From Antedon mediterranea (lineage: Eukaryota; Echinodermata; Crinoidea; Comatulida; Antedonidae), in the NCBI RefSeq assembly GCF_964355755.1, contig NC_092676.1, positions 25,216,288-25,280,287 on the forward strand: a stretch of 64,000 nucleotides of DNA, in the 5' to 3' direction. The notes under the pieces are model-generated. The model searched no databases, had not been told where the DNA came from, and saw nothing but the letters and a program-made list of their open reading frames with translations. Shown piece by piece: positions 1 to 64,000 of this stretch. The translations under genes and the position numbers were made by a program. Position 1 is the first letter of the stretch, and every line of letters starts with the position of its first letter.

Positions 1-2088
1 TTCATCCTTTTTTTTTATTTCTCGTTAATGGTCTTTATCTGTAGTCCTCAGTTCTAAAACACGATTATAAACACTGAACAGTTAGGATTCGATTTAATAA
101 TCAAAAGGAAGAGCAAGACCTACACAACGAATTTATGGCTTTTTACAATAAGACAATGGACCTGCGAAACACCATATTTTAACGAGAGGGGAGAAAACAC
201 TCCCGGCTAGACGTAAACAAACAAAACTCCTTGTCCAAATAAACATTTTGTCTACCAGGCCTACATACAAAGATGCTATTATAGCCTACATCTTCCTCAG
301 TTAAAAGATGTTACTTCCTTTTCTGTTTTGCCCAATTATAAACTTGGTAAAAAATAGAAACTTACCGAAAGTCAAAACTGACCTATTCTCGATCGAGTTG
401 CGACGTCTACTTTTTAGATCTAGCCTATTTAGAGATGATTAATCTTATTTGCTGGTGGTTTAGCCTCGCCTAGGCCTTGTGTGTTTTTCTCCAAAATATG
501 TGCTTGACTATAAAGGGTCGTTCTCTTCTTAATACCCTCCACTCAGTCTTGGTCACGTCGATTTTTCTTGATAGGCTAATAATCACAAATCCATTTAAGT
601 TATTGAAATCCTATAATTCCCTTTTTTCTCCTGTTTACTTCAATGAATTACAACCAGATATTCATGTTCGCACTACTATGATGGAAAAAAGTATAGGCCT
701 ATCTAGACAGAGATTTTTTGGTCGATACTTCCAAGAATTACTTTATAGTCTGCTTGTTAAAAGCAGACGATACCACAACGTTTACTAAATACAGATGAAA
801 AAAGATGTTTTTTTTTACGTTTACATATCCGGCTTTGAGAGACATTCACCTCCCCTTGAGGACATTCGACGTGATGTGATAAAAGTGGATTCAACGACTT
901 GTCTATTGATACTTAAAGCTCCGTCAAGACGGATTAGGCAGTCGATAGCGGCGATGTGTTGACGTTTCTCTTGAGTGTTTTTTCACGCCTTCCAAGTGAC
1001 AGATTAGAATATTGTAAGTTATGCTGATTGCAGGGCACATGTAATAAGGTATAACTGAACCCAAAACTTTTCGACAAGTTGGGATCGGCTGCTAAATTAG
1101 GTCAACCAACCAATGAGAAAATTCGACAACTAACTATTGTATTAGAAATTACCTACAGTGATAAAATACATTCGGACGTGCTGCATGTTACATGCACATT
1201 TATAAAGACGGGTACCGGTTCATTGACCTTTGTGCGATATTTGATACAGACTAAAAGAATAAGAGTAGAAACAAACAATACTTTAATCATAATCATAAAG
1301 AGAATATGCCGACAGTGAATGTTATTACCGGTTGTTAAATATCATTAACAACCCAACAATTTTAATATCATTCTGGAATTGTCTTTACGTACTGGTACAT
1401 AATCAAACATTGGGTGACACACACACCCGCCCTGTCTTATAGCATATGAGAAAAATGTGCCCCTTAACCGGTATAACCACAATAGTTTAAACTGCCAATC
1501 AACGTCATAATAACAAGTAGAAACGTCTTCACTTAAATTCAAATGACACGTTGACGTTTTACCTTGTCACATCGCCGTAGGAAACACGACATCAAGAAGA
1601 AAAGTGAAATAATTGTTTATTAGCTGTTCTTTGGACGCGTATTCACGATACGTAACAACTAACATACGAACATGGAGTTGTGAAATAAGTAACTTATTTT
1701 ACAAATACCTGAATTCCAACATTATTTAGCTAGTTAGCAATTATTAAACAATTAGTGCCTTTATGTTTAGGCCACCTGCTTAAGTAAAAATACTTAGCGT
1801 CCTCTCAATCTGGGATTTTAATACCTGATTACGTTTACGTCTACATGACGAATACAATCCAACGACGACGCGAGGGATAACGTTTACTGTAAATTTGTAG
1901 AAAAAGTAACGTTCGTTCGGGAACCAGAATGAACTGAAAGGGATCGAAATGTCGTCATCGATAGATGGGGCTATACACACATTTCTCAAGAACAGAAAAA
2001 AAACATGGTACATTGAGATTAAAAATTTAGAATCATCGCAGATTATTGTGTTTATTTATCCCGATGTTGGCTGTCATACTGCTTCAGA
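1..2088. other. Gene-poor flank upstream of JMJD6
   Basis: No gene can be supported here. The short open frames (for example around 477-788, 1079-1318 and 1949-2206) match no family I recognise and show no paired splice signals. The last one overlaps the JMJD6 start codon in another frame, so the final part is probably promoter and 5' untranslated sequence of JMJD6. Confidence 0.5.
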
Positions 2089-5000
2089 ATGGATCGTAGA
2101 GTTAAAAGAAGAATATGGGAATCTAAACGAGCAGCCAGACCTGGTATTTATTTCCTATTTTGTAACTAAATGTTGTTTAAAAGATTCTAGGCCTAGCCTC
2201 GATTGAAACCTCTCACGAAGCCCATTCTGTGCCACACTGTACTAACTACAGTCATGTTGCTTTCTTGGGCGAACAGGGCAAGTCTTCGAAAACATCCTTC
2301 ATGACCAGTAATTGGTGAACAAAACGTTTTTTAAGGAAGGCAGGCTAGAAGGTCTAAGTTGTTGAAAATATTGGTTACTACATTTCTAAATCGTGACATT
2401 TAATGTTAGAATAGGCCTATTTAAATTTATAAAATTAAAAATGTATACATTTATATTTTGTTTTATGGAAGAACCTTCTGTACTCTAAAGAAGAACTAGG
2501 CCTATGTTATGTTATTAAGACATGGAATGACTACAGACCTAGTACAGTATATGAGTGACACAATACTTGTTGACATATTTGCATAGATCTCGCCGTCGAG
2601 TGGCAGCTACTTTTGTCTGAAATGTAGGCCTAGCTTTAAAATATTTATTTTTTGTAGCACAGCCTCCTACTGTTAACAAACGTCAAAACATGGAGGTATA
2701 AAAACCTATCTTTTTTATCCTACTAGAACTGAGAGATAGTTACGACTGGGAGCGACATAACTACTACGAATATTTTGATTGCGGATTGGAATCATTTGAA
2801 GACAATGCTACACGTGTTGACGCCAGGTGCACCTCCGAGGATGAGTTCATTGAGAAGTTTGAGAAGACGATGAAACCATGCGTGATAGTGCATGCTCAGG
2901 ACGACTGGCAGGCTGAGAAAAAATGGACACTCGAGGTACAGTGACCAATAGATATAGGCCACTGAATAGAATATAGGCGAACACAATCTAACTACGATGT
3001 TTCGCAAATTTTTAATTTGTTCTTGTTTTGCGAAACATACACACTTTGTATTTCATACTTTTCGATCAACAAAAAAGAAAATTTACTCGTATTATATTAA
3101 GATCCAAATGAATTAAGAGCCAACAATATCGGCATGGGTTCGAGGCTGACTTGCTCCTAGTTATGGTGGTGGAATAAGTCTTCTAAGATAAGGATTATAA
3201 ACCGTAGGTCCGGTGTACACAGTTTGTCTGTGTACATTTTAAAAGAATCCCGTTCATTATTCAAGACGAGTAGGGGTGTACACCGGTAAACTGGTTCACA
3301 AAATAGCCCCTGTATTGGGGGATTACCACCTATCTGATAGGACAGTGATTACTATTATTATTATTACTATTGATAATCAATGTGTCTAAATACATAAAAT
3401 AAGATAGAAAATCACTTATATGATAATTGTTGTACATTTTCAGCGTTTAGTGAAGAAGTATCGAAACCAACGTTTTAAATGTGGTGAAGACAATGATGGC
3501 TACTCTGTGAAGATGAAAATGAAATATTATGTTGACTACATGCATATTACAAGAGATGATAGTCCACTGTATATATTTGACAGTGGCTTTGGTGATGTAA
3601 GTTCAGTGTTTGAATATAATAGGGACCTTTTTGTAACATGGCCTATGACCTAGGAACTAGTTCATTCATTGTATTCATACTGAGACATTAGGACGTGCTT
3701 CCACAGTCAATTCGTTGACACGGTTTTGGTGAAGTCTAGGTTCAAGTGAGGCAGTCTAACAACAGGACGCTGAGCTCGCCTTGCCAAGATAGGAACTTGT
3801 AACAGTCCTTTGCCTTATGTCTGGCTGTAACAAATACCAACAATACTGTACTATGTACATATTCTCTATGGCGCCTGGTGTCTGTTAATGGGCGTGAAAT
3901 CAATCATGTCGCAGCCACAGATATACCCTTTGATATCCAGAGCTCAGCATCCTGTTGATACAAAATCAAAAGCTTTCTATTATAAAGTACTGTACCATGT
4001 TACATGTCCAGAATTGAAGTCCAGGCCCCCAAGTCTTCAACCTATGCCCCTTAAATGCTTGTCAAAAAATCCCTTACTACAATTCTATACTGCTAATACA
4101 AGCAAGTATCGGTGAAAATAAAGTCATTTTCTACATCTACAATTTAAATGAGTAATTTCTATTTATTTACCTAAATTTCAGCATCCAAAGAAGAAAAAAC
4201 TAATGGAAGACTATGAGGTACCCAAATATTTTCGTGATGATTTATTCAAGTTTGTTGGAGAAGAAAAGAGGCCTCCGTATCGGTGGTTTGTTATGGGCCC
4301 AGCCCGCTCCGGTACTGGCATTCATATTGACCCACTTGGTACCAGTGCCTGGAATGCACTTGTTAAAGGCCATAAACGGTAAGACACTTGCAATTAATCG
4401 TAGTGGACCTGTAGCTTGGTGGTTAACATGCTTGCCTTTCAATCCCAAGGTCCGGGGTTCAATCCTGACCTAGAGTAGTGCCATGGTTGTAACTCCACTC
4501 CCATAAGACTTAGTTTATAAGCATGATAAATAGTTTATTCATCCTGTAATTGGCGAGTTCCTCGCTGTTGGATGCGTATAAAATAACAAAAACAAATATT
4601 TCATTTAAAAATTATTTTTAATTTATTTCTTACATTTTTTCCAAATAAATATATTGGGAATTTACGAATGCCCACCTGTTATTCTAATCTAATGTTGCAT
4701 TAATTTGTTTTTTCCAGGTGGTGCATGTTTCCAACGCACACACCAAAAGATAAACTCAAAGTTAAACCAGAAGAGGGTGGCAAACAAATTGACGAAGCAA
4801 TTACATGGTTCAATGTAATATACCCAAGAACAAAACTATCATCATGGCCACAAGATTGCCAACCAGTAAGATCCATAAATATTCTTTATTTTACATGAAA
4901 CTGTTGAGGAAATGAAATTTAAAACTAAGACTGGATGTCTCAGCAGAAAAATAACCTGTTATTAACTGGCGTGTGAATAATTTAACCCAAATATTCGGTA

Positions 5001-6623
5001 GCAGAAACAGGACAAATTTGTAATAACCGTTTAAATGGCAGCCTGAAAATAATGGTTAAAACACCCAACTTATTCAGTGTTAGAATGCCACTAAACTGGT
5101 TATTGCTGTGCAACTTTTAACTAAGCTGCAACACAAAATAACAGTTTTTTACCTTGAGTCAACTACACTGCAATAACGATTGATTTGACTGCCAGAGCCC
5201 ATTGCATTTTGGGTACTGCTAATGACTTCCGTCGACGACCACCTACAGTTATTTAGGTACAACAATTTAGCAGACATGCAGTCAATTTAAAATTATACTT
5301 TAAATCTACTGTATTTTGAAATAAGCGGTTTATTCGGCAAAAACATAGCCTAACTCTCATTTCTTTCTGCATTGATAGCTTGAGATCCTGCAGTCTCCAG
5401 GAGAGACTGTCTTTGTACCTGGCGGATGGTGGCATGTAGTCATAAACTTAGACGACACCATAGCCATAACACAGAATTTTGCCAGCACAACAAATTTTCC
5501 CATCGTGTGGCACAAGACAGTGCGAGGGAGACCAAAGCTATCGAAAAAGTGGATAACAGTGCTAAAGGTGAGGCGCACAGTAATATGCATGATGTTTGTA
5601 ACGAATACTATTTCTATGAATATTGGAGGATCTCCATTCATAGTTTTAAAAACAGAATTCATGACAGTTGTAATAGTCTGATTAAAACCATAGTTAACGT
5701 ACTTTCACAATCCAACATACAAATTGATATTGTAGGATATTGTAGGTTTGTTTTGTGGAAGTTGCTATTGTTAATTTCCTGGTGACATTTTGCCTCTTTT
5801 GTTTTGTATGTTTCCTATAAATAAATAAAGGAAATGCATTAATGAATATCTATACTTGGATATTAAAAATAAGGAATTTTATAGGTAAAGAATTATAATT
5901 AATAAAAGTGGATTTGGAAGTTTTTTAGTTGTTAGTTATTTAACATGTTTGTGTTTCCTAGAGAGAATGTCCACACTTAGCAGAGATGGCCGACCTTGTC
6001 GACGTTAGTAAGCCAATAAACATCCAATCAGATAGCTCAAGTGGATCGTCATCTTCAAGCAGTTCATGCTCAGAAAGTGCAGATGATGAGAAAGGAGAAA
6101 AGGAACATGATAGAAGAACAAAAAGGTAAGAATGGAATGATAAACTAGAGTGAGTGGCCGAGGTGGTTAAGACAGTGGAAACGTAATTACGTAGCCATAA
6201 TATCGGCAAGGGTTCGAGGCTCACTCGCTCCATGGTTCTAGTGGTAGAACAAGTCTTCTCAGATAAGGACTATAAAACATAGGTCCAGTGTACACATCTA
6301 GCTCATGTGCACTTTAAAGAACCTAGTACATCTTTCAAGACGAGTATGGGGTTACCTGGTGTACTAGTACACACACAGCCACTGGGCCCTCTGGACTGAA
6401 GCGGTTACCCAGTATAAATAAATAACAAATTAAAACAAAAAACATGGCTGTGAAACTCTTCTCCATTTATTGATTTGTTCAGTGTTTTCTGGTGGTTGAA
6501 GTAAATTGTATGATTTTTTCTTGAAGGAGAAAGACATCAATGATGCACAACAATGATTCTGAAGAGGAAGACCATCGGAATGCCTTTGAAAACGAAAGAG
6601 ATGAAGTGTGCCATCAAAGATGA
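2089..6623 (+). CDS. JMJD6: JMJD6, JmjC-domain lysyl hydroxylase / arginine demethylase
   Basis: JMJD6 is a nuclear Fe(II)- and 2-oxoglutarate-dependent oxygenase that hydroxylates lysines of splicing factors such as U2AF65; arginine demethylation is also reported. Exons are 2089-2143, 2727-2935, 3444-3596, 4182-4378, 4718-4865, 5379-5567, 5962-6125 and 6527-6623, all with GT-AG introns and consistent phases. They give 403 residues, the length I recall for the human protein. The start is set by a basic N-terminus ([18 protein letters not shown]) like the human one. The iron ligands fall at His187 and Asp189 (GIHIDPLG) and His273 (GGWWHVV), the human numbering. A serine-rich acidic stretch near residues 340-355 matches the family's polyserine tail. 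SINEs occupy introns 2, 4 and 7. The gene looks intact; the identification is very secure and only small boundary shifts are possible. Confidence 0.97.
3120..3360 (+). repeat. Degenerate tRNA-derived SINE (family 1)
   Basis: Lies in JMJD6 intron 2. It shares the box-B-like word GGTTCGAGGCT and the downstream body (ATAAGGA..TATAAACCGTAGGTCC, then a cytosine-poor tail) with better copies at 6150-6430 and 31808-32106. It is diverged, lacks a clear 5' box A and ends near a run of ATT triplets. Confidence 0.75.
4403..4600 (+). repeat. tRNA-derived SINE (family 2)
   Basis: Lies in JMJD6 intron 4. The first 75 bases are tRNA-like, with box A resembling TAGCTTGGTGGTTAACATG and box B GGTTCAATCC. An unrelated body and an A-rich tail (ATAAAATAACAAAAACAAAT) follow. 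The body differs from family 1, so it is a separate SINE family. It is not a functional tRNA because a 3' acceptor arm is missing. Confidence 0.65.
6150..6430 (+). repeat. tRNA-derived SINE (family 1), near full length
   Basis: Lies in JMJD6 intron 7. It starts GTGAGTGGCCGAGG, a Ser/Leu-tRNA-like box A, followed by box B GGTTCGAGGCTCAC, then a shared body and an AAATA-type tail. It is closely similar to the SINE inserted in the signal-peptide exon of lectin copy A. Confidence 0.85.
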
Positions 6624-6868
6624 CAGCGGTTAGAAGATTCCTCTTTCCCGAGTGAACAACTCGTGTAAATCTCAAATCCATCCCAACTAACACTGAATTA
6701 GCATACAATGCTTACCAAATCAGTTCTTAAGGTGCAAAGAACAATATTAATATTTGTCTGAAAAGCATTAGTAGTTTTATTAGCAGCTTGAGCATTCTTA
6801 AACAAATGTAAAACTTTATAATGCTGTGATTACTAGTAGTGTTAGCTTCAGTAGATTGCTATCTAGCC

Positions 6869-6995
6869 TTAAGTCTACACAAATATGGTAGTGATGTGCC
6901 CAAATATGGTAATACTGTAATATGACATCATTTCCATATATTGGCACATCACATTTGTTTGGCACACAAACTTTGATAGTGTAGACAGAGCTTAA
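6869..6995. mobile_element. MITE with CTCTGTCTACACTATC-type inverted ends
   Basis: The right end reads GATAGTGTAGACAGAGC followed by TTAA. The left end is shortened, with TTAA then GTCTACAC. The interior carries the CATATTTGGGCACATCAC-like palindromic body shared with the copies at 7481 and 9059. Confidence 0.7.
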
Positions 6996-7480
6996 CAACA
7001 GAAAACCTGCATAAATCAAATAGTGATGTATCAAGAATTACACATTATTGATGTTGATACAAGATTTTTTAGTAAACTTGCGTTAAAACTGTTCAGGGTT
7101 TACTGTACTAGGTTTATGGTTGAGTAAGTCAATTGTTGATGCTTTGACCAATGAAATGCATGCATCTAATATATGCATCATATTAGTCAGGTGGATTATG
7201 GTAAAGACCTTGTGCCTGGCTGCCTGATACTAGTACAACATGTCTTTAGTGAAACTTTGTTTTATCTTGCTTGTTTACCAGTGGCTTAAAGAGCGATTAT
7301 TAAAAACTCTCCAAGTGTTTGTATTTTTATCGTACGGTAGTGTGAATATTTATTGATTTACAGCCAGTATTTAAGTTCGGTTCATTGTTTTGCTTTTTTA
7401 ACTATTATTCCGAGGTTGCAAATATTTTATACTACTTAACTTTATAAGGGAGTTTAACTCCGTCTTTACTATTGTTGGCT

Positions 7481-7624
7481 TTAAAGCCTGGTCTACACTA
7501 TCAAATTTTTGTGACAAAAAAAAGTGATGTGCCTATATATGGATATGATGATGTCATATCACTACCATATTTGGGCACATCACACTTTTTTTGTCAAACT
7601 AGTGTGAGTGTAGACAGAGCTTAA
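7481..7624. mobile_element. MITE, full copy, flanked by TTAA
   Basis: Left TTAA-AGCCTGGTCTACACTATC and right GATAGTGTAGACAGAGC-TTAA form imperfect terminal inverted repeats of about 18 bp. TTAA on both sides is the target type used by piggyBac-like transposases. The body is almost a large palindrome, so RNA from it could fold. Confidence 0.75.
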
Positions 7625-7888
7625 GAGTGCTGTACTAATTGGGATAAAAGCCCTTTCTCCAAATTTTGAATAATCTGTGTAAACCATGGAAGCCTAAATC
7701 AAAACATTGTCAGTTTTTGCACATAATTAAGTTAATACTAATATCATAATACATTGATTTAAAGTTTGAATTTTATTGAGTCAAGTTTTACAGCTAATGA
7801 AGAATTGTCAATAGAACTCATATTTATTGTTTTTTGTCTATAGTTTTGTCTTTTCTGTATAAAAATTTAATGATAAAGAAATTGTATA

Positions 7889-7894
7889 AATAAA
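7889..7894 (+). promoter_or_regulatory. Candidate polyadenylation signal AATAAA for JMJD6
   Basis: A canonical AATAAA on the JMJD6 strand, about 1.27 kb after its stop and before the convergent INTS12 stop. Whether it is used cannot be told from sequence. Confidence 0.3.
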
Positions 7895-8119
7895 ATACTT
7901 AGTCCTTTAGTCTGAAATGTAAAAAATGTGTGCTGATGACTACATCAATATTTTAAGGTGCATACATACATTGCTGATACATTCATATTATAGTTATAGA
8001 AACAAAGATAATTTTCTCATATTTGTTGTATTTTATTGTTGGTTGTGTATAATTTACAAAGATGCTTAAACAACTTTATAACTACCTCTACTCTAAGCTT
8101 TTTCAGAGTATAATCCAGC

Positions 8120-8305
8120 CCGCTTACATAGATACAATACTGGTGCTAAATCCAGGCCTCATATGGGTACTAGTGCTACATCCATCCCCTCACATAGATA
8201 CAATACTGGTGCCAAACCCAGGCCTCACATGAGTAGAATATTGGTGCCTAATCCAGGCCGCGCAAGGATACAATACTGGTGCCAAACCCAGGCCTCGCAT
8301 GGGTA
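8120..8305 (+). repeat. Minisatellite with unit of about 40-45 bp
   Basis: About four imperfect units share the core GATACAATACTGGTGC followed by AAACCCAGGCCTCACATG or a variant. It lies just beyond the INTS12 stop codon and would be in its 3' untranslated region if the transcript extends that far. Confidence 0.75.
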
Positions 8306-8359
8306 CAGCAGTGTTACATTATTTAGCCCCTTTTCACACTGTGTTGTTTACATTTAATA

Positions 8360-11300
8360 TTATTTCTTTGATGCCTTCTTCTTCATCATCTGCATTCGTT
8401 TATAATACGGATCAACACTTGAAGTTTTCAAAGCCTGCTTTTGACCTGAAGTTGTTTTACTTGAGTTTGATGATTTCGAAGCTCCATCGTTCACGCCTTT
8501 ACTTATCTGGCCCGACGTCGACGTTTTAGTTGATGATATTGCTGCTGTCATACTGTTTGACCTTTCCCTGTTCGATGGACGACCTCCGGAGATGCCAGGT
8601 TGACTAGTTCGGTTACTGTTTCCGCTGCGTCCTGTTAGATTGGCTGCATAACTTGCAAGTCCTGTAAACGGCTGGTTCGGTGCTGTACCACTCGGTGACG
8701 AGACCTGCAGAAAAAAAGATTTTTTTTTTCTTCAATAACGTAAATATTTATTTTCTAAAACATGTCTGTTTATGTCTACAACTCTCTGGCCTCATTCGCA
8801 TTGTAGCCATTATATTTAAGACAAATAATACCCATACCTTTGAATCGCTTCTTTTGAAAATGTTGGCAGGTTCTTCTGATTTTATTTCTCGTTTGATCGT
8901 GATGGTAGATTCTTTAGTTGAACTGGAACTTGTAACAGTTTTAATATTTGATTTCTTTGAAACCTTTGTAGAAACAAAAATAAAAAGTCAAAAGGTTTCA
9001 ATCACATGCAATTCCAAGACATTAGGATGGGGAAAATAGTAACACTACTGCATTGTCTAACGGTCTGTCTACACTATCAAACAAATGGACATGGTGATGT
9101 CATTTCACTACCATATGTGGGAATATCACTACCATATTTGGGCACATCACATTTTGTTTTGTAAAACTAGTTTGATAGTGTAGACAGAGCTTTATAATGG
9201 GGTTTAGTTCAGTTAACCATTGTATTTAAGACAAACAATACCCGTACTTTTGAATCGCTTCTTTTGAAAATGTTGGCAGGTTCTTCGGATTTTATCTCCC
9301 TTTTGATTGTGATGTTAGATTCTTTAGTTGAACTTGAACTTGCAGCGGTTTTAATACTTGATTTCTTTGCAACCTTGGCAGAAGCAAAAATGGAAAATAT
9401 GTTTATACAGCATATATAAAAATATCTCTTCTGAGATCTGCGTCGTGAATAAATACTGAAAGATGAGGTAGTATCAATTTGATCTCTGGTGCGTATGCGT
9501 ACAATTGAGGGACTAGTGCTGTTCCGCCATACAACACCGAGAGTGTTAAAGAGGATCTATCCAATCGGATTTGAACAATACCATGAAAGCCCCAGTGGTC
9601 TAATGATTAGGACATCTGCATATCAATTAGAAGGTTCCGGGTGCGAATCTCGGTTGGAGCGACTTTTTCTCATTCTTACAGAATGATTACTAAAAACAAA
9701 AGCATAGTGAAAAAATATACAATGCTTACCATTTTCTTTAAACTCTTTGAACATTTACTACAGTACCAGACGACTCGCGGATCATTTATCTCTGAATCAC
9801 TTACAAAAGGTTTGTGGCATTTCTGAAATAAGACATTAAATGTTATCAGTATAAAGGTTCATTAGTACTAAAAGTAAAATATTGTAAAAAAATGTGGCAG
9901 TAGTGTTAATAATACCCTTTTCACACTGCATATTTTGATCTCCAGATTTGGTTTCATACACACATTAGTGAACTAATCTCTGGAGAGAATATCGGTTGGT
10001 CTGTAAATAATTATTATGCAAATACAGTACTGTGATTGGTCAGTAAAATACCAGAGTAAAGTTAAGTGTGTGTTTTTTTTTCAAGATTTCACAGAGGACC
10101 CCACAAAATTGTCCTCACACTGTAAACCTCGTTATAAGTTTTTGCAAATGTGAAAAGGGTATATAAGAATCAATGATATTATTTTTGGGCGATTGAGCAA
10201 AAATATTTGTGAACTTTTTCCACTGAATATCGACAACATACCTGATGATAAAGAGAATGACATTCTTGGCATTCCACTAACTGGTTGCCCTTTGACACGT
10301 TCATTTGTTTACAAACACCGCATGACAATCCCAACTCTAAAGCAAAGTCACCAACGTCAGTGCTACCAGATAGTTCCTTGGATTCTTCCATGTTGGCATC
10401 CTCCATTTCCTGATCTTCTTCCACGTCTTCATTGCGATCATTCTCTTCTTCCACGGTTTCATCCTCGGCATCCTCTTCATCATCGTCATCATCTTCTATG
10501 ACCGGTTTTCTAGGTCGGTCAATTTGTAGTTTGGCTTTCTTCTTTTCAGGTGCCTCGAAGATGTCCGATATGTCCTTTTTTATCTAAAAAATAAAATGTT
10601 GACAATATAAAATTTTAATCGCAGTGGTGCAGTGTGCTAACATTTGACTAATGATTGTGTGATCGTGGGTTCGAATTGCTTTTGTCTCCTTAGGCAAGAT
10701 ACTTTACTTACGTTTGCCTCTGTCCGCCCAGTTGTACAAATGGGTACCTGGTAAGGTCAAGACACAAATTTGCGCTGATTACTAGCTGCATTATGGTTAT
10801 ATGTTTCCATATGTGTTTGATCCAAAATGACCAGGGTAATAATATGTACAGCACTTACAGATTTCAAAACATTAGGCGCTTTTTAATCCAGGATATTATT
10901 ATTATTAATCACAAGCACCTTTAGCTAAATCTAAATTTCATTTCAAATTAAACCACTAACCACACTCCAAAATTAGACTTTACTGAGAGTGACCTAAACA
11001 CATAACACTAACAGCTGTTTCATACCTTTTCATTTGACCTTTTTTCTGCCTCTCGCTTTGAAGAATCTGACTTCTTAAACACTTTTTTCTCCTCTATTTC
11101 AATCTTTACTACTGGATCTGACACCTAGTGAAATACATACAAAAATAAAATATTCTTGTTAATGAAATTAAAAAAGATTATTCAATTATTCAAAACAATT
11201 TTTCATGTTATTGATGGGGTAAAGGCATATTTGTTTTATTTCATTTTCATTTCATAACATTTATTTAAGGAAAAATACAGTGCATATAAGTTAACATAAT

Positions 11301-12028
11301 GATAATAGGTCAAAGAATGAAGGCTGATGCCTGGAAAGATGAAGACAAACATCTTGAGGTGGGCAAGCATTATATTTTATAGTGCACTCTCTAAAAAATA
11401 GTGCAATAATAATTTGTTTTTATTTTTTGCTTTTATTGTATCTTTGTAAACATAAACGAATAAGTCTGTAAAACATAAACGAATAAGTCTGAAAAACATA
11501 AACGAATAAGTCTGAAAAACAGAAACGAATAAGTCTGAAAAACATAAACGAATAAAGTCTGGAAAACATAAACGAATAAGTCTGAAAAACATAAACGAAT
11601 AAGTCTGAAAAACATAAACGAATAAGTCTGAAAACATAAACGAATAAGTCTGAAAAACATAAACAAATAATTCTGAAAAACATAAACGAATAAGTCTGAA
11701 AAACAGAAACGAATAAGTCTGAAAAACATAAACGAATAAAGTCTGGAAAACATAAACGAATAAGTCTGAAAAACATAAACGAATAAGTCTGAAAAACATA
11801 AACGAATAAGTCTGAAAACATAAACGAATAAGTCTGAAAAACATAAACAAATAATTCTGAAAAACATAAACATAAATATTTTACCTTTGGAACTTCAGAT
11901 TTCCGTGGTGAATTACCAGCAATGACATCATCAAGAAGTGCTTTTAAGTGATAAACTGAGTCTTTGTTACTTGATCGAAGGTAACCCAATGCTTTTAAAA
12001 AAAGTGGGTCTAACTCAAATGTTGCCAT
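8360..12028 (-). CDS. INTS12: INTS12, Integrator complex subunit 12 (PHD finger)
   Basis: INTS12 is a nuclear subunit of Integrator, which cleaves snRNA and paused RNA polymerase II transcripts. In coding order the exons are 12028-11885, 11124-11026, 10583-10242, 9822-9730, 9373-9248, 8963-8838 and 8704-8360, all phase 0, giving 424 residues (human about 460). The N-terminus ([18 protein letters not shown]) matches the conserved INTS12 microdomain reported to bind the rest of the complex. An acidic stretch precedes the PHD finger at about residues 169-220, whose ligands run CGVC, CQEC, HQ-KC and CSKC. The C-terminus ends in the family's lysine-rich [13 protein letters not shown]. Exons 9373-9248 and 8963-8838 are tandem copies of one another; both are open and phase 0, so they may be used together or alternatively. 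With only one, the protein is 382 residues. Intron 1 holds a satellite, intron 2 a SINE. Confidence 0.95.
9059..9194. mobile_element. MITE between the duplicated INTS12 exons
   Basis: Same family as 7481-7624: GTCTGTCTACACTATCAAA at the left, TTTGATAGTGTAGACAGAGC at the right, and CACTACCATATTTGGGCAC inside. It sits in the intron that separates the two copies of the duplicated exon. Confidence 0.75.
9589..9660 (+). repeat. tRNA-like sequence, probably a tRNA pseudogene or SINE head
   Basis: About 72 bases in INTS12 intron 4 resemble a tRNA: GTGGTCTAATGATTAGGAC as D-arm/box A, a T-arm-like CGGGTGCGAATCTCGG, and imperfectly paired ends (GCCCCAG with TTGGAGC). The anticodon stem pairs poorly, so a functional tRNA is unlikely. 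No SINE body is recognisable after it. Confidence 0.4.
10617..10905 (+). repeat. tRNA-derived SINE (family 3)
   Basis: Lies in INTS12 intron 2, antisense to the gene. A tRNA-like head (box B GTGGGTTCGAATTGC) is followed by CTTAGGCAAGATACTTTACT and AAATGGGTACCTGGTA, words I recall from SINEs of many marine invertebrates. It ends in a run of ATT triplets. Confidence 0.7.
11446..11876. repeat. 23-bp satellite with higher-order repeat, INTS12 intron 1
   Basis: About 18 units of ATAAGTCTGAAAAACATAAACG-like sequence. Variant units (AACAGAAACG, ATAAAGTCTGG, ATAATTCTG) recur in the same order about 183 bp apart, so blocks of eight units were duplicated together. It ends only a few bases from the INTS12 exon 1 donor. 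All minus frames are open because the unit contains no stop, which explains the long repetitive open frames here. Confidence 0.9.
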
Positions 12029-13415
12029 GGCTACTACAATATACAAAAACAAATTCTGTAAATATGTGAATGTGAAAGAAAACGTTGTAGTAGACCAGGA
12101 ACTGAAAGCGACTAAACAACTCAAATGAATTAGTTGCGCAAGAGCATGGAACTGATTGTTTTACCGATATCGGGAGTGCAGCGCAACATGGTTCAGAGTT
12201 GAAGGAGGAACCAGTGTGTGCGAGCACTTTATGACAACATAAATGACCGCAACTGGTCAGTTGCTTATTATAGGCATAGGGGCCTAGGCTATAGGCCTAG
12301 TCATAAATAAAAAAAGATAATTCTAAATTTCCAGTGCGTGTTCTTTTTTAAGTAGAACATGTTTCAACTCAACTTTTTAAACACATTTAAGAATAATAAC
12401 TGCTTATGTTGACAGTTAAATCTTATTTTTATGCCTGGCCCAGGGCAGGGCTATGTAAATAGTAGTAATAAGTAGTATTACTACTAGGTAGGCCTATATA
12501 GGCCTATCCATTCTGAACCGTTTGCCTCTTGTGTGGTGGTAGGCCGAGCGAGGCCTAACCTAATATAATAAGGCCGCCTCCTTCCTAGGCCTACCTAGTA
12601 GTAGTAGCTAACTAGGCTAGGGCTAGGCCCTAGTCCTTCTCCAAAAAAAAATTAATATCAATATGGCAATATTACCTGTTACTACTAACCGTATAATAAT
12701 ATAACATGAATTTAAAACAAAAACAGACACTCGGTTTCTTTTTGTTGTTCTCTTTCATCCATCAGTAAAGCGCCACCAATAATTGACCACCACAAAATGT
12801 ATGATAGTGGTGTCGCGGCAATTTAAAATAACCCACACGGGACAGCGACGAGAAAGGATCGGAGTGAAAAGGGCCAGGGACGACCGACCGGATATAAACG
12901 CCGGAAGTACTGAAGGTTTACCGGAAGTATAATTTTTAATGGCCATTATTTATAAATAATTACCTACCCAGGCACCAGAAGGGGTCCAACCAGAAGTATC
13001 AAAATATTATATTTATAAGTAATGAAATACTGTGTTTCATTATTTATACATATTATAAACCCCGGAAATATTGTTGAAGGGTAAAGGAAGTATTAATGTT
13101 GGTAATTATCTTAAATAATTACTTATTTCGGAAATATTAACATTATTTATAAATAATGAAAATAGTTTCATTTTTTATTTTATATAGACGCCGGAAGTAT
13201 TGTTGAAGGTTACTGGAAGTATAATTTGTCGAAAAAGTCATTATTTATAAATAATTACCGACAGTTACTTGATACTACTTCCGGTAATAATTTATAAATT
13301 ACGTTAACAATTTTACCGAGACTTGATTTTCAAATAATTTTTAATACTTTCCAAATACGATCTGCTAGATAGTACCTAATTGCTATTCATTCAACATATT
13401 TATTATAGTAGGCCT
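12029..13415. other. INTS12 upstream region with degenerate repeats
   Basis: No gene is supported. It begins with the INTS12 promoter and 5' untranslated region, then TAGGCCTA-rich sequence. Around 12898-12965, 13065-13155 and 13188-13262 a motif recurs (CCGGAAGTA, GTTGAAGG, TTATTTATAAATAATTA), giving three diverged tandem copies. Confidence 0.5.
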
Positions 13416-15452
13416 CAGGCCCGTATCCAGGGGGGGTGCGTTGGGTGCAGACGCACCCCCCCAAGTCCCAAAAGGTCCACTATTTCCTCGGTTGGTATTT
13501 TTTCTTGTCTTGTTTAACTAAAGACAATATCATTATATATATACAAAATTTACATTATCAATGGTATACAAACAAAAATATGCTAATATAAAATGAAAAA
13601 ATACCGGTAATTAAATTACGGAATCTGAACTGACTACAAACTCGATGTAAAACATGCGCAGTCGATCATGTGACGACAAGCAATAGCTTAGCGCTTCATG
13701 TACGCGGTACGCGGTATAATATACAGTAAAAACGTTCGCGTTCACTTCATATAGCTTCAGCGCCTAGAAAACCACGATGTTCCATTGACCGTGAGAGTAC
13801 GTCAGAGGGCTAATATGCACTTTTATGCATTCATTATTGCCAGCGATCTAACTTACTAATAAACATTAGCTAGGTACGCACTTGTCTGGCGGTATCCTTT
13901 TGTACGAATCGTTCAACGTTGGGTCGAGACGCGTGATATCAAGTTTCATCCAGGGACCAAAATGTGTAATGTAGTTATTTTCCAGGCGAAGTTTACCGAC
14001 GGTTACCGAAGGGAACACGTGTACTTTTTGTCGGGGAATATAATATACAGTAAAAAGCGTTCGCGTTCACTTCGTAGCTAGCTTCAGCGCCTAGAAAACC
14101 GCGACGTTTCATTGACCGTGAGAGTACGTCAGAGTGATAATATGCACTTTATATGCATTCATTATTGCCAGCGATCTAACTTACTACTAAACAATAGCTA
14201 GGTACGCACTTGTCTGGCGGTATCCCTTTGTACGAATCGTTCAACGTTGGGTCGAGACGCGTGATATCAAGTTTCATCCAGGGACCAAAATGTGTAATGT
14301 GTTATTTTCCAGGCGAAGTTTACCGACGGTTACGTCGTGTACTGCGTCGACGTACGCTACACTACAGCAAAAACGAATTATGTTAATTGTTCGTTTGTTC
14401 ACCAATTTTTTAATTTACAAGTAACCTTCTGTACCGTGGGGCACCTAAAATAAATTTTTCATCTATTACTAAACAAAAAAACATGCCATTTTCGCTTAGC
14501 CAACATTATAGCTATAGTTATTACATTTTCAATATCCTGTATGTCATGAATTTCTCACCACTCGGAAGTCCAGATGGTACGCATGCATACACCTGGGAGG
14601 AATAAACTTTTTTCCCCGACTGAAAAAGGTCTACGCTTGCGTTTTTTAAGCCTCTAGGCCTGATGTTTCCAAAGTATAAAATGCAATTTTTTGAAGACCT
14701 GCAGCTCTAGTTTTAAACATTTTCTTAGCTCAGCCCCAACAATAAAGCTGGTCATATTTCGAAGAACAAGAAGTACATTTTCCGAGACCTAGCATCTCTA
14801 TTTTTCAAACATTTCTTAGCTCAGTCACAACCCATGATAGGGACTTATATATTTTTTTTCATGTTTTGAAGTATAATAAGTCCAATTTCCGGGACCTCCA
14901 ACTCTATTTTTCTAAATTTTCTTTGAACTTTTATTTTTTAAATTGAAAAATATGGATTGAAACAGTCATCGCGCATCGTTTTTTTGCACGCAGTATTTTA
15001 TTTATGCATTATAAAAAATGGAAAAAATGGCTACCCTAAATCTGATTAAAAAGACCTCAAATGACGCTAGAACGCGTTGCTTCCGGGGGCTTCGCCCCCC
15101 TGGACCCCACCGGGGGCTCTTGGCGGCCCCTGGCCCTCAGCCTAGTGATGCTCGCTTCGCTCGCATAGCCCCCTCATCGGGGAATGTAGCCCCCGCGTCG
15201 GGAAGATCCTGGCGCCACCCCTGCTGAGTTGGCCTCATCATGAAAGCGTTAAGTTCTGGTGTCCATCGTTCAACTAGCCCAAGCCACAACAGACAGTCTT
15301 ACATCAGTCTTTAGAACGTCAAATAACGCAAATTTTTCCAGGGCCTTCGGCCCCTGGACCCTGACCGGGGGCCCTTGGCGGCCCCCTGGCCCCCAGCCAT
15401 TGTTGCTCGCTTCGCTCGCACCCCCCCATTATAAATGCTGCATACGGGCCTG
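13416..15452. mobile_element. Probable non-autonomous DNA transposon, about 2.0 kb
   Basis: The ends are inverted: CAGGCCCGTATCCAG at the left and CATACGGGCCTG at the right, each followed inward by a poly-G/poly-C stretch (GGGGGGGTGCG). GGCCT flanks both ends, but lies inside a palindromic TAGGCCTA context, so the target duplication is uncertain. CAGG-starting ends of this style are typical of hAT-like elements. No transposase frame is present. The interior holds a 290-bp direct repeat and two GC-rich segments around 15080-15190 and 15340-15430, where TCGCTTCGCTCGCA occurs in both. Confidence 0.55.
13715..14333 (+). repeat. Two direct copies of a segment of about 290 bp
   Basis: 13715-14006 and 14039-14333 are nearly identical, sharing GCGTTCACTTC, GAGAGTACGTCAGAG, TCGTTCAACGTTGGGTCGAG and TCCAGGCGAAGTTTACCGAC. 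They lie inside the putative transposon and contain no long open frame. Confidence 0.9.
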
Positions 15453-15639
15453 GGCCTACTATTATTATTACTTAATTAGTATCATTGACAGATGTGAAAT
15501 CATGTTTTATATGGAGATGGTTCTGTGGATCTCTTTTCAGGTTGCTTATGCATCAAAATGTATGTAGCCAGGTCTAGCTAGCTAGTCTGACCATCATGGA
15601 GGTGGTCTGACTCTTCTGGGCCGACTAAATAGGCATAAT

Positions 15640-16016
15640 TACTAAAGGAGATCTTCTTATCCCTCGTCCTTACCTTGAAATCTTTAAACTTTCTTTTAGT
15701 TTCAATGCTCCTTCTTTCTTTAATTCTCTACCTTTTAGCATTCGTAACTCTTACAATTTCTCCTCCTTTAAATCTCTTTTGAAAAAACACCTGTTTCTCT
15801 CTCTCAGATTTTTTTTTTCTTTTTTTCCTTCTTTCATTGTTGGCATTCTGTATATTTTTATATATATATTTATATTTATTTTTTATATCTTTGTTAATTT
15901 TGTGTTTTTATAGTTTATTTTGTATTTTCTGTTTGTTTTCAGGGTCCCTAATGATCAGCTGATGCTGGATGGACCACCCTCATAAAATATTGTTGAAATA
16001 AATTAATTAATTAATC
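15640..16016 (+). mobile_element. 5'-truncated non-LTR retrotransposon (LINE) tail
   Basis: The open part encodes FNSLPFSIRNSYNFSSFKSL followed by LKKHLF, the C-terminal signature of many CR1/Jockey-like ORF2 proteins. A short 3' untranslated region and a TTAA-type tail follow. GGCATAAT occurs at 15632-15639 and 16017-16024, a credible target-site duplication that marks the insertion exactly. It is a dead fragment. Confidence 0.8.
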
Positions 16017-16364
16017 GGCATAATCCCCGATCTCTACAGACTCTCTGTCTGCTCCGAATATTCTATAATAATTAGTTTCAGTACTTTTATGTTATTTATT
16101 AGTCATATATCAACTACATGTACTCTATTGTATTATATATATAAAATAGGCCTATTTAGTTTTTAACAAGTTGATTAGAAAATGAAACATATATTTTAAC
16201 TACTGTTGTTTATTGACATACTAAGTAGTAGTCTTTAGTTTATTTGATTAAAAATTAATAGCTTACATAATCAGTGTCTGTTTGTTAAAGAATATTGCTA
16301 CTTTCAACTCTTAAACAGATTAAACTAGTTAACCTAATATGTATTCTATATTTGGCTTTGTATA

Positions 16365-19322
16365 TTATCTAGGGCGGGCGGACGAGGGAAGCCTTGGTGG
16401 CTGGATGTTAAATAACAAAATTCTTTCTTGTCCTACACGGATTAATATATGTTTCGATGAGCCATGTGCCTTTTGCATTGCTATCATTCCACCAGAGACT
16501 ACACACTGCCATGGTTCTTTTTGCAGACTTCTGAGATCAGACGTACTTAATGCTTTTATCATCCACTTTGCAATTTCGTTCCTGGTGCTTGTACCTTTCG
16601 AAAGGCATACTTTTATCAGAGACAGTACCTTCTCACTCGTTGTCATGTCAATGTCATTACTAATGTTGACTATGACTGGTCGGCTAACAGTGCCATCTGG
16701 AAAGCATTTTTCGTCGGTCGATGGTGTTTTACTTAGAATCAACAAGTTTCCAGCTATTTCAGCCTGAAAATAGTACTCTTGCTCAAAACCATGCGATATT
16801 TCAGCTTCCTTTCCAATAAAACAATTCCAACTTTTACCGTAATTGCTATTCATATGCTGAACTATGATCTTTGACCTTCCTATTGGTGGTAAGTTGTTTT
16901 TGAAGGCGTCTTGGATAGTAGTGATGCAGAATGACTGCATATCGTCTTCCATAGATGACACTATGCTACTTGAAACAATTGACTCTATGGAGAAAAAATT
17001 CGGTTTGTTTTAAATGCTTATACCATGAACATCATTCTTCGTCTAAGTTATATTCAATCTCACATTTTCATTAAGTCAGCTTTGTATTCAACCTCATTAT
17101 CATCAATTTCCTCATCATCAAGTCATCTTTATTCCATCTCGATCATCTGCAAGTCATCTTTATTCAACCTCGATCATCAAGTCATCTTTATTCCATCTCG
17201 ATCAGCAAGTCATCTTTATTCAAACTCGATCATCAAGTCATCTTTATTCAACCTACAGTAGATCATCAAGTCATCTTTATCCAAACTCATCATCAAGTCG
17301 TCTTTATTCCATCTCGATCAGAAAGTCATCTTTATTCAAACTCGATCATCAAGTCATCTTTATTCAAGCTCGATTATTAAGTCATCTTTATTCAACCTCG
17401 ATCATCAAGTCATCTTTATCCAAACTCATCCATCATCAAGTCGTCTTTATTCCATCTCGATCAGCAAGTCATCTTTATTCAAACTCGATCATCAAGTCAT
17501 CTTTATTCAACCTCGATCATCAAGTCATCTTTATTCAACCTCGATTATTAAGTCATCTTTATTCAACCTCGATCATCAAGTCATCTTTATTCAAACTCGA
17601 TCATCAAGCCATCTTTATTCAACCTCGATCATCAAGTCATCTTTATTCAACCTCGATCATCAAGTCATCTTTATTCAACCTCGATCATCAAGTCATCTTT
17701 ATTCAAACTCGATCAAGTCATCTTTATTCAAACTCGATCATCAAGTCATCTTTATTCAAACTCATCATCAAGTTATCTTTATTCAAACTCATCATCAAGT
17801 CATCTTTATCCAAACTCATCATCAAGTCATCTTTATTCAAACTCGATCAGCAAATCATCTTTATCCAAACTCGATCATCAAGTCATCTTTATCCAAACTC
17901 ATCAAGTCATCTTTATCCAAACTCATCAAGTCATCTTTATTCAAGCTCGATCATCAAGTCATCTTTATTCAACCTCGATCATCAAGTCATCTTTATTCAA
18001 ATTCGATCATGAAGTCATCTTTATTCAACCTTGATCATCAAGTCATCTTTATTCAACCTCGATCATCAAGTCATCTTTATTCAACCTTGATCATCAAGTC
18101 ATCTTTATTCAAACTCGATCATCAAGTCATCTTTATTCAATCTCGATCATCAATTCATCTTTATTCAAACTCGATCATCAAGTCATCTTTATTCAACCTC
18201 GATTATTAAGTCATCTTTATTCAACCTCGATCATCAAGTCATCTTTATTCAAACTCAATCATCAAGTCATCTTTATTCAACCTCGATCATCAAGTCATCT
18301 TTATTCAAACTCGAACATCAAGTCATCTTTAATTAAACTCATCAAGTCATCTTTATTCAAATTCGATCATCAAGTCATCTTTATTCAAACTCATCATCAT
18401 CTATTGAAACACTTTATATCATATCATCAAGAATGTATTAATTTAACATACTTTTGTTTAATGAAAGGAGCTCTGTTGCAAATGGATTCGGCTGCAGTTG
18501 TTTGAGATATGTTGTTGTTGGAATGTTCTCACTCGGCTTCAAACGTCCTAGGTACATTAACTGTTGTTCTACATTGCCTATGCTAAGCTGGAAATCGTCT
18601 GTTGTGTTTTTACTCCTTGTGTAGGCAATCTCAAGTTTTTTCCGTGTATTATCCACTTGTAGTTTGGCAAGTTGTTTTCTCTCAATTTCTTCAGCCTTCA
18701 TTTCAATATCTCGCAGTCGTTTCTTAAACTCTTCCTCTTCCCGTTTTTTAGCGCCCTGAATGTAGTTGTCTTTCTGCTCATTTAAAATCTTCTTGTAAGC
18801 ATCGATGTTATCGATTTGAGTTTTGTATTCAGAGTTTTCTTTGAGGCAGTCTTCAAAAAGTTGGTTGACTATTTCTAAAGCTTCATTGACAGTTAGTATA
18901 TTGTGACGTAAGTGCTCATTATTGCAACATACGTCACAGATGAGTTCACTGCAAGTTGTACACCACATATTCAATGGCCTGTTATGCTTAGGCCTACTGC
19001 ATCTAGACTTACTGTTAGTAATGATAGATTTGTCAGCCTTCTCCAAAGATTCTTTTGCGGATTCAGCCAGAAAAAACGCCGGCAGGTCTTTAATGCCATT
19101 TTCTGGAATTGGTGTTGGCTGTCGACATGTAGCGCAATTTACTGAATTCCGGTGTCTACCGGATTGAACCTGTGTTGCTGCGTACCTTTTCAGGCATTTT
19201 AAACAAAATGCATGACCACACCTCAGTTGTTTAGGTTGAACCATCACTTCGAAACATATTGGACAAGTAGCAATATTTTCCAGACATTCTCTCAACGGAT
19301 CTTCTTCCGATCGGCTTGCCAT
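16365..19322 (-). CDS. T1: RING/B-box/coiled-coil protein fused to two LC8-like domains
   Basis: Predicted cytoplasmic E3 ubiquitin ligase of TRIM type with an unusual C-terminus; 496 residues. Exon 1 is 19322-18452, exon 2 is 16984-16365, joined in phase 1 (donor GTATGT, acceptor TCTCCATAG). The C3HC4 RING has ligands C20, C23, C35, H37, C40, C43, C63 and C66. A B-box-like zinc site follows around residues 105-145, then a coiled coil to about 235. Exon 2 encodes two copies of a dynein-light-chain (LC8) fold: residues 302-377 with SWNCFIG and a conserved ISH, and 407-484 with PWQCVV, KHILIRVGQERILLF. LC8 itself has WHCIVG, VTHE and GQVAILLF at these places. The start ATG at 19322 has the better context and aligns with paralogues; an in-frame ATG lies at 19328. 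The last 12 residues (QPPRLPSSARPR) extend past the fold. The 1.47-kb intron is mostly satellite. Confidence 0.85.
17090..18410. repeat. 27-bp satellite filling the T1 intron
   Basis: Roughly 45 units of TCATCAAGTCATCTTTATTC plus AAACTCGA or AACCTCGA. Units differ by single bases and small deletions (AACTCATCATC). The homologous introns of T2 (99 bp) and T3 (254 bp) lack it, so the array arose in this copy. The open frames that run through it are artefacts. Confidence 0.92.
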
Positions 19323-19795
19323 TTTCATTAATATCTAATAATAATAATATAGGCCTAACTCGAATCTAAAATCCGATTGTAGGCTGCTACAGTATAATGT
19401 TGAATTCAATCGTAGCTGATCGTGAATGCCAATTGGGTACATTTCATTCTTCTCGAAAGGGGTGTCGTAATGTCCGATAACATGTATGAATACTATTTAT
19501 CCCGTAAGCGGATCTAAACGTTTGCATTGTGTTGAAAATAGAATATTCCAAATGAAGAAAGGGGATTTCCAGATATTTATTTTTATTGCTGCAGATTCTA
19601 CGTATCGATAATAATGAATAATCGCGCCCTTATTGGTTAATACCAATACAGTTGTAATTTAATTCATTAATTATTTATAATTATGTTTACTCTTTTATTG
19701 CCCTCTATAGACTGTTGCATTCGTTAATTTAGTCAATGCCCTCTAGTGTTGACGTACGTCTTTGTTTTTCTGCGTATGTTTAAAATGGGTGCAGG

Positions 19796-19945
19796 TCAAG
19801 TCGGCCCTAAACCGTCTCGGCCAAAGTCAAGTCGGCCCCACGTCAAGTCGGCCCCAAGTCAACTCGGCCCCAAGTCAACTCGGCCTCAAGTCAACAAGTC
19901 AACTCGGCCTCACGTCAACTCGGCCAAAAACTAATCGGTCAACTC
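19796..19945 (+). repeat. GTCAACTCGGCCCCAA-type minisatellite
   Basis: About ten short units built on AAGTC(A/G)(A/G)(C/G)TCGGCC with a period near 13-16 bp. The encoded repetitive peptides are unlikely to be real. Confidence 0.85.
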
Positions 19946-19965
19946 GGCCACAATAAAGTATGGAA

Positions 19966-19969
<4 letters not shown>

Positions 19970-20031
<62 letters not shown>
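19970..20031. repeat. (AT)n microsatellite
   Basis: About 30 uninterrupted AT dinucleotides. Confidence 0.97.
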
Positions 20032-20034
<3 letters not shown>

Positions 20035-21745
20035 ATGTTGTAAGAAATCGTGTACCTGAAGGGTATGCTTTCCAGTTTAGAGATCCGGTCATATCTATAA
20101 CGCACATGCACAGTTTACTCTTATTCATATTCAAGTACAGTTTATAACTTATCACATTTTGTAATTTCCTCTGTAATTTCCAAGTGTAGTTTCTAATTTG
20201 TGTAGGGTTTTCGAGACCCCCATTCAACTCAATTGTACTTCCGATTATGAGAACCGGTGTCATTGTCATTTTTTGTACAGTTCTATTGTTTATTGAATAA
20301 ATTACTGATGTCTAAAAAGCGACCAAGAAAAAAAAGCTTTATCCAAATGAGTTGAAAATTCCCTCATCATTCTCTTTGTTGTAATTTGTCAAAAAATAGG
20401 GATGGTTGTTTTGTTGCTGATTTCCTAAATGTATTGACTAATTATACTAAAGAGGATTTAAAAAAAAAACAGAAAATAACGTAAAAAAATGTTCCAGAAA
20501 TTGTATAGAAATATGTAATCATTATTATTTATGAAATATTGAATGAATAAAGGTGGTAAAGCCACAAAAGATAAACAAAAATAATAATACACAAAAAGAA
20601 ATAATTAAAAAAAGAGGACCCAGCCATGGTGTGTTTAAAACTCAATATAACTATCTGATATTGTAGACATGTAGTTTACAATACAATCCAATAAATGTCA
20701 TCGTGATGTATCCGGGTGAGATATTATATACATATAAAGTTACGTAAGGGCAAAATTCGGTAAATTGCGCCTTACTTCTAGAATTTTTACTCAATGGTAA
20801 TGGTTATTGGTTTATACGCTCGGAACTGATTTTAACCACCTAATGTAATCCTGTTTACTAATTAAGTTGAGTTAGATAATTAGTTATTGACAATTAAAAC
20901 GAATTAAATTGAGGTTTAACGATTTGCCCCAAATCGATCGTGGTATACGTTACGTATGAATGTTATTTTGGACGTTAAAACATTGCGAATACGTCATTCA
21001 CAAACATTACATATAACATTAAAAAAACGTATCGAACACGTTCTTATCAACGTTATTGCAGACATTATAAATACGTTTTTAATACGTTATTATGAACATT
21101 ATTGAGGACGTTCAGAAAACGTTAATTTTGACGTTATAAAGTCGTAAAAAAGGTCGACATTTTTGCGTTCGTGCAACGTTATTAGAAAACGTCTACAGTT
21201 TTTTTCATTTTAAACATAATGGCAATTGTATTTGGCAACAGATTACATCATGTTTGTATTTATTCACTCTGTGTTCATTTTTTACAATGTCCAGATATTA
21301 ACGCCAAAGTTCCTGTATTAACCTGTATTAAAGAGCCATCTGGGCAATTGCAAGCGCGTATGTATACATTTACGTAAGGAAGTAGGTTTTTATAGGACGT
21401 TTAGTTTTATTCGTACAGTATTGTAAGGACATTTCAGTAAATCGCGCGTAACCCTTTTCTCAATGCTTTAGAAAGTGGGTTCATATTACATTCCGTACTA
21501 AATTGTACCAGCAATTGAAAACCATTAGGCCTACTACTTAATTTGAGTTAGATAATTATTTATTGACGATTAAAATTTAGGTTAAACGATTTGAGTTAGT
21601 TGCTTTCATGAGCACAGCTACCGCAACTTAAGTATGAATTGGCTTTAAAAAACAATTGAAAATTAGGTCTACTAATTAAGTTGAGTTAGATAATTATTTA
21701 TTGACGTTTAAAGCGAATTTACGATTTGCCCCAAATAGAGGTGTT

Positions 21746-22436
21746 TTTAGTCGCGTGGACGCGACTCTATAGTTCACTATGTCGGTCGGTCGGTCTGTCG
21801 GTCCGGTATCACTATGCGTTTTATCGCTTTCTGACCTTATCTTGATATCAGTTTAATCTAGCTAAGTCAATTTTTCACAGTATATTCCTTATGGCCAGGA
21901 GTCGATGTGGTTATGTTTTTGCGGGGCGCAATAAAAAATTACGCGGTCTACGCACGGTTTAACGAAATCACGTTTGTAATCATATCTTCACAACCATGAA
22001 TCACAATTAAATAAAATTTTGTACTCATAAATTTCAGGGCATAAATCATCATATGGCAATACAATTACGTGCGTAGCGCATGTAACGCATGCGTACGCGC
22101 GCTTAAAATTTTCAAAATTTATTTTCGATGAAATAAGAGTACGTTTCAGGCAATTTTAAGCGTTTACAAAATTGCCATGAGTGCGCAGATTTTTGCGCGC
22201 GCACTGCGCGTTAAATGTTATTGCACACTCTTTTTGCCCGATTTCTGTTTTCTTGACTTACTTTTCAACTCGAAATTACGTTATACGAGCACGTCAAAAG
22301 TGACAGGCTACGCACGTGTAAATTAAAAAAATATAAATGTTTTTAAACATTTCAACATTTTTAAACATGTTCAGTAATTTCGGTCAGTTGGTAGGTTGGT
22401 CGGTCGGTCGGTAAACACTAATGAGCACGCGACTGC
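21746..22436. mobile_element. DNA-transposon-like repeat with TAGTCGCGTG ends
   Basis: The left end TTAGTCGCGTGGACGCGACT, followed by a run of TCGG units, and the right end TCGGTAAACACTAATGAGCA then CGCGACTGCAG define an element of about 690 bp. Internally deleted relatives of about 100 bp lie at 32425-32525 and 48772-48868. No transposase is encoded. Confidence 0.6.
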
Positions 22437-22674
22437 AGCCATCTATATGGCCTTGTTCACAAACTGTTTTACATATAAACACATACTGATAGTTGCTTAT
22501 CAACGTTTGTATTAATTAATACTGTAATTACAAAAAATATAAACGTCGTAGTGGTGTATCGTTACATGTACTTTACCATTTCAATCGAATATGGCAGTGA
22601 CAGTATTAAATCACAATGTTTTACTGTTATTGGTTATTTATAAAACTATATATTTGATAATCGTTTCCTAAAGT

Positions 22675-23547
22675 TTAATTAGCTATGATATATAAAAATG
22701 CAATAAGAAGTAAAACAATAATCTTTCCGAGATCACACTCTTCTTGACGATTGACGCCTCTAATCATTGTCATGTCTTGTCGTACAAGCTCAAATCGATT
22801 GCCTATGATTGCATTGTCTCGTACTCCAAGATATTCAAGCTCCCTTCTTTTATATGATCGTTCAAGTTCTTTCTTCTCTCTAAATGCCCGTGCTGCTTGC
22901 TGTCGTATCTCACGATTTTCATGTCGTGCTTGATCAAGTTCAGCTTGACTTCCTCTGCCTTTGTTTTTTCTTACTGGTTGTTGTTTTCTGGTTTCTTTCA
23001 AACGTTCTATCTCTCTTACCAATGATTCATTTTTTAATTGACATTCAGTATAAGCTTTTTCCATTTCTGCTATTTTCTGCTCATATCTGCACTTACATCC
23101 ACGAAATGCTTCAATGAAAGTGTTCGTTGAAATTATGTGTTTGTGATGTTGTCCACGACAGACACCACATATCAGTTCCATGCATGTTTCACACCATATG
23201 TTTAAAACTTGATTATGAGCAGGTTCGTCGCAGAACGGAAGTCTAACAGTCGTTAACCCCAATTTTTTAGCCTTTTTAAAACATTCTTTTGCATCTTCGA
23301 TCAAAAAAGACGACGGAAGTCGTTCAAGACCAGTTTTTGGAATTTTAGTTGAATGTCGACACAAAGCGCACACAACATAACACGTGAAGTGGTGTTTGGG
23401 TTCACATTGCTTACGTAGACATTTTAGGCAAAACGAATGTCCACACTGAAGAAATTTAGGCGTTTCCATCTCTTCCATACACATTGAACATTCAATGAGG
23501 TTTTCAACAAACGTCCTAACCGGGTCGTTGTCTTCTAGCTCAGCCAT
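22675..23547 (-). CDS. T4: tail-anchored RING/B-box/coiled-coil protein
   Basis: Single-exon, 290-residue TRIM-like E3 candidate. Its ATG at 23547 has a good context (AACATGG); an upstream in-frame TTG is not needed. The RING begins CSMC, continues LQCGHSFCLKC and ends CALC. A B-box follows with WCETCMELICGVC and HHKH. A charged coiled coil covers about residues 165-255. The protein ends in a hydrophobic helix (IIVLLLIAFLYIIAN), so it should sit in an ER or outer mitochondrial membrane as a tail-anchored protein, as TRIM13 and TRIM59 do. The N-terminal half is almost identical to T5. No LC8-like exon is seen downstream. Confidence 0.85.
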   Translation of the reverse strand: MAELEDNDPVRTFVENLIECSMCMEEMETPKFLQCGHSFCLKCLRKQCEPKHHFTCYVVCALCRHSTKIPKTGLERLPSSFLIEDAKECFKKAKKLGLTTVRLPFCDEPAHNQVLNIWCETCMELICGVCRGQHHKHIISTNTFIEAFRGCKCRYEQKIAEMEKAYTECQLKNESLVREIERLKETRKQQPVRKNKGRGSQAELDQARHENREIRQQAARAFREKKELERSYKRRELEYLGVRDNAIIGNRFELVRQDMTMIRGVNRQEECDLGKIIVLLLIAFLYIIAN

Positions 23548-24103
23548 GTTGTGTTCAATAAGATGAACTAAACTCAATTAACTAACTGATATTGTAGGCA
23601 TGTGACGCGAATGACGAAAGGAAGTGAACAACATTGTAAATTCCAAAAAAACTTTAGCCAAGGTCAAGGTGTATAACTTCAACTCAGCATCCGAAATAAT
23701 TAAAGTGAACGTTTGTTGTTGTCTACAATCGTCGACTTTCAGGAAACCATCAAGTTTTTAATAAATTAGCGAGGTTCACGCAACAATGAATTGAGTGGTG
23801 AAATGTCACGAAATCCAATGCGTCGGGTATACAAATGTATTATAGTGTAATTGTGCTTTTTTACGTGGTCTCCTATTTCTAGCTCATCACTGTATTAAGT
23901 GGGTGTTGGGCTACAAACTTTGTCACAAAGTGGTATCAGCCTACATTGAATCAAATCATAAAATAATACACTGCCAATTTCTTGTAGGAATATAGTCATA
24001 CACTTATAGATATTTGTGAAAATACTCTAATAGACACGATAATGAACAGAACATTCCAAATAAATTTACTCGGAAATCTTTCAATTAGGCCTATATTAAT
24101 GTT
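23548..24103. other. Short spacer between T4 and T2
   Basis: Contains the T4 5' region and the T2 3' end. I see no further gene or repeat. Confidence 0.5.
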
Positions 24104-25637
24104 TTAGCTAAAAGTAATTAATATATGTTTAGATGAAATGTTCCCCTTTTGCATTGCGATTACACAACCAGTGACAACACAGTGCCACTCTTGGTTTTGT
24201 TTTCTCAAACGGCCACCTGGAATATTATCTAGTGAATTCGTAATCCACTTGGCGATATCATTCCTGGAGTTTACACCATTCGCAGGAAAGGTTTTCATCA
24301 CATTTAGCACCTTCTCACGAGTTTCAATATCAACGTTGTCACTCACGATGACTGGTCGGCTAACGGTGCCATTTGGAAAGCATTCTCCTTCCACTGATGC
24401 CATTTTACTAAGAATCAATAAGTTTCCACCTATTTCAGCCTGGAAAAAGTACTCAGACTCAAATCCATGCGATATTTCAGCTTCCTTTCCAATATAACAA
24501 TTCCAACTTTTACCGTACTTGGTATTCATATGTTGAACTATGAACTTTGACCTTCCTTTTGGTAGTATTTAAGGGCGTCTTGGATAGTAGTGATGGAGAA
24601 TGAATGCATGTCTTCTTCCATAGATGACACTATGCTACTTACTCCACACGAATTATCTATGGAGGCAAACATAATTTGGGGTTTAAATTACCATAAGTAC
24701 TACAACTATCAGAATGTTACTATTTACAATAAGAAGTTCAAATAAAATTCCACATACCTTGAGATGGAATAAATGGATCTGGCTGACTCAGCAATGGTCT
24801 TAGTGCAGTTGTTGCAGTTTGTAAGAATCCTTGTTTCTCACCTGGTTTAAAACATGACATGTATAACAATTGCTGAGGAACGTCCCCTTTGCTTTGCTGA
24901 AAATTATCTGTTACATTTTTACTACTTGTGTAGACAATCTCAAGATCGTTTAAAGTATCTTCTAGTTCTCCAAGTTTACTTTTCTCAATCTCTTCAGCCT
25001 TAATTTCAATATCGCGTACTCGTTTCTTAAATTCTTCCTCTTCTTTTTCTATGGCATCTTTTACGTAGTTGTCTTTTTGCTGCTTTAAGATATTTTTGTA
25101 ATTATTTATTTTATCGATTTGAGTTTTGTATTCCGAGTTTTCTTTGAGGCAGGCTTCAAAAAGTTGGTTTACGATCTCTAACGCTTCGTTGACCGTCAGT
25201 ATATTGTGACGTAAGTGCTCGCTTTTGTAGCATACGTCACAGATGAGTTCACTACAATCTGTACACCATGAATTTAATTGTCTGTTATGCTTAGGCCTAT
25301 TGCATCTAGATTTATTGTTAGTTCTAGCTTTGTCAGCCTTATCCAAAGAATCTTTTGCTCGTTCAGCCACAAAAAAGGACGCAAGTCCTTTAATACCACT
25401 TCTTTTTGGAATCGTGGTTGACTGTCGACATGTAGCACAATCGACTTCAGAAACCGATTTACCCTGCTGTCTAGCTTGTGTCGCTACATACTTTTTTAGG
25501 CATTTTAAACAAAATGCATGTCCACATGAAAGCTGTTTAGGTTGGTCCATCACTTCGAAACATATTGAACAAGTAGCAATGTTTTCAAGACATTCCCTTA
25601 ACGTCAATAACGGATCCTCTTCCGACCGGCGTGCCAT
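24104..25637 (-). pseudogene. T2: RING/B-box/LC8-like gene with a broken second exon
   Basis: Exon 1 (25637-24758) is intact: RING with CSIC, LSCGHAFCLKC and CATC, B-box, coiled coil, ending at a phase-1 donor GTATGTGG as in T1 and T3. The second exon begins at 24656 after a 99-bp intron. It starts in frame (VSSIVSSMEEDMHSF), but compared with T1 it is 7 bases shorter near 24560, and a stop follows at once. The rest of the two LC8-like domains continues in another frame (24529-24104), including SWNCYIG and EWHCVVTG. The end is also damaged: the GQERILLF strand found in T1 and T3 is missing after KHILI. It may still produce a RING/B-box/coiled-coil protein of about 330 residues without the LC8-like part. 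A sequencing error at the 7-base gap is possible but would not explain the lost C-terminus. Confidence 0.7.
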
Positions 25638-25959
25638 TTTTACCAATAAATTAACAATTAATGGCTATAAATAATAAGGCTTATAGACATAAATGTCTAA
25701 CTGTCAAGTGTAAATAACAATAGAGTGTTCCGTTTACTGTCGAAAGGGAATTTCCAGATATCTTTTTTTTTAGTGCAGGTTGTTTTTTCCGAATTGCGCC
25801 CTCATTATTAGTTATATTATTATTTGTACCGTAGATAATAAGATAAACTTTTACAAACTGAGAAAATATCACCTAGTTAGATATAGTTTAGTTATGTGTA
25901 GAGAAAATAAAACAAATAATAATAAAATAAATAAACATCGAAACAGTGCAGCGCCCACA

Positions 25960-26075
25960 AATGACAGGTGGTGGGGGCTGAAGACCAGTCGTAGGCCTAT
26001 CTACACCGGGGTAACTCCGCCGACTCTTCCGAAAGATGCACTGGCTTCTTTAAAGTGCACAAGTGTTAAGTCCTT
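25960..26075 (-). repeat. SINE family 1 fragment, antisense
   Basis: The reverse complement carries GTGCACTTTAAAGAA, CATCTTTCGGAAGAG and GTTACCCCGGTGTAG, all present in the SINE body at 31940-32030. It lies just past the T5 stop codon, probably in its 3' untranslated region. Confidence 0.65.
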
Positions 26076-26089
26076 ATCATCAGACTATA

Positions 26090-27025
26090 TTACCGTAGGT
26101 ATATCATACTATAGATATAATAAATCAAAACAATTATCAAAACAATTAATATCAAAATAAAATAAATAATTTGGCTTTCGATAGAAATCGCTATAATGGT
26201 AAGCCTATATTGTACCTGTACAGGCCTTTGATTGTGTCTCATAACTCTACGTTCTTTTCTCTCACGATTTTCAGATCGTACTTGTTCAAGTTCCTTTTGA
26301 TATGTTCTTACAATCCGTTCATGTTCTTTCTTCTCTCTTAATGCACGTTCCCGTATCTCACAATTTTCATGTTCATATTGATTTCTTCTATGCTTCTTTT
26401 TTCTGATTGGTGCTTGGTGTTTTCTTTTTTCTATATTCAAACTTTCAATCTCTCTTAACAATGATTCAGTTTTCAATTGACTTTGCGATTGTACCAATTC
26501 CAAATCTGTATAGGTTTTTTTCATTTCTGCTATTTTATGCTCATATCTACACTTATCTTTACAATATTCATGAAATGCTTCAAAGAAAGTGATCATTGAA
26601 TAACTTATGATGTGGCCGTGATGTAATTGTTCACGACAGACACCACATATCAGTTCCATGCATGTTTCACACCATATGTTTAAAACTTGATTATGACCAG
26701 GTTCGTTGCAGAACGGAAGTCTAACAGTCGTTAACCCCAATTTGTTAGCTTTTTTAAAACATCCTTTTGCATCTTCGATCAAAAAAGACGACGGAAGTCG
26801 TTCAAGACCAGTTTTTGGAATTTTAGTTGAATGTCGACACAAAGCGCACACAACATAACACGTGACGTGATATTCGGGTTCACATTGCTTACGAAGACAT
26901 TTTAGGCAAAATGAATGTCCACACTGAAGAAATTTAGGCGTCTCCATCTCTTCCATACACATTGAACATTCAATAAGGTTTTCAACAAACGTCCTAACCG
27001 GGTCGTTGTCTTCTACCTCAGCCAT
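26090..27025 (-). CDS. T5: tail-anchored RING/B-box/coiled-coil protein
   Basis: Single-exon, 311 residues, ATG at 27025 in the same good context as T4. RING (CSMC, LQCGHSFCLKC, CALC) and B-box (WCETCMELICGVC) are nearly identical to T4; the coiled coil has diverged and is followed by a strongly hydrophobic C-terminus (IIYFILILIVLIIVLIYYIY), again a tail anchor. Similarity to T4 extends upstream of the ATG, so whole gene units were duplicated. Probable role: membrane-attached E3 ligase; the substrate is unknown. Confidence 0.85.
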   Translation of the reverse strand: MAEVEDNDPVRTFVENLIECSMCMEEMETPKFLQCGHSFCLKCLRKQCEPEYHVTCYVVCALCRHSTKIPKTGLERLPSSFLIEDAKGCFKKANKLGLTTVRLPFCNEPGHNQVLNIWCETCMELICGVCREQLHHGHIISYSMITFFEAFHEYCKDKCRYEHKIAEMKKTYTDLELVQSQSQLKTESLLREIESLNIEKRKHQAPIRKKKHRRNQYEHENCEIRERALREKKEHERIVRTYQKELEQVRSENRERKERRVMRHNQRPVQVQYRLTIIAISIESQIIYFILILIVLIIVLIYYIYSMIYLR

Positions 27026-28082
27026 GTTGTGTTCAATTAGATGAACTAAACTCAATTTTTTTATCTGATATTGTAGGCATGTGACGCGAATGAACTCGTC
27101 CCACGAAAGGAGGAAGTGTCAGTACAACATTGTAATGTAAAGGCTCCAAGAAAAATATGAATAAAAGGTCAAATTTGACAGGTCAATTTCATCGTGATGT
27201 ATTCTATTGGGTGAGATATAATAGACAATTCGCTTTTCGTAATGTCGCTTGTTTATCGTCCGCTTCTGTAATGGTGTACCATACAAATTTTAATATACTA
27301 AATCGATTATATCGATTCACAGCTTGTTTGTGTGTATTAAATCAAAGCTGCGCATATGTTTGATAGTGAACACAAAAATCATTGATTCAACATAGACATT
27401 AATTTAGCCTAACGCATTGAAAATGTAGGCCTATAAACTAATTTAGTTCAAAACACAACAGTCACACATACGTCTTGTGTGTTGCCAAGATATTTTTTTG
27501 TGTACAAAAATTACAAGATATTTTATTTATTTATTAATTATTTTATTATGCAGTGTTCCAAGTACTTTAGAATGAATGAATAGTAGATATTGGTAATATA
27601 CTTAAATTGAATAACAATAGTCGGCTTAGGCTACAGAAAAAATGTACATAATGATCAATATTAAATTATAGAATACAGTTAATTGATATTGTTACTTGGC
27701 AAAATAAAATTTAGTACTTAATTGTTTTGTTTGGTTTTTTATTTATTTTATTTTTTTGCAAGATAGCTTTGCAATTTATAAGTTGTCGTGAATTTTTAGT
27801 TAGGCGTTAAAATAAGTATATACATGTCTAATGATTTTCAGAAAAATTGATATATTGGTGAACATAAGAAATGCTTATCAAAATCTCGAGTTACCTTTAT
27901 CTTCACTATGGGCCAAAATAATAAATAGCACGCCCTCTGTTGCTCTCTTTATTTTGCCAAGTATTCATAAGTTTCCGAGCGTATAATCTATTTTGTTAGC
28001 TTTCATTGCATGAGTGCTTAATTTTGACATCTGTTTATTTTATTTACATGGTTTAACTGATTTACCTAATTACTTTATCTTT
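27026..28082. other. Spacer between T5 and T3
   Basis: AT-rich, with the T5 promoter side at the left. I see no gene and no clear repeat. Confidence 0.5.
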
Positions 28083-29833
28083 TCAAACCGTATATAACAA
28101 AATTCGTTCTTGACCTACGCGGACTAAAATATGTTTCGTGAAACTACTGTGTGTTTGCATTGCAATGTGTCCTCCGGTAACTACGCACTGCCACGCTTCT
28201 ATTTTATTCGACTTGTTTACTTGTTTACCGCTTTTCACATCGAATGCTTTCATCATCCATTTGGCAATATCGTCTCTTGTCCGTACGCCGTTTCTAATAC
28301 ATTCACTAATGGCATTTAAAACCTTCAATCTAGTTACATTATCAACATTGTCGCACTTGCTGACAATTCCCGGTTGACTAATGGTGCCATTTGGAAAGCA
28401 TTTTCCGTCAACTGAGTTTGTTTTACAGATAATTACTAAGCTACCCTCTTCATTGTGTTGGAACATGTAATCCGGGTCAAACCCGTGTGATAATTCAGAT
28501 GCTTCCTTACTTCCAATAAAGCAATTCCAACTGTTACCGTACCTATCATTCATGTGCCTAACTATGGACATTGCTCGTCTCTTTGGTAAGCTGTGTTTGA
28601 ACGCGTTTTGAATGGCGGTGACGCAGAAAGAACGCATTTCTTCTATCATGGATGGCTTCGGACCGCTAATGGTTTCGGTTGACATTTCTATGGATGGTAA
28701 CAAGATTCGGTTTAAGGTATTGATGACACAAGAAACACATTATATATCATTGCCAATTCTACAATCACGGTCACCAGCATCATCATCATCGTCATCAGCA
28801 TCATCATTATCACGGTCATCATCATCATCATGGTCACCAGCAGCATTATCATCTTCTCGTCTGATTCAAATCACCGGCATTATTGTCATCATCATTTACG
28901 TCATCGTTCCCAGCTTTGTAAAACAATTCCTGTCCACATACCTTGTGCAATTGAAGCGAGCTGAGATAAATTAGCAAATGGATTTGCCTGTTGGTTCAGA
29001 AAAGGTGTAATCTTGGCTGCTTGAATCTGTAAGTTGTGTTTCTCATTCGGCTTAAAAAGTCCTAGGTACATTAACTGTTGTTCTACATTGCCTGTAGGCC
29101 TACTACGTTGAAACGTTTCTGTTGTGTTTTTACCACTTTCGTAGGCAACCTGGAACTTTTTTAATGTGTCGTCCAGTTGGCCAAGACTTCGTTTCTCAAT
29201 CACTTCAGCGTTTCTTTCAATGTCGCGCACTCGTTTCTCATATTCCTCCTCTGCTTTTCTTTTCGCCATTTTAACCGCATCATCTTTCTGCTTCATTAGA
29301 GTATTTTTGTACTGGTTTATTTTATCGATTTGAGATTTGTATTCACCATTGTTTTTTATACTATCTTCAAAGAGTTGATTGACTTTTTCTGTGCCTTCGT
29401 TTACAGTTAGTGTGCTATGACATGTATGTTCGTTGTTGCTGCTGCGACAAACATCGCAAATGAGTTTCTTACACGTCATACACCATACATTTAATGCTTT
29501 ATAGTGGTTATTACATCTAGGTTGACCCGAACGCACAATACCTGCCTTGCCAGCCTTATCTAAGGCGTCTCTTGCATTTTCAGCCTCGCAATAATATGTC
29601 GGCAATCGTTCAAGACCGTTGACTGGAACTTTGGTTGGCACTCTACACATAGCACAGACAATGTCAGTGATTCGTCTACCCTGTTGCCTCGCCTGGCTAC
29701 CTACATAATCTTTCAAACAATTTAGACAAAATGCATGTCCACACAAGAGTTTTTTCGGTTGTTCCATCAAGTCAAAACATATTGGACACTGACGGAGTTT
29801 TTCAAAAAACATATCTATTGGGTCCTCTGCCAT
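28083..29833 (-). CDS. T3: RING/B-box/coiled-coil protein fused to two LC8-like domains
   Basis: Intact paralogue of T1, 498 residues. Exon 1 is 29833-28942, exon 2 is 28687-28083, phase-1 intron of 254 bp with donor GTATGTGG and acceptor ACCATCCATAG. The RING starts C16-x2-C19, continues LLCGHAFCLNC and ends CAMC; a B-box (WCMTCKKLICDVC) and a coiled coil follow. LC8-like domain 1 is about residues 310-387, with NSWNCFIG at W351 and a conserved SHGF. Domain 2 is about 415-498, with AWQCVV at W463 and KHILVRVGQERILLY at the very end. LC8 proteins form dimers that bind short TQT-type motifs, so the tail may add dimerisation or substrate capture to the E3. That function is inferred; the fold call rests on spacing of W-x-C, the central His and the last strand. 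Confidence 0.87.
28775..28900. repeat. Imperfect ATC trinucleotide repeat in the T3 intron
   Basis: About 125 bp of CATCATCATC-like triplets broken by CACGGTCACC words. It is in the same intron position as the T1 satellite but unrelated in sequence. Confidence 0.8.
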
Positions 29834-30413
29834 TGTTACCAATTAAACCTAAAATCAATCGTAATGTTCGGGTTACATACAGTGGCCTACACTAGCAAGT
29901 ACGACGCTACGACTGATAGCACTTGTATTTTTAAAACACTGGGTCCGTCCATAGTAACAATGTATACTCAAATCCATGAAGGAATTCTTAAATCAATATG
30001 TATATTGAGAATAGATATGTACTACACAATGTTATCTCAGTAGGAATTTACCTATTGTGTTCCACTAGATAAAGCCTCATAGCAATTTGATGTGCACACA
30101 TGCGCAAATACTCTCGGTAGCATTTATTATACCTCATCATAGATCTCCAATAGGAATTTATGTATTTCTTAATTGTTTAGTTGTCAGTCTGTTGATTTTA
30201 GCATATAGGCCTACCTTGTGATACGGTGAATAGAGTAGCCAATGTAAAATAATCAGAGAGTGTGCAGAAAACATAACATTTAAATAAAACAGTTTCTTCG
30301 CATCCACCGTGTTTCTGCTTATGATGATGCATCGTTTTGGCTTTTATAGATTAGTGTTCATTAATTACGCACATAAAGAGGTTAATGCTTCCACCCTCCA
30401 ACTGTTTATTATG
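29834..30413. other. Spacer between T3 and the lectin cluster
   Basis: Contains the T3 5' flank. No gene is recognised. It marks the switch from the minus-strand RING cluster to the plus-strand lectin cluster. Confidence 0.45.
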
Positions 30414-30446
30414 ACCAGAGAAGAGTGAAATTCACTCTTCTCTGGT
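30414..30446. repeat. Perfect inverted repeat, 16-bp arms, 1-bp centre
   Basis: ACCAGAGAAGAGTGAA is followed by one base and its exact reverse complement. It abuts the start of a 26-bp satellite. Confidence 0.9.
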
Positions 30447-30459
30447 TATGACAGTCAAA

Positions 30460-30850
30460 CCATAGTCAATCTATTGACCAATCGAACCATAGTCAATCTA
30501 TTGACCAATCAACCATAGTCAATCTATTGACCAATCAAACCATAGTCAATCTATTGACCAATCAAACCATAGTCAATCTATTGACCAATCGAACCATAGT
30601 CAATCTATTGACCGATCAAACCATAGTCAATATATTGAACAATCAAACCATTGTCAAATTTATTGACCAATCGAACCATAGTCAATCTATTGACCAATTG
30701 AACCATAGTCAATCTATTGACCAACCAAACCATAGTCAATCTATTGACCAATCAAATCATAGTCAATCTATCGACCAATAAAACCATAATCAATCTATTG
30801 ACCAATCAAACCATAGTCAATCTATTGACCAATCAAATCATAGTAAATCT
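30460..30850 (+). repeat. 26-bp satellite
   Basis: About 15 units of ACCATAGTCAATCTATTGAC plus CAATCA. It ends about where sequence shared with lectin copy C begins (near 30853). Confidence 0.93.
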
Positions 30851-31807
30851 ACTTTTGATCGACATTCGCTTTTGCATATAGGTGCGTCAGTTCTACAACA
30901 ATTTTTATAATCAAGTATTAAATTTTGATTATGTAACCTGCAAGTTACTTTTGATCTGTTTATAGAAAGACCTATCAGGTAAACCTTTTACCCGAAGGCA
31001 TGTTGCAAATATTTTAGAGTTTTGACGCTATTCAAGTTTCGCTCTATGAATATTTTACGGTGTGTAAGCAAACAATATTGCAAAACAACAAGTTATATTA
31101 TATTAATATTCAGTATATCACCAGGCGATTTAGAATTTCTTTTAGATTTAAATTTGGTCAAGTTATAATAATTATATTATTCAGTATCACCGGGCGATTT
31201 AGAATTTCTTCTATGATAAATTTAAATTTGGTAAATATTGCAAAACAACAAGTTATATTATATTCATATTCAGTATATATTTAATATATTTAGAATTTTT
31301 TCTACAATGATTAATGTAAATTGCACGCACGTTTATACACAATACCATTGTTTATTATCCAGTTAAAATTGTTTTCACATTCTATTATTATAATAACAAC
31401 AACATGGTTTTATAGCCTTTTTATATGTAAATATTATTGAAAATAATGGAATCTTTTTAATCTTTAATTATTATACAAGCGCACGATCAAAATAAAATAA
31501 TATTGAAAAACACATATATGAATATTTAGACTTTTCCCGGGCCTTCAAGAAAGGCGCTTTAGCTACCGTACCAACCCTTGAATGCACTATTTTCTTGGAA
31601 TAATACCGTAATCCATCAATTTAAAATTTAAATTTTATCTCTATTTTAGATGAAAGACATTTACGCACACGGCCAAGAATGGTATGAATATTGATGTAGG
31701 CTTAGATGTATAACTTTAAAGACTCTCCATCACGTTTTCTCCTTCATTATGGTTAAACTCTCTCAGCATCATCATGATGTGTTTCTTGTGTGTGTTATTT
31801 CTCGTGG

Positions 31808-32106
31808 GTGAGTGGCCGAGCGGTTAAGACAGTGGAACCGTAATCACGTAGCCATAACATCGGCAGGGGTTCGAGGCTCACTCACTCCATGGTTCTGGTG
31901 GTAGAACGAGTCTTCTCGGATAAGGACTATAAACCGTAGGTCCAGTGTACACAACTTGCTCGTGTGCACTTTAAAGAACCTAGTACATCTTTCGAGACGA
32001 GTAGGGGGTTACCCCGGTGTATTAGTACATCACAGCCACTGATCACCAACTGGGCCCTCTGGGAGACCAGTCTTTGACTGAAGAGGTTACCCAGTATAAA
32101 TATATA
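31808..32106 (+). mobile_element. tRNA-derived SINE (family 1) inside the copy A signal-peptide exon
   Basis: GTGAGTGGCCGAGCGGTTAA as box A, GGTTCGAGGCTCAC as box B, then the family 1 body ending CCCAGTATAAATATAT. It interrupts a signal-peptide exon that is continuous in copies B and C. GTTTCTT occurs on both sides and may be the target-site duplication. Confidence 0.88.
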
Positions 32107-32424
32107 TTTCAATTGTTTCTTTGCTGTGGTGTCCTATCCAACTTATTTTATGCCCACTCTGGTAAGTTTATTTTATCACTATTTTTATTTCACTATTTGT
32201 ATCAGAATAATTACTCTGAAGATCATAATTTCGTTTACACACAACGGAGCAAACATACCCATCTAGCCTATATTAGTGTCGAAATTTGCATTAACGGCAT
32301 TACGTGTTGATAACATAATTCTTCAAATGTGAACAAGATTGCGGAGGGGTTCTCGCTTCTTTAATACGAACATTTAAAGAAAAATTATTTACATGAAATA
32401 TATTATAGGCATGTTCAGTTTATT

Positions 32425-32525
32425 TTAGTCGCGTGCGTGCAACGCGACTCTACAGCTCACTATGTCGGTCGGATGGTCGGTCGGTCGGGTGGTCAGTAAA
32501 CACTAACTTGAGCACGCGACTGCAG
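32425..32525. mobile_element. Short TAGTCGCGTG-end element in copy A intron 1
   Basis: Left TTAGTCGCGTGCGTGCAACG, TCGG units, right GAGCACGCGACTGCAG. It lies at the same place as the copy C element at 48772-48868. Copy B lacks it. Confidence 0.75.
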
Positions 32526-33110
32526 AATGTATAGCCTTGTTACGTTTCTATTTATGTTGGCTTTAAGATCACGCAAAAACCTTCTTGGTTGAATCACTTA
32601 TTTGTACGAAAATGAATTATTTTAGCAAAAATTCAATTGGTTTCAGCTTTATTGTCATACCAGAAGTTGGTTACTGCTAGGTCTGGTGTTAATCCTGGTA
32701 GACTTACAAACGGGAACGACAACATGGAGAATTGTTTTGCAACAGGTTTGACATTTAATTTGTAAGATTTAGTATAAATAGAATATGAAAGGATTCACAT
32801 AGTGACAATTCTTGTTCTGATCCGTACAATTAAAAGTGTTCTCGATAAAATTCCTCTATAGTTTCAAATTATTTACGTTAGTAGGCCTATTTTTTTTCTT
32901 TTTGTTAGACCATATAAAAAAGTGATGACAAACAAGCAACACGTCATTCGCGTGTTCAAGGCTACAGATGCTTGGCTGCTGAAACGTTGCAAAATTGTCA
33001 TGATTTACCAAGAAGAAAAAACAACTAACATAATTTTTAAAAAGTTTTGTTAAATAGGCCTAATTAAATCACCATTTTGTGACCTAAAAATGTTTAGCAC
33101 TAATCTAAAT

Positions 33111-33240
33111 TAGATACGCAACTCAAGGACGTAAGCGCAACGTAAGTGAATTGACCAATCACAAGCGATGGATTATTTGACCTGTCGCTTGTCATTGGTC
33201 AACTCGGTTGAGTCTCTTATGGTGGGAACCAAGCTTTAGA
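33111..33240. mobile_element. MITE (AAGCTTGGTTCCCACT ends), copy A intron 2
   Basis: GGACGTAAGCGCAACGTAAG and ACCAATCACAAGCGATGG are followed by the mirror part, ending GTGGGAACCAAGCTTTA. Homologous remnants occur at 38931-39025 (B) and 49513-49635 (C), so it was in the ancestral gene. Confidence 0.7.
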
Positions 33241-33960
33241 CTAGACTGGCAGGTTTTCTTACGATCTTTTCTTTTTATACTCTTTCCTTTAAGATAATAC
33301 TGAAGACGAATGGGTTGAAATAGATTTGGGAAAAGACTACCTTGTAACGAGAGTGACTATTATTAATAAAGTCGAACAAAGTATGACATTTTTCTTATAT
33401 TATAAGTAATATAATTAACTATTTACATGGATATAAGTGTAAAACAATTCGCCTCATGAAAATATAATTTAATCTTTCACGGAATGAAATTATTTGTACC
33501 ATTGCACTCATAAACATTCATTATTTTGTATAACATATGCGTTTTGGGCTTTTTTAGACTATTACGGAAGGAATTTGAAAGGCTGTAGAGTAACCATTGC
33601 TTCTCAAGATTCAAAAGAGGTTGAACAGAACTGTACAGAACATCCAATTTCAAACACTCAAATATCAGCGAGCGTGGTGATAGATCTAAAATGTACTAAG
33701 AAAGTATTTGGTCGGTACGTTATATTAAGAAACGGTAGAAGGAGACGCAGCCTTTGTCAGATCCGTGTCTACAGTGAATATGAACCAAAGAGAGGTAAAC
33801 TTGTTATTTTGGGGTTTTTTCAAAGGGTAAAAATGAGTCGAGTCTGGTCGAGTCTACGCCAATCCCTAAGCTAAATTCACACACAATACTGTGTACACAG
33901 TACTTTAAATCTAGCACATCTAGGGTCTAGCGTGCTGTTAAACAGAATAATCGGTTAAAA

Positions 33961-34433
33961 ACGGGTGTTTCGAAACTAGAGACCCGAGACCAGAGACCAG
34001 AGACCCGAGACCCAATACGAAAAGGGAGACCTAAATATACGAAAAGGGAGACCCACGTACGAAAAGGGAGACCCCACTATACGAAAAGGGAGACCCCACT
34101 ATACGAAAAGGGAGACCCCACTATACGAAAAGGGAGACCCTAATATACGAAAAGGGAGACCTAAATATACGAAAAGGGAGACCCAATTATACGAAAGGGA
34201 GACCCAAATATACAAAATGGGAAACCCAAATATACGAAAAGGGAGACCCACTATAAGAAAAGGGAGACCCACTATAAGAAAAGGGAGACCCCACTATACG
34301 AAAAGAGAGACCACACTATACGAAAAGGGAGACCCTAATATACGAAAAGGGAGACCCAAATATAGGTCTCCCTTTTCGTATTGGGTCTCGTGTCAGGTCT
34401 CTGGTCTCGGGTCTCTAGTTTCGAAACACCCGT
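33961..34433. mobile_element. Inverted-repeat element enclosing a minisatellite
   Basis: The ends ACGGGTGTTTCGAAACTAGA and its reverse complement are perfect and extend into GACCCGAGACC. Between them are about 18 units of TATACGAAAAGGGAGACCC(C). TAAAA flanks both sides. The whole is a foldback-like element with a tandem core. Confidence 0.8.
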
Positions 34434-34489
34434 TAAAAACAGATGATTTCATTTTTACAGAAACCGGTCCTATATATTTGTCTACTTTT

Positions 34490-34765
34490 GGATGGGGGGG
34501 GGGGGTAGTTGACCGGGGAGTAGTTGACCGGGGGGTAGTTGACCGAGGGGTAGTTGACCGGGGGGTAGTTATCCTAAGGGGGTAGTTGTCCTAAGGGGGT
34601 GGTTGTCCGGGGGGTAGTTGTCCGGGGGGTTGTTATCCTAAGGGGGTAGTTGTCCTAAGGGGGTAGTTGTCCGGGGGGTAGTTGTCCGGGGGGTAGTTGT
34701 CCTAAGGGGGTAGTTGTCCGGGTGGTAAACATCCGGGGGGTAACTGTCTAGGGGGTAGGTGTCCT
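34490..34765 (+). repeat. G-rich 17-bp minisatellite
   Basis: About 15 units of GGGGGGTAGTTGTCC or the variant with CTAAGG. Each unit has a run of five to six G, so G-quadruplex formation is possible. It occupies part of the place where copy A has lost two exons. Confidence 0.88.
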
Positions 34766-35079
34766 AGAACCTTTTTTTAACATAAAACAAAAGAAATTAG
34801 AAAGGGTTTCGTTCTAGGACTATAGGATAATCATTTATGCTGTCTTTGATAAAAATAATATTTTTAAAATGCCAATCAAATGACGTCATGATACATAAAA
34901 ACAATAAAATCGTTGTATTGTCACGATATTATTGCTCTTACTAATCATGACGTCATTTGATTGGACGTGTGAAAATATAATTTTCATCAAAGGAAGCATA
35001 GATGGTTATTCTATAGTTCTAGAATGAAAAGGTTTATATTTCTTTTATTTTATGTATGAAAAATGTAAATTATTGTCTA

Positions 35080-36320
35080 TATCGTTATCGTCCTAGTGTG
35101 AATGGGCCTCTAATCGTGGTTCTACCTTATACTGTATGTCAAGTATATTACTTTGTTTATGCTTATTGCTGAGTTAGCTTAGATTTATACATATCACACA
35201 GTAATATTGATAAACATGTTAACAAAGTTAAATGTATTAATTATATAAGATTATTTAAAGCAGCAGTCCTACATGTTGTTCAATAGTCGTGGGGCCTTTC
35301 TAAAAATAGCCTACAAACAATGTTGTAGTTAATATATAGACTTGGTCAGTTCGGTGTTCGAATTCGGTATCTTGGTGTTCTTCGGCTCGATATCCACAGA
35401 CAGGAGACAGGCAAGTACGTAGTATTAACATGAATTTGATGTTTCGGACATAATTTATATCTATGTTTACCCGCTTTTTCACTATCGGAGTTAAATAAGT
35501 CATATTCATACGTGTGTGGTATGACGTCACATCGAGTGTCTGAGACCTGTCGATGTAAGAGTTAACCAATCACACGAGAGTACTTACGTCAGTTGTAACT
35601 CTGAAATAGGATTATCTTAAATCCCTTCTATACACGTTTAACTCTAGTGCGTGTGTGAACTAATAACTTGTAAGTATATAATTTTTGTTATTATTACCAC
35701 TTTGGTTCTTATATTTGATATTGTTTTCATGTATGTTGTTAATACAGTAGTACTGAGTAATTCTTATTAATTGTAGTGTTAACTTGTAGTATTGTAATAT
35801 ATGTAGGTGTTTTGTAATAGTAGGTTAAACATTGTACTTTTATAATTTGTTTTTTTTCTTTGTATAGTATAAGTGAACGTACCTTTATAAAGCTTGGTTC
35901 CTCCTAGGTCGCAACGCAACAACGTATTGACGCAAAGTGCTGTATTGCGTAATCACAAGTGGGAACCGACGACGTAACAGTGCTGCAAACATCGCAGATT
36001 TTATTTCACGCAGGCGGGGGAAAACACAATTATTAGAAGGGCATTTTCTTAAGCTTGGTTCCCACTAGAACGTAACGCAAGGACGTAAACGCAACGCAAG
36101 CGTTTTAACCAATGACAAGCGAAGTTACAGACAGTTAGCAATCACAAGCGAATAAGCCATCGCGTGTGATTGGTCAATTCACTTGCGTTACGTTACGTCC
36201 TTGTGTTGCGTCACTAGTGGGAACCACGCTTTACGTTGCGTCGTTTGCGTTACGTTACGTCGCTAGTGGAAACCACGCTTAAGTGTGCCGCTGATATAAA
36301 AGTGTACGTTCAATAAATTA
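35080..36320 (+). other. 3' flank of copy A, shared with copies B and C
   Basis: The words CTACCTTATACTGTATGTCA, TACGTGTGTGGTATGACGTC and AAGTGTGCCGCTGATATAAA recur in order at 42300-43085 and 52255-52995. It therefore marks the former 3' end of the gene and its flank. An AATAAA at 36312-36317 is a candidate polyadenylation signal, matched at 52991-52996. Copy A alone carries two MITEs here. Confidence 0.7.
36051..36233. mobile_element. MITE, full copy with AAGCTTGGTTCCCACTAG ends
   Basis: The left end AAGCTTGGTTCCCACTAGAA and the right end CACTAGTGGGAACCACGCTT are inverted; ACGTAACGCAAGGACGTAA and TTACGTCCTTGTGTTGCGT continue the pairing inward. A partial relative lies at 35898-35980. Confidence 0.8.
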
Positions 36321-36329
36321 TTTAGCTCC

Positions 36330-36520
36330 GCCAAGGAGGTATATTTAATCGATCGCGTGTGTTTGTTTGTTTGTTAGCAGGATTACTTAAAGAGTAATTA
36401 CAAGATCTTTTCCAAAATGTAAATACAGATTGATATGCGGTCAAGGACCACTCCATTAAATTTTGGAGGCAATCCGGACCACGATCCTAATTTTGAACCA
36501 TTTAAAAAAATTATTTTCAG
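36330..36520 (+). repeat. Dispersed-repeat-like stretch (CTCCGCCAAGGAGGTATAT)
   Basis: CTCCGCCAAGGAGGTATAT, then GTTTGTTTGTTTGTTAGCAG and GATTACTTAAAGAGTAATTA, resembles a dispersed repeat I recall from several invertebrate genomes. No coding frame is seen. Confidence 0.4.
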
Positions 36521-37250
36521 ACTTGCTAGTGTTAAAAGATAGGACAGAAATTTCAAAAGCCGGTGAGCAGTCTTAAAGTAACAAGTAAACTAAAATTGTA
36601 TTTTCTCGAGAACTACTTTTCCAAAAAAAACATTTCATTTTTGTACAAGAGGCAAGATTTATATTTTGTGATTTGTAATTTTAAAACATAATTAGATTTA
36701 ATGTACAAGTTTTTTTATGCGAGTAGTTAAAAAACCCTATTTCTTTTTAAATTCACTCGTTTGTTTTTCTTGTTTCTTGTTTCTGTTCTTATTGTTAGTC
36801 GGCTGAAGCACCCACGTTTATACACAATACCATTGTTTATTATCCAGATAAAATTGTTTTCACATTCTGTTATTATAATAAAAACATGGTTTTATAGCCT
36901 TTTTATATGTAAATGTTATTGTAAATGATAGAAAATGATTAAGTTAATTAATATACAAGCGCACGATCAAAATAAAATAGTATTGAAAAACACATATGAA
37001 TATTTAGACTTTCCCCGGGCATTCAATATAGGCATTTTAGGTACCGTACCAACCCGTGAATGCACTCATTTTCATGGAATAATAATAATCCATCAATTTA
37101 AAATTTAAATTTTATCTCTATTTTAGATGAAAGACATTCACGCACACGGCCAAGAATGGTATGAATATTGATGTAGGCCAAGATGTATAACTTTAAAGAC
37201 TCTCTATCACGTTTTCTCCTTCATTATGGTTAAACTTTCTCAGCATCATC

Positions 37251-40200
37251 ATGATGTATTTCTTGTTTCTTTGCTGTGGTCTTCTATCCAACTTTTATGC
37301 CCACTCTGGTAAGTTTTTTTTGTCACAATTTTTATTTTAGTATTTGTATCAGAATAAAAACTCTGAGGATCATAATTTTGTTTAAACATATGATTTGATT
37401 TTATTTTATTCAGGTTTTAACATAAAATTACAAGACAAAGTTTAAAAATACAAATAGAAACATGCAATGTATTGCACAGTGCACAAGAAACCTAAGATAG
37501 CCTATAAAGTCGAAAAAACCCCACTTATTTCCAATGAGGTCCTATAAACTATAGAATTCTTTTGATGAAAATGATATTTTCACACGTCCAATTAAATGAC
37601 GTCATGGAATTAAGACCCATTTACACTAGGAAGATAACGATAGACGATATTATAAGCATGCATTTTTTTTACATAAAGCAAAAGAAATTAGAAAAGATTT
37701 CGTTCTAAAACTATAGGATAATCATTTATGCTGTCTTTGATTGACGTCATGATCAATAATACAATAAAATCGTTGTAGTATTGTCACGATTATTATTATT
37801 GCTCTTGCTAATCATGACGTCATTTGATTGGACGTGTGAAAATATCATTTTCATCAAAGGAAGCATAGATGGTTATTCTATAGTTCTAGGATGAAAAGTT
37901 TTCATATTTCTTTTGTTGTATGTATGAAAACTTCACATTGTCTATTTGTCGTCGATCGTTATCGTCCTAGTGTATGGACCTTTACGTGTTGATAACGTAA
38001 TTCTTCAAACGTGAAACCACACTGAGTCGGCGTAGATTACGGAGGGGTTCTCGCTTCTTTAATAGGAACATTTTAAAGGAAAACTATTAAAATACATGAA
38101 ATACATCAGGCCTATTGGCCTATTGTTTTTTATATGAATGTTGGCTTTCAAAATTACGCGCAAAAAAAGAGTACACTTGTGTTATTGTTTGAATCGCAGA
38201 TTTTAGCAATATTTTTGTATTGGTATCTTTTTTTCTCTTTTTGTTATACTTTTTCTCGTCTTTTCGTACTTGTATCGTTCCCGTTTTTTTTTTAAGTGTT
38301 GAGGGCCTCATGCATGTCAGCCTCGGATGTTTTGAGTCATCTTTCACCAGTCAGTCATTAAACAAAGTTTTAAAAAAAAAATTTCAATGGTTTCAGCTTT
38401 ACTGTCATACCAGAAGTTGGTTACTGCTAGGTCTGGTGTTAATCCTGGTAGACTTACAAACGGGAACGACAGCGTGGAGAATTGTTTTGTAACAGGTTCG
38501 ACGTTTGATTTGTATGATTTAGTATAAATAGAATATGAAAGGATTCACATACTGTCAATTCTTGTTTTGATCCGTACAATTAAAAATGTTCTCGAAAAAA
38601 ATCATCTGTTTTCAAATGATATACGTTAGTAGGCCTATTTTTTTTCTTCTTTTTGTTAAACGATATAAAAAAGTGATGACAAATAAGCAACACGTCATTC
38701 GCGGGTTCAAGGCTACAGATGCTTGGCTGCTGAAATGTTGCAAACTTGTCATGGTTTACCAAAAAAAAAAGCAACTAACATAAGTTTAAAGGTTTTGTTG
38801 AATAGGCCTAAAATCACCATTTTGTAACCTAAAAAATGTACACATTTCGAACATGGTTTTTTTTTATTATAAAGCAAAAAGTTATTTGAATTAATTTTAA
38901 AAAAATGTATTTCAATGTTGAACTCAAGGACGTAAGCGCAACGTAAGTGATTTGACCAATCACAAGCGATGGTTATTTGACCTGTCGCTTGTCATTGGTT
39001 AACTCGGTTGCGTCTCAATCTTTAGACTGGCAGGTTTTTTCTACGATCTTTTGTTTTGTTTACGCTTTTTTTAGCTAATACTGAAGACGAATGGATTGAA
39101 ATAGATTTGGGGAAAGACTACCTTGTAACGAGAGTGACTATTATTAATAAAGTCGGAAATAGTATGACATTTTCGTTTATTATAAGTAATATTATAACTA
39201 TTTAGGCCTACATGGATATAAGTGAAAAAACAATTCGCCTCATGAAAATAGAATTTAATCTTAATGAAATTATTTGTACCATTCCACTCATAAACATTCA
39301 TTATTTTGTATAACATATGCATTTTTGTGTTTATTTAGGCTATTACGGAATGTCTTTGGAAGGCTCTAGAGTAACCATTGCTTCTCAAGATTCAAAAGAG
39401 GTTGAACAGAACTGTACAGAACATCCTGTTTCAAGTACTCAAATATCAGCGAGCGTGGTGATAGATCTAAAATGTAAAAAGAAAGCATTTGGTCGGTACG
39501 TTTTATTAAGAAAAGGTAAAAGTAGACTTCGCCTTTGTCAGATCCGTGTCTACAGTGAATATGAACCAAAGAGAGGTACGTAAACTTGTTATTTTGTTTT
39601 TTTCAAAGGGTAAAAATGAGTCGAGTCTGGTCGAGTCTACGCCCATCCCTAGGCTAAATTCACACACAAGGCATTGGTATTTTATTCTAGTATAATCCCA
39701 CTGCAAATTTTCACCAAATTTTGTGCAAAGGCCCCCGTGGGACTATACTCGGTCATAGATTGTATATAGTAGGCCTATATAAAAGAAGCGTCATTTTGAC
39801 TATTGTTGCCTTGCAGATCCGGTTGCAGTTGAAGATTTGGGTGGTACGATTTTTGAACTGGATTTGGACTGTTTGAAACATTGGTTTTCCTTTAATGCAA
39901 TAAGCACGTATTTTTCACCAACCATGAACCATTGTGACTTTGAATTTAAAGATATGACTCCTGTTTTTCAAGACATCCCGTTTAAACCTGAGGGAGTTGT
40001 TAACTTAAGAGCGTTTACGCTGGCTATGTACATATATCCACATGCGTCTTCTAGTGGTTGGTTCTTAAGCACAGGAATTGACAACACGGTGTTTCGTATT
40101 GGGTTTAGCTTGGTGGAGAAAAGAGGTCGTCCTTTTAATTCTGGTGTTAAGGTCGGCGATAGAGGCAAATTATTAGTAAGAGGTCATGTCCTTTCACCTT

Positions 40201-42094
40201 TCATATGGACATTTGTTGCCGTTACCTTTGACGGCAATGAAAGGAAAATCACGCTATGGAGTGATGGTGAAATTGTCAGTGAACAATCCACGACATTTAA
40301 CAGCATGGACATGTCTTTAGAGACGTTGCGAATTGGAAATGATGATGGATATTTTTTTGCCAAAGTAGCAATGCTGCAAGTATATGAGAAAGCATTGAAC
40401 GAATCAGAAATGAAGGCAGCAAGAGATATGCCGTTTCAAAGTAAGCATAGTTAATGTTATCAGTTCTAATATATTCCCAGGAATACCGAGCTCGCCTTGT
40501 CAACATAAAGACTTGTAATTAGTCCTTTGATTTTATGTTTGGCTGCAACATGCCCTCTCTATTGCACGAATTAGATATATATATACATTATATAGCTGGC
40601 CGAATTTCTTTCTTTCTTTTTTTGGCATAATTCGCCGTCGCGTCGGTTTTTACCCCGCCCCCGGCCGCGATTTTTTTTTTCGTACATAAGTTGGGGACCC
40701 CATCATGAAACGTCACAAAATAAACATGAATAATTCATCAGTTAAATTTTCTTGTTCCGTGTGCACCCAAGCGTATAGCAACAAGAAGTGATTACACAAG
40801 TGCGGTACGATTCTAGGCCTATCTCCGCTGTTGAAGAATAGCGGCGTTTTGTGTGGATTGTCGAAATAATCGGCCTTTAGTTTATGGTGTTTTTAATATA
40901 ATTTATTACTAAAGAATTACGTGTTAAAATTATAGTTTCTATTAATACTATTAGGCCTAATTATTAGTCTCTAAACCCATGTCTATTCTAGTAGTAGCTG
41001 TGTGGATGTGTGTGACGTGTGTGTGTGTTACTGTTAGGTATGACCAAAGATAGTTACACTATCTTTGGTATGACACAATCCGAGTAATAAGTCAGCAAAA
41101 TTAAACAATAAACATTACACAAAAATACATTTTTTATTCTCGTGGGTCAAATCTTCCCATCTCATGTGTTCATATACGCGCATTTTTAAAGTTCCTTTGA
41201 GTACATTGCATATTGTTTGATAATTGATAGCAGAATTTAAAAAAATACAGTACACAAATTATACACATTCTTTATTCTTGTGGGTCTAAGCTTTCTTTGG
41301 GCTATGTCCAAGAACGCTTGGGTGCACACGGAACAACAACTGCGATACGATTCTTTCTACAATAATAGGCCTAGGATTCTAGGTCAATTCATGATATTGC
41401 CTTCGCGCACTCTTCTTCACACACACGTCCACTATGCAAAATGTGTCGAGGCTAATCGACAGCTAGGCATGACATTAAACTAAGTAGTAATTGGACATAG
41501 CCCAAAGACACAAGTCACACACACCCACTACTAGAATATAATACTCTATTATGAAATCAGCGGAGATAGGCCTAGAATCGTACCGCACTTGTGTAATCAC
41601 TTCTTGTTGCTATACGCTTGGGTGCACACGGAACAAGAAAATTTAACTGATGAATTATTCATGTTTATTTTGTGACGTTTCATGATGGGGTCCCCAACTT
41701 ATGTACGAAAAAAAAAATCGCCCCCCCGGCCCTACGCAATTAAATTAATGAGAACTTTACGATTGCTATAATTAGGCTACACATTTATTTAAATGTCTTC
41801 AATGTATGTTTTGTATTAGAATGGAAGTACGATTCAAACGCAGCATTTATGAAGCTGAAACCACCGACCGGTTTTACAGGAACTGAAATATACAATAGCG
41901 CCAAATCGTCAAAGGTGTTCTGCGCTTGGAAGTGTTTGGAACAAACCTGTTGCAACGCACTTACTGTTCATCGTAAAAACAATCTGTGTGTTCTCTTCTC
42001 GAAGTTTAATGTGACAAATATGAGTGTATCATCAGATGTTGATTATTATCTGAAGAAATCTCATCAGTTTTATGACATTGTAAATTATTGTTAG
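37251..42094 (+). CDS. Lectin copy B: secreted F-type-lectin-like / laminin-G-like / PAN-like protein
   Basis: Predicted secreted recognition protein, 459 residues. Exons: 37251-37308 (signal peptide MMYFLFLCCGLLSNFYAHS), 38397-38495, 39075-39161 and 39339-39575 (F-type-lectin-like domain: TNGNDSVENCF, WIEIDLGKDYLVTRVTIIN, FGRYV, LRLCQIRVYSEYE), 39817-40440 (laminin-G-like jelly roll: TLAMYIYP, WTFVAVTFDG, KITLWSDGEIV, LRIGNDDG, MLQVYEKALNESEM) and 41820-42094 (PAN/apple-like: VFCAWKCLEQTCCNAL). Every junction is phase 1, the pattern of shuffled extracellular modules. The first ATG upstream (37226) is in another frame and is not used. The F-type fucose-binding His and Arg are not conserved, so the ligand is unknown. 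Intron 5 holds a DNA transposon. Confidence 0.87.
40667..41722. mobile_element. DNA transposon with terminal inverted repeats of about 165 bp
   Basis: 40667-40832 and 41559-41722 are reverse complements: CGTACATAAGTTGGGGACCC and CCTATCTCCGCTG on the left match GGGTCCCCAACTTATGTACG and CAGCGGAGATAGG on the right. The interior has another inverted pair (TTTGGGCTATGTCC and GGACATAGCCCAAA) and a short hairpin near 41043-41070. There is no transposase. It lies in intron 5 of copy B and is absent from copy C. Confidence 0.85.
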
Positions 42095-44128
42095 TACAGT
42101 AGAACCACCCCCTCCCCCTCCTTTATAAATGGTCTTTCCCACCTATTCTGGCACGGTTCCTGTCATCAATCTTTCGTTTTCACGCGGCTCGCGCATATCG
42201 ATTGTGAAACGAAACCTTGACGTTCGTTTTGCCGGACCGTGTGTGAAAGGTGTGAAAGACCCTTTAAGGTGGTTTAGTTCCGTATATGTCCCCTTAATCG
42301 GGGTCTACCTTATACTGTATGTCAAGTATATTACTTTGTTTATGCTTATTGCTGGGTTGGCTTAGATTTATACATATCGCACAGTAATATTTATATGTTT
42401 AACGTTAAATGTATTAATTATAGATGTTGTTCAATAGTCTTAGGGTCTGTTCTAAAAATAGCCTATAAACAATGTTGTAGTTATATAGATTTCTTCAGTG
42501 CGTTGTTTGGATTCGGCGCACTATTTAAACTGCAGTGCTTAGGCCTACTTATCTTAGTGTTTTTCGGCTTGATATCCATAGACAGGAGACAGGCAAGTAC
42601 GTAGTATTAACATGAATTTGATGTTTCGGACATATATCTATGTTTACCCGCTTTTTTCTATTCATACGTGTGTGGTATGACGTCACATCGGGTGTCTGAG
42701 ACCTGTCAGGGGTACATTAATTTTTATTAAAGTTAACGGAGATGTAAGAGAGTTAACCAATAACACGAGAGTACTTACGTCAGTTGTAACTCTGAAATAG
42801 GATTACGTTAAATCCCTTCTATACACGTTTAACTATAGTGCGTGTGTGAACTATCAACTTGTAAGTACAGTATATATTTGTTATTATTACCGGTACCACT
42901 TTGGTTCTTATATTTTCATGTATGTTGTTAATAGTACTGAGTTATCTTAGTTATCGTAATTTTAACTTGTAGTATTGTAATGTATGTAGATGTTTTGTAA
43001 TAGTAGGTTAAATATTGTACTTTTTTTTCGTAAATAGTTTAAGTGAACACGTCTTTATAAGTGTGCCGCTGATATAAAAGCGTATACGTTCTATAAATTA
43101 TTATTACTGTATTACGCATGGGCAACAGCGGCGATTGTTTAATCCCTGTAAATATGTTTGGTAATTAATTAATAATTAGTAAACGAAATGAACCACGATA
43201 TCAATGATTTTTGCAATAATAAAACTCACTTTAATCATTTTCAAAGCTGCTTTTCAAAATATATATAATTGCAATAGGCCTATTTTTATAATTAGGCATT
43301 AAACATGCTTTCATTTAATGACAATTTTCCATATGTCAACGGAACGGCGTTTTGTTGTTAATGGCGTAGCCCAATCAAATAAGAATAAACTTGGATATGT
43401 AATATGGTGTTCATAATCATTCATAAAAAAGTGTGCTTCTATTGTTGAAAGAAGACACTGAAATAATGTTCTGCGGAAAAGCCATTGTTTCATTAGACAT
43501 ACGGAATCGTAGCCTATATACATTATCAACTAACTATACATTGTATGCATATTTAACTGAAGTATAAGAAATATTTCAAATTTATTCTACCCTACCTTAC
43601 TTTTTATATAACGTAATAATAAATCCTAGTATAATTGTATTACCTGCTACGTATATGCTATTTATTGTTAGACCTGAAAAAAACGGGTGTGAATGCACTG
43701 ACCAATAACAAGCCATATTTTACGGCTTCAGAACTAGTTGATTTGAAAAAATATCTGTTTGCGTTGCGGTGCACATATCTCTGCAAAAGGAAATAAAGCC
43801 GCTCGTTTAGAATATCTCAGTTAATAGTGTTTATTCGCCATACACCAAAAAAATGCAGTATGGAATAATAAAATAAATAATAATAGTATAATGATTATAA
43901 ATAGGCAGCCCAAATTCAATTATTGGTAAAATTAAAGATTTATTAAGGCAATTTTAAACAACAGGATGTTTGAACCAGCAAGTTTGTTACCTTTGGAAAC
44001 AACGTAATCTAGGGCCTACATGATTACAGTCTTATGATTACAAGAATAACACCAAGATACTTATGCTCACGTGTTGCATCTAATTCAAGACCATTCATAT
44101 AATATATATTTTCATTAAATACCCGTTT
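42095..44128. other. 3' flank of copy B and spacer
   Basis: To about 43200 it matches the 3' flanks of copies A and C. After that it is AT-rich with no gene recognised. Confidence 0.5.
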
Positions 44129-44617
44129 TCAAGTGACATGCATAACTTTAGTTTTGCTGGCATTAAAAATCATTTGGTTATTATCAGCCCATGTATTAAG
44201 GTGATTAAGATCATCTTGTAATGCCATTGCATCGCATGCAGAATTAATTAGTTGGTAAATCAGGGCATCATCAGGAAAAAGAACACAATGAGATTTTATC
44301 AATAGCGGCAATTCATTGACAAAAATGTTAAACAGTAAAGGGCCTAGAACACTTCTCTTGGAGGACACCAGATGTAACTGGCAGGCTCAGAGAGCACGTA
44401 CAGTACCTCCAAACTGAACAGATTGAAATCTACTCTTAAGGAACGAACATATCCAATTCCAAACTTGGCCTTGGATATTGTATTGAGATGACAATTTATT
44501 AAGAAGGAGGTAGTGGGGAAGTTTATCAAATAGCATCAAAAACTGGGGGCTGTCGTTGATCCAGAAATTTGTTCCAGTGGTGAACAACAGTATTAGCTGG
44601 GTAACACATAAAACCAT
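44129..44617 (-). mobile_element. Reverse-transcriptase fragment of a CR1/Jockey-like LINE
   Basis: Two minus frames carry RT blocks: FDKLPHYLLLNKLSSQYNIQ with SFLKSRFQSV (44617-44387), then VLGPLLFNIFVNELP and FPDDA in place of the usual YADD/FADD (44368-44129). The frames are shifted against each other and the catalytic motif is altered, so it is a dead fragment from an element unrelated to the one at 45465-47395. Confidence 0.85.
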
Positions 44618-44764
44618 GTTGGTTAGGTGACATCAGGTAAAGCTTAGTTAAGTGGAGATTAAGGGAATTAAAGACAATTTTTCCATAGATTTACAAATTA
44701 TTGAAGTTAATGCATATTATATATGGGTCTATAATCAGCAAAGAAAGACGAATTACCAGATTTT

Positions 44765-45464
44765 AGAACAGTAACCAACAACATCAACAACCAACAACAT
44801 TACCAACAACATCACCAACCAACAAAATTACCAACCAACACCATCACCAACCAACAACATTAACAACAACATTACCAACCAACAACATTACCAACCAACA
44901 ACATTACCAACCAACAGCATTAGCAACCAACAAAATTACCAACCAACAACATTACCAACCAACAACATCACTAACCAACAACATCACTAACCAACAACAT
45001 CACTAACCAACAACATCACCAACCAGCAAAATTACCAACCAACAACATTACCAACCAACAACATCACCAACCAACAACATCACTAACCAACAACATCACT
45101 AACCAACAACATCACTAACCAACAACATCACACCAACCAGCAAAATTACCAACCAACAACATTACCAACCAACAGCATTACCAACCAACAGCATTAGCAA
45201 CCAACAAAATTACCAACCAACAACATTACCAACCAACAACATTACCAACCAACAACATCACCAACCAACAACATCACTAACCAACAACATCACTAACCAC
45301 CAACATCACTAACCAACAACCTCACCAACCAGCAAAATTACCAACCAACAACATCACCAACCAACAACATCACTAACCAACAACATCACTAACCAACAAC
45401 ATCACTAACCAACAACCTCACCAACCAGCAAAATTACCAACCAACAGCATCACCAACCAACAAC
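44765..45464 (+). repeat. 16-bp satellite, left part
   Basis: About 43 units of AACCAACAACATCACC with variants ATTACC, ATCACT and GCAAAATTACC. Some variants recur in blocks, indicating higher-order copying. The same satellite resumes on the far side of the LINE at 47396. Confidence 0.95.
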
Positions 45465-47395
45465 ATTTTTGTTTTCTTTTTTATGGTTAACCACCACCTT
45501 TATTCATTCTTTCATACATATTTCGTTCACATTTCATTTTCATACATTAAATTTCCGTTTTCTACTTTTTTCGTTATTTTCAGATTTTTACTCTTTTAAC
45601 CTTTATACATATAGTGGTTTGATTATATGCATACAAAAACTGTACATCTTAAAATACAAAAATGGATGCCACTTATAAGTTACAACATGCCTAGTGTATT
45701 CATATCTTTTAAAATATATTTAAACTGAATCCAGGGATTCTGGCATACAGGTTTTTTAAGTTCAGTTTTAATTTTAATTATGTATATGACGTACACAGCT
45801 ATTGAATACAATTGATTTTTTAATTGACATTTACTTCCTAACAGGAGTTCTTTGAACGAGCTACTGCTGTTATCTAGCTTTTTAAATATATTGTCAATTT
45901 TTTCCCACAGTATTTGATTACGTCTACAATAATAAAACATATGTTTTTCGTCTTCAATGACTCCACAATTGTTACATATGTTATTATTTTTCAGTTTCCA
46001 GTTATACAGTTTTAGATTTGTAGGTAAAATTCTATTTAGTAATTTGTAATTCAATTGAGCAAATTTCTAAATTTTTTCGTTTTTCACTTTTCTTTTCCAG
46101 ACATCACACCACTTGATATCTTCATTAAATATGTTATTCCATTTAAGTATGCTTTTCGGGGGAATAAAAACATTATTAACAAAGTTAGAATAAACATCTT
46201 TTGTTGTCATCTTAATTATATTGTTGATATTGTATTCCAGATTCACATTCATATATTGGTTCATATTTGGCATATTATGTTTAATTATACTTAACCACTC
46301 CTTTGGAATAGCTCTGGTTAAAGAAACATATTCAGCTATCCAGTTTTTCTTAATACGTAATTGTTTAATTATTTCTATAGGTTTCATTAGACGATTGAAA
46401 ATAATTATATCTCCAATTTGATTAAAACCTGCATCTATCCAGTTCTTAAAGAATAGTGGTTTGTTTCTATATTTAATATCATTATTACCCCATAAGTTTT
46501 GCTTTATCACTTCTTCATATTCGTTAATTGTACCTTCATTATTCATATTATTAAATTCAACACAACACTTTAGAACATTATAATAAAAATATGGTATATT
46601 ATCTAAGCCCATGTTATTTTGAAAATTGATATTTGACATACTTAAAATTAGTTGTTCGGTTCCAAATTTGTTAAAATAGTATAGTGGTAAGATTTTCCAT
46701 CTTACGTGTATTCTACACAGTAATTTTCTTGCCCATATCATTTTCAGAGAGTTTATGTGTAATGCGAAATCAGGCATACCTATGCCCCCTTTAATCATTT
46801 TACCGATTAAAGTTTTTCTTTTTATTTTTTCTGTTTTTCCATTCCATAAAAAGTTATATATCAATTTATTTATTTTAAAAATAACATCATCTGGTACATC
46901 AATTATACATGCATTGTATGTTAGTTTAGACAAAGCTAAACTTTTTAAAATGGTAACTTTGCCAAAAAAGGTTAGGTTTCTTCCTTTCCATCTATTGAGT
47001 AGCATTTCTAAGTTTGCCACCTTACTATCCCAATTTAATTCACTGCATTTGTTCTCATTATATCCCACATAAATACCCAAAATCTTAATTGGTTCATTAA
47101 CCCAATTTAGACTGCATGGTTTTTCAATTTTGTTTATATTTTTGCCAATCCATATAGCGTTGGTTTTTTTTAAATTTAAAGTCATACCAGACACTTTACC
47201 AAACTTATTAACAATGTTTAAACCAATCTCAATACTTTTTTCATTTCCCACAAAGAGTACAGTGTCATCTGCCAGATGCGCAATGCGAACTTCCTCACCA
47301 TTATCATTGTTAGGTAAAGATATTCCTTTATAACATTTATCTTTTCTTATATTACACGCCATAATTTCTACTACTAAAATAAAGAGTAACGCCGA
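45465..47395 (-). mobile_element. 5'-truncated L1/Tx1-like LINE inserted in a satellite
   Basis: The largest frame (47431-46067, starting in satellite) encodes the second half of a reverse transcriptase: ALLFILVVEIMACNIRKDKC, then HLADDTVLFVGN, the catalytic box with YADD changed to LADD, then the long C-terminal part (KINKLIYNFLWNGK, KGGIGMPDFALH). A further frame (46054-45680) has the CNNCG..H..YC zinc knuckle usual near the end of such proteins. The first half of RT and the endonuclease are missing. A-rich sequence marks the 3' end near 45466. It is inactive. Confidence 0.85.
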
Positions 47396-47590
47396 CCAAC
47401 CAACAACATTACCAACCAACAACATCACCAACCAACAACATCACTAACCAACAACATCATGACTAACCAACAACATCATGACTAACCAACAACATCATGA
47501 CTAACCAACAACATCACCAACCAACAACATCACCAACCAACAAAATTAGCAACCAACAACATTAGCAACCAACAACATTAGCAACAACAG
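47396..47590 (+). repeat. 16-bp satellite, right part
   Basis: Continuation of the 44765-45464 array, with extra units of ATCATGACTAACCAAC. It ends about 120 bp before sequence shared with copy A begins (near 47713). Confidence 0.92.
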
Positions 47591-48490
47591 ATAAACTAGA
47601 CTATTCAATCATGTTATAAAATGTTATTTATCTATTTTGTTATTCAGTTGAGCACCTTATGTATATCTTCTATTTTAATACTAGGCCTACTACTTAAAAC
47701 TACTTAAAAGTAGTTTTGATCGACATTCGCTTTTGCATATAGGTGCGTCAGTTCTACAACAATTTTTATAATAATAATGTATCAAAAAAAGAAGAAAAAA
47801 TAATGTATCAATATTTTTATTATGCAGCCTGCAAGTTACTTTTGATATATTTCACTTTGCTTCTTAGCATTCTTAAGTATCCTGCCACAAGTTTCGTTAG
47901 GGACAATTTTGTTAAGATTTTTAGGTGTGTAAACAAACAATTCGCAAAACAATATTGCAAAACAACAAGTTATATTTTATTAATATTCAGTATATATTTA
48001 ATATATTTAGAATTTCTTCTACAATGATTAATGTAAATCGCACCCACGTTTATACACAATACCATTGTTTATTATCCAGTTAAAATTGTTTTCACATTCT
48101 ATTATTATAATAACAACAACATGGTTTTATAGCCTTTTTATATGTAAATATTATTGAAAATAATGGAAAATCATTAATCTTTAATTATTATACAAGCACA
48201 CGATCAAAATAAAATGATATTGAAAAACACATATATGAATATTTAGACTTTTCCCGGGCATTCAAGAAAGGCGCTTTAGCTACCGTACCAACCCTTGAAT
48301 GCACTATTTTCTTGGAATAATACCGTAATCCATCAATTTAAAATTTAAATTTTATCTCTATTTTAGATGAAAGACATTTACGCACACGGCCAAGTATGGT
48401 ATGAATATTGATGTAGGCTTAGATGTATAACTTTAAAGACTCTCCATCACGTTTTTTCCTTCATTATGGTTAAACTCTCTCAGCATCATC

Positions 48491-51400
48491 ATGATGTGTT
48501 TCTTGTTTCTTTGCTGTGGTGTCCTATCCAACTTATTTTATGCCCACTCTGGTAAGTTTATTTTATCACTATTTTTATTTCAGTATTTGTATCAGAATAA
48601 TTACTCTGAAGGTCATAATTTCGTTTACACACATGCATTAACGGCATTACGTGTTGATAACATAATTCTTCAAATGTGAACAAGATTGCGGAGGGGTTCT
48701 CGCTTCTTTAATACGAACATTTAAAGAAAAATTATTTACATGAAATATATTATAGGCCTGTTCAGTTTTTTTTAGTCGCGTGCGTGCAACGCGACTCTAC
48801 AGCTCACTATGTCGGTCGAATGGTCGGTCGGGTGGTCGGTAAACACTAACTTGAGCACGCGACTGCAGAATGTATAGCCTTGTTACGTTTCTATTTATGT
48901 TGGCTTTAAGATCACGCAAAAACCTTCTTGGTTGAATCACTTATTTGTACGAAAATGAATTATTTTAGCAAAAATTCAATTGGTTTCAGCTTTATTGTCA
49001 TACCAGAAGTTGGTTACTGCTAGGTCTGGTGTTAATCCTGGTAGACTTACAAACGGAAACGACAGTATGGCGGATTGTTTTGTAACAGGTTCGACGTTTG
49101 ATTTGTATGATTTACTATAAATAGAATATGAAAAGATTCACATACTGACAATCCGTACAATTAAAAGTATTATCGAAAAAATTCATTTAGTTTCAAATTA
49201 TATACGTTAGTAGGCTTTTTTTTTCCTTTTGTTAAACCACATATAAAAAAGTGATGACAAACAAGCAACACGTCATTCGCGTGTCTACTGGTGCTGCCGA
49301 AACGTTGCAAAATTGTCATGGTTTACCAAGAAGAAAAAACTACTAACATAAATTTTAAAGTTTTGTTAAATAGGCCTAATTAAATCACCATTGTGTGACC
49401 TAAAAAATGTACAAATTTCGAACATGGTTTTTTTTATATTATGAAGCAAAAAGTTATTTGAACTAATTTTAAAAACTGTATTTCAATGTTGATAAGAACT
49501 AATCTAATTTAGATACGCAACTCAATTGGACGTCAGCGCAATAAGTGATTTGGCCAATCACAAGCGATGGTTATTTGACCTGTCGCTTGTCATTGGTTGC
49601 TCTCTGATTATAGTGTGAACCAAGCTTTAGACTAGACTGGCAGGTTTTTTTATACGATCTTTTGTTTTTATACTCTTTTATTTTAGATGATACTGAAGAC
49701 AAATTGGTTGAAATAGATTTGGGAAAAGACTACCTTGTAACGAGAGTGACTATTATTAATAAAGTCGGAGAAAGTATGACATTTATCTTATATTAAGTAA
49801 TATTATAACTATTTACATGGATATAAGTGTAAAACAATTCCCCTCATGAAAATATAATTTAATCTTTCACGGAATGAAATTATTTGTACCATTGCACTCA
49901 TAAACATTCATTATTTTGTATAACATATGCGTTTGGGCTTTTTTAGACTATTACGGAAGGAATTTGGAAGGCTGTAGAGTAACCATTGCTTCTCAAGATT
50001 CAAAAGAGGTTGAACAGAACTGTACAGAACATCCAATTTCAAACACTCAAATATCAGCGAGCGTGGTGATAGATCTAAAATGTACTAAGAAAGTATTTGG
50101 TCGGTACGTTATATTAAGAAACGATAGAAAGAGACGCAGCCTTTGTCAGATCCGTGTCTACAGTGAATATGAACCAAAGAGAGGTAAACTTGTTATTTTG
50201 GGGTTTTTTCAAAGGGTAAAAATGAGTCGAGTCTGGTCGAGTCTACGTCCATTCCTAGGCTAAGTTCACACACACACACACACACGACATTGGTATTATA
50301 TTTTAGCATAATCGCACCGCTAATTTTCACCGAATTTCGTGCAAAGGCCCCAACGGGACTATACTCGGTCATAGATTGTATATACCGTAGTAGGTCTATA
50401 TAAAAGAAGCGTCATTTTGACTATTGTTGCCTTGCAGATCCGGTTGCAGTTAAAGATTTGGGTGGTACGATTTTCAAACTGGATTTGGACTGTTTGAAAC
50501 ATTGGTTTTCTGATAATGCAATAAGCACGTATTTGTCATCAACCATAAACCATTGTGACTTTGAATTAAAAAATATGACCCCTGTTTTTCAAGACATCTC
50601 GTTTAAACCTGAGGGAGTTGTTAACTTAAGAGCGTTTACGCTTGCTATGTACGTATATCCACATACGTCATCTAGTGATTGGTTTTTAAGCACAGTACAG
50701 CACGACACGTTACCTCGTATTGCGTTTAACTTGACGGAGACAATAGGCCATTCTTGTAATTCAAGAGTTCAGTTTATGCATGGAACCAACGTATTAGTTA
50801 AAGGTCATATTCTTTCTCCATTCAAATGGACATTTGTTGCCGTTACATTTGATGGTAGTAGCAGGGAAATCACGCTATGGAGTGATGGTGAAATCGTCAG
50901 TGTAAATTCCACGACATTTAACAGCCTACGCCTATACTTAAAGGAATTGCGAATTGGAAATCGAGGTGGAAATTTTGTTGGCAAACTAGCAATGTTACAA
51001 GTATATGAAAGAGCACTGAACGAATCAGAAATGAAGGCAGCAAGAGATATGCCGTTTCAAAGTAAGGATTGTTAATGTTATTAGTTCTAGTATATCTTAC
51101 CATTACTAAACCTGCATTATACAATATAATGGCATAACCATTGGCATACATTTTGGCGATACATTATGAAGTAACAGATTGCGGACCTTTAGACAATTTA
51201 TCTCACAAGAAATCGTATCAATACATTGTTTGTTTGTTTGTTTTATTAAATTTTCCATCACATCAAATAATACAGCTGTGCATTCTAATAAAACATAGAT
51301 TAATTATAAATTAGATTAACAGAAACATGTGTGGATGGTGAGTGTGGATGGAGGTCAAATAAGTTAAAGAACTTTAAGGCTGACCCCCATTTCAAACATT

Positions 51401-52055
51401 ATACATACATTACAAAAGGTAATAAAGATGTAGAAAAAACCATGAGTTAAAAAAATAATAAATAAATAAATAAATAAACAGAGTAGTACTGTATTCGGAT
51501 AGGCCTATGGGATATATTAGTGTTGTATATCTGGTGTGTTCTAAATCGTAGGTATTATATTGTATTTGATGTATAATACATCTACAGTACTGACTTTTCA
51601 TAGGGCGAGTTTTTTTGTTTTTTTAAATTTATTTATTTATTTTTTTTATTTTTTTTTTCAAAAATTCACCGTCGCGTCGCGTCGCACCGTACGCGATTAA
51701 ATTATATGAGAACACTACAATTACTATATAGGCTACAAATATATTTAAATGTCTTCAATGTACTGTATGTTTTGTATTAGAATGGAAGTACGATTCAAAC
51801 GCAGCATTCATGAAGCTGAAACCGCCGACCGGTTTTACAGGAACTGAAATATACAACAGCGACAAATCGTCAAAGGTGTTCTGCGCTTGGAAGTGTTTGG
51901 AACAAACCTGTTGCAACGCACTTACTGTTCATCGTAAAAACAATCGGTGTGTTCTCTTCTCGAAGTATAATGTGGCAAATATGAGTGTATCATCAGATGT
52001 TGATTATTATCTGAAGAAATCTCATCAGTTTTATGACATTGTAAATTATTGTTAG
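48491..52055 (+). CDS. Lectin copy C: secreted F-type-lectin-like / laminin-G-like / PAN-like protein
   Basis: Intact paralogue of copy B, 460 residues. Exons: 48491-48551 (signal peptide MMCFLFLCCGVLSNLFYAHS), 48990-49088, 49687-49773, 49947-50183 (F-type-lectin-like), 50438-51061 (laminin-G-like) and 51781-52055 (PAN/apple-like, ending IVNYC). All junctions are phase 1 and exons 2-5 have the same lengths as in B. The laminin-G-like exon has changed most between B and C, mainly in loops around FLSTVQHDT and NSRVQFMHG; the PAN-like exon is almost unchanged. Lectin exon 4 is closer to copy A than to B. The classical fucose-binding His is Val here (CFVTG). Probable role: soluble or matrix recognition protein; the ligand is unknown. 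Confidence 0.88.
48772..48868. mobile_element. Short TAGTCGCGTG-end element in copy C intron 1
   Basis: Same sequence and position as in copy A (32425-32525), ending GAGCACGCGACTGCAG. It is absent from copy B. Confidence 0.75.
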
Positions 52056-53777
52056 TACAGTAGAACCACCCTCCTCTATAAATGGTCTTTTACACATTTT
52101 CTGACACGGTTCCGGTCCGGCGAATCGAACGTTTTCACGCGGCTACGCGCATATCGATTGTGAAACGAAACCTTGACGTTCGTTTCGCCGGACCGTGTGT
52201 GCAAGGTGTGAAATAAGGTAGTTTAGTCCCGAATGTGTTCCCTTAATCTGTTTTCTACTTTATACTGTATGTATCGTCAAGTATATTACTTTGTTTTAGA
52301 TTTATATATATCACACAGTAATATTGATAAACACGTTAAATGTATTCATTTAATATATAAGATTATTTAAAGCAGTAGGCCTACATGTTGTCGTGGGGCA
52401 TTTCTAAAAATAGCCTACAAACAATGTTGTAGTTAATATAATAATATAGACTTGTCAGTGCGGTGTTTGAATTCGGCACTATTAAAATTGCAGTGCTTAG
52501 GCCTACTTATCTTAGTTTTCTTGGGCTTGATATCCAGGAGACAAGCAAGCAAGTTACGTATTAACATGAATTTAATGTTTCGAGCATCTATGTTTAGCCG
52601 ATTTTTTCACTATTCGGAGTTAAATAAGTCATATTCATACGTGTGTGGTATGACGTCACATCGGAAATCAGTTTTAACTCTGAAATAGGATTACCTTAAA
52701 TCCCTTCTATACACGTTTAACTCTAGTGCGTGTGTGAACTATTTACTTGTAAGTATATAATATTTGTTATTATTACCACTTTGGTTCTTATATTTGATAT
52801 TTCATGTCCATGTATGTTGTTAATAGTACTGAGTTATCTTATTTATACTTGTAGCATTGTAATGTATGTAGGTGTTTTGTAACAGTAGGCCTAGGTTAAA
52901 TGTTGTACTTTTATAATTTTTCTTTTCTTTGTAACTAGTTTGAGTGAACGTTCCTTTATAAGTGTGCCGCTGATTTAAAAGCGTACGTTCAATAAATTAT
53001 TATTACTGTATTACGCATGGGCAACAGCGGCGATTGTTTAATCCCTGTAAATATGTTTGGTAATTAATTAATAATAAGTAAACGTATTAAACCACGATAT
53101 CATATAATATGAAAACTGATTTTGCACAGCTGCTTTTTAAAATGTAAAATCGTAACAGGCATATTAATATTAGGCATTAAACACGCTTTAATTTAATGAC
53201 AAAGTTATTTACAAAATGTCCCATATGTCAAATGCTGAACGGTGTTTTGTTGTTAATGGCGTAATCACTGAATAAACTTGGATATGTAATAGTGTGTTGT
53301 TATGTCCATACTTTATAAATTATGTTTATGTGGTTGGTCGAAAGTTTATTTCATAATATTCATAAATAAATTATGCTTCTTTCGTTGTTTTGTCACAAGT
53401 TTTCTCTCAAAAATGAAATGGTAGAGTGGTGGTGGAGAGCGGAAAGAAGACATTAACATTTTCTGGTGAAAATCCATTAATGTCATTAAACAGATTAAGG
53501 AATAAATCGTAGCCTATACATTATCAAATCACTTTTAACTGTATGTATATTTAACTGAAATAAGGGACTTTTTCTTTATATGACGTAATCATGCTAGTAT
53601 TGTATTGCGGATTTCTGGTTAGACCTGAAAAAACGGATTTGAATGGATACTTACTATAACCTGCCATTTTTTACGGCTCAAAACTAGTAAGTTTGAATAA
53701 TATTAAGAAAAAAGAAAATAAAGTATCGTTGAAAATATCTCACTAACTTTAATAGTGTTTATTCGCCATGCAAACCT
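52056..53777. other. 3' flank of copy C and T6 3' side
   Basis: To about 53050 it matches the 3' flanks of copies A and B. A candidate polyadenylation signal AATAAA lies at 52991-52996. No other gene is seen before the T6 stop. Confidence 0.5.
52991..52996 (+). promoter_or_regulatory. Candidate polyadenylation signal AATAAA, lectin copy C
   Basis: Conserved with copy A (36312-36317) in the block after GTGCCGCTGAT; copy B has TATAAA at the same place. Use is not proven. Confidence 0.35.
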
Positions 53778-55349
53778 TTAAACAATACAATAATAAACAA
53801 TACTAGCAATAATAATAGATAAGATGAATAACAAGACACGTTGATCTCTTTTCAATATTCTTTCACGTTCCATGCTTTCCCGGTTTTCCAGTTCTAAACT
53901 TTTTCGCTCCTTCTGGTACAATACCACTCGGGTACGTCGCTCCTCATGGAATTCTCTCGTTATCATTTTATATCGTCTATTAGCACGTTCTATAATTTTA
54001 TTTTTCTCTGTTTGTAAGCTTTCATTCTCATAAACCAATGATTTAATTCTATTTTGAAATTTATCTTGCAACTCTTGCTTGTCAGATTGTACCTTTTCAA
54101 TCCCTTTTTGATAATTCGACGTAATCTGTGCTTCTCTCTGTTGTGAACGTTTTGCAATTTTGCCTTTTTCTAGTTCTATACTTTTAGTCCTATCAACTAA
54201 TGATTCAGTTTCAATTTCGAATTTATGTTGCAACTCTTGCTTTTCATATTGTAACTTTTCAATCCCTTTTAGATAAATCAACGTAATCTGTGCTTCTCTC
54301 TCCTGTGAACTTTCTGCAATTTTGCTTTTTTCTAGTTCTATACTCTTGTTCCTATCAACTAATAATTCAATTTCAATTTCCAATCTATCTTGCAACTCTT
54401 GCTGGTCAGATTGTACCTTTTCAATCCCTTTTTGATAAATCGACGTAATCTGTGCTTCTCTCTCCTGTGAACGTTCTGCAATTTCATCTTTTTCTAATTC
54501 TATACTCTCAATCCTATCAACTAATGATTCAATTTTAATTTCGAATCTATGTTGTAAGTCCTGTTTTTCCTTAAGCGCTTTTTTACTTGATTCTCTATCT
54601 CTCTCTGCACGTTCCGCAATTCCATCTCTTTCTAATTCTATACTCTTAATCTCATCAATCAATGAACTAGTTTCTGTTAGATGTTTTTTAATAACGTTCT
54701 TATGCTTTTTTTGTTCCGTCTTTTCACGTTTTACTATTTTCTTTTTTTCCTTTTTTAAACTGTCAATCTCACTGACCAACGATTCCGATTTCTTTTGACA
54801 CTGAGATTGTGCCAACTCCAAATTAGTATAAGCTTTTTCCATTTCTGCTATTTTCTTTCCATATCTATATTTTTGGTCACGGTATTTCTGGAACGCTTCA
54901 GTGAAAGTCACGTGATGTAGGGTATGCATGTGATGTAATTTCTGATCACAACAGATAATACAAATAAGTTCCATGCATGTTTCACACCATAGGTTTAAAT
55001 CTTTCTGATGATTAGATTTCTCGCAGATAGGGAGCCTAACCTTAGTTAAACCCAAATCCTCAGCAATTTTCAAGCATCCCTTTGCATCTTCGATCACAAA
55101 TGACGAGGGAAGTGTCCCTAGGCCTGTTCTAGGAATTGTGGTGGACTTTCTACACAAAGCACATACAATATTAGTAGAAACACGGTTCCGTTGGTTTGTT
55201 GCCTCACATTGCTTACGTATGCATTTTAGACAAAAAGAATGTCCACACTGGAGAAATTTAGGTTGTTCCATTTCTTCAAAGCACATAGAACATTCAGTAA
55301 GGTTTTCCACAAATGTCCTTACAGGGTCGTTGTCTTTTTGCCTTGCCAT
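53778..55349 (-). CDS. T6: long tail-anchored RING/B-box/coiled-coil protein
   Basis: Single exon, 523 residues from the ATG at 55349; the frame is open further upstream, but MARQKDNDPVRTF aligns with the starts of T4, T5 and T7. RING: CSMC, LQCGHSFCLKC, CALC. B-box: WCETCMELICIICC and HHMH. From about residue 150 to 500 it is a highly charged coiled coil that includes three near-identical units of 54 residues (core SIELEK-IAERSQEREAQIT) and a fourth degenerate one. The C-terminus is a tail anchor (VLLFILSIIIASIVYYCIV). Compared with T4 and T5 (about 300 residues) the extra length is almost all coiled coil. Likely a membrane-bound E3 with a long spacer or oligomerisation rod. Confidence 0.86.
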   Translation of the reverse strand: MARQKDNDPVRTFVENLTECSMCFEEMEQPKFLQCGHSFCLKCIRKQCEATNQRNRVSTNIVCALCRKSTTIPRTGLGTLPSSFVIEDAKGCLKIAEDLGLTKVRLPICEKSNHQKDLNLWCETCMELICIICCDQKLHHMHTLHHVTFTEAFQKYRDQKYRYGKKIAEMEKAYTNLELAQSQCQKKSESLVSEIDSLKKEKKKIVKREKTEQKKHKNVIKKHLTETSSLIDEIKSIELERDGIAERAERDRESSKKALKEKQDLQHRFEIKIESLVDRIESIELEKDEIAERSQEREAQITSIYQKGIEKVQSDQQELQDRLEIEIELLVDRNKSIELEKSKIAESSQEREAQITLIYLKGIEKLQYEKQELQHKFEIETESLVDRTKSIELEKGKIAKRSQQREAQITSNYQKGIEKVQSDKQELQDKFQNRIKSLVYENESLQTEKNKIIERANRRYKMITREFHEERRTRVVLYQKERKSLELENRESMERERILKRDQRVLLFILSIIIASIVYYCIV

Positions 55350-57232
55350 TTTTCTGTTTCTGTAATCGACGTTATAATTTACCCGATGTACACCATCCAA
55401 GTTCACTTAAGGATAAACAAATAACCATGTACTGTTGTAATCTAAAGTATGGTCTACGTGCATGGTTTATCTGCATACAAATGCAGTGATGCATTATTCC
55501 CTCAACATGGCATTATGACATTATTATTACGTCAGTATTTCATTCTGTTCTGCTATTTTTCTGTTTCTGTAATCGACGTTATAATAATGCACAACTTACC
55601 TGATGTACACCACCCAAGTTCAGAGTAATAAACAAATAACAACCATACAATTAATTGCAATCCATATGTTTGCGATAGTGGTTTATTTGCATACAAATAA
55701 GTCAATAAAAATGAGTGAACTACGCCCTCAGCACCAAATTATGAAACTATTTAGTATTACAGTATGTCGCTCATTTTAAAACAAAACAAAATAAATACAC
55801 TTTATTATTTTCTACCTTCTCTTTTTCCTTCTATTGTACAATTTTAATTGTAGATCTTTTTCAAGTTCGAGCTTTGTAACATTCGTGAAGACGAATTTTC
55901 CTTAACTTGGTTAAAGCAGCGAGCATGTATCACTTTTAGTTAAAACACTTTGTTAATCAAATTTATGTACATTACCGTACCTTATAACAAAACCTTTATA
56001 AATAAAATTTGTATGACCCACCGTATATTTTTATAACTACATGATACAAAAGATTCGGACATTATTATTGTAACGTTTATATGATTTCATCTAAATAATT
56101 GAATGATTTCTGTCAATGATGTCCAAAGTTCAATATTTCGTAATGTTTAATTAATATATAATCATTTAATTATCTATTCATGCAACTGCGTAATTATTTG
56201 TAATACGCTTACTAATCGTGTTCTAAGTTATCGTTAGCTCAAATATTGATATGGTAATATTGAAATAATTATATCAAAATATTTATAAAAAACATTTTCT
56301 TTATAGTTGACCTCAAAAGCTTTGGGAATTGCCAGTCATGGAAATGCTGTGGCTGTGTCTATCTTTTACTAATTTGAATCTGGCCCAAATTATTGTACAG
56401 AAATAATTTTTCCTCTGGTTAGCCTCAATGAAGCCCCTAGAAAAATATCGTTGTGGATAAACAGCTTAAGGTGGAGGAGTTTTTTTGTTTTAGATATAAA
56501 TGTAGTATACAATAGTGAGTATACCAACAAAGAGCAATTTAAACTGGAAATCGACGGTATAGGCCTACCACACGAATTGATTACAATATTTTATTAATTA
56601 TATTAACAATGAGCTTAACTTCGGCACAGCCTTAAAACAAAATATATTACACTTGTTCATTTCAGATTCACATTTTAACACTTTAATGACACGAGGTCCA
56701 TGATTTTAAATTTAAACATATTTTGTATTCAATTGTTTTATAGGCGTCAGATACATACATGATTATTCAGTGCTACGAATTTGGATCGTAGGGAATTATG
56801 CATTAAGCATATAGGCCATATCAACATTGATAGTGCATTACTTAATAACTATTTTAAAACAGTTTAAAAAGAAAACAATTTACATGTATTATGCAAATTA
56901 TACAATCTACTTTTTCCTCTTTTGTGGGGGCAACCAACTTTTATTGCAATGATAAGCAATATGATAAAGGTTATATCTGTCTATCTATCTATCTATCTAT
57001 CAATGAATATTTAAGTATATTACATAGTCTGAGGTTAAAAGATTATAGAAAATATGTTGATATTGTGTTGAAATGATAAAACAAATATGTATACAGAGAA
57101 AATTTATATTACAGAGCTAAAACGATATAAAGATTAATATTCAGTATTATCAGTACCATTACGTTGATCAGCTAAATATATTTGTGCCGATGGGAGGAGC
57201 CTGCTTTTGAAACGGCATGGTTGTTCAACTTC
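55350..57232. other. T6 5' flank and spacer to T7
   Basis: The T6 5' region is partly duplicated (55350-55490 and 55555-55720), sharing TTTCTGTTTCTGTAATCGAC, GATGTACACCA and GCATACAAAT. The outer copy has a good minus-strand donor (ATCAG/GTAAGTTG, near 55598), so it may be an untranslated first exon. The rest is AT-rich, with a short TATC run at 56976-57000. No other gene is recognised. Confidence 0.45.
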
Positions 57233-58048
57233 CTAAACTTGCCGATTACGGGCCTGTCGTCCATGCCAAGCCAGGTTTAAGATTTGCAGGAAAACAGTTA
57301 CTAATTTCATTAACAATTCAGTGTGTATGGTCTTAGAAAAGTTGAATAACGAATCAATAGAAAAACTAGTAAGAGTAATAATACAAATTATAACCGCCCA
57401 TTTAAAAACAAAGAAAAACTTGTATATTAAAATGACTAAAATAAAAGATTTAATTATTACCATGGCCATCATTTTAATTTCATTATTTAGACCTGTGTTT
57501 ATCATTCTTTTTAAGTTTAGCCACCATAATTGTTTTGGTAAAATAGTTTTGCTATTTTCTATTTTTAATCTTTCATTCTCGGCCTCCAAATTCTCTATTT
57601 TCATTTGATCTTGTACAAGTTGCGATTGTACATGTTCAAGCTGTATTTGATATGATATCAGAATACTGTTATGTTCTTCCCTTAATTCATTGTTCTCTTT
57701 TTTTAATAATTCGTTTCTGCATTTTTTAACTTCAGCAAGATTTTCGGCAGATTTCAAATGTTCCTTTGCATTTTCAATCACAAAAGAGACAGGGAGTGCA
57801 CCTAGGCCAGCAGGAATTGATGTTGGTGTTCTGCACATAGCACACAGAATAGTATTAGAAACAACTTGGTTCCATTCGTTCTGTTCATTTGCTGCTTCAT
57901 ATTGCTGATGTAGACATGACAGGCAAAACGAATGTCCACACTGAAGAAATTTAGGCTGTTCCATTTCTCCAAAGCACATTCGACATTCCGTAAGATTTTT
58001 AACAAAAGTTCTTACAGGGTCGTTATCTGGTAGTGATAGGCTTGCCAT
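57233..58048 (-). CDS. T7: RING/coiled-coil membrane protein lacking a B-box
   Basis: Single exon, 271 residues. The N-terminus (DNDPVRTFVKNLTECRMCF) and RING (LQCGHSFCLSC, CAMC) are those of the T4/T5/T6 group. The B-box is missing: after FVIENAKEHLKSAENLAE the frame goes straight into a coiled coil (about residues 105-170). The C-terminal part is hydrophobic, with probable membrane helices around VIIKSFILVILIYKFFFVF, WAVIICIITLTSF and LLMKLVTVFLQILNLAW. The tail (WHGRQARNRQV) is basic. It is open throughout, so it may be functional in a reduced form, but a decaying copy cannot be ruled out. Confidence 0.75.
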   Translation of the reverse strand: MASLSLPDNDPVRTFVKNLTECRMCFGEMEQPKFLQCGHSFCLSCLHQQYEAANEQNEWNQVVSNTILCAMCRTPTSIPAGLGALPVSFVIENAKEHLKSAENLAEVKKCRNELLKKENNELREEHNSILISYQIQLEHVQSQLVQDQMKIENLEAENERLKIENSKTILPKQLWWLNLKRMINTGLNNEIKMMAMVIIKSFILVILIYKFFFVFKWAVIICIITLTSFSIDSLFNFSKTIHTELLMKLVTVFLQILNLAWHGRQARNRQV

Positions 58049-59595
58049 TTTATGCTTTTACTCTTCTATCCAATCGACGTGTGAACGTTAACAACAAAAC
58101 AGGACCGATGTACTGTAGGTAAGCCTATGGGCTATATTTTTTTGTGTACCGGTGATCAATGGCCCTGCGGAACGATCAATGAGAGATGATTACCTACGTG
58201 AAATAGCTTATTGCGTATAATTACTAATAGTTAGGCCTAAACTACTAAAAATTACAATCATGCAATTTTGCTTGTAAATATACTCGTAATAATATCATGG
58301 AGAAAGATCTATGGTAATATATTGTAAGTAGCCTATAGGCAAAAATAAAAATGTTCTTACCTGCGGAACGATCAATTAGAGATGTTTAATCTCGTAGCGT
58401 ATTAGTTAGGCCTAACTAGGCCTACTAAACATTAAAATCATGCAATTTGTAAATAGTCGTAAATACTGTATAAAGTATAGGCTAAAATAAAAAGGTTCTT
58501 ACCTGTGGAACGATACATGAAAGATGAACTCTCACAGACAAAACATTTGGTCAACTTGTGTTAAATTGTTTTTATTTATTTACCTACACTTAACCCTTAG
58601 AATGGTGGCACTGTTTCTGCTTAATCAAGTATTAATTCCGGCCCAATATTGAATTATTTATGTAAATAAAATTCCTGTTCTGTTGCATTCCGAAAAAAAC
58701 CGAACGACGACCTGACACTTTCGATGTGAAATGCCCGTGATATAACATTCAATTCATAACATTTAAAAAAACTAATTTCTTTGGAATACATATATAATAA
58801 TAACCATTTGAATGCAGTAAACTATATTATACGAAAAATTACAGATGCTCATACTTTTCTGATATCTTGGGCTGCTTTGTAACACTTGTACAAAGTTTCC
58901 AAACAAATTACCATTGAGGTTACTTACTTGCTAACTATAGAGGGCGCTTAGCTTACTACCAGTTTGCAAATGTGGAAAACAAAACAAACAAAAAATGTAT
59001 AGTTGGAAGAGCAGTGCAAGCAAGACGAAAGTTTGACAAATGTCGAGTAGTTAATTGGTGTTTTCACGTAATTTTATGTAAGTACGGAACAATGGTTCTT
59101 AGACAAGTAATTAAACGTTGTGTTGTTGTAAAGTAACGGTCAGAAAATAGCTAGATAGTTTCTGCATTTGATGCGATAAGTGCCTGCCTACAGGTAAAGA
59201 TTTTGGTTGGCGGAAGGCAGGTGATAGTAAGACTGACAGTGACACCCCTCTCTGGCTCAAAAAATGTCTCTGTAGTCTGTCGTATGTGATTTAAATGACC
59301 TGGTTTTTAGGTACTCATACCTTTTCTTGTCTGGCTTCAGCATTGCCAGAAATCCAATAGGCCTACTATGGAATTGATTTAATAACACATTTTCCCAGAG
59401 CTGTCATTAATAATTTAATTTAAATCCCCAGAATAGAGGTTTTTCATTGGTTAGTAAGGCGAGTGTTATGTTAGATAAAAAAGAATGTCCAATATTATAT
59501 ATATATATATTATATATCAATATTAAAGGATTGTATTTATCTTTTAAAATTAATTTTCCTTCTAGGCCTACTATAGGTTATGTGATTCTGTAAAG
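58049..59595. other. Divergent interval between T7 and the right-hand RING gene
   Basis: Promoters of two divergent genes must lie here. A block with TTCTTACCTGCGGAACGATC occurs at about 58360-58390 and, diverged, at 58497-58525, with a third copy at 58152-58190 that lacks the donor. An AT run sits near 59500. No coding frame is recognised. Confidence 0.5.
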
Positions 59596-62500
59596 ATGGC
59601 AGAAAGTGTTACTAAGTTATTAGAATGTCCAATATGTCTACAACTTTTTAACGGTTGTGACAGACTTCCAAAGCTCTTGCCCTGCCAACACACATACTGT
59701 ATACTATGTCTGAAAAACATTGCGAAAAAGATGGACGATGTGGTAGAATGTCCGGAATGTCGAGTCTGGCATCAGTTAACTCACTCCGGAGTTACCGCTT
59801 TCCCGCATAACATCACAATTATGCGGCTACTCGACGCTCATAAGATGGATAGCGCCGTGGATTCAAAGACCAGCGAACTCAGAAATAGCTTAGCTGAAAA
59901 TATGCATCTTTTACGAGATAAAATGAGCCATGTGAAAGACAATACGTACTATCGTGAACAATTACGAAAGAAAAACTCAGAAATTAAAAAACAAATTGAG
60001 AAATCTTTTGATGCAATGATCAACGAGGTTATGCAACGTAAAAGCCTCGTTTTTAAAGAACTTGAAACTGTGGAAAGTAGGAAATTTTCGGAATTTGAAA
60101 AAGAACGCAAAAGACATCAGCGTGAAATTACCTACATATCTGAACAAATTGCCGCGATGGAAACGGCTCTTGTTTCAAGAAATATTGGAAACGAAGCAAT
60201 GTTTAGAGAACTTTTAAAGAAAAGCGATGATTTTTTCAAACGACTTAGTGAGTTAGAGCCAAGATCTGTTTCATATTTGGCTTATAGTGATGTTAACAAA
60301 GAAGATGTCATAGAGTGTTTATATGGCTTTGGCTGTATACAAGGTAAAGATTGTTAATTTACAATTCACATTAAGAAAGTGATCATGTATAAATGAATAT
60401 TCTACTGCAGTTACTGCAGTAACAACTTTTTTTACTGCATTATGGTTTTGTTTGCAATAAACGGTATGATTACCCTAAAATCTTGCTGAATAGTTTCAAA
60501 CAGATTAAAGAGTAAACGAAATGTATACAGTACTGCAGTAACTGCAGAATATTTTCACATGGCCTCTCAATCATCCCCAGTGCTTTGAAACCAAGATAAT
60601 GAACATTATAATTTTTTTCTTTAATATTTTCTCTTTATTATGTATACATACAATGTTTTTGCCCACATATTTTTGGCCTACTAACTTTAATAGTAAATGG
60701 TACACTACATGTTTCTTAGTGTTCAGGAGATTGGAGATCACTCAAAATGTCAAGATTTTCCGCGCGATTATCGAGAGACATGGGAGGGAGGTAGCCATGT
60801 TATATCCATTATTAAAATATAAAGTCTCACTGCATTTTATTGTTATACACAATACAATAGTATGGTTTCACTTTATTATGGAAGGTATTTAGTTAATGAT
60901 TATTGATTTGTATATGTTTCTGGGTGTTAACTTGCCTTTGTCTGTGTACAATAGATAACAGTCAGTGACTCACTGATTATAAAGCTACCCACCCTAATAA
61001 CAAAACCCATGATATGTTGAGGAAAGTGGATTGTTCTATACTAGACACTATATAAAATACAGTTTACTATGAAAAGAAAACAATCTCATTCATTAACGAC
61101 TGTCTGTTCTATTTAACTGTATTTAATGGGAAAAAAACATTATCAAAATATTATATGCATAGTTTTTTAATTTACACTCATTATCAATAAATGTTATCGT
61201 AGAAGTTGAAATGCTCGTCTTTTTTTTTTTTTTTTTAAATATTTAGTGTTTTCTTTTATTTTTAGAGCGACCTGACGGAGCAATAACGCTAGCCAGACGC
61301 GACTACTGCGAGATTCCAGATAACCTGCAACACGTTTACCAGCATGCGTTATCCTCTAACGGTAATGCGGATGTCAACAACAATTCCTCCGAAGAGGAGG
61401 AGGATGTTGATGATGACGAGGAAGATAATTGGTCAGACGATTGGGACGATCAAGACAGTCAGATTTATCAGAATGTTAATGTGAATTCAAATTCATCTAA
61501 ACCGAAACCAGTGAGTTTTTTTGTTAATTTTTGTAATTGAGTTATTTTAAAAATGCTATAAACAAAATTTGAAAAATTAGATTTTGAAATGCTCCAGGCA
61601 TTTTTGTTGAAAGTTTTATTTTATTGAAAGGTCATTTATTCAATATTCATAATATACGTTCAATATATATAACATGAGATTCAATATCATTATCAATTTC
61701 GTTTGACTTTTCTTATTGTTTTTCTTATGATGGTTTCCATAATTTGTTTTCTTTTTTAAACCATTTTTAATAATACAATAATAATAATGATAATAATGAT
61801 AGTACAATTATTCTTCAACCATTACTTTTAATAATGTAATTTGTTTTGTTTTATATTATGTAATCATTTTGAAAAATATTTTTTTTTATATAAATATTCT
61901 TGTTCACCTTTTGTTTGTTTGTTAGTAACTTTGATGTTTATTTTCATGTCATGTTCTATATTTAGTTAGTTTAGGTAAAATATATATTTTCATTGAATAC
62001 CGAACTGGCTTCCCAAATCAATGTCTTAATTAATAGGCAAATGATCTGAAAAATTCAGCAAGACTATGAAATGTGATCACTAATAAACACCAGTATCAGA
62101 TTGTACATTGTTTTGATTAGAATCTAAAATCGTGACTTTATTTACACAGACTCCTGTAAAAATGCGAGGCCAAGGAAACTTTGGATTGTCCAATCCGAAA
62201 CGAGGAACACTACGCAGAACAAGCAGTGTTATGAGATCTGGATCAGTCAGAAAAATTAAAAGTTTAACCAAGTATGTGTTATTGTAGTACTAGTATTAAA
62301 AGGTTAAAACTATCGAACACTTTTACACAAAATACATTTTTGATGGTTGGTAAAATAATTACTGATTGTTCACTATTTGCTATCACAGCCATATTCTAAA
62401 TTATATAAAAAATAATTGAATTTTTCTTTTGGTTCAAGTACTAGCCAACAAATGTCAATGGAATTATTATTAGATAACACACAATGCAAGTGTTAATTAA

Positions 62501-63801
62501 ATGATGGCACTTTCTATTACATGATCATGTCATTAGAGATATATTGTCCTTCCATAGAACGACCTCCCACCCCCCTCGGATAAACGTCTAGCTCCACCAC
62601 ATGCATGCTTACACAATATTTGTATATATATTTGTAGTACCCAGCAATTTTTACTGTATTTTATCAAAGAATATATATCACAAGAATGAGTATTCCGCGA
62701 TTTTTGCATGAGAAATTTGTAACAGAGAGCTCCAGTGAGTGATGCCCGCCCTCATTAGGCCGGATGTATAAATACTAAATAAGACTTGATTTAATAGATA
62801 TTAATAATTATACATGTCACATTAAATAGAATTATGATAATAGTTTTTGAAATTGTAAACTATTTTATAATACATTAATTAACAAACTAGTGTACATTCA
62901 CTTTTACAAACAATTATTTACTATCATGCTAAGTTAGTTCACAAAAAAGGCCTAACACAGCAACACCAAAAATCAACGAATTGTTACTCACACGGCCTAT
63001 TCTTTACCATTGCCGTGTACTACTCTACGCCCCAGTAAATTAAGTATTGTTTTTATGATATAAATTAGTATAAAATACATGTTATTAATAGGACAAAATG
63101 TTAAATGTCATTAACATTTATTTGTTTTACCAGAAACAAGTTAAATATAGGAATATTATTAAACTATCTTTCGTGAAAACGCGTAAACACCAACACGCCC
63201 GGTCACGCTATCGAGCGCCCGGTTGATAAAGCAAACTGTTTATATGGCAGTTTTTACTAAATAAATTGCATAAAACGAACAATTAAATATCCAAATAGTA
63301 TTTAACATGATGTTGGTATGTAGTTGATAACATTTTTTATCATGAAAATACTACCGGTGGTCCAGCCTTTGATTAGTGAAACCGTCACAAAAAGTTGTAT
63401 ACATCCCAGATACATCCACACTTATGGCGGCGCCCTACCACATGGACAATATTACTGTAACAGGGAAAATATATATTCTTTGATTTTATCACTTCTCGAT
63501 ATTAAATGTGTTGTATTTTAGCAGGTATTTATTTGATTATAGATGACATTACACTAAAAAAACCTCCCCCGAATAAACGCCTCCCTCGAATAAACCCCCG
63601 CTAACAAGCCTTGTGAACAATAACGTCCCAGGGATTTTATTTGAATAAATACGGTAATCCGAATAACTGATGTTAACTAGTCTTCCGCTCTATTTTTAAA
63701 GTAAATTTTCAGTGTTCTCAAGAACTGGAGGTGATGCTTACTTAATGGACAACGAAAACAAATCTGACAAAGTCAGTGATGCATTCTCAGCTGTTGTTGT
63801 G
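59596..63801 (+). CDS. RING/coiled-coil E3-like gene, 5' part, continuing past the window
   Basis: Exons: 59596-60343, 61266-61510, 62150-62271 and 63702-63801 (or starting 63723), with consistent phases; the last donor GTGAGT opens an intron that leaves the window, so the protein is incomplete. The C3HC4 RING has ligands C11, C14, C30, H32, C35, C38, C52 and C55, followed by GVTAFPHNITIMRLLDAHK, a run also seen after the RING of NHL-1 and SH3RF-type ligases. No B-box is seen. A coiled coil covers about residues 95-215. Exon 2 encodes an acidic stretch (EEEEDVDDDEEDNWSDDWDD), exon 3 a basic, serine-rich one (KRGTLRRTSSVMRSGSVRKI). It is unlike T1-T7 in sequence and exon layout. I cannot name the family. 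Confidence 0.8.
60344..61265 (+). other. Intron 1 of the right-hand RING gene
   Basis: AT-rich, no gene inside. CTGCAGTTACTGCAGTAAC near 60402-60422 and its near-inverse near 60532-60547 form a short repeat pair. Confidence 0.5.
61511..63701 (+). other. Introns 2 and 3 of the right-hand RING gene
   Basis: Apart from exon 62150-62271 this is AT-rich intron without a recognisable gene. Around 63555-63640 the sequence AATAAACGCCTCCCTCGAAT and its variants form a short tandem repeat. Confidence 0.45.
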
Positions 63802-64000
63802 GTGAGTTTAATTAATCTACTATCTCATTGATAGCTTTAGACGAGGCATGTGACAGGAAAACAGGTCATTCATTGGCTTAAATTCTAATCCCCTTCCTTT
63901 CATGTTTGGAATTTTTAATAATGGAAATTATAAAAAGGTATATACTCAAATCCATGTTACAGTAACTGTATTTAGGATTAATTAAAAAATATATATTTTT

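What the first reader, a model, noticed from the sequence alone, without database searches (positions are those of the whole stretch)
16365..29833. A RING/B-box/coiled-coil family fused to two tandem dynein-light-chain (LC8)-like domains
Seen: in T1 and T3 a phase-1 intron joins a standard RING/B-box/coiled-coil exon to an exon encoding two consecutive domains, each with W-x-C-[FV]-[IV], a central SH or SK segment and a hydrophobic last strand; domain 2 ends KHIL[IV]RVGQERILL[FY]. Known: LC8 has WHCIVG, THE and GQVAILLF in the same order, and is a dimeric hub for TQT-type motifs. I know of no TRIM-type ligase with LC8 domains. Inference: the tail may dimerise the ligase, tether it to dynein or other LC8 partners, or bind proteins that carry LC8 motifs, including those of pathogens.
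Basis: partly seen in the sequence, partly recalled or inferred. Interest (0 to 1): 0.92.

Follow-up and report, generated by a model that had tools for sequence, protein, structure and literature searches.

The report
Ubiquitin ligases with dynein-light-chain-like tails
This animal-like genome carries a small family of probable ubiquitin-ligase genes whose tail is two dynein-light-chain-like domains, a combination I found no report of, which suggests a new kind of target-binding end for a large family of regulatory and immune proteins.

Summary
In T1 and T3 a RING/B-box exon is followed, across a phase-1 intron, by one exon encoding two LC8-like domains; Pfam Dynein_light scores 50.5 and 50.8 bits on these tails (cut-off 29.1). 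Domain 2 alone is below cut-off. A damaged third copy, T2, lies between them. The unnamed 354-Mb genome holds more: I found seven RBCC-LC8 loci, five apparently intact (T1, T3, C2, C9a, C9c). In C2, RING, B-boxes and both LC8 domains lie in one uninterrupted 606-codon frame (E 1.8e-23), so that fusion needs no splicing. The six two-exon copies each have a phase-1 intron before the tail. Tail dN/dS is 0.19-0.48 in five pairs.

The dynein/TQT-hub reading is weaker: 0-3 of 8 peptide-strand residues of LC8 are kept in the ten domains aligned. Most likely the tail is an LC8-fold pairing and target-binding module of changed specificity, in the slot where other TRIMs carry B30.2 or cyclophilin. Architecture is nearly certain; mechanism is inferred. 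No transcripts or other species could be searched, and the domain-2 fold was not confirmed. Species unidentified; 'echinoderm' untested.

The parts
18452..19322 (-). T1 exon 1: RING, B-box, helical region
   Evidence: Pfam zf-RING_UBOX 1.4e-9 and zf-B_box 1.8e-6; all eight RING ligands by pattern
16985..18451 (-). T1 phase-1 intron, mostly a 28-bp minisatellite with 39 AATAAA words in the sense direction
16365..16984 (-). T1 exon 2: tandem LC8-like tail, stop included
   Evidence: Pfam Dynein_light 2.7e-13; two stretches at the permissive limit E<=10; in the spliced protein one stretch at E<=0.01
16719..16958 (-). T1 LC8-like domain 1
16401..16661 (-). T1 LC8-like domain 2
   Evidence: Pfam 3.8e-4, below cut-off when alone
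24758..25637 (-). T2 exon 1: RING, B-box, helical region; 67% identical to T1
   Evidence: Pfam, BLAST
24104..24656 (-). T2 damaged tandem LC8-like tail; frame broken near 24568, C-terminal end lost
   Evidence: Pfam Dynein_light 1.2e-8 on the open part
28942..29833 (-). T3 exon 1: RING, B-box, helical region
   Evidence: Pfam zf-RING_UBOX 6.2e-10 and zf-B_box 3.8e-7
28688..28941 (-). T3 phase-1 intron, 254 nt
28083..28687 (-). T3 exon 2: tandem LC8-like tail, stop included
   Evidence: Pfam Dynein_light 2.3e-13; two stretches at the permissive limit E<=10
28413..28655 (-). T3 LC8-like domain 1
   Evidence: Pfam 6.7e-7
28086..28355 (-). T3 LC8-like domain 2
   Evidence: Pfam 1.5e-5, below cut-off when alone; predicted helix-helix-four strands, but no LC8 among the 50 listed Foldseek hits

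Best explanation
T1 and T3 belong to a family of RBCC (TRIM-type) ubiquitin ligases whose C-terminal domain is a tandem pair of LC8-family (Pfam Dynein_light) domains. Shown: the domains and their order, the single-frame fusion in paralogue C2, a phase-1 intron before the tail in the six other copies, and dN/dS below 1 in the tail exons. Inferred: the two LC8 folds in one chain pair with each other, or with those of a second chain, through edge strands. This gives a platform with two unlike grooves that binds a target peptide of changed specificity, which the RING then ubiquitinates. The tail thus fills the slot that B30.2, NHL or cyclophilin fill in other TRIMs.
For: Pfam on T1/T3 tails 2.7e-13 and 2.3e-13. 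C2: RING-like region, B-box (two stretches at E<=0.1) and Dynein_light (two stretches, 1.8e-23) in one 606-codon frame. C9a, C9c and damaged C9b repeat the pattern. All 7 of 7 divergent tandem-LC8 loci found lie behind, or in frame with, an RBCC; none was seen in the short stretches (1-4 kb flanks) fetched around the 4 standalone LC8-type loci. Phase-1 intron in 6 of 6 two-exon copies: T1, T3, C9a, C9c by script, T2 and C9b read. DNA similarity of T1/T2/T3 resumes at a common CCATAG acceptor. dN/dS of tail exons: T1-T3 0.25, T2-T3 0.19, T1-T2 0.48, C9a-C9b 0.38, C9a-C9c 0.31; point estimates, no significance test. T1 domain 1: the 50 listed Foldseek hits are dynein light chains, DLC-like domains or dynein/axoneme complexes. 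Dimer without conserved interface residues: DLC-like domain of CsTAL3 (PMC5431922, passages).
Against: No transcript, protein or ligand data. The T1 model is low confidence (pLDDT 49; best Foldseek E 3e-3), and the T3 domain-2 model matched no LC8 among listed hits. T domain 2 alone is below Pfam's cut-off, and a profile comparison of T domains 1 and 2 found no convincing match. A coiled coil was not clearly shown: heptad signal reached in 132/1000 (T1), 81/1000 (T2), 16/1000 (T3), 31/1000 (C2), 157/1000 (C9a) shuffles. LC8 groove residues are mostly lost, so binding of any peptide there is a guess. Two of 7 copies are broken. T1's intron holds 39 AATAAA words.
Confidence: 0.6

Rival explanations
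1. The tail tethers the ligase to dynein or to the usual LC8 partners by binding TQT-type motifs, as LC8 does.
For: LC8 homology. C2 domain 2 is 36% identical to the genome's own LC8, and C9 domains keep N61 and F62 or G63 of the groove strand. C2's linker contains DKATQITS, close to the LC8-binding motif of Bmf as I recall it.
Against: 0-3 of 8 residues of N61-H68 are kept per domain, and E35/K36 in none of the 10 domains aligned; T1 domain 1 is two residues shorter there.
Confidence: 0.12
2. The tail only self-associates, raising the oligomeric state of the ligase as a higher-order TRIM scaffold; substrates bind elsewhere.
For: Solved DLC-like domains fused to EF-hands dimerise (PMC5431922; PMC12347358; passages). 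W54 and G59 are kept in 10 of 10 domains as aligned.
Against: Two copies in one chain could satisfy each other within the chain; nothing tested here separates this from target binding.
Confidence: 0.2
3. The LC8-like exon is a separate gene, or is skipped, so some copies make only an RBCC protein.
For: Exon 1 reads into the intron to an early stop, and the T tail exons have ATG codons of their own. T1's intron holds 39 AATAAA words.
Against: C2 encodes both parts in one frame. The T2 and T3 introns hold no AATAAA. A phase-1 junction is found in six copies.
Confidence: 0.07
4. A decaying duplicate family with little function.
For: T2 and C9b carry frame breaks; T1-T2 dN/dS is 0.48.
Against: Five of seven look intact, and dN/dS is 0.25 for T1-T3 and 0.31 for C9a-C9c, both pairs of intact genes.
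Confidence: 0.05

Closest known systems
TRIM/RBCC ubiquitin ligases with swapped C-terminal domains (zebrafish ftr52 RanBD-CypA, ftr06 chromodomain; primate TRIM5-CypA)
   Same: RBCC module followed by a new C-terminal domain in a later exon (PMC3137616, passages)
   Different: The C-terminal domain here is tandem LC8-like, in seven loci on three contigs, one of them without the intron
LC8 / DYNLL dynein light chain
   Same: Pfam PF01221 match; W-x-C core; order of helices and strands
   Different: Fused, in tandem, 12-36% identical to the genome's own LC8 over the 10 domains aligned, peptide-groove residues mostly not kept
Trematode calcium-binding proteins (FhCaBP2/4, CsTAL3): EF-hand part plus one DLC-like domain
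   Same: Diverged LC8-fold domain at the C terminus of a fusion protein; among the best structural matches of T1 domain 1
   Different: Partner is EF-hand, not RBCC; one DLC-like domain, not two (passages)

Membership tests
TRIM / RBCC | N-terminal C3HC4 RING | tested here: met
   Pfam over cut-off in T1, T2, T3, C9a and C9c. In C2 no RING model passes its cut-off (zf-RING_UBOX 24.5 of 25.2 bits), but all eight ligands are present by pattern
TRIM / RBCC | B-box after the RING | tested here: met
   zf-B_box over cut-off in T1, T2, T3, C2, C9a, C9c; in C2 two stretches at E<=0.1, of which my pattern found one
TRIM / RBCC | Coiled coil after the B-box | tested here: inconclusive
   Own heptad-power test: 16/1000 (T3), 31/1000 (C2), 81/1000 (T2), 132/1000 (T1), 157/1000 (C9a) shuffles reach the observed value; no structure predicted for this part
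TRIM / RBCC | E3 ligase activity | not testable with these tools
   needs biochemistry
LC8 (DYNLL) dynein light chain | Match to Pfam PF01221 above cut-off | tested here: met
   Tail exons T1 50.5, T2 (open part) 35.6, T3 50.8 bits, C2 83.1, C9a 50.9, C9b 54.1, C9c 43; cut-off 29.1. T1 and T3 domain 2 alone 21.2 and 25.7, below it
LC8 (DYNLL) dynein light chain | LC8 fold | tested here: inconclusive
   T1 domain 1: listed Foldseek hits are LC8-type or dynein/axoneme entries, but E 3e-3 or worse and model pLDDT 49. T3 domain 2: no LC8 among the 50 listed of 286 hits
LC8 (DYNLL) dynein light chain | Conserved peptide groove (E35, K36, N61-H68) | tested here: not met
   0-3 of 8 strand residues kept and E35/K36 in none of the 10 fusion domains aligned (T2 and C9c not included). 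Groove residues are from recall; PMC5431922 names only its strands and helix
LC8 (DYNLL) dynein light chain | Incorporation in dynein / homodimer | not testable with these tools
   needs biochemistry; therefore not filed as a dynein light chain, only as carrying LC8-family domains

The most novel reading that the evidence does not exclude
The ligase has turned the host's own LC8 into a bait. Like TRIM-cyclophilin fusions, the tandem LC8 tail offers altered grooves that catch foreign or self proteins exploiting LC8-type binding, and marks them for ubiquitination. Copies T, C2 and C9 would be different specificities, with the two domains of each chain forming a built-in LC8 pseudo-dimer.
Probability: 0.15. 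Interest if true: 0.85.

Novelty: new variant of a known kind. Interest (0 to 1): 0.62.

Why it matters
The C-terminal domain often decides what a TRIM ligase binds. A tandem LC8 tail would be a new C-terminal class. It also shows LC8, usually a very conserved free hub protein, being copied, doubled, fused and allowed to diverge. The single-frame C2 gene gives a clean construct for structural and binding work on whether a one-chain LC8 pair works as a recognition module.

Tried and rejected
Separate-gene reading: rejected for C2 by its single frame, and made unlikely for the rest. Canonical dynein tether: weakened by groove residues. Origin of the fusion: the RBCC tree of 10 rows is unresolved. 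C2, C9a and a lone RING protein are long branches, and the T genes group with the window's other TRIM-like genes at 86/95 support, so one gain with later loss, or several gains, cannot be told apart. A profile comparison of T domain 1 with T domain 2 gave only a 10-column match (probability 0.8 of 100). The domain-2 fold search listed no LC8. Scans of viral contigs with the C2 and T1 tails found no relative. Contig C18, fetched in case it was mitochondrial, looks like minisatellite DNA in its first 10 kb. Rfam on the window gave nothing at gathering scores.

Literature: in ten searches I saw, among listed titles and abstract starts, no paper on a RING/B-box protein with a dynein-light-chain domain. 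Lists were cut (20 of 28; 20 of 27; 20 of 56; 20 of 29; 10 of 81). I saw word-search passages of PMC3503706, PMC13228809, PMC3137616, PMC2239267, PMC5431922 and PMC12347358 and read none whole. The library holds open-licence papers only and I could search no protein database, so an existing database entry is not excluded.
Full report
Setting. The window is G000:C7:25216288-25280287 of a 354-Mb, 18-contig genome whose species I could not identify.

The observation. T1 and T3 are as described: a RING/B-box exon, a GT-AG intron in phase 1, and a tail exon, giving 496 and 498 residues. Pfam assigns Dynein_light to the tail exons of T1 (E 2.7e-13) and T3 (2.3e-13), over the curated cut-off, in two stretches each at the permissive limit E<=10, and RING and B-box models to their first exons. 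In the spliced T1 protein only one stretch passes E 0.01 on its own. Cut apart, domain 1 scores 6.3e-8 (T1) and 6.7e-7 (T3), and domain 2 3.8e-4 and 1.5e-5. Each domain 2 alone is below cut-off; 0 of 4 shuffled controls matched. A three-row profile of domain 1 retrieves LC8-type PDB chains, best 7.3e-7. The domain-2 profile retrieves LC8 chains in 19 of its 20 rows, but only at E 0.079 or worse. A third copy, T2, lies between them; its tail is frame-broken near 24568 and lacks the last strand.

The rest of the family. An own-genome search with PF01221 gave 10 matches. Four are standalone: two near-canonical LC8 genes on C3, an LC8-like gene on C6, and one exon on C1 that looks DNAL4-like to me. 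The other six lie in T1, T3, two domains of one gene on C2, and two genes on C9. The C2 gene (L009:2088-3908) is one uninterrupted 606-codon frame. It has a RING (just under Pfam cut-off, all eight ligands present by pattern), two B-box stretches at E<=0.1, a helical part, and Dynein_light in two stretches, 1.8e-23. This shows RBCC and tandem LC8 in one frame without any splicing assumption. C9a (L010) and C9c (L016, found by fetching neighbours) are open two-exon genes of 522 and 519 residues with a phase-1 junction. C9b shows a RING/B-box frame break. Searches with the T1, C2 and C9a tails found 3, 1 and 3 tandem loci, seven in all; these are lower bounds, and the T3-tail search did not complete. 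No RBCC match was seen in the short stretches fetched around the four standalone loci.

Is the tail real coding sequence joined to the RBCC? In T1, T2 and T3, DNA similarity resumes at a shared CCATAG acceptor after poorly alignable introns. A phase-1 junction is present in all six two-exon copies: T1, T3, C9a and C9c by script, T2 and C9b read. (One search printed phase 2 for T2 because I gave the exon end one base off; with the GTATGT donor it ends at 24758 and the phase is 1.) dN/dS (NG86) of tail exons: T1-T3 0.25 (dS 1.49, near saturation), T2-T3 0.19 (dS 1.86), T1-T2 0.48, higher as expected if T2 decays; C9a-C9b 0.38; C9a-C9c 0.31. These are point estimates without a significance test. 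Against: T1's intron carries 39 sense AATAAA words inside its minisatellite, so early polyadenylation could make an RBCC-only form of T1. No transcripts were available.

Mechanism. Aligned with the genome's own LC8, the 10 fusion domains compared (T2 and C9c left out) keep W54 and G59 in 10 of 10 as aligned, and mostly the hydrophobic last strand. Of N61-H68 only 0 to 3 of 8 residues are kept per domain (most in C9b domain 1), and E35/K36 in none. The alignment of such distant domains is uncertain around helix 2, and I know the groove positions mainly from recall. I therefore favour an LC8-fold pairing and binding module with changed specificity over a dynein tether. Pairing is plausible without conserved interface residues: in CsTAL3, a fluke protein with a calmodulin-like part and a DLC-like domain, the dimer is said to rest mainly on main-chain hydrogen bonds (PMC5431922, passages). 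With two domains in one chain an internal pseudo-dimer is possible; this is inference. C2's linker holds DKATQITS, close to a known LC8-binding motif as I recall it, so C2 might also bind free LC8 or its own tail.

Relation to the known. New C-terminal exons behind an RBCC module are a known route to new TRIM proteins: zebrafish ftr06 (chromodomain) and ftr52 (RanBD-CypA), and primate TRIM5-CypA (PMC3137616, passages). A diverged DLC-like domain in a fusion is known in trematodes, where the EF-hand/DLC-like combination is said to be found only there (PMC12347358, passages). I saw no report of RBCC and LC8 together in ten searches of the open-licence library, several with cut lists (see Tried and rejected). 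I could not search protein databases. So this is a new variant of a known kind, with priority unproven.

Evolution. Within the window the T genes' RBCC parts are, after each other, closest to TRIM-like genes without an LC8 tail (33-45% identity over the matched parts), three of which end in a hydrophobic segment. C2 and C9a are 28% and 25% identical to T1 and 24% to each other. The tree does not settle whether the tail was gained once and lost, or gained more than once.

Verdict. Architecture nearly certain; LC8 homology of domain 1 firm, of domain 2 good by sequence only; mechanism moderate and untested.

Noticed in passing
window 16985-18451: T1's intron is largely a 28-bp minisatellite that puts 39 AATAAA words in the sense direction; early polyadenylation there could yield an RBCC-only form.
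   Followed up: partly
window 22675-23577, 26090-27118, 53778-55406: Sister RING/B-box genes in the same cluster end in a hydrophobic C-terminal segment (possible membrane anchor) instead of the LC8 tail. A related gene at 57233-58057 shows no B-box and has its most hydrophobic stretch further inside.
   Followed up: partly
L009 about 3184-3207: C2's linker encodes DKATQITS, like an LC8-binding motif (motif recalled); possible binding of free LC8 or of its own tail.
   Followed up: no
window 46067-47440 (-): Long open frame that looks by eye like part of a reverse transcriptase of a LINE-type element.
   Followed up: no
window 31234-33842, 37086-40454, 47951-51075: Repeated block in up to three copies; frames 39783-40454 and 50404-51075 look by eye like LamG/pentraxin-type domains.
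   Followed up: no
L010 8793-8839 region: C9b: RING and B-box lie in different frames, so it is a likely pseudogene or an assembly error.
   Followed up: partly
L024 (first 10 kb of contig C18, 13 kb): A+T-rich (G+C 0.24) repeat-like sequence with masked stretches.
   Followed up: no
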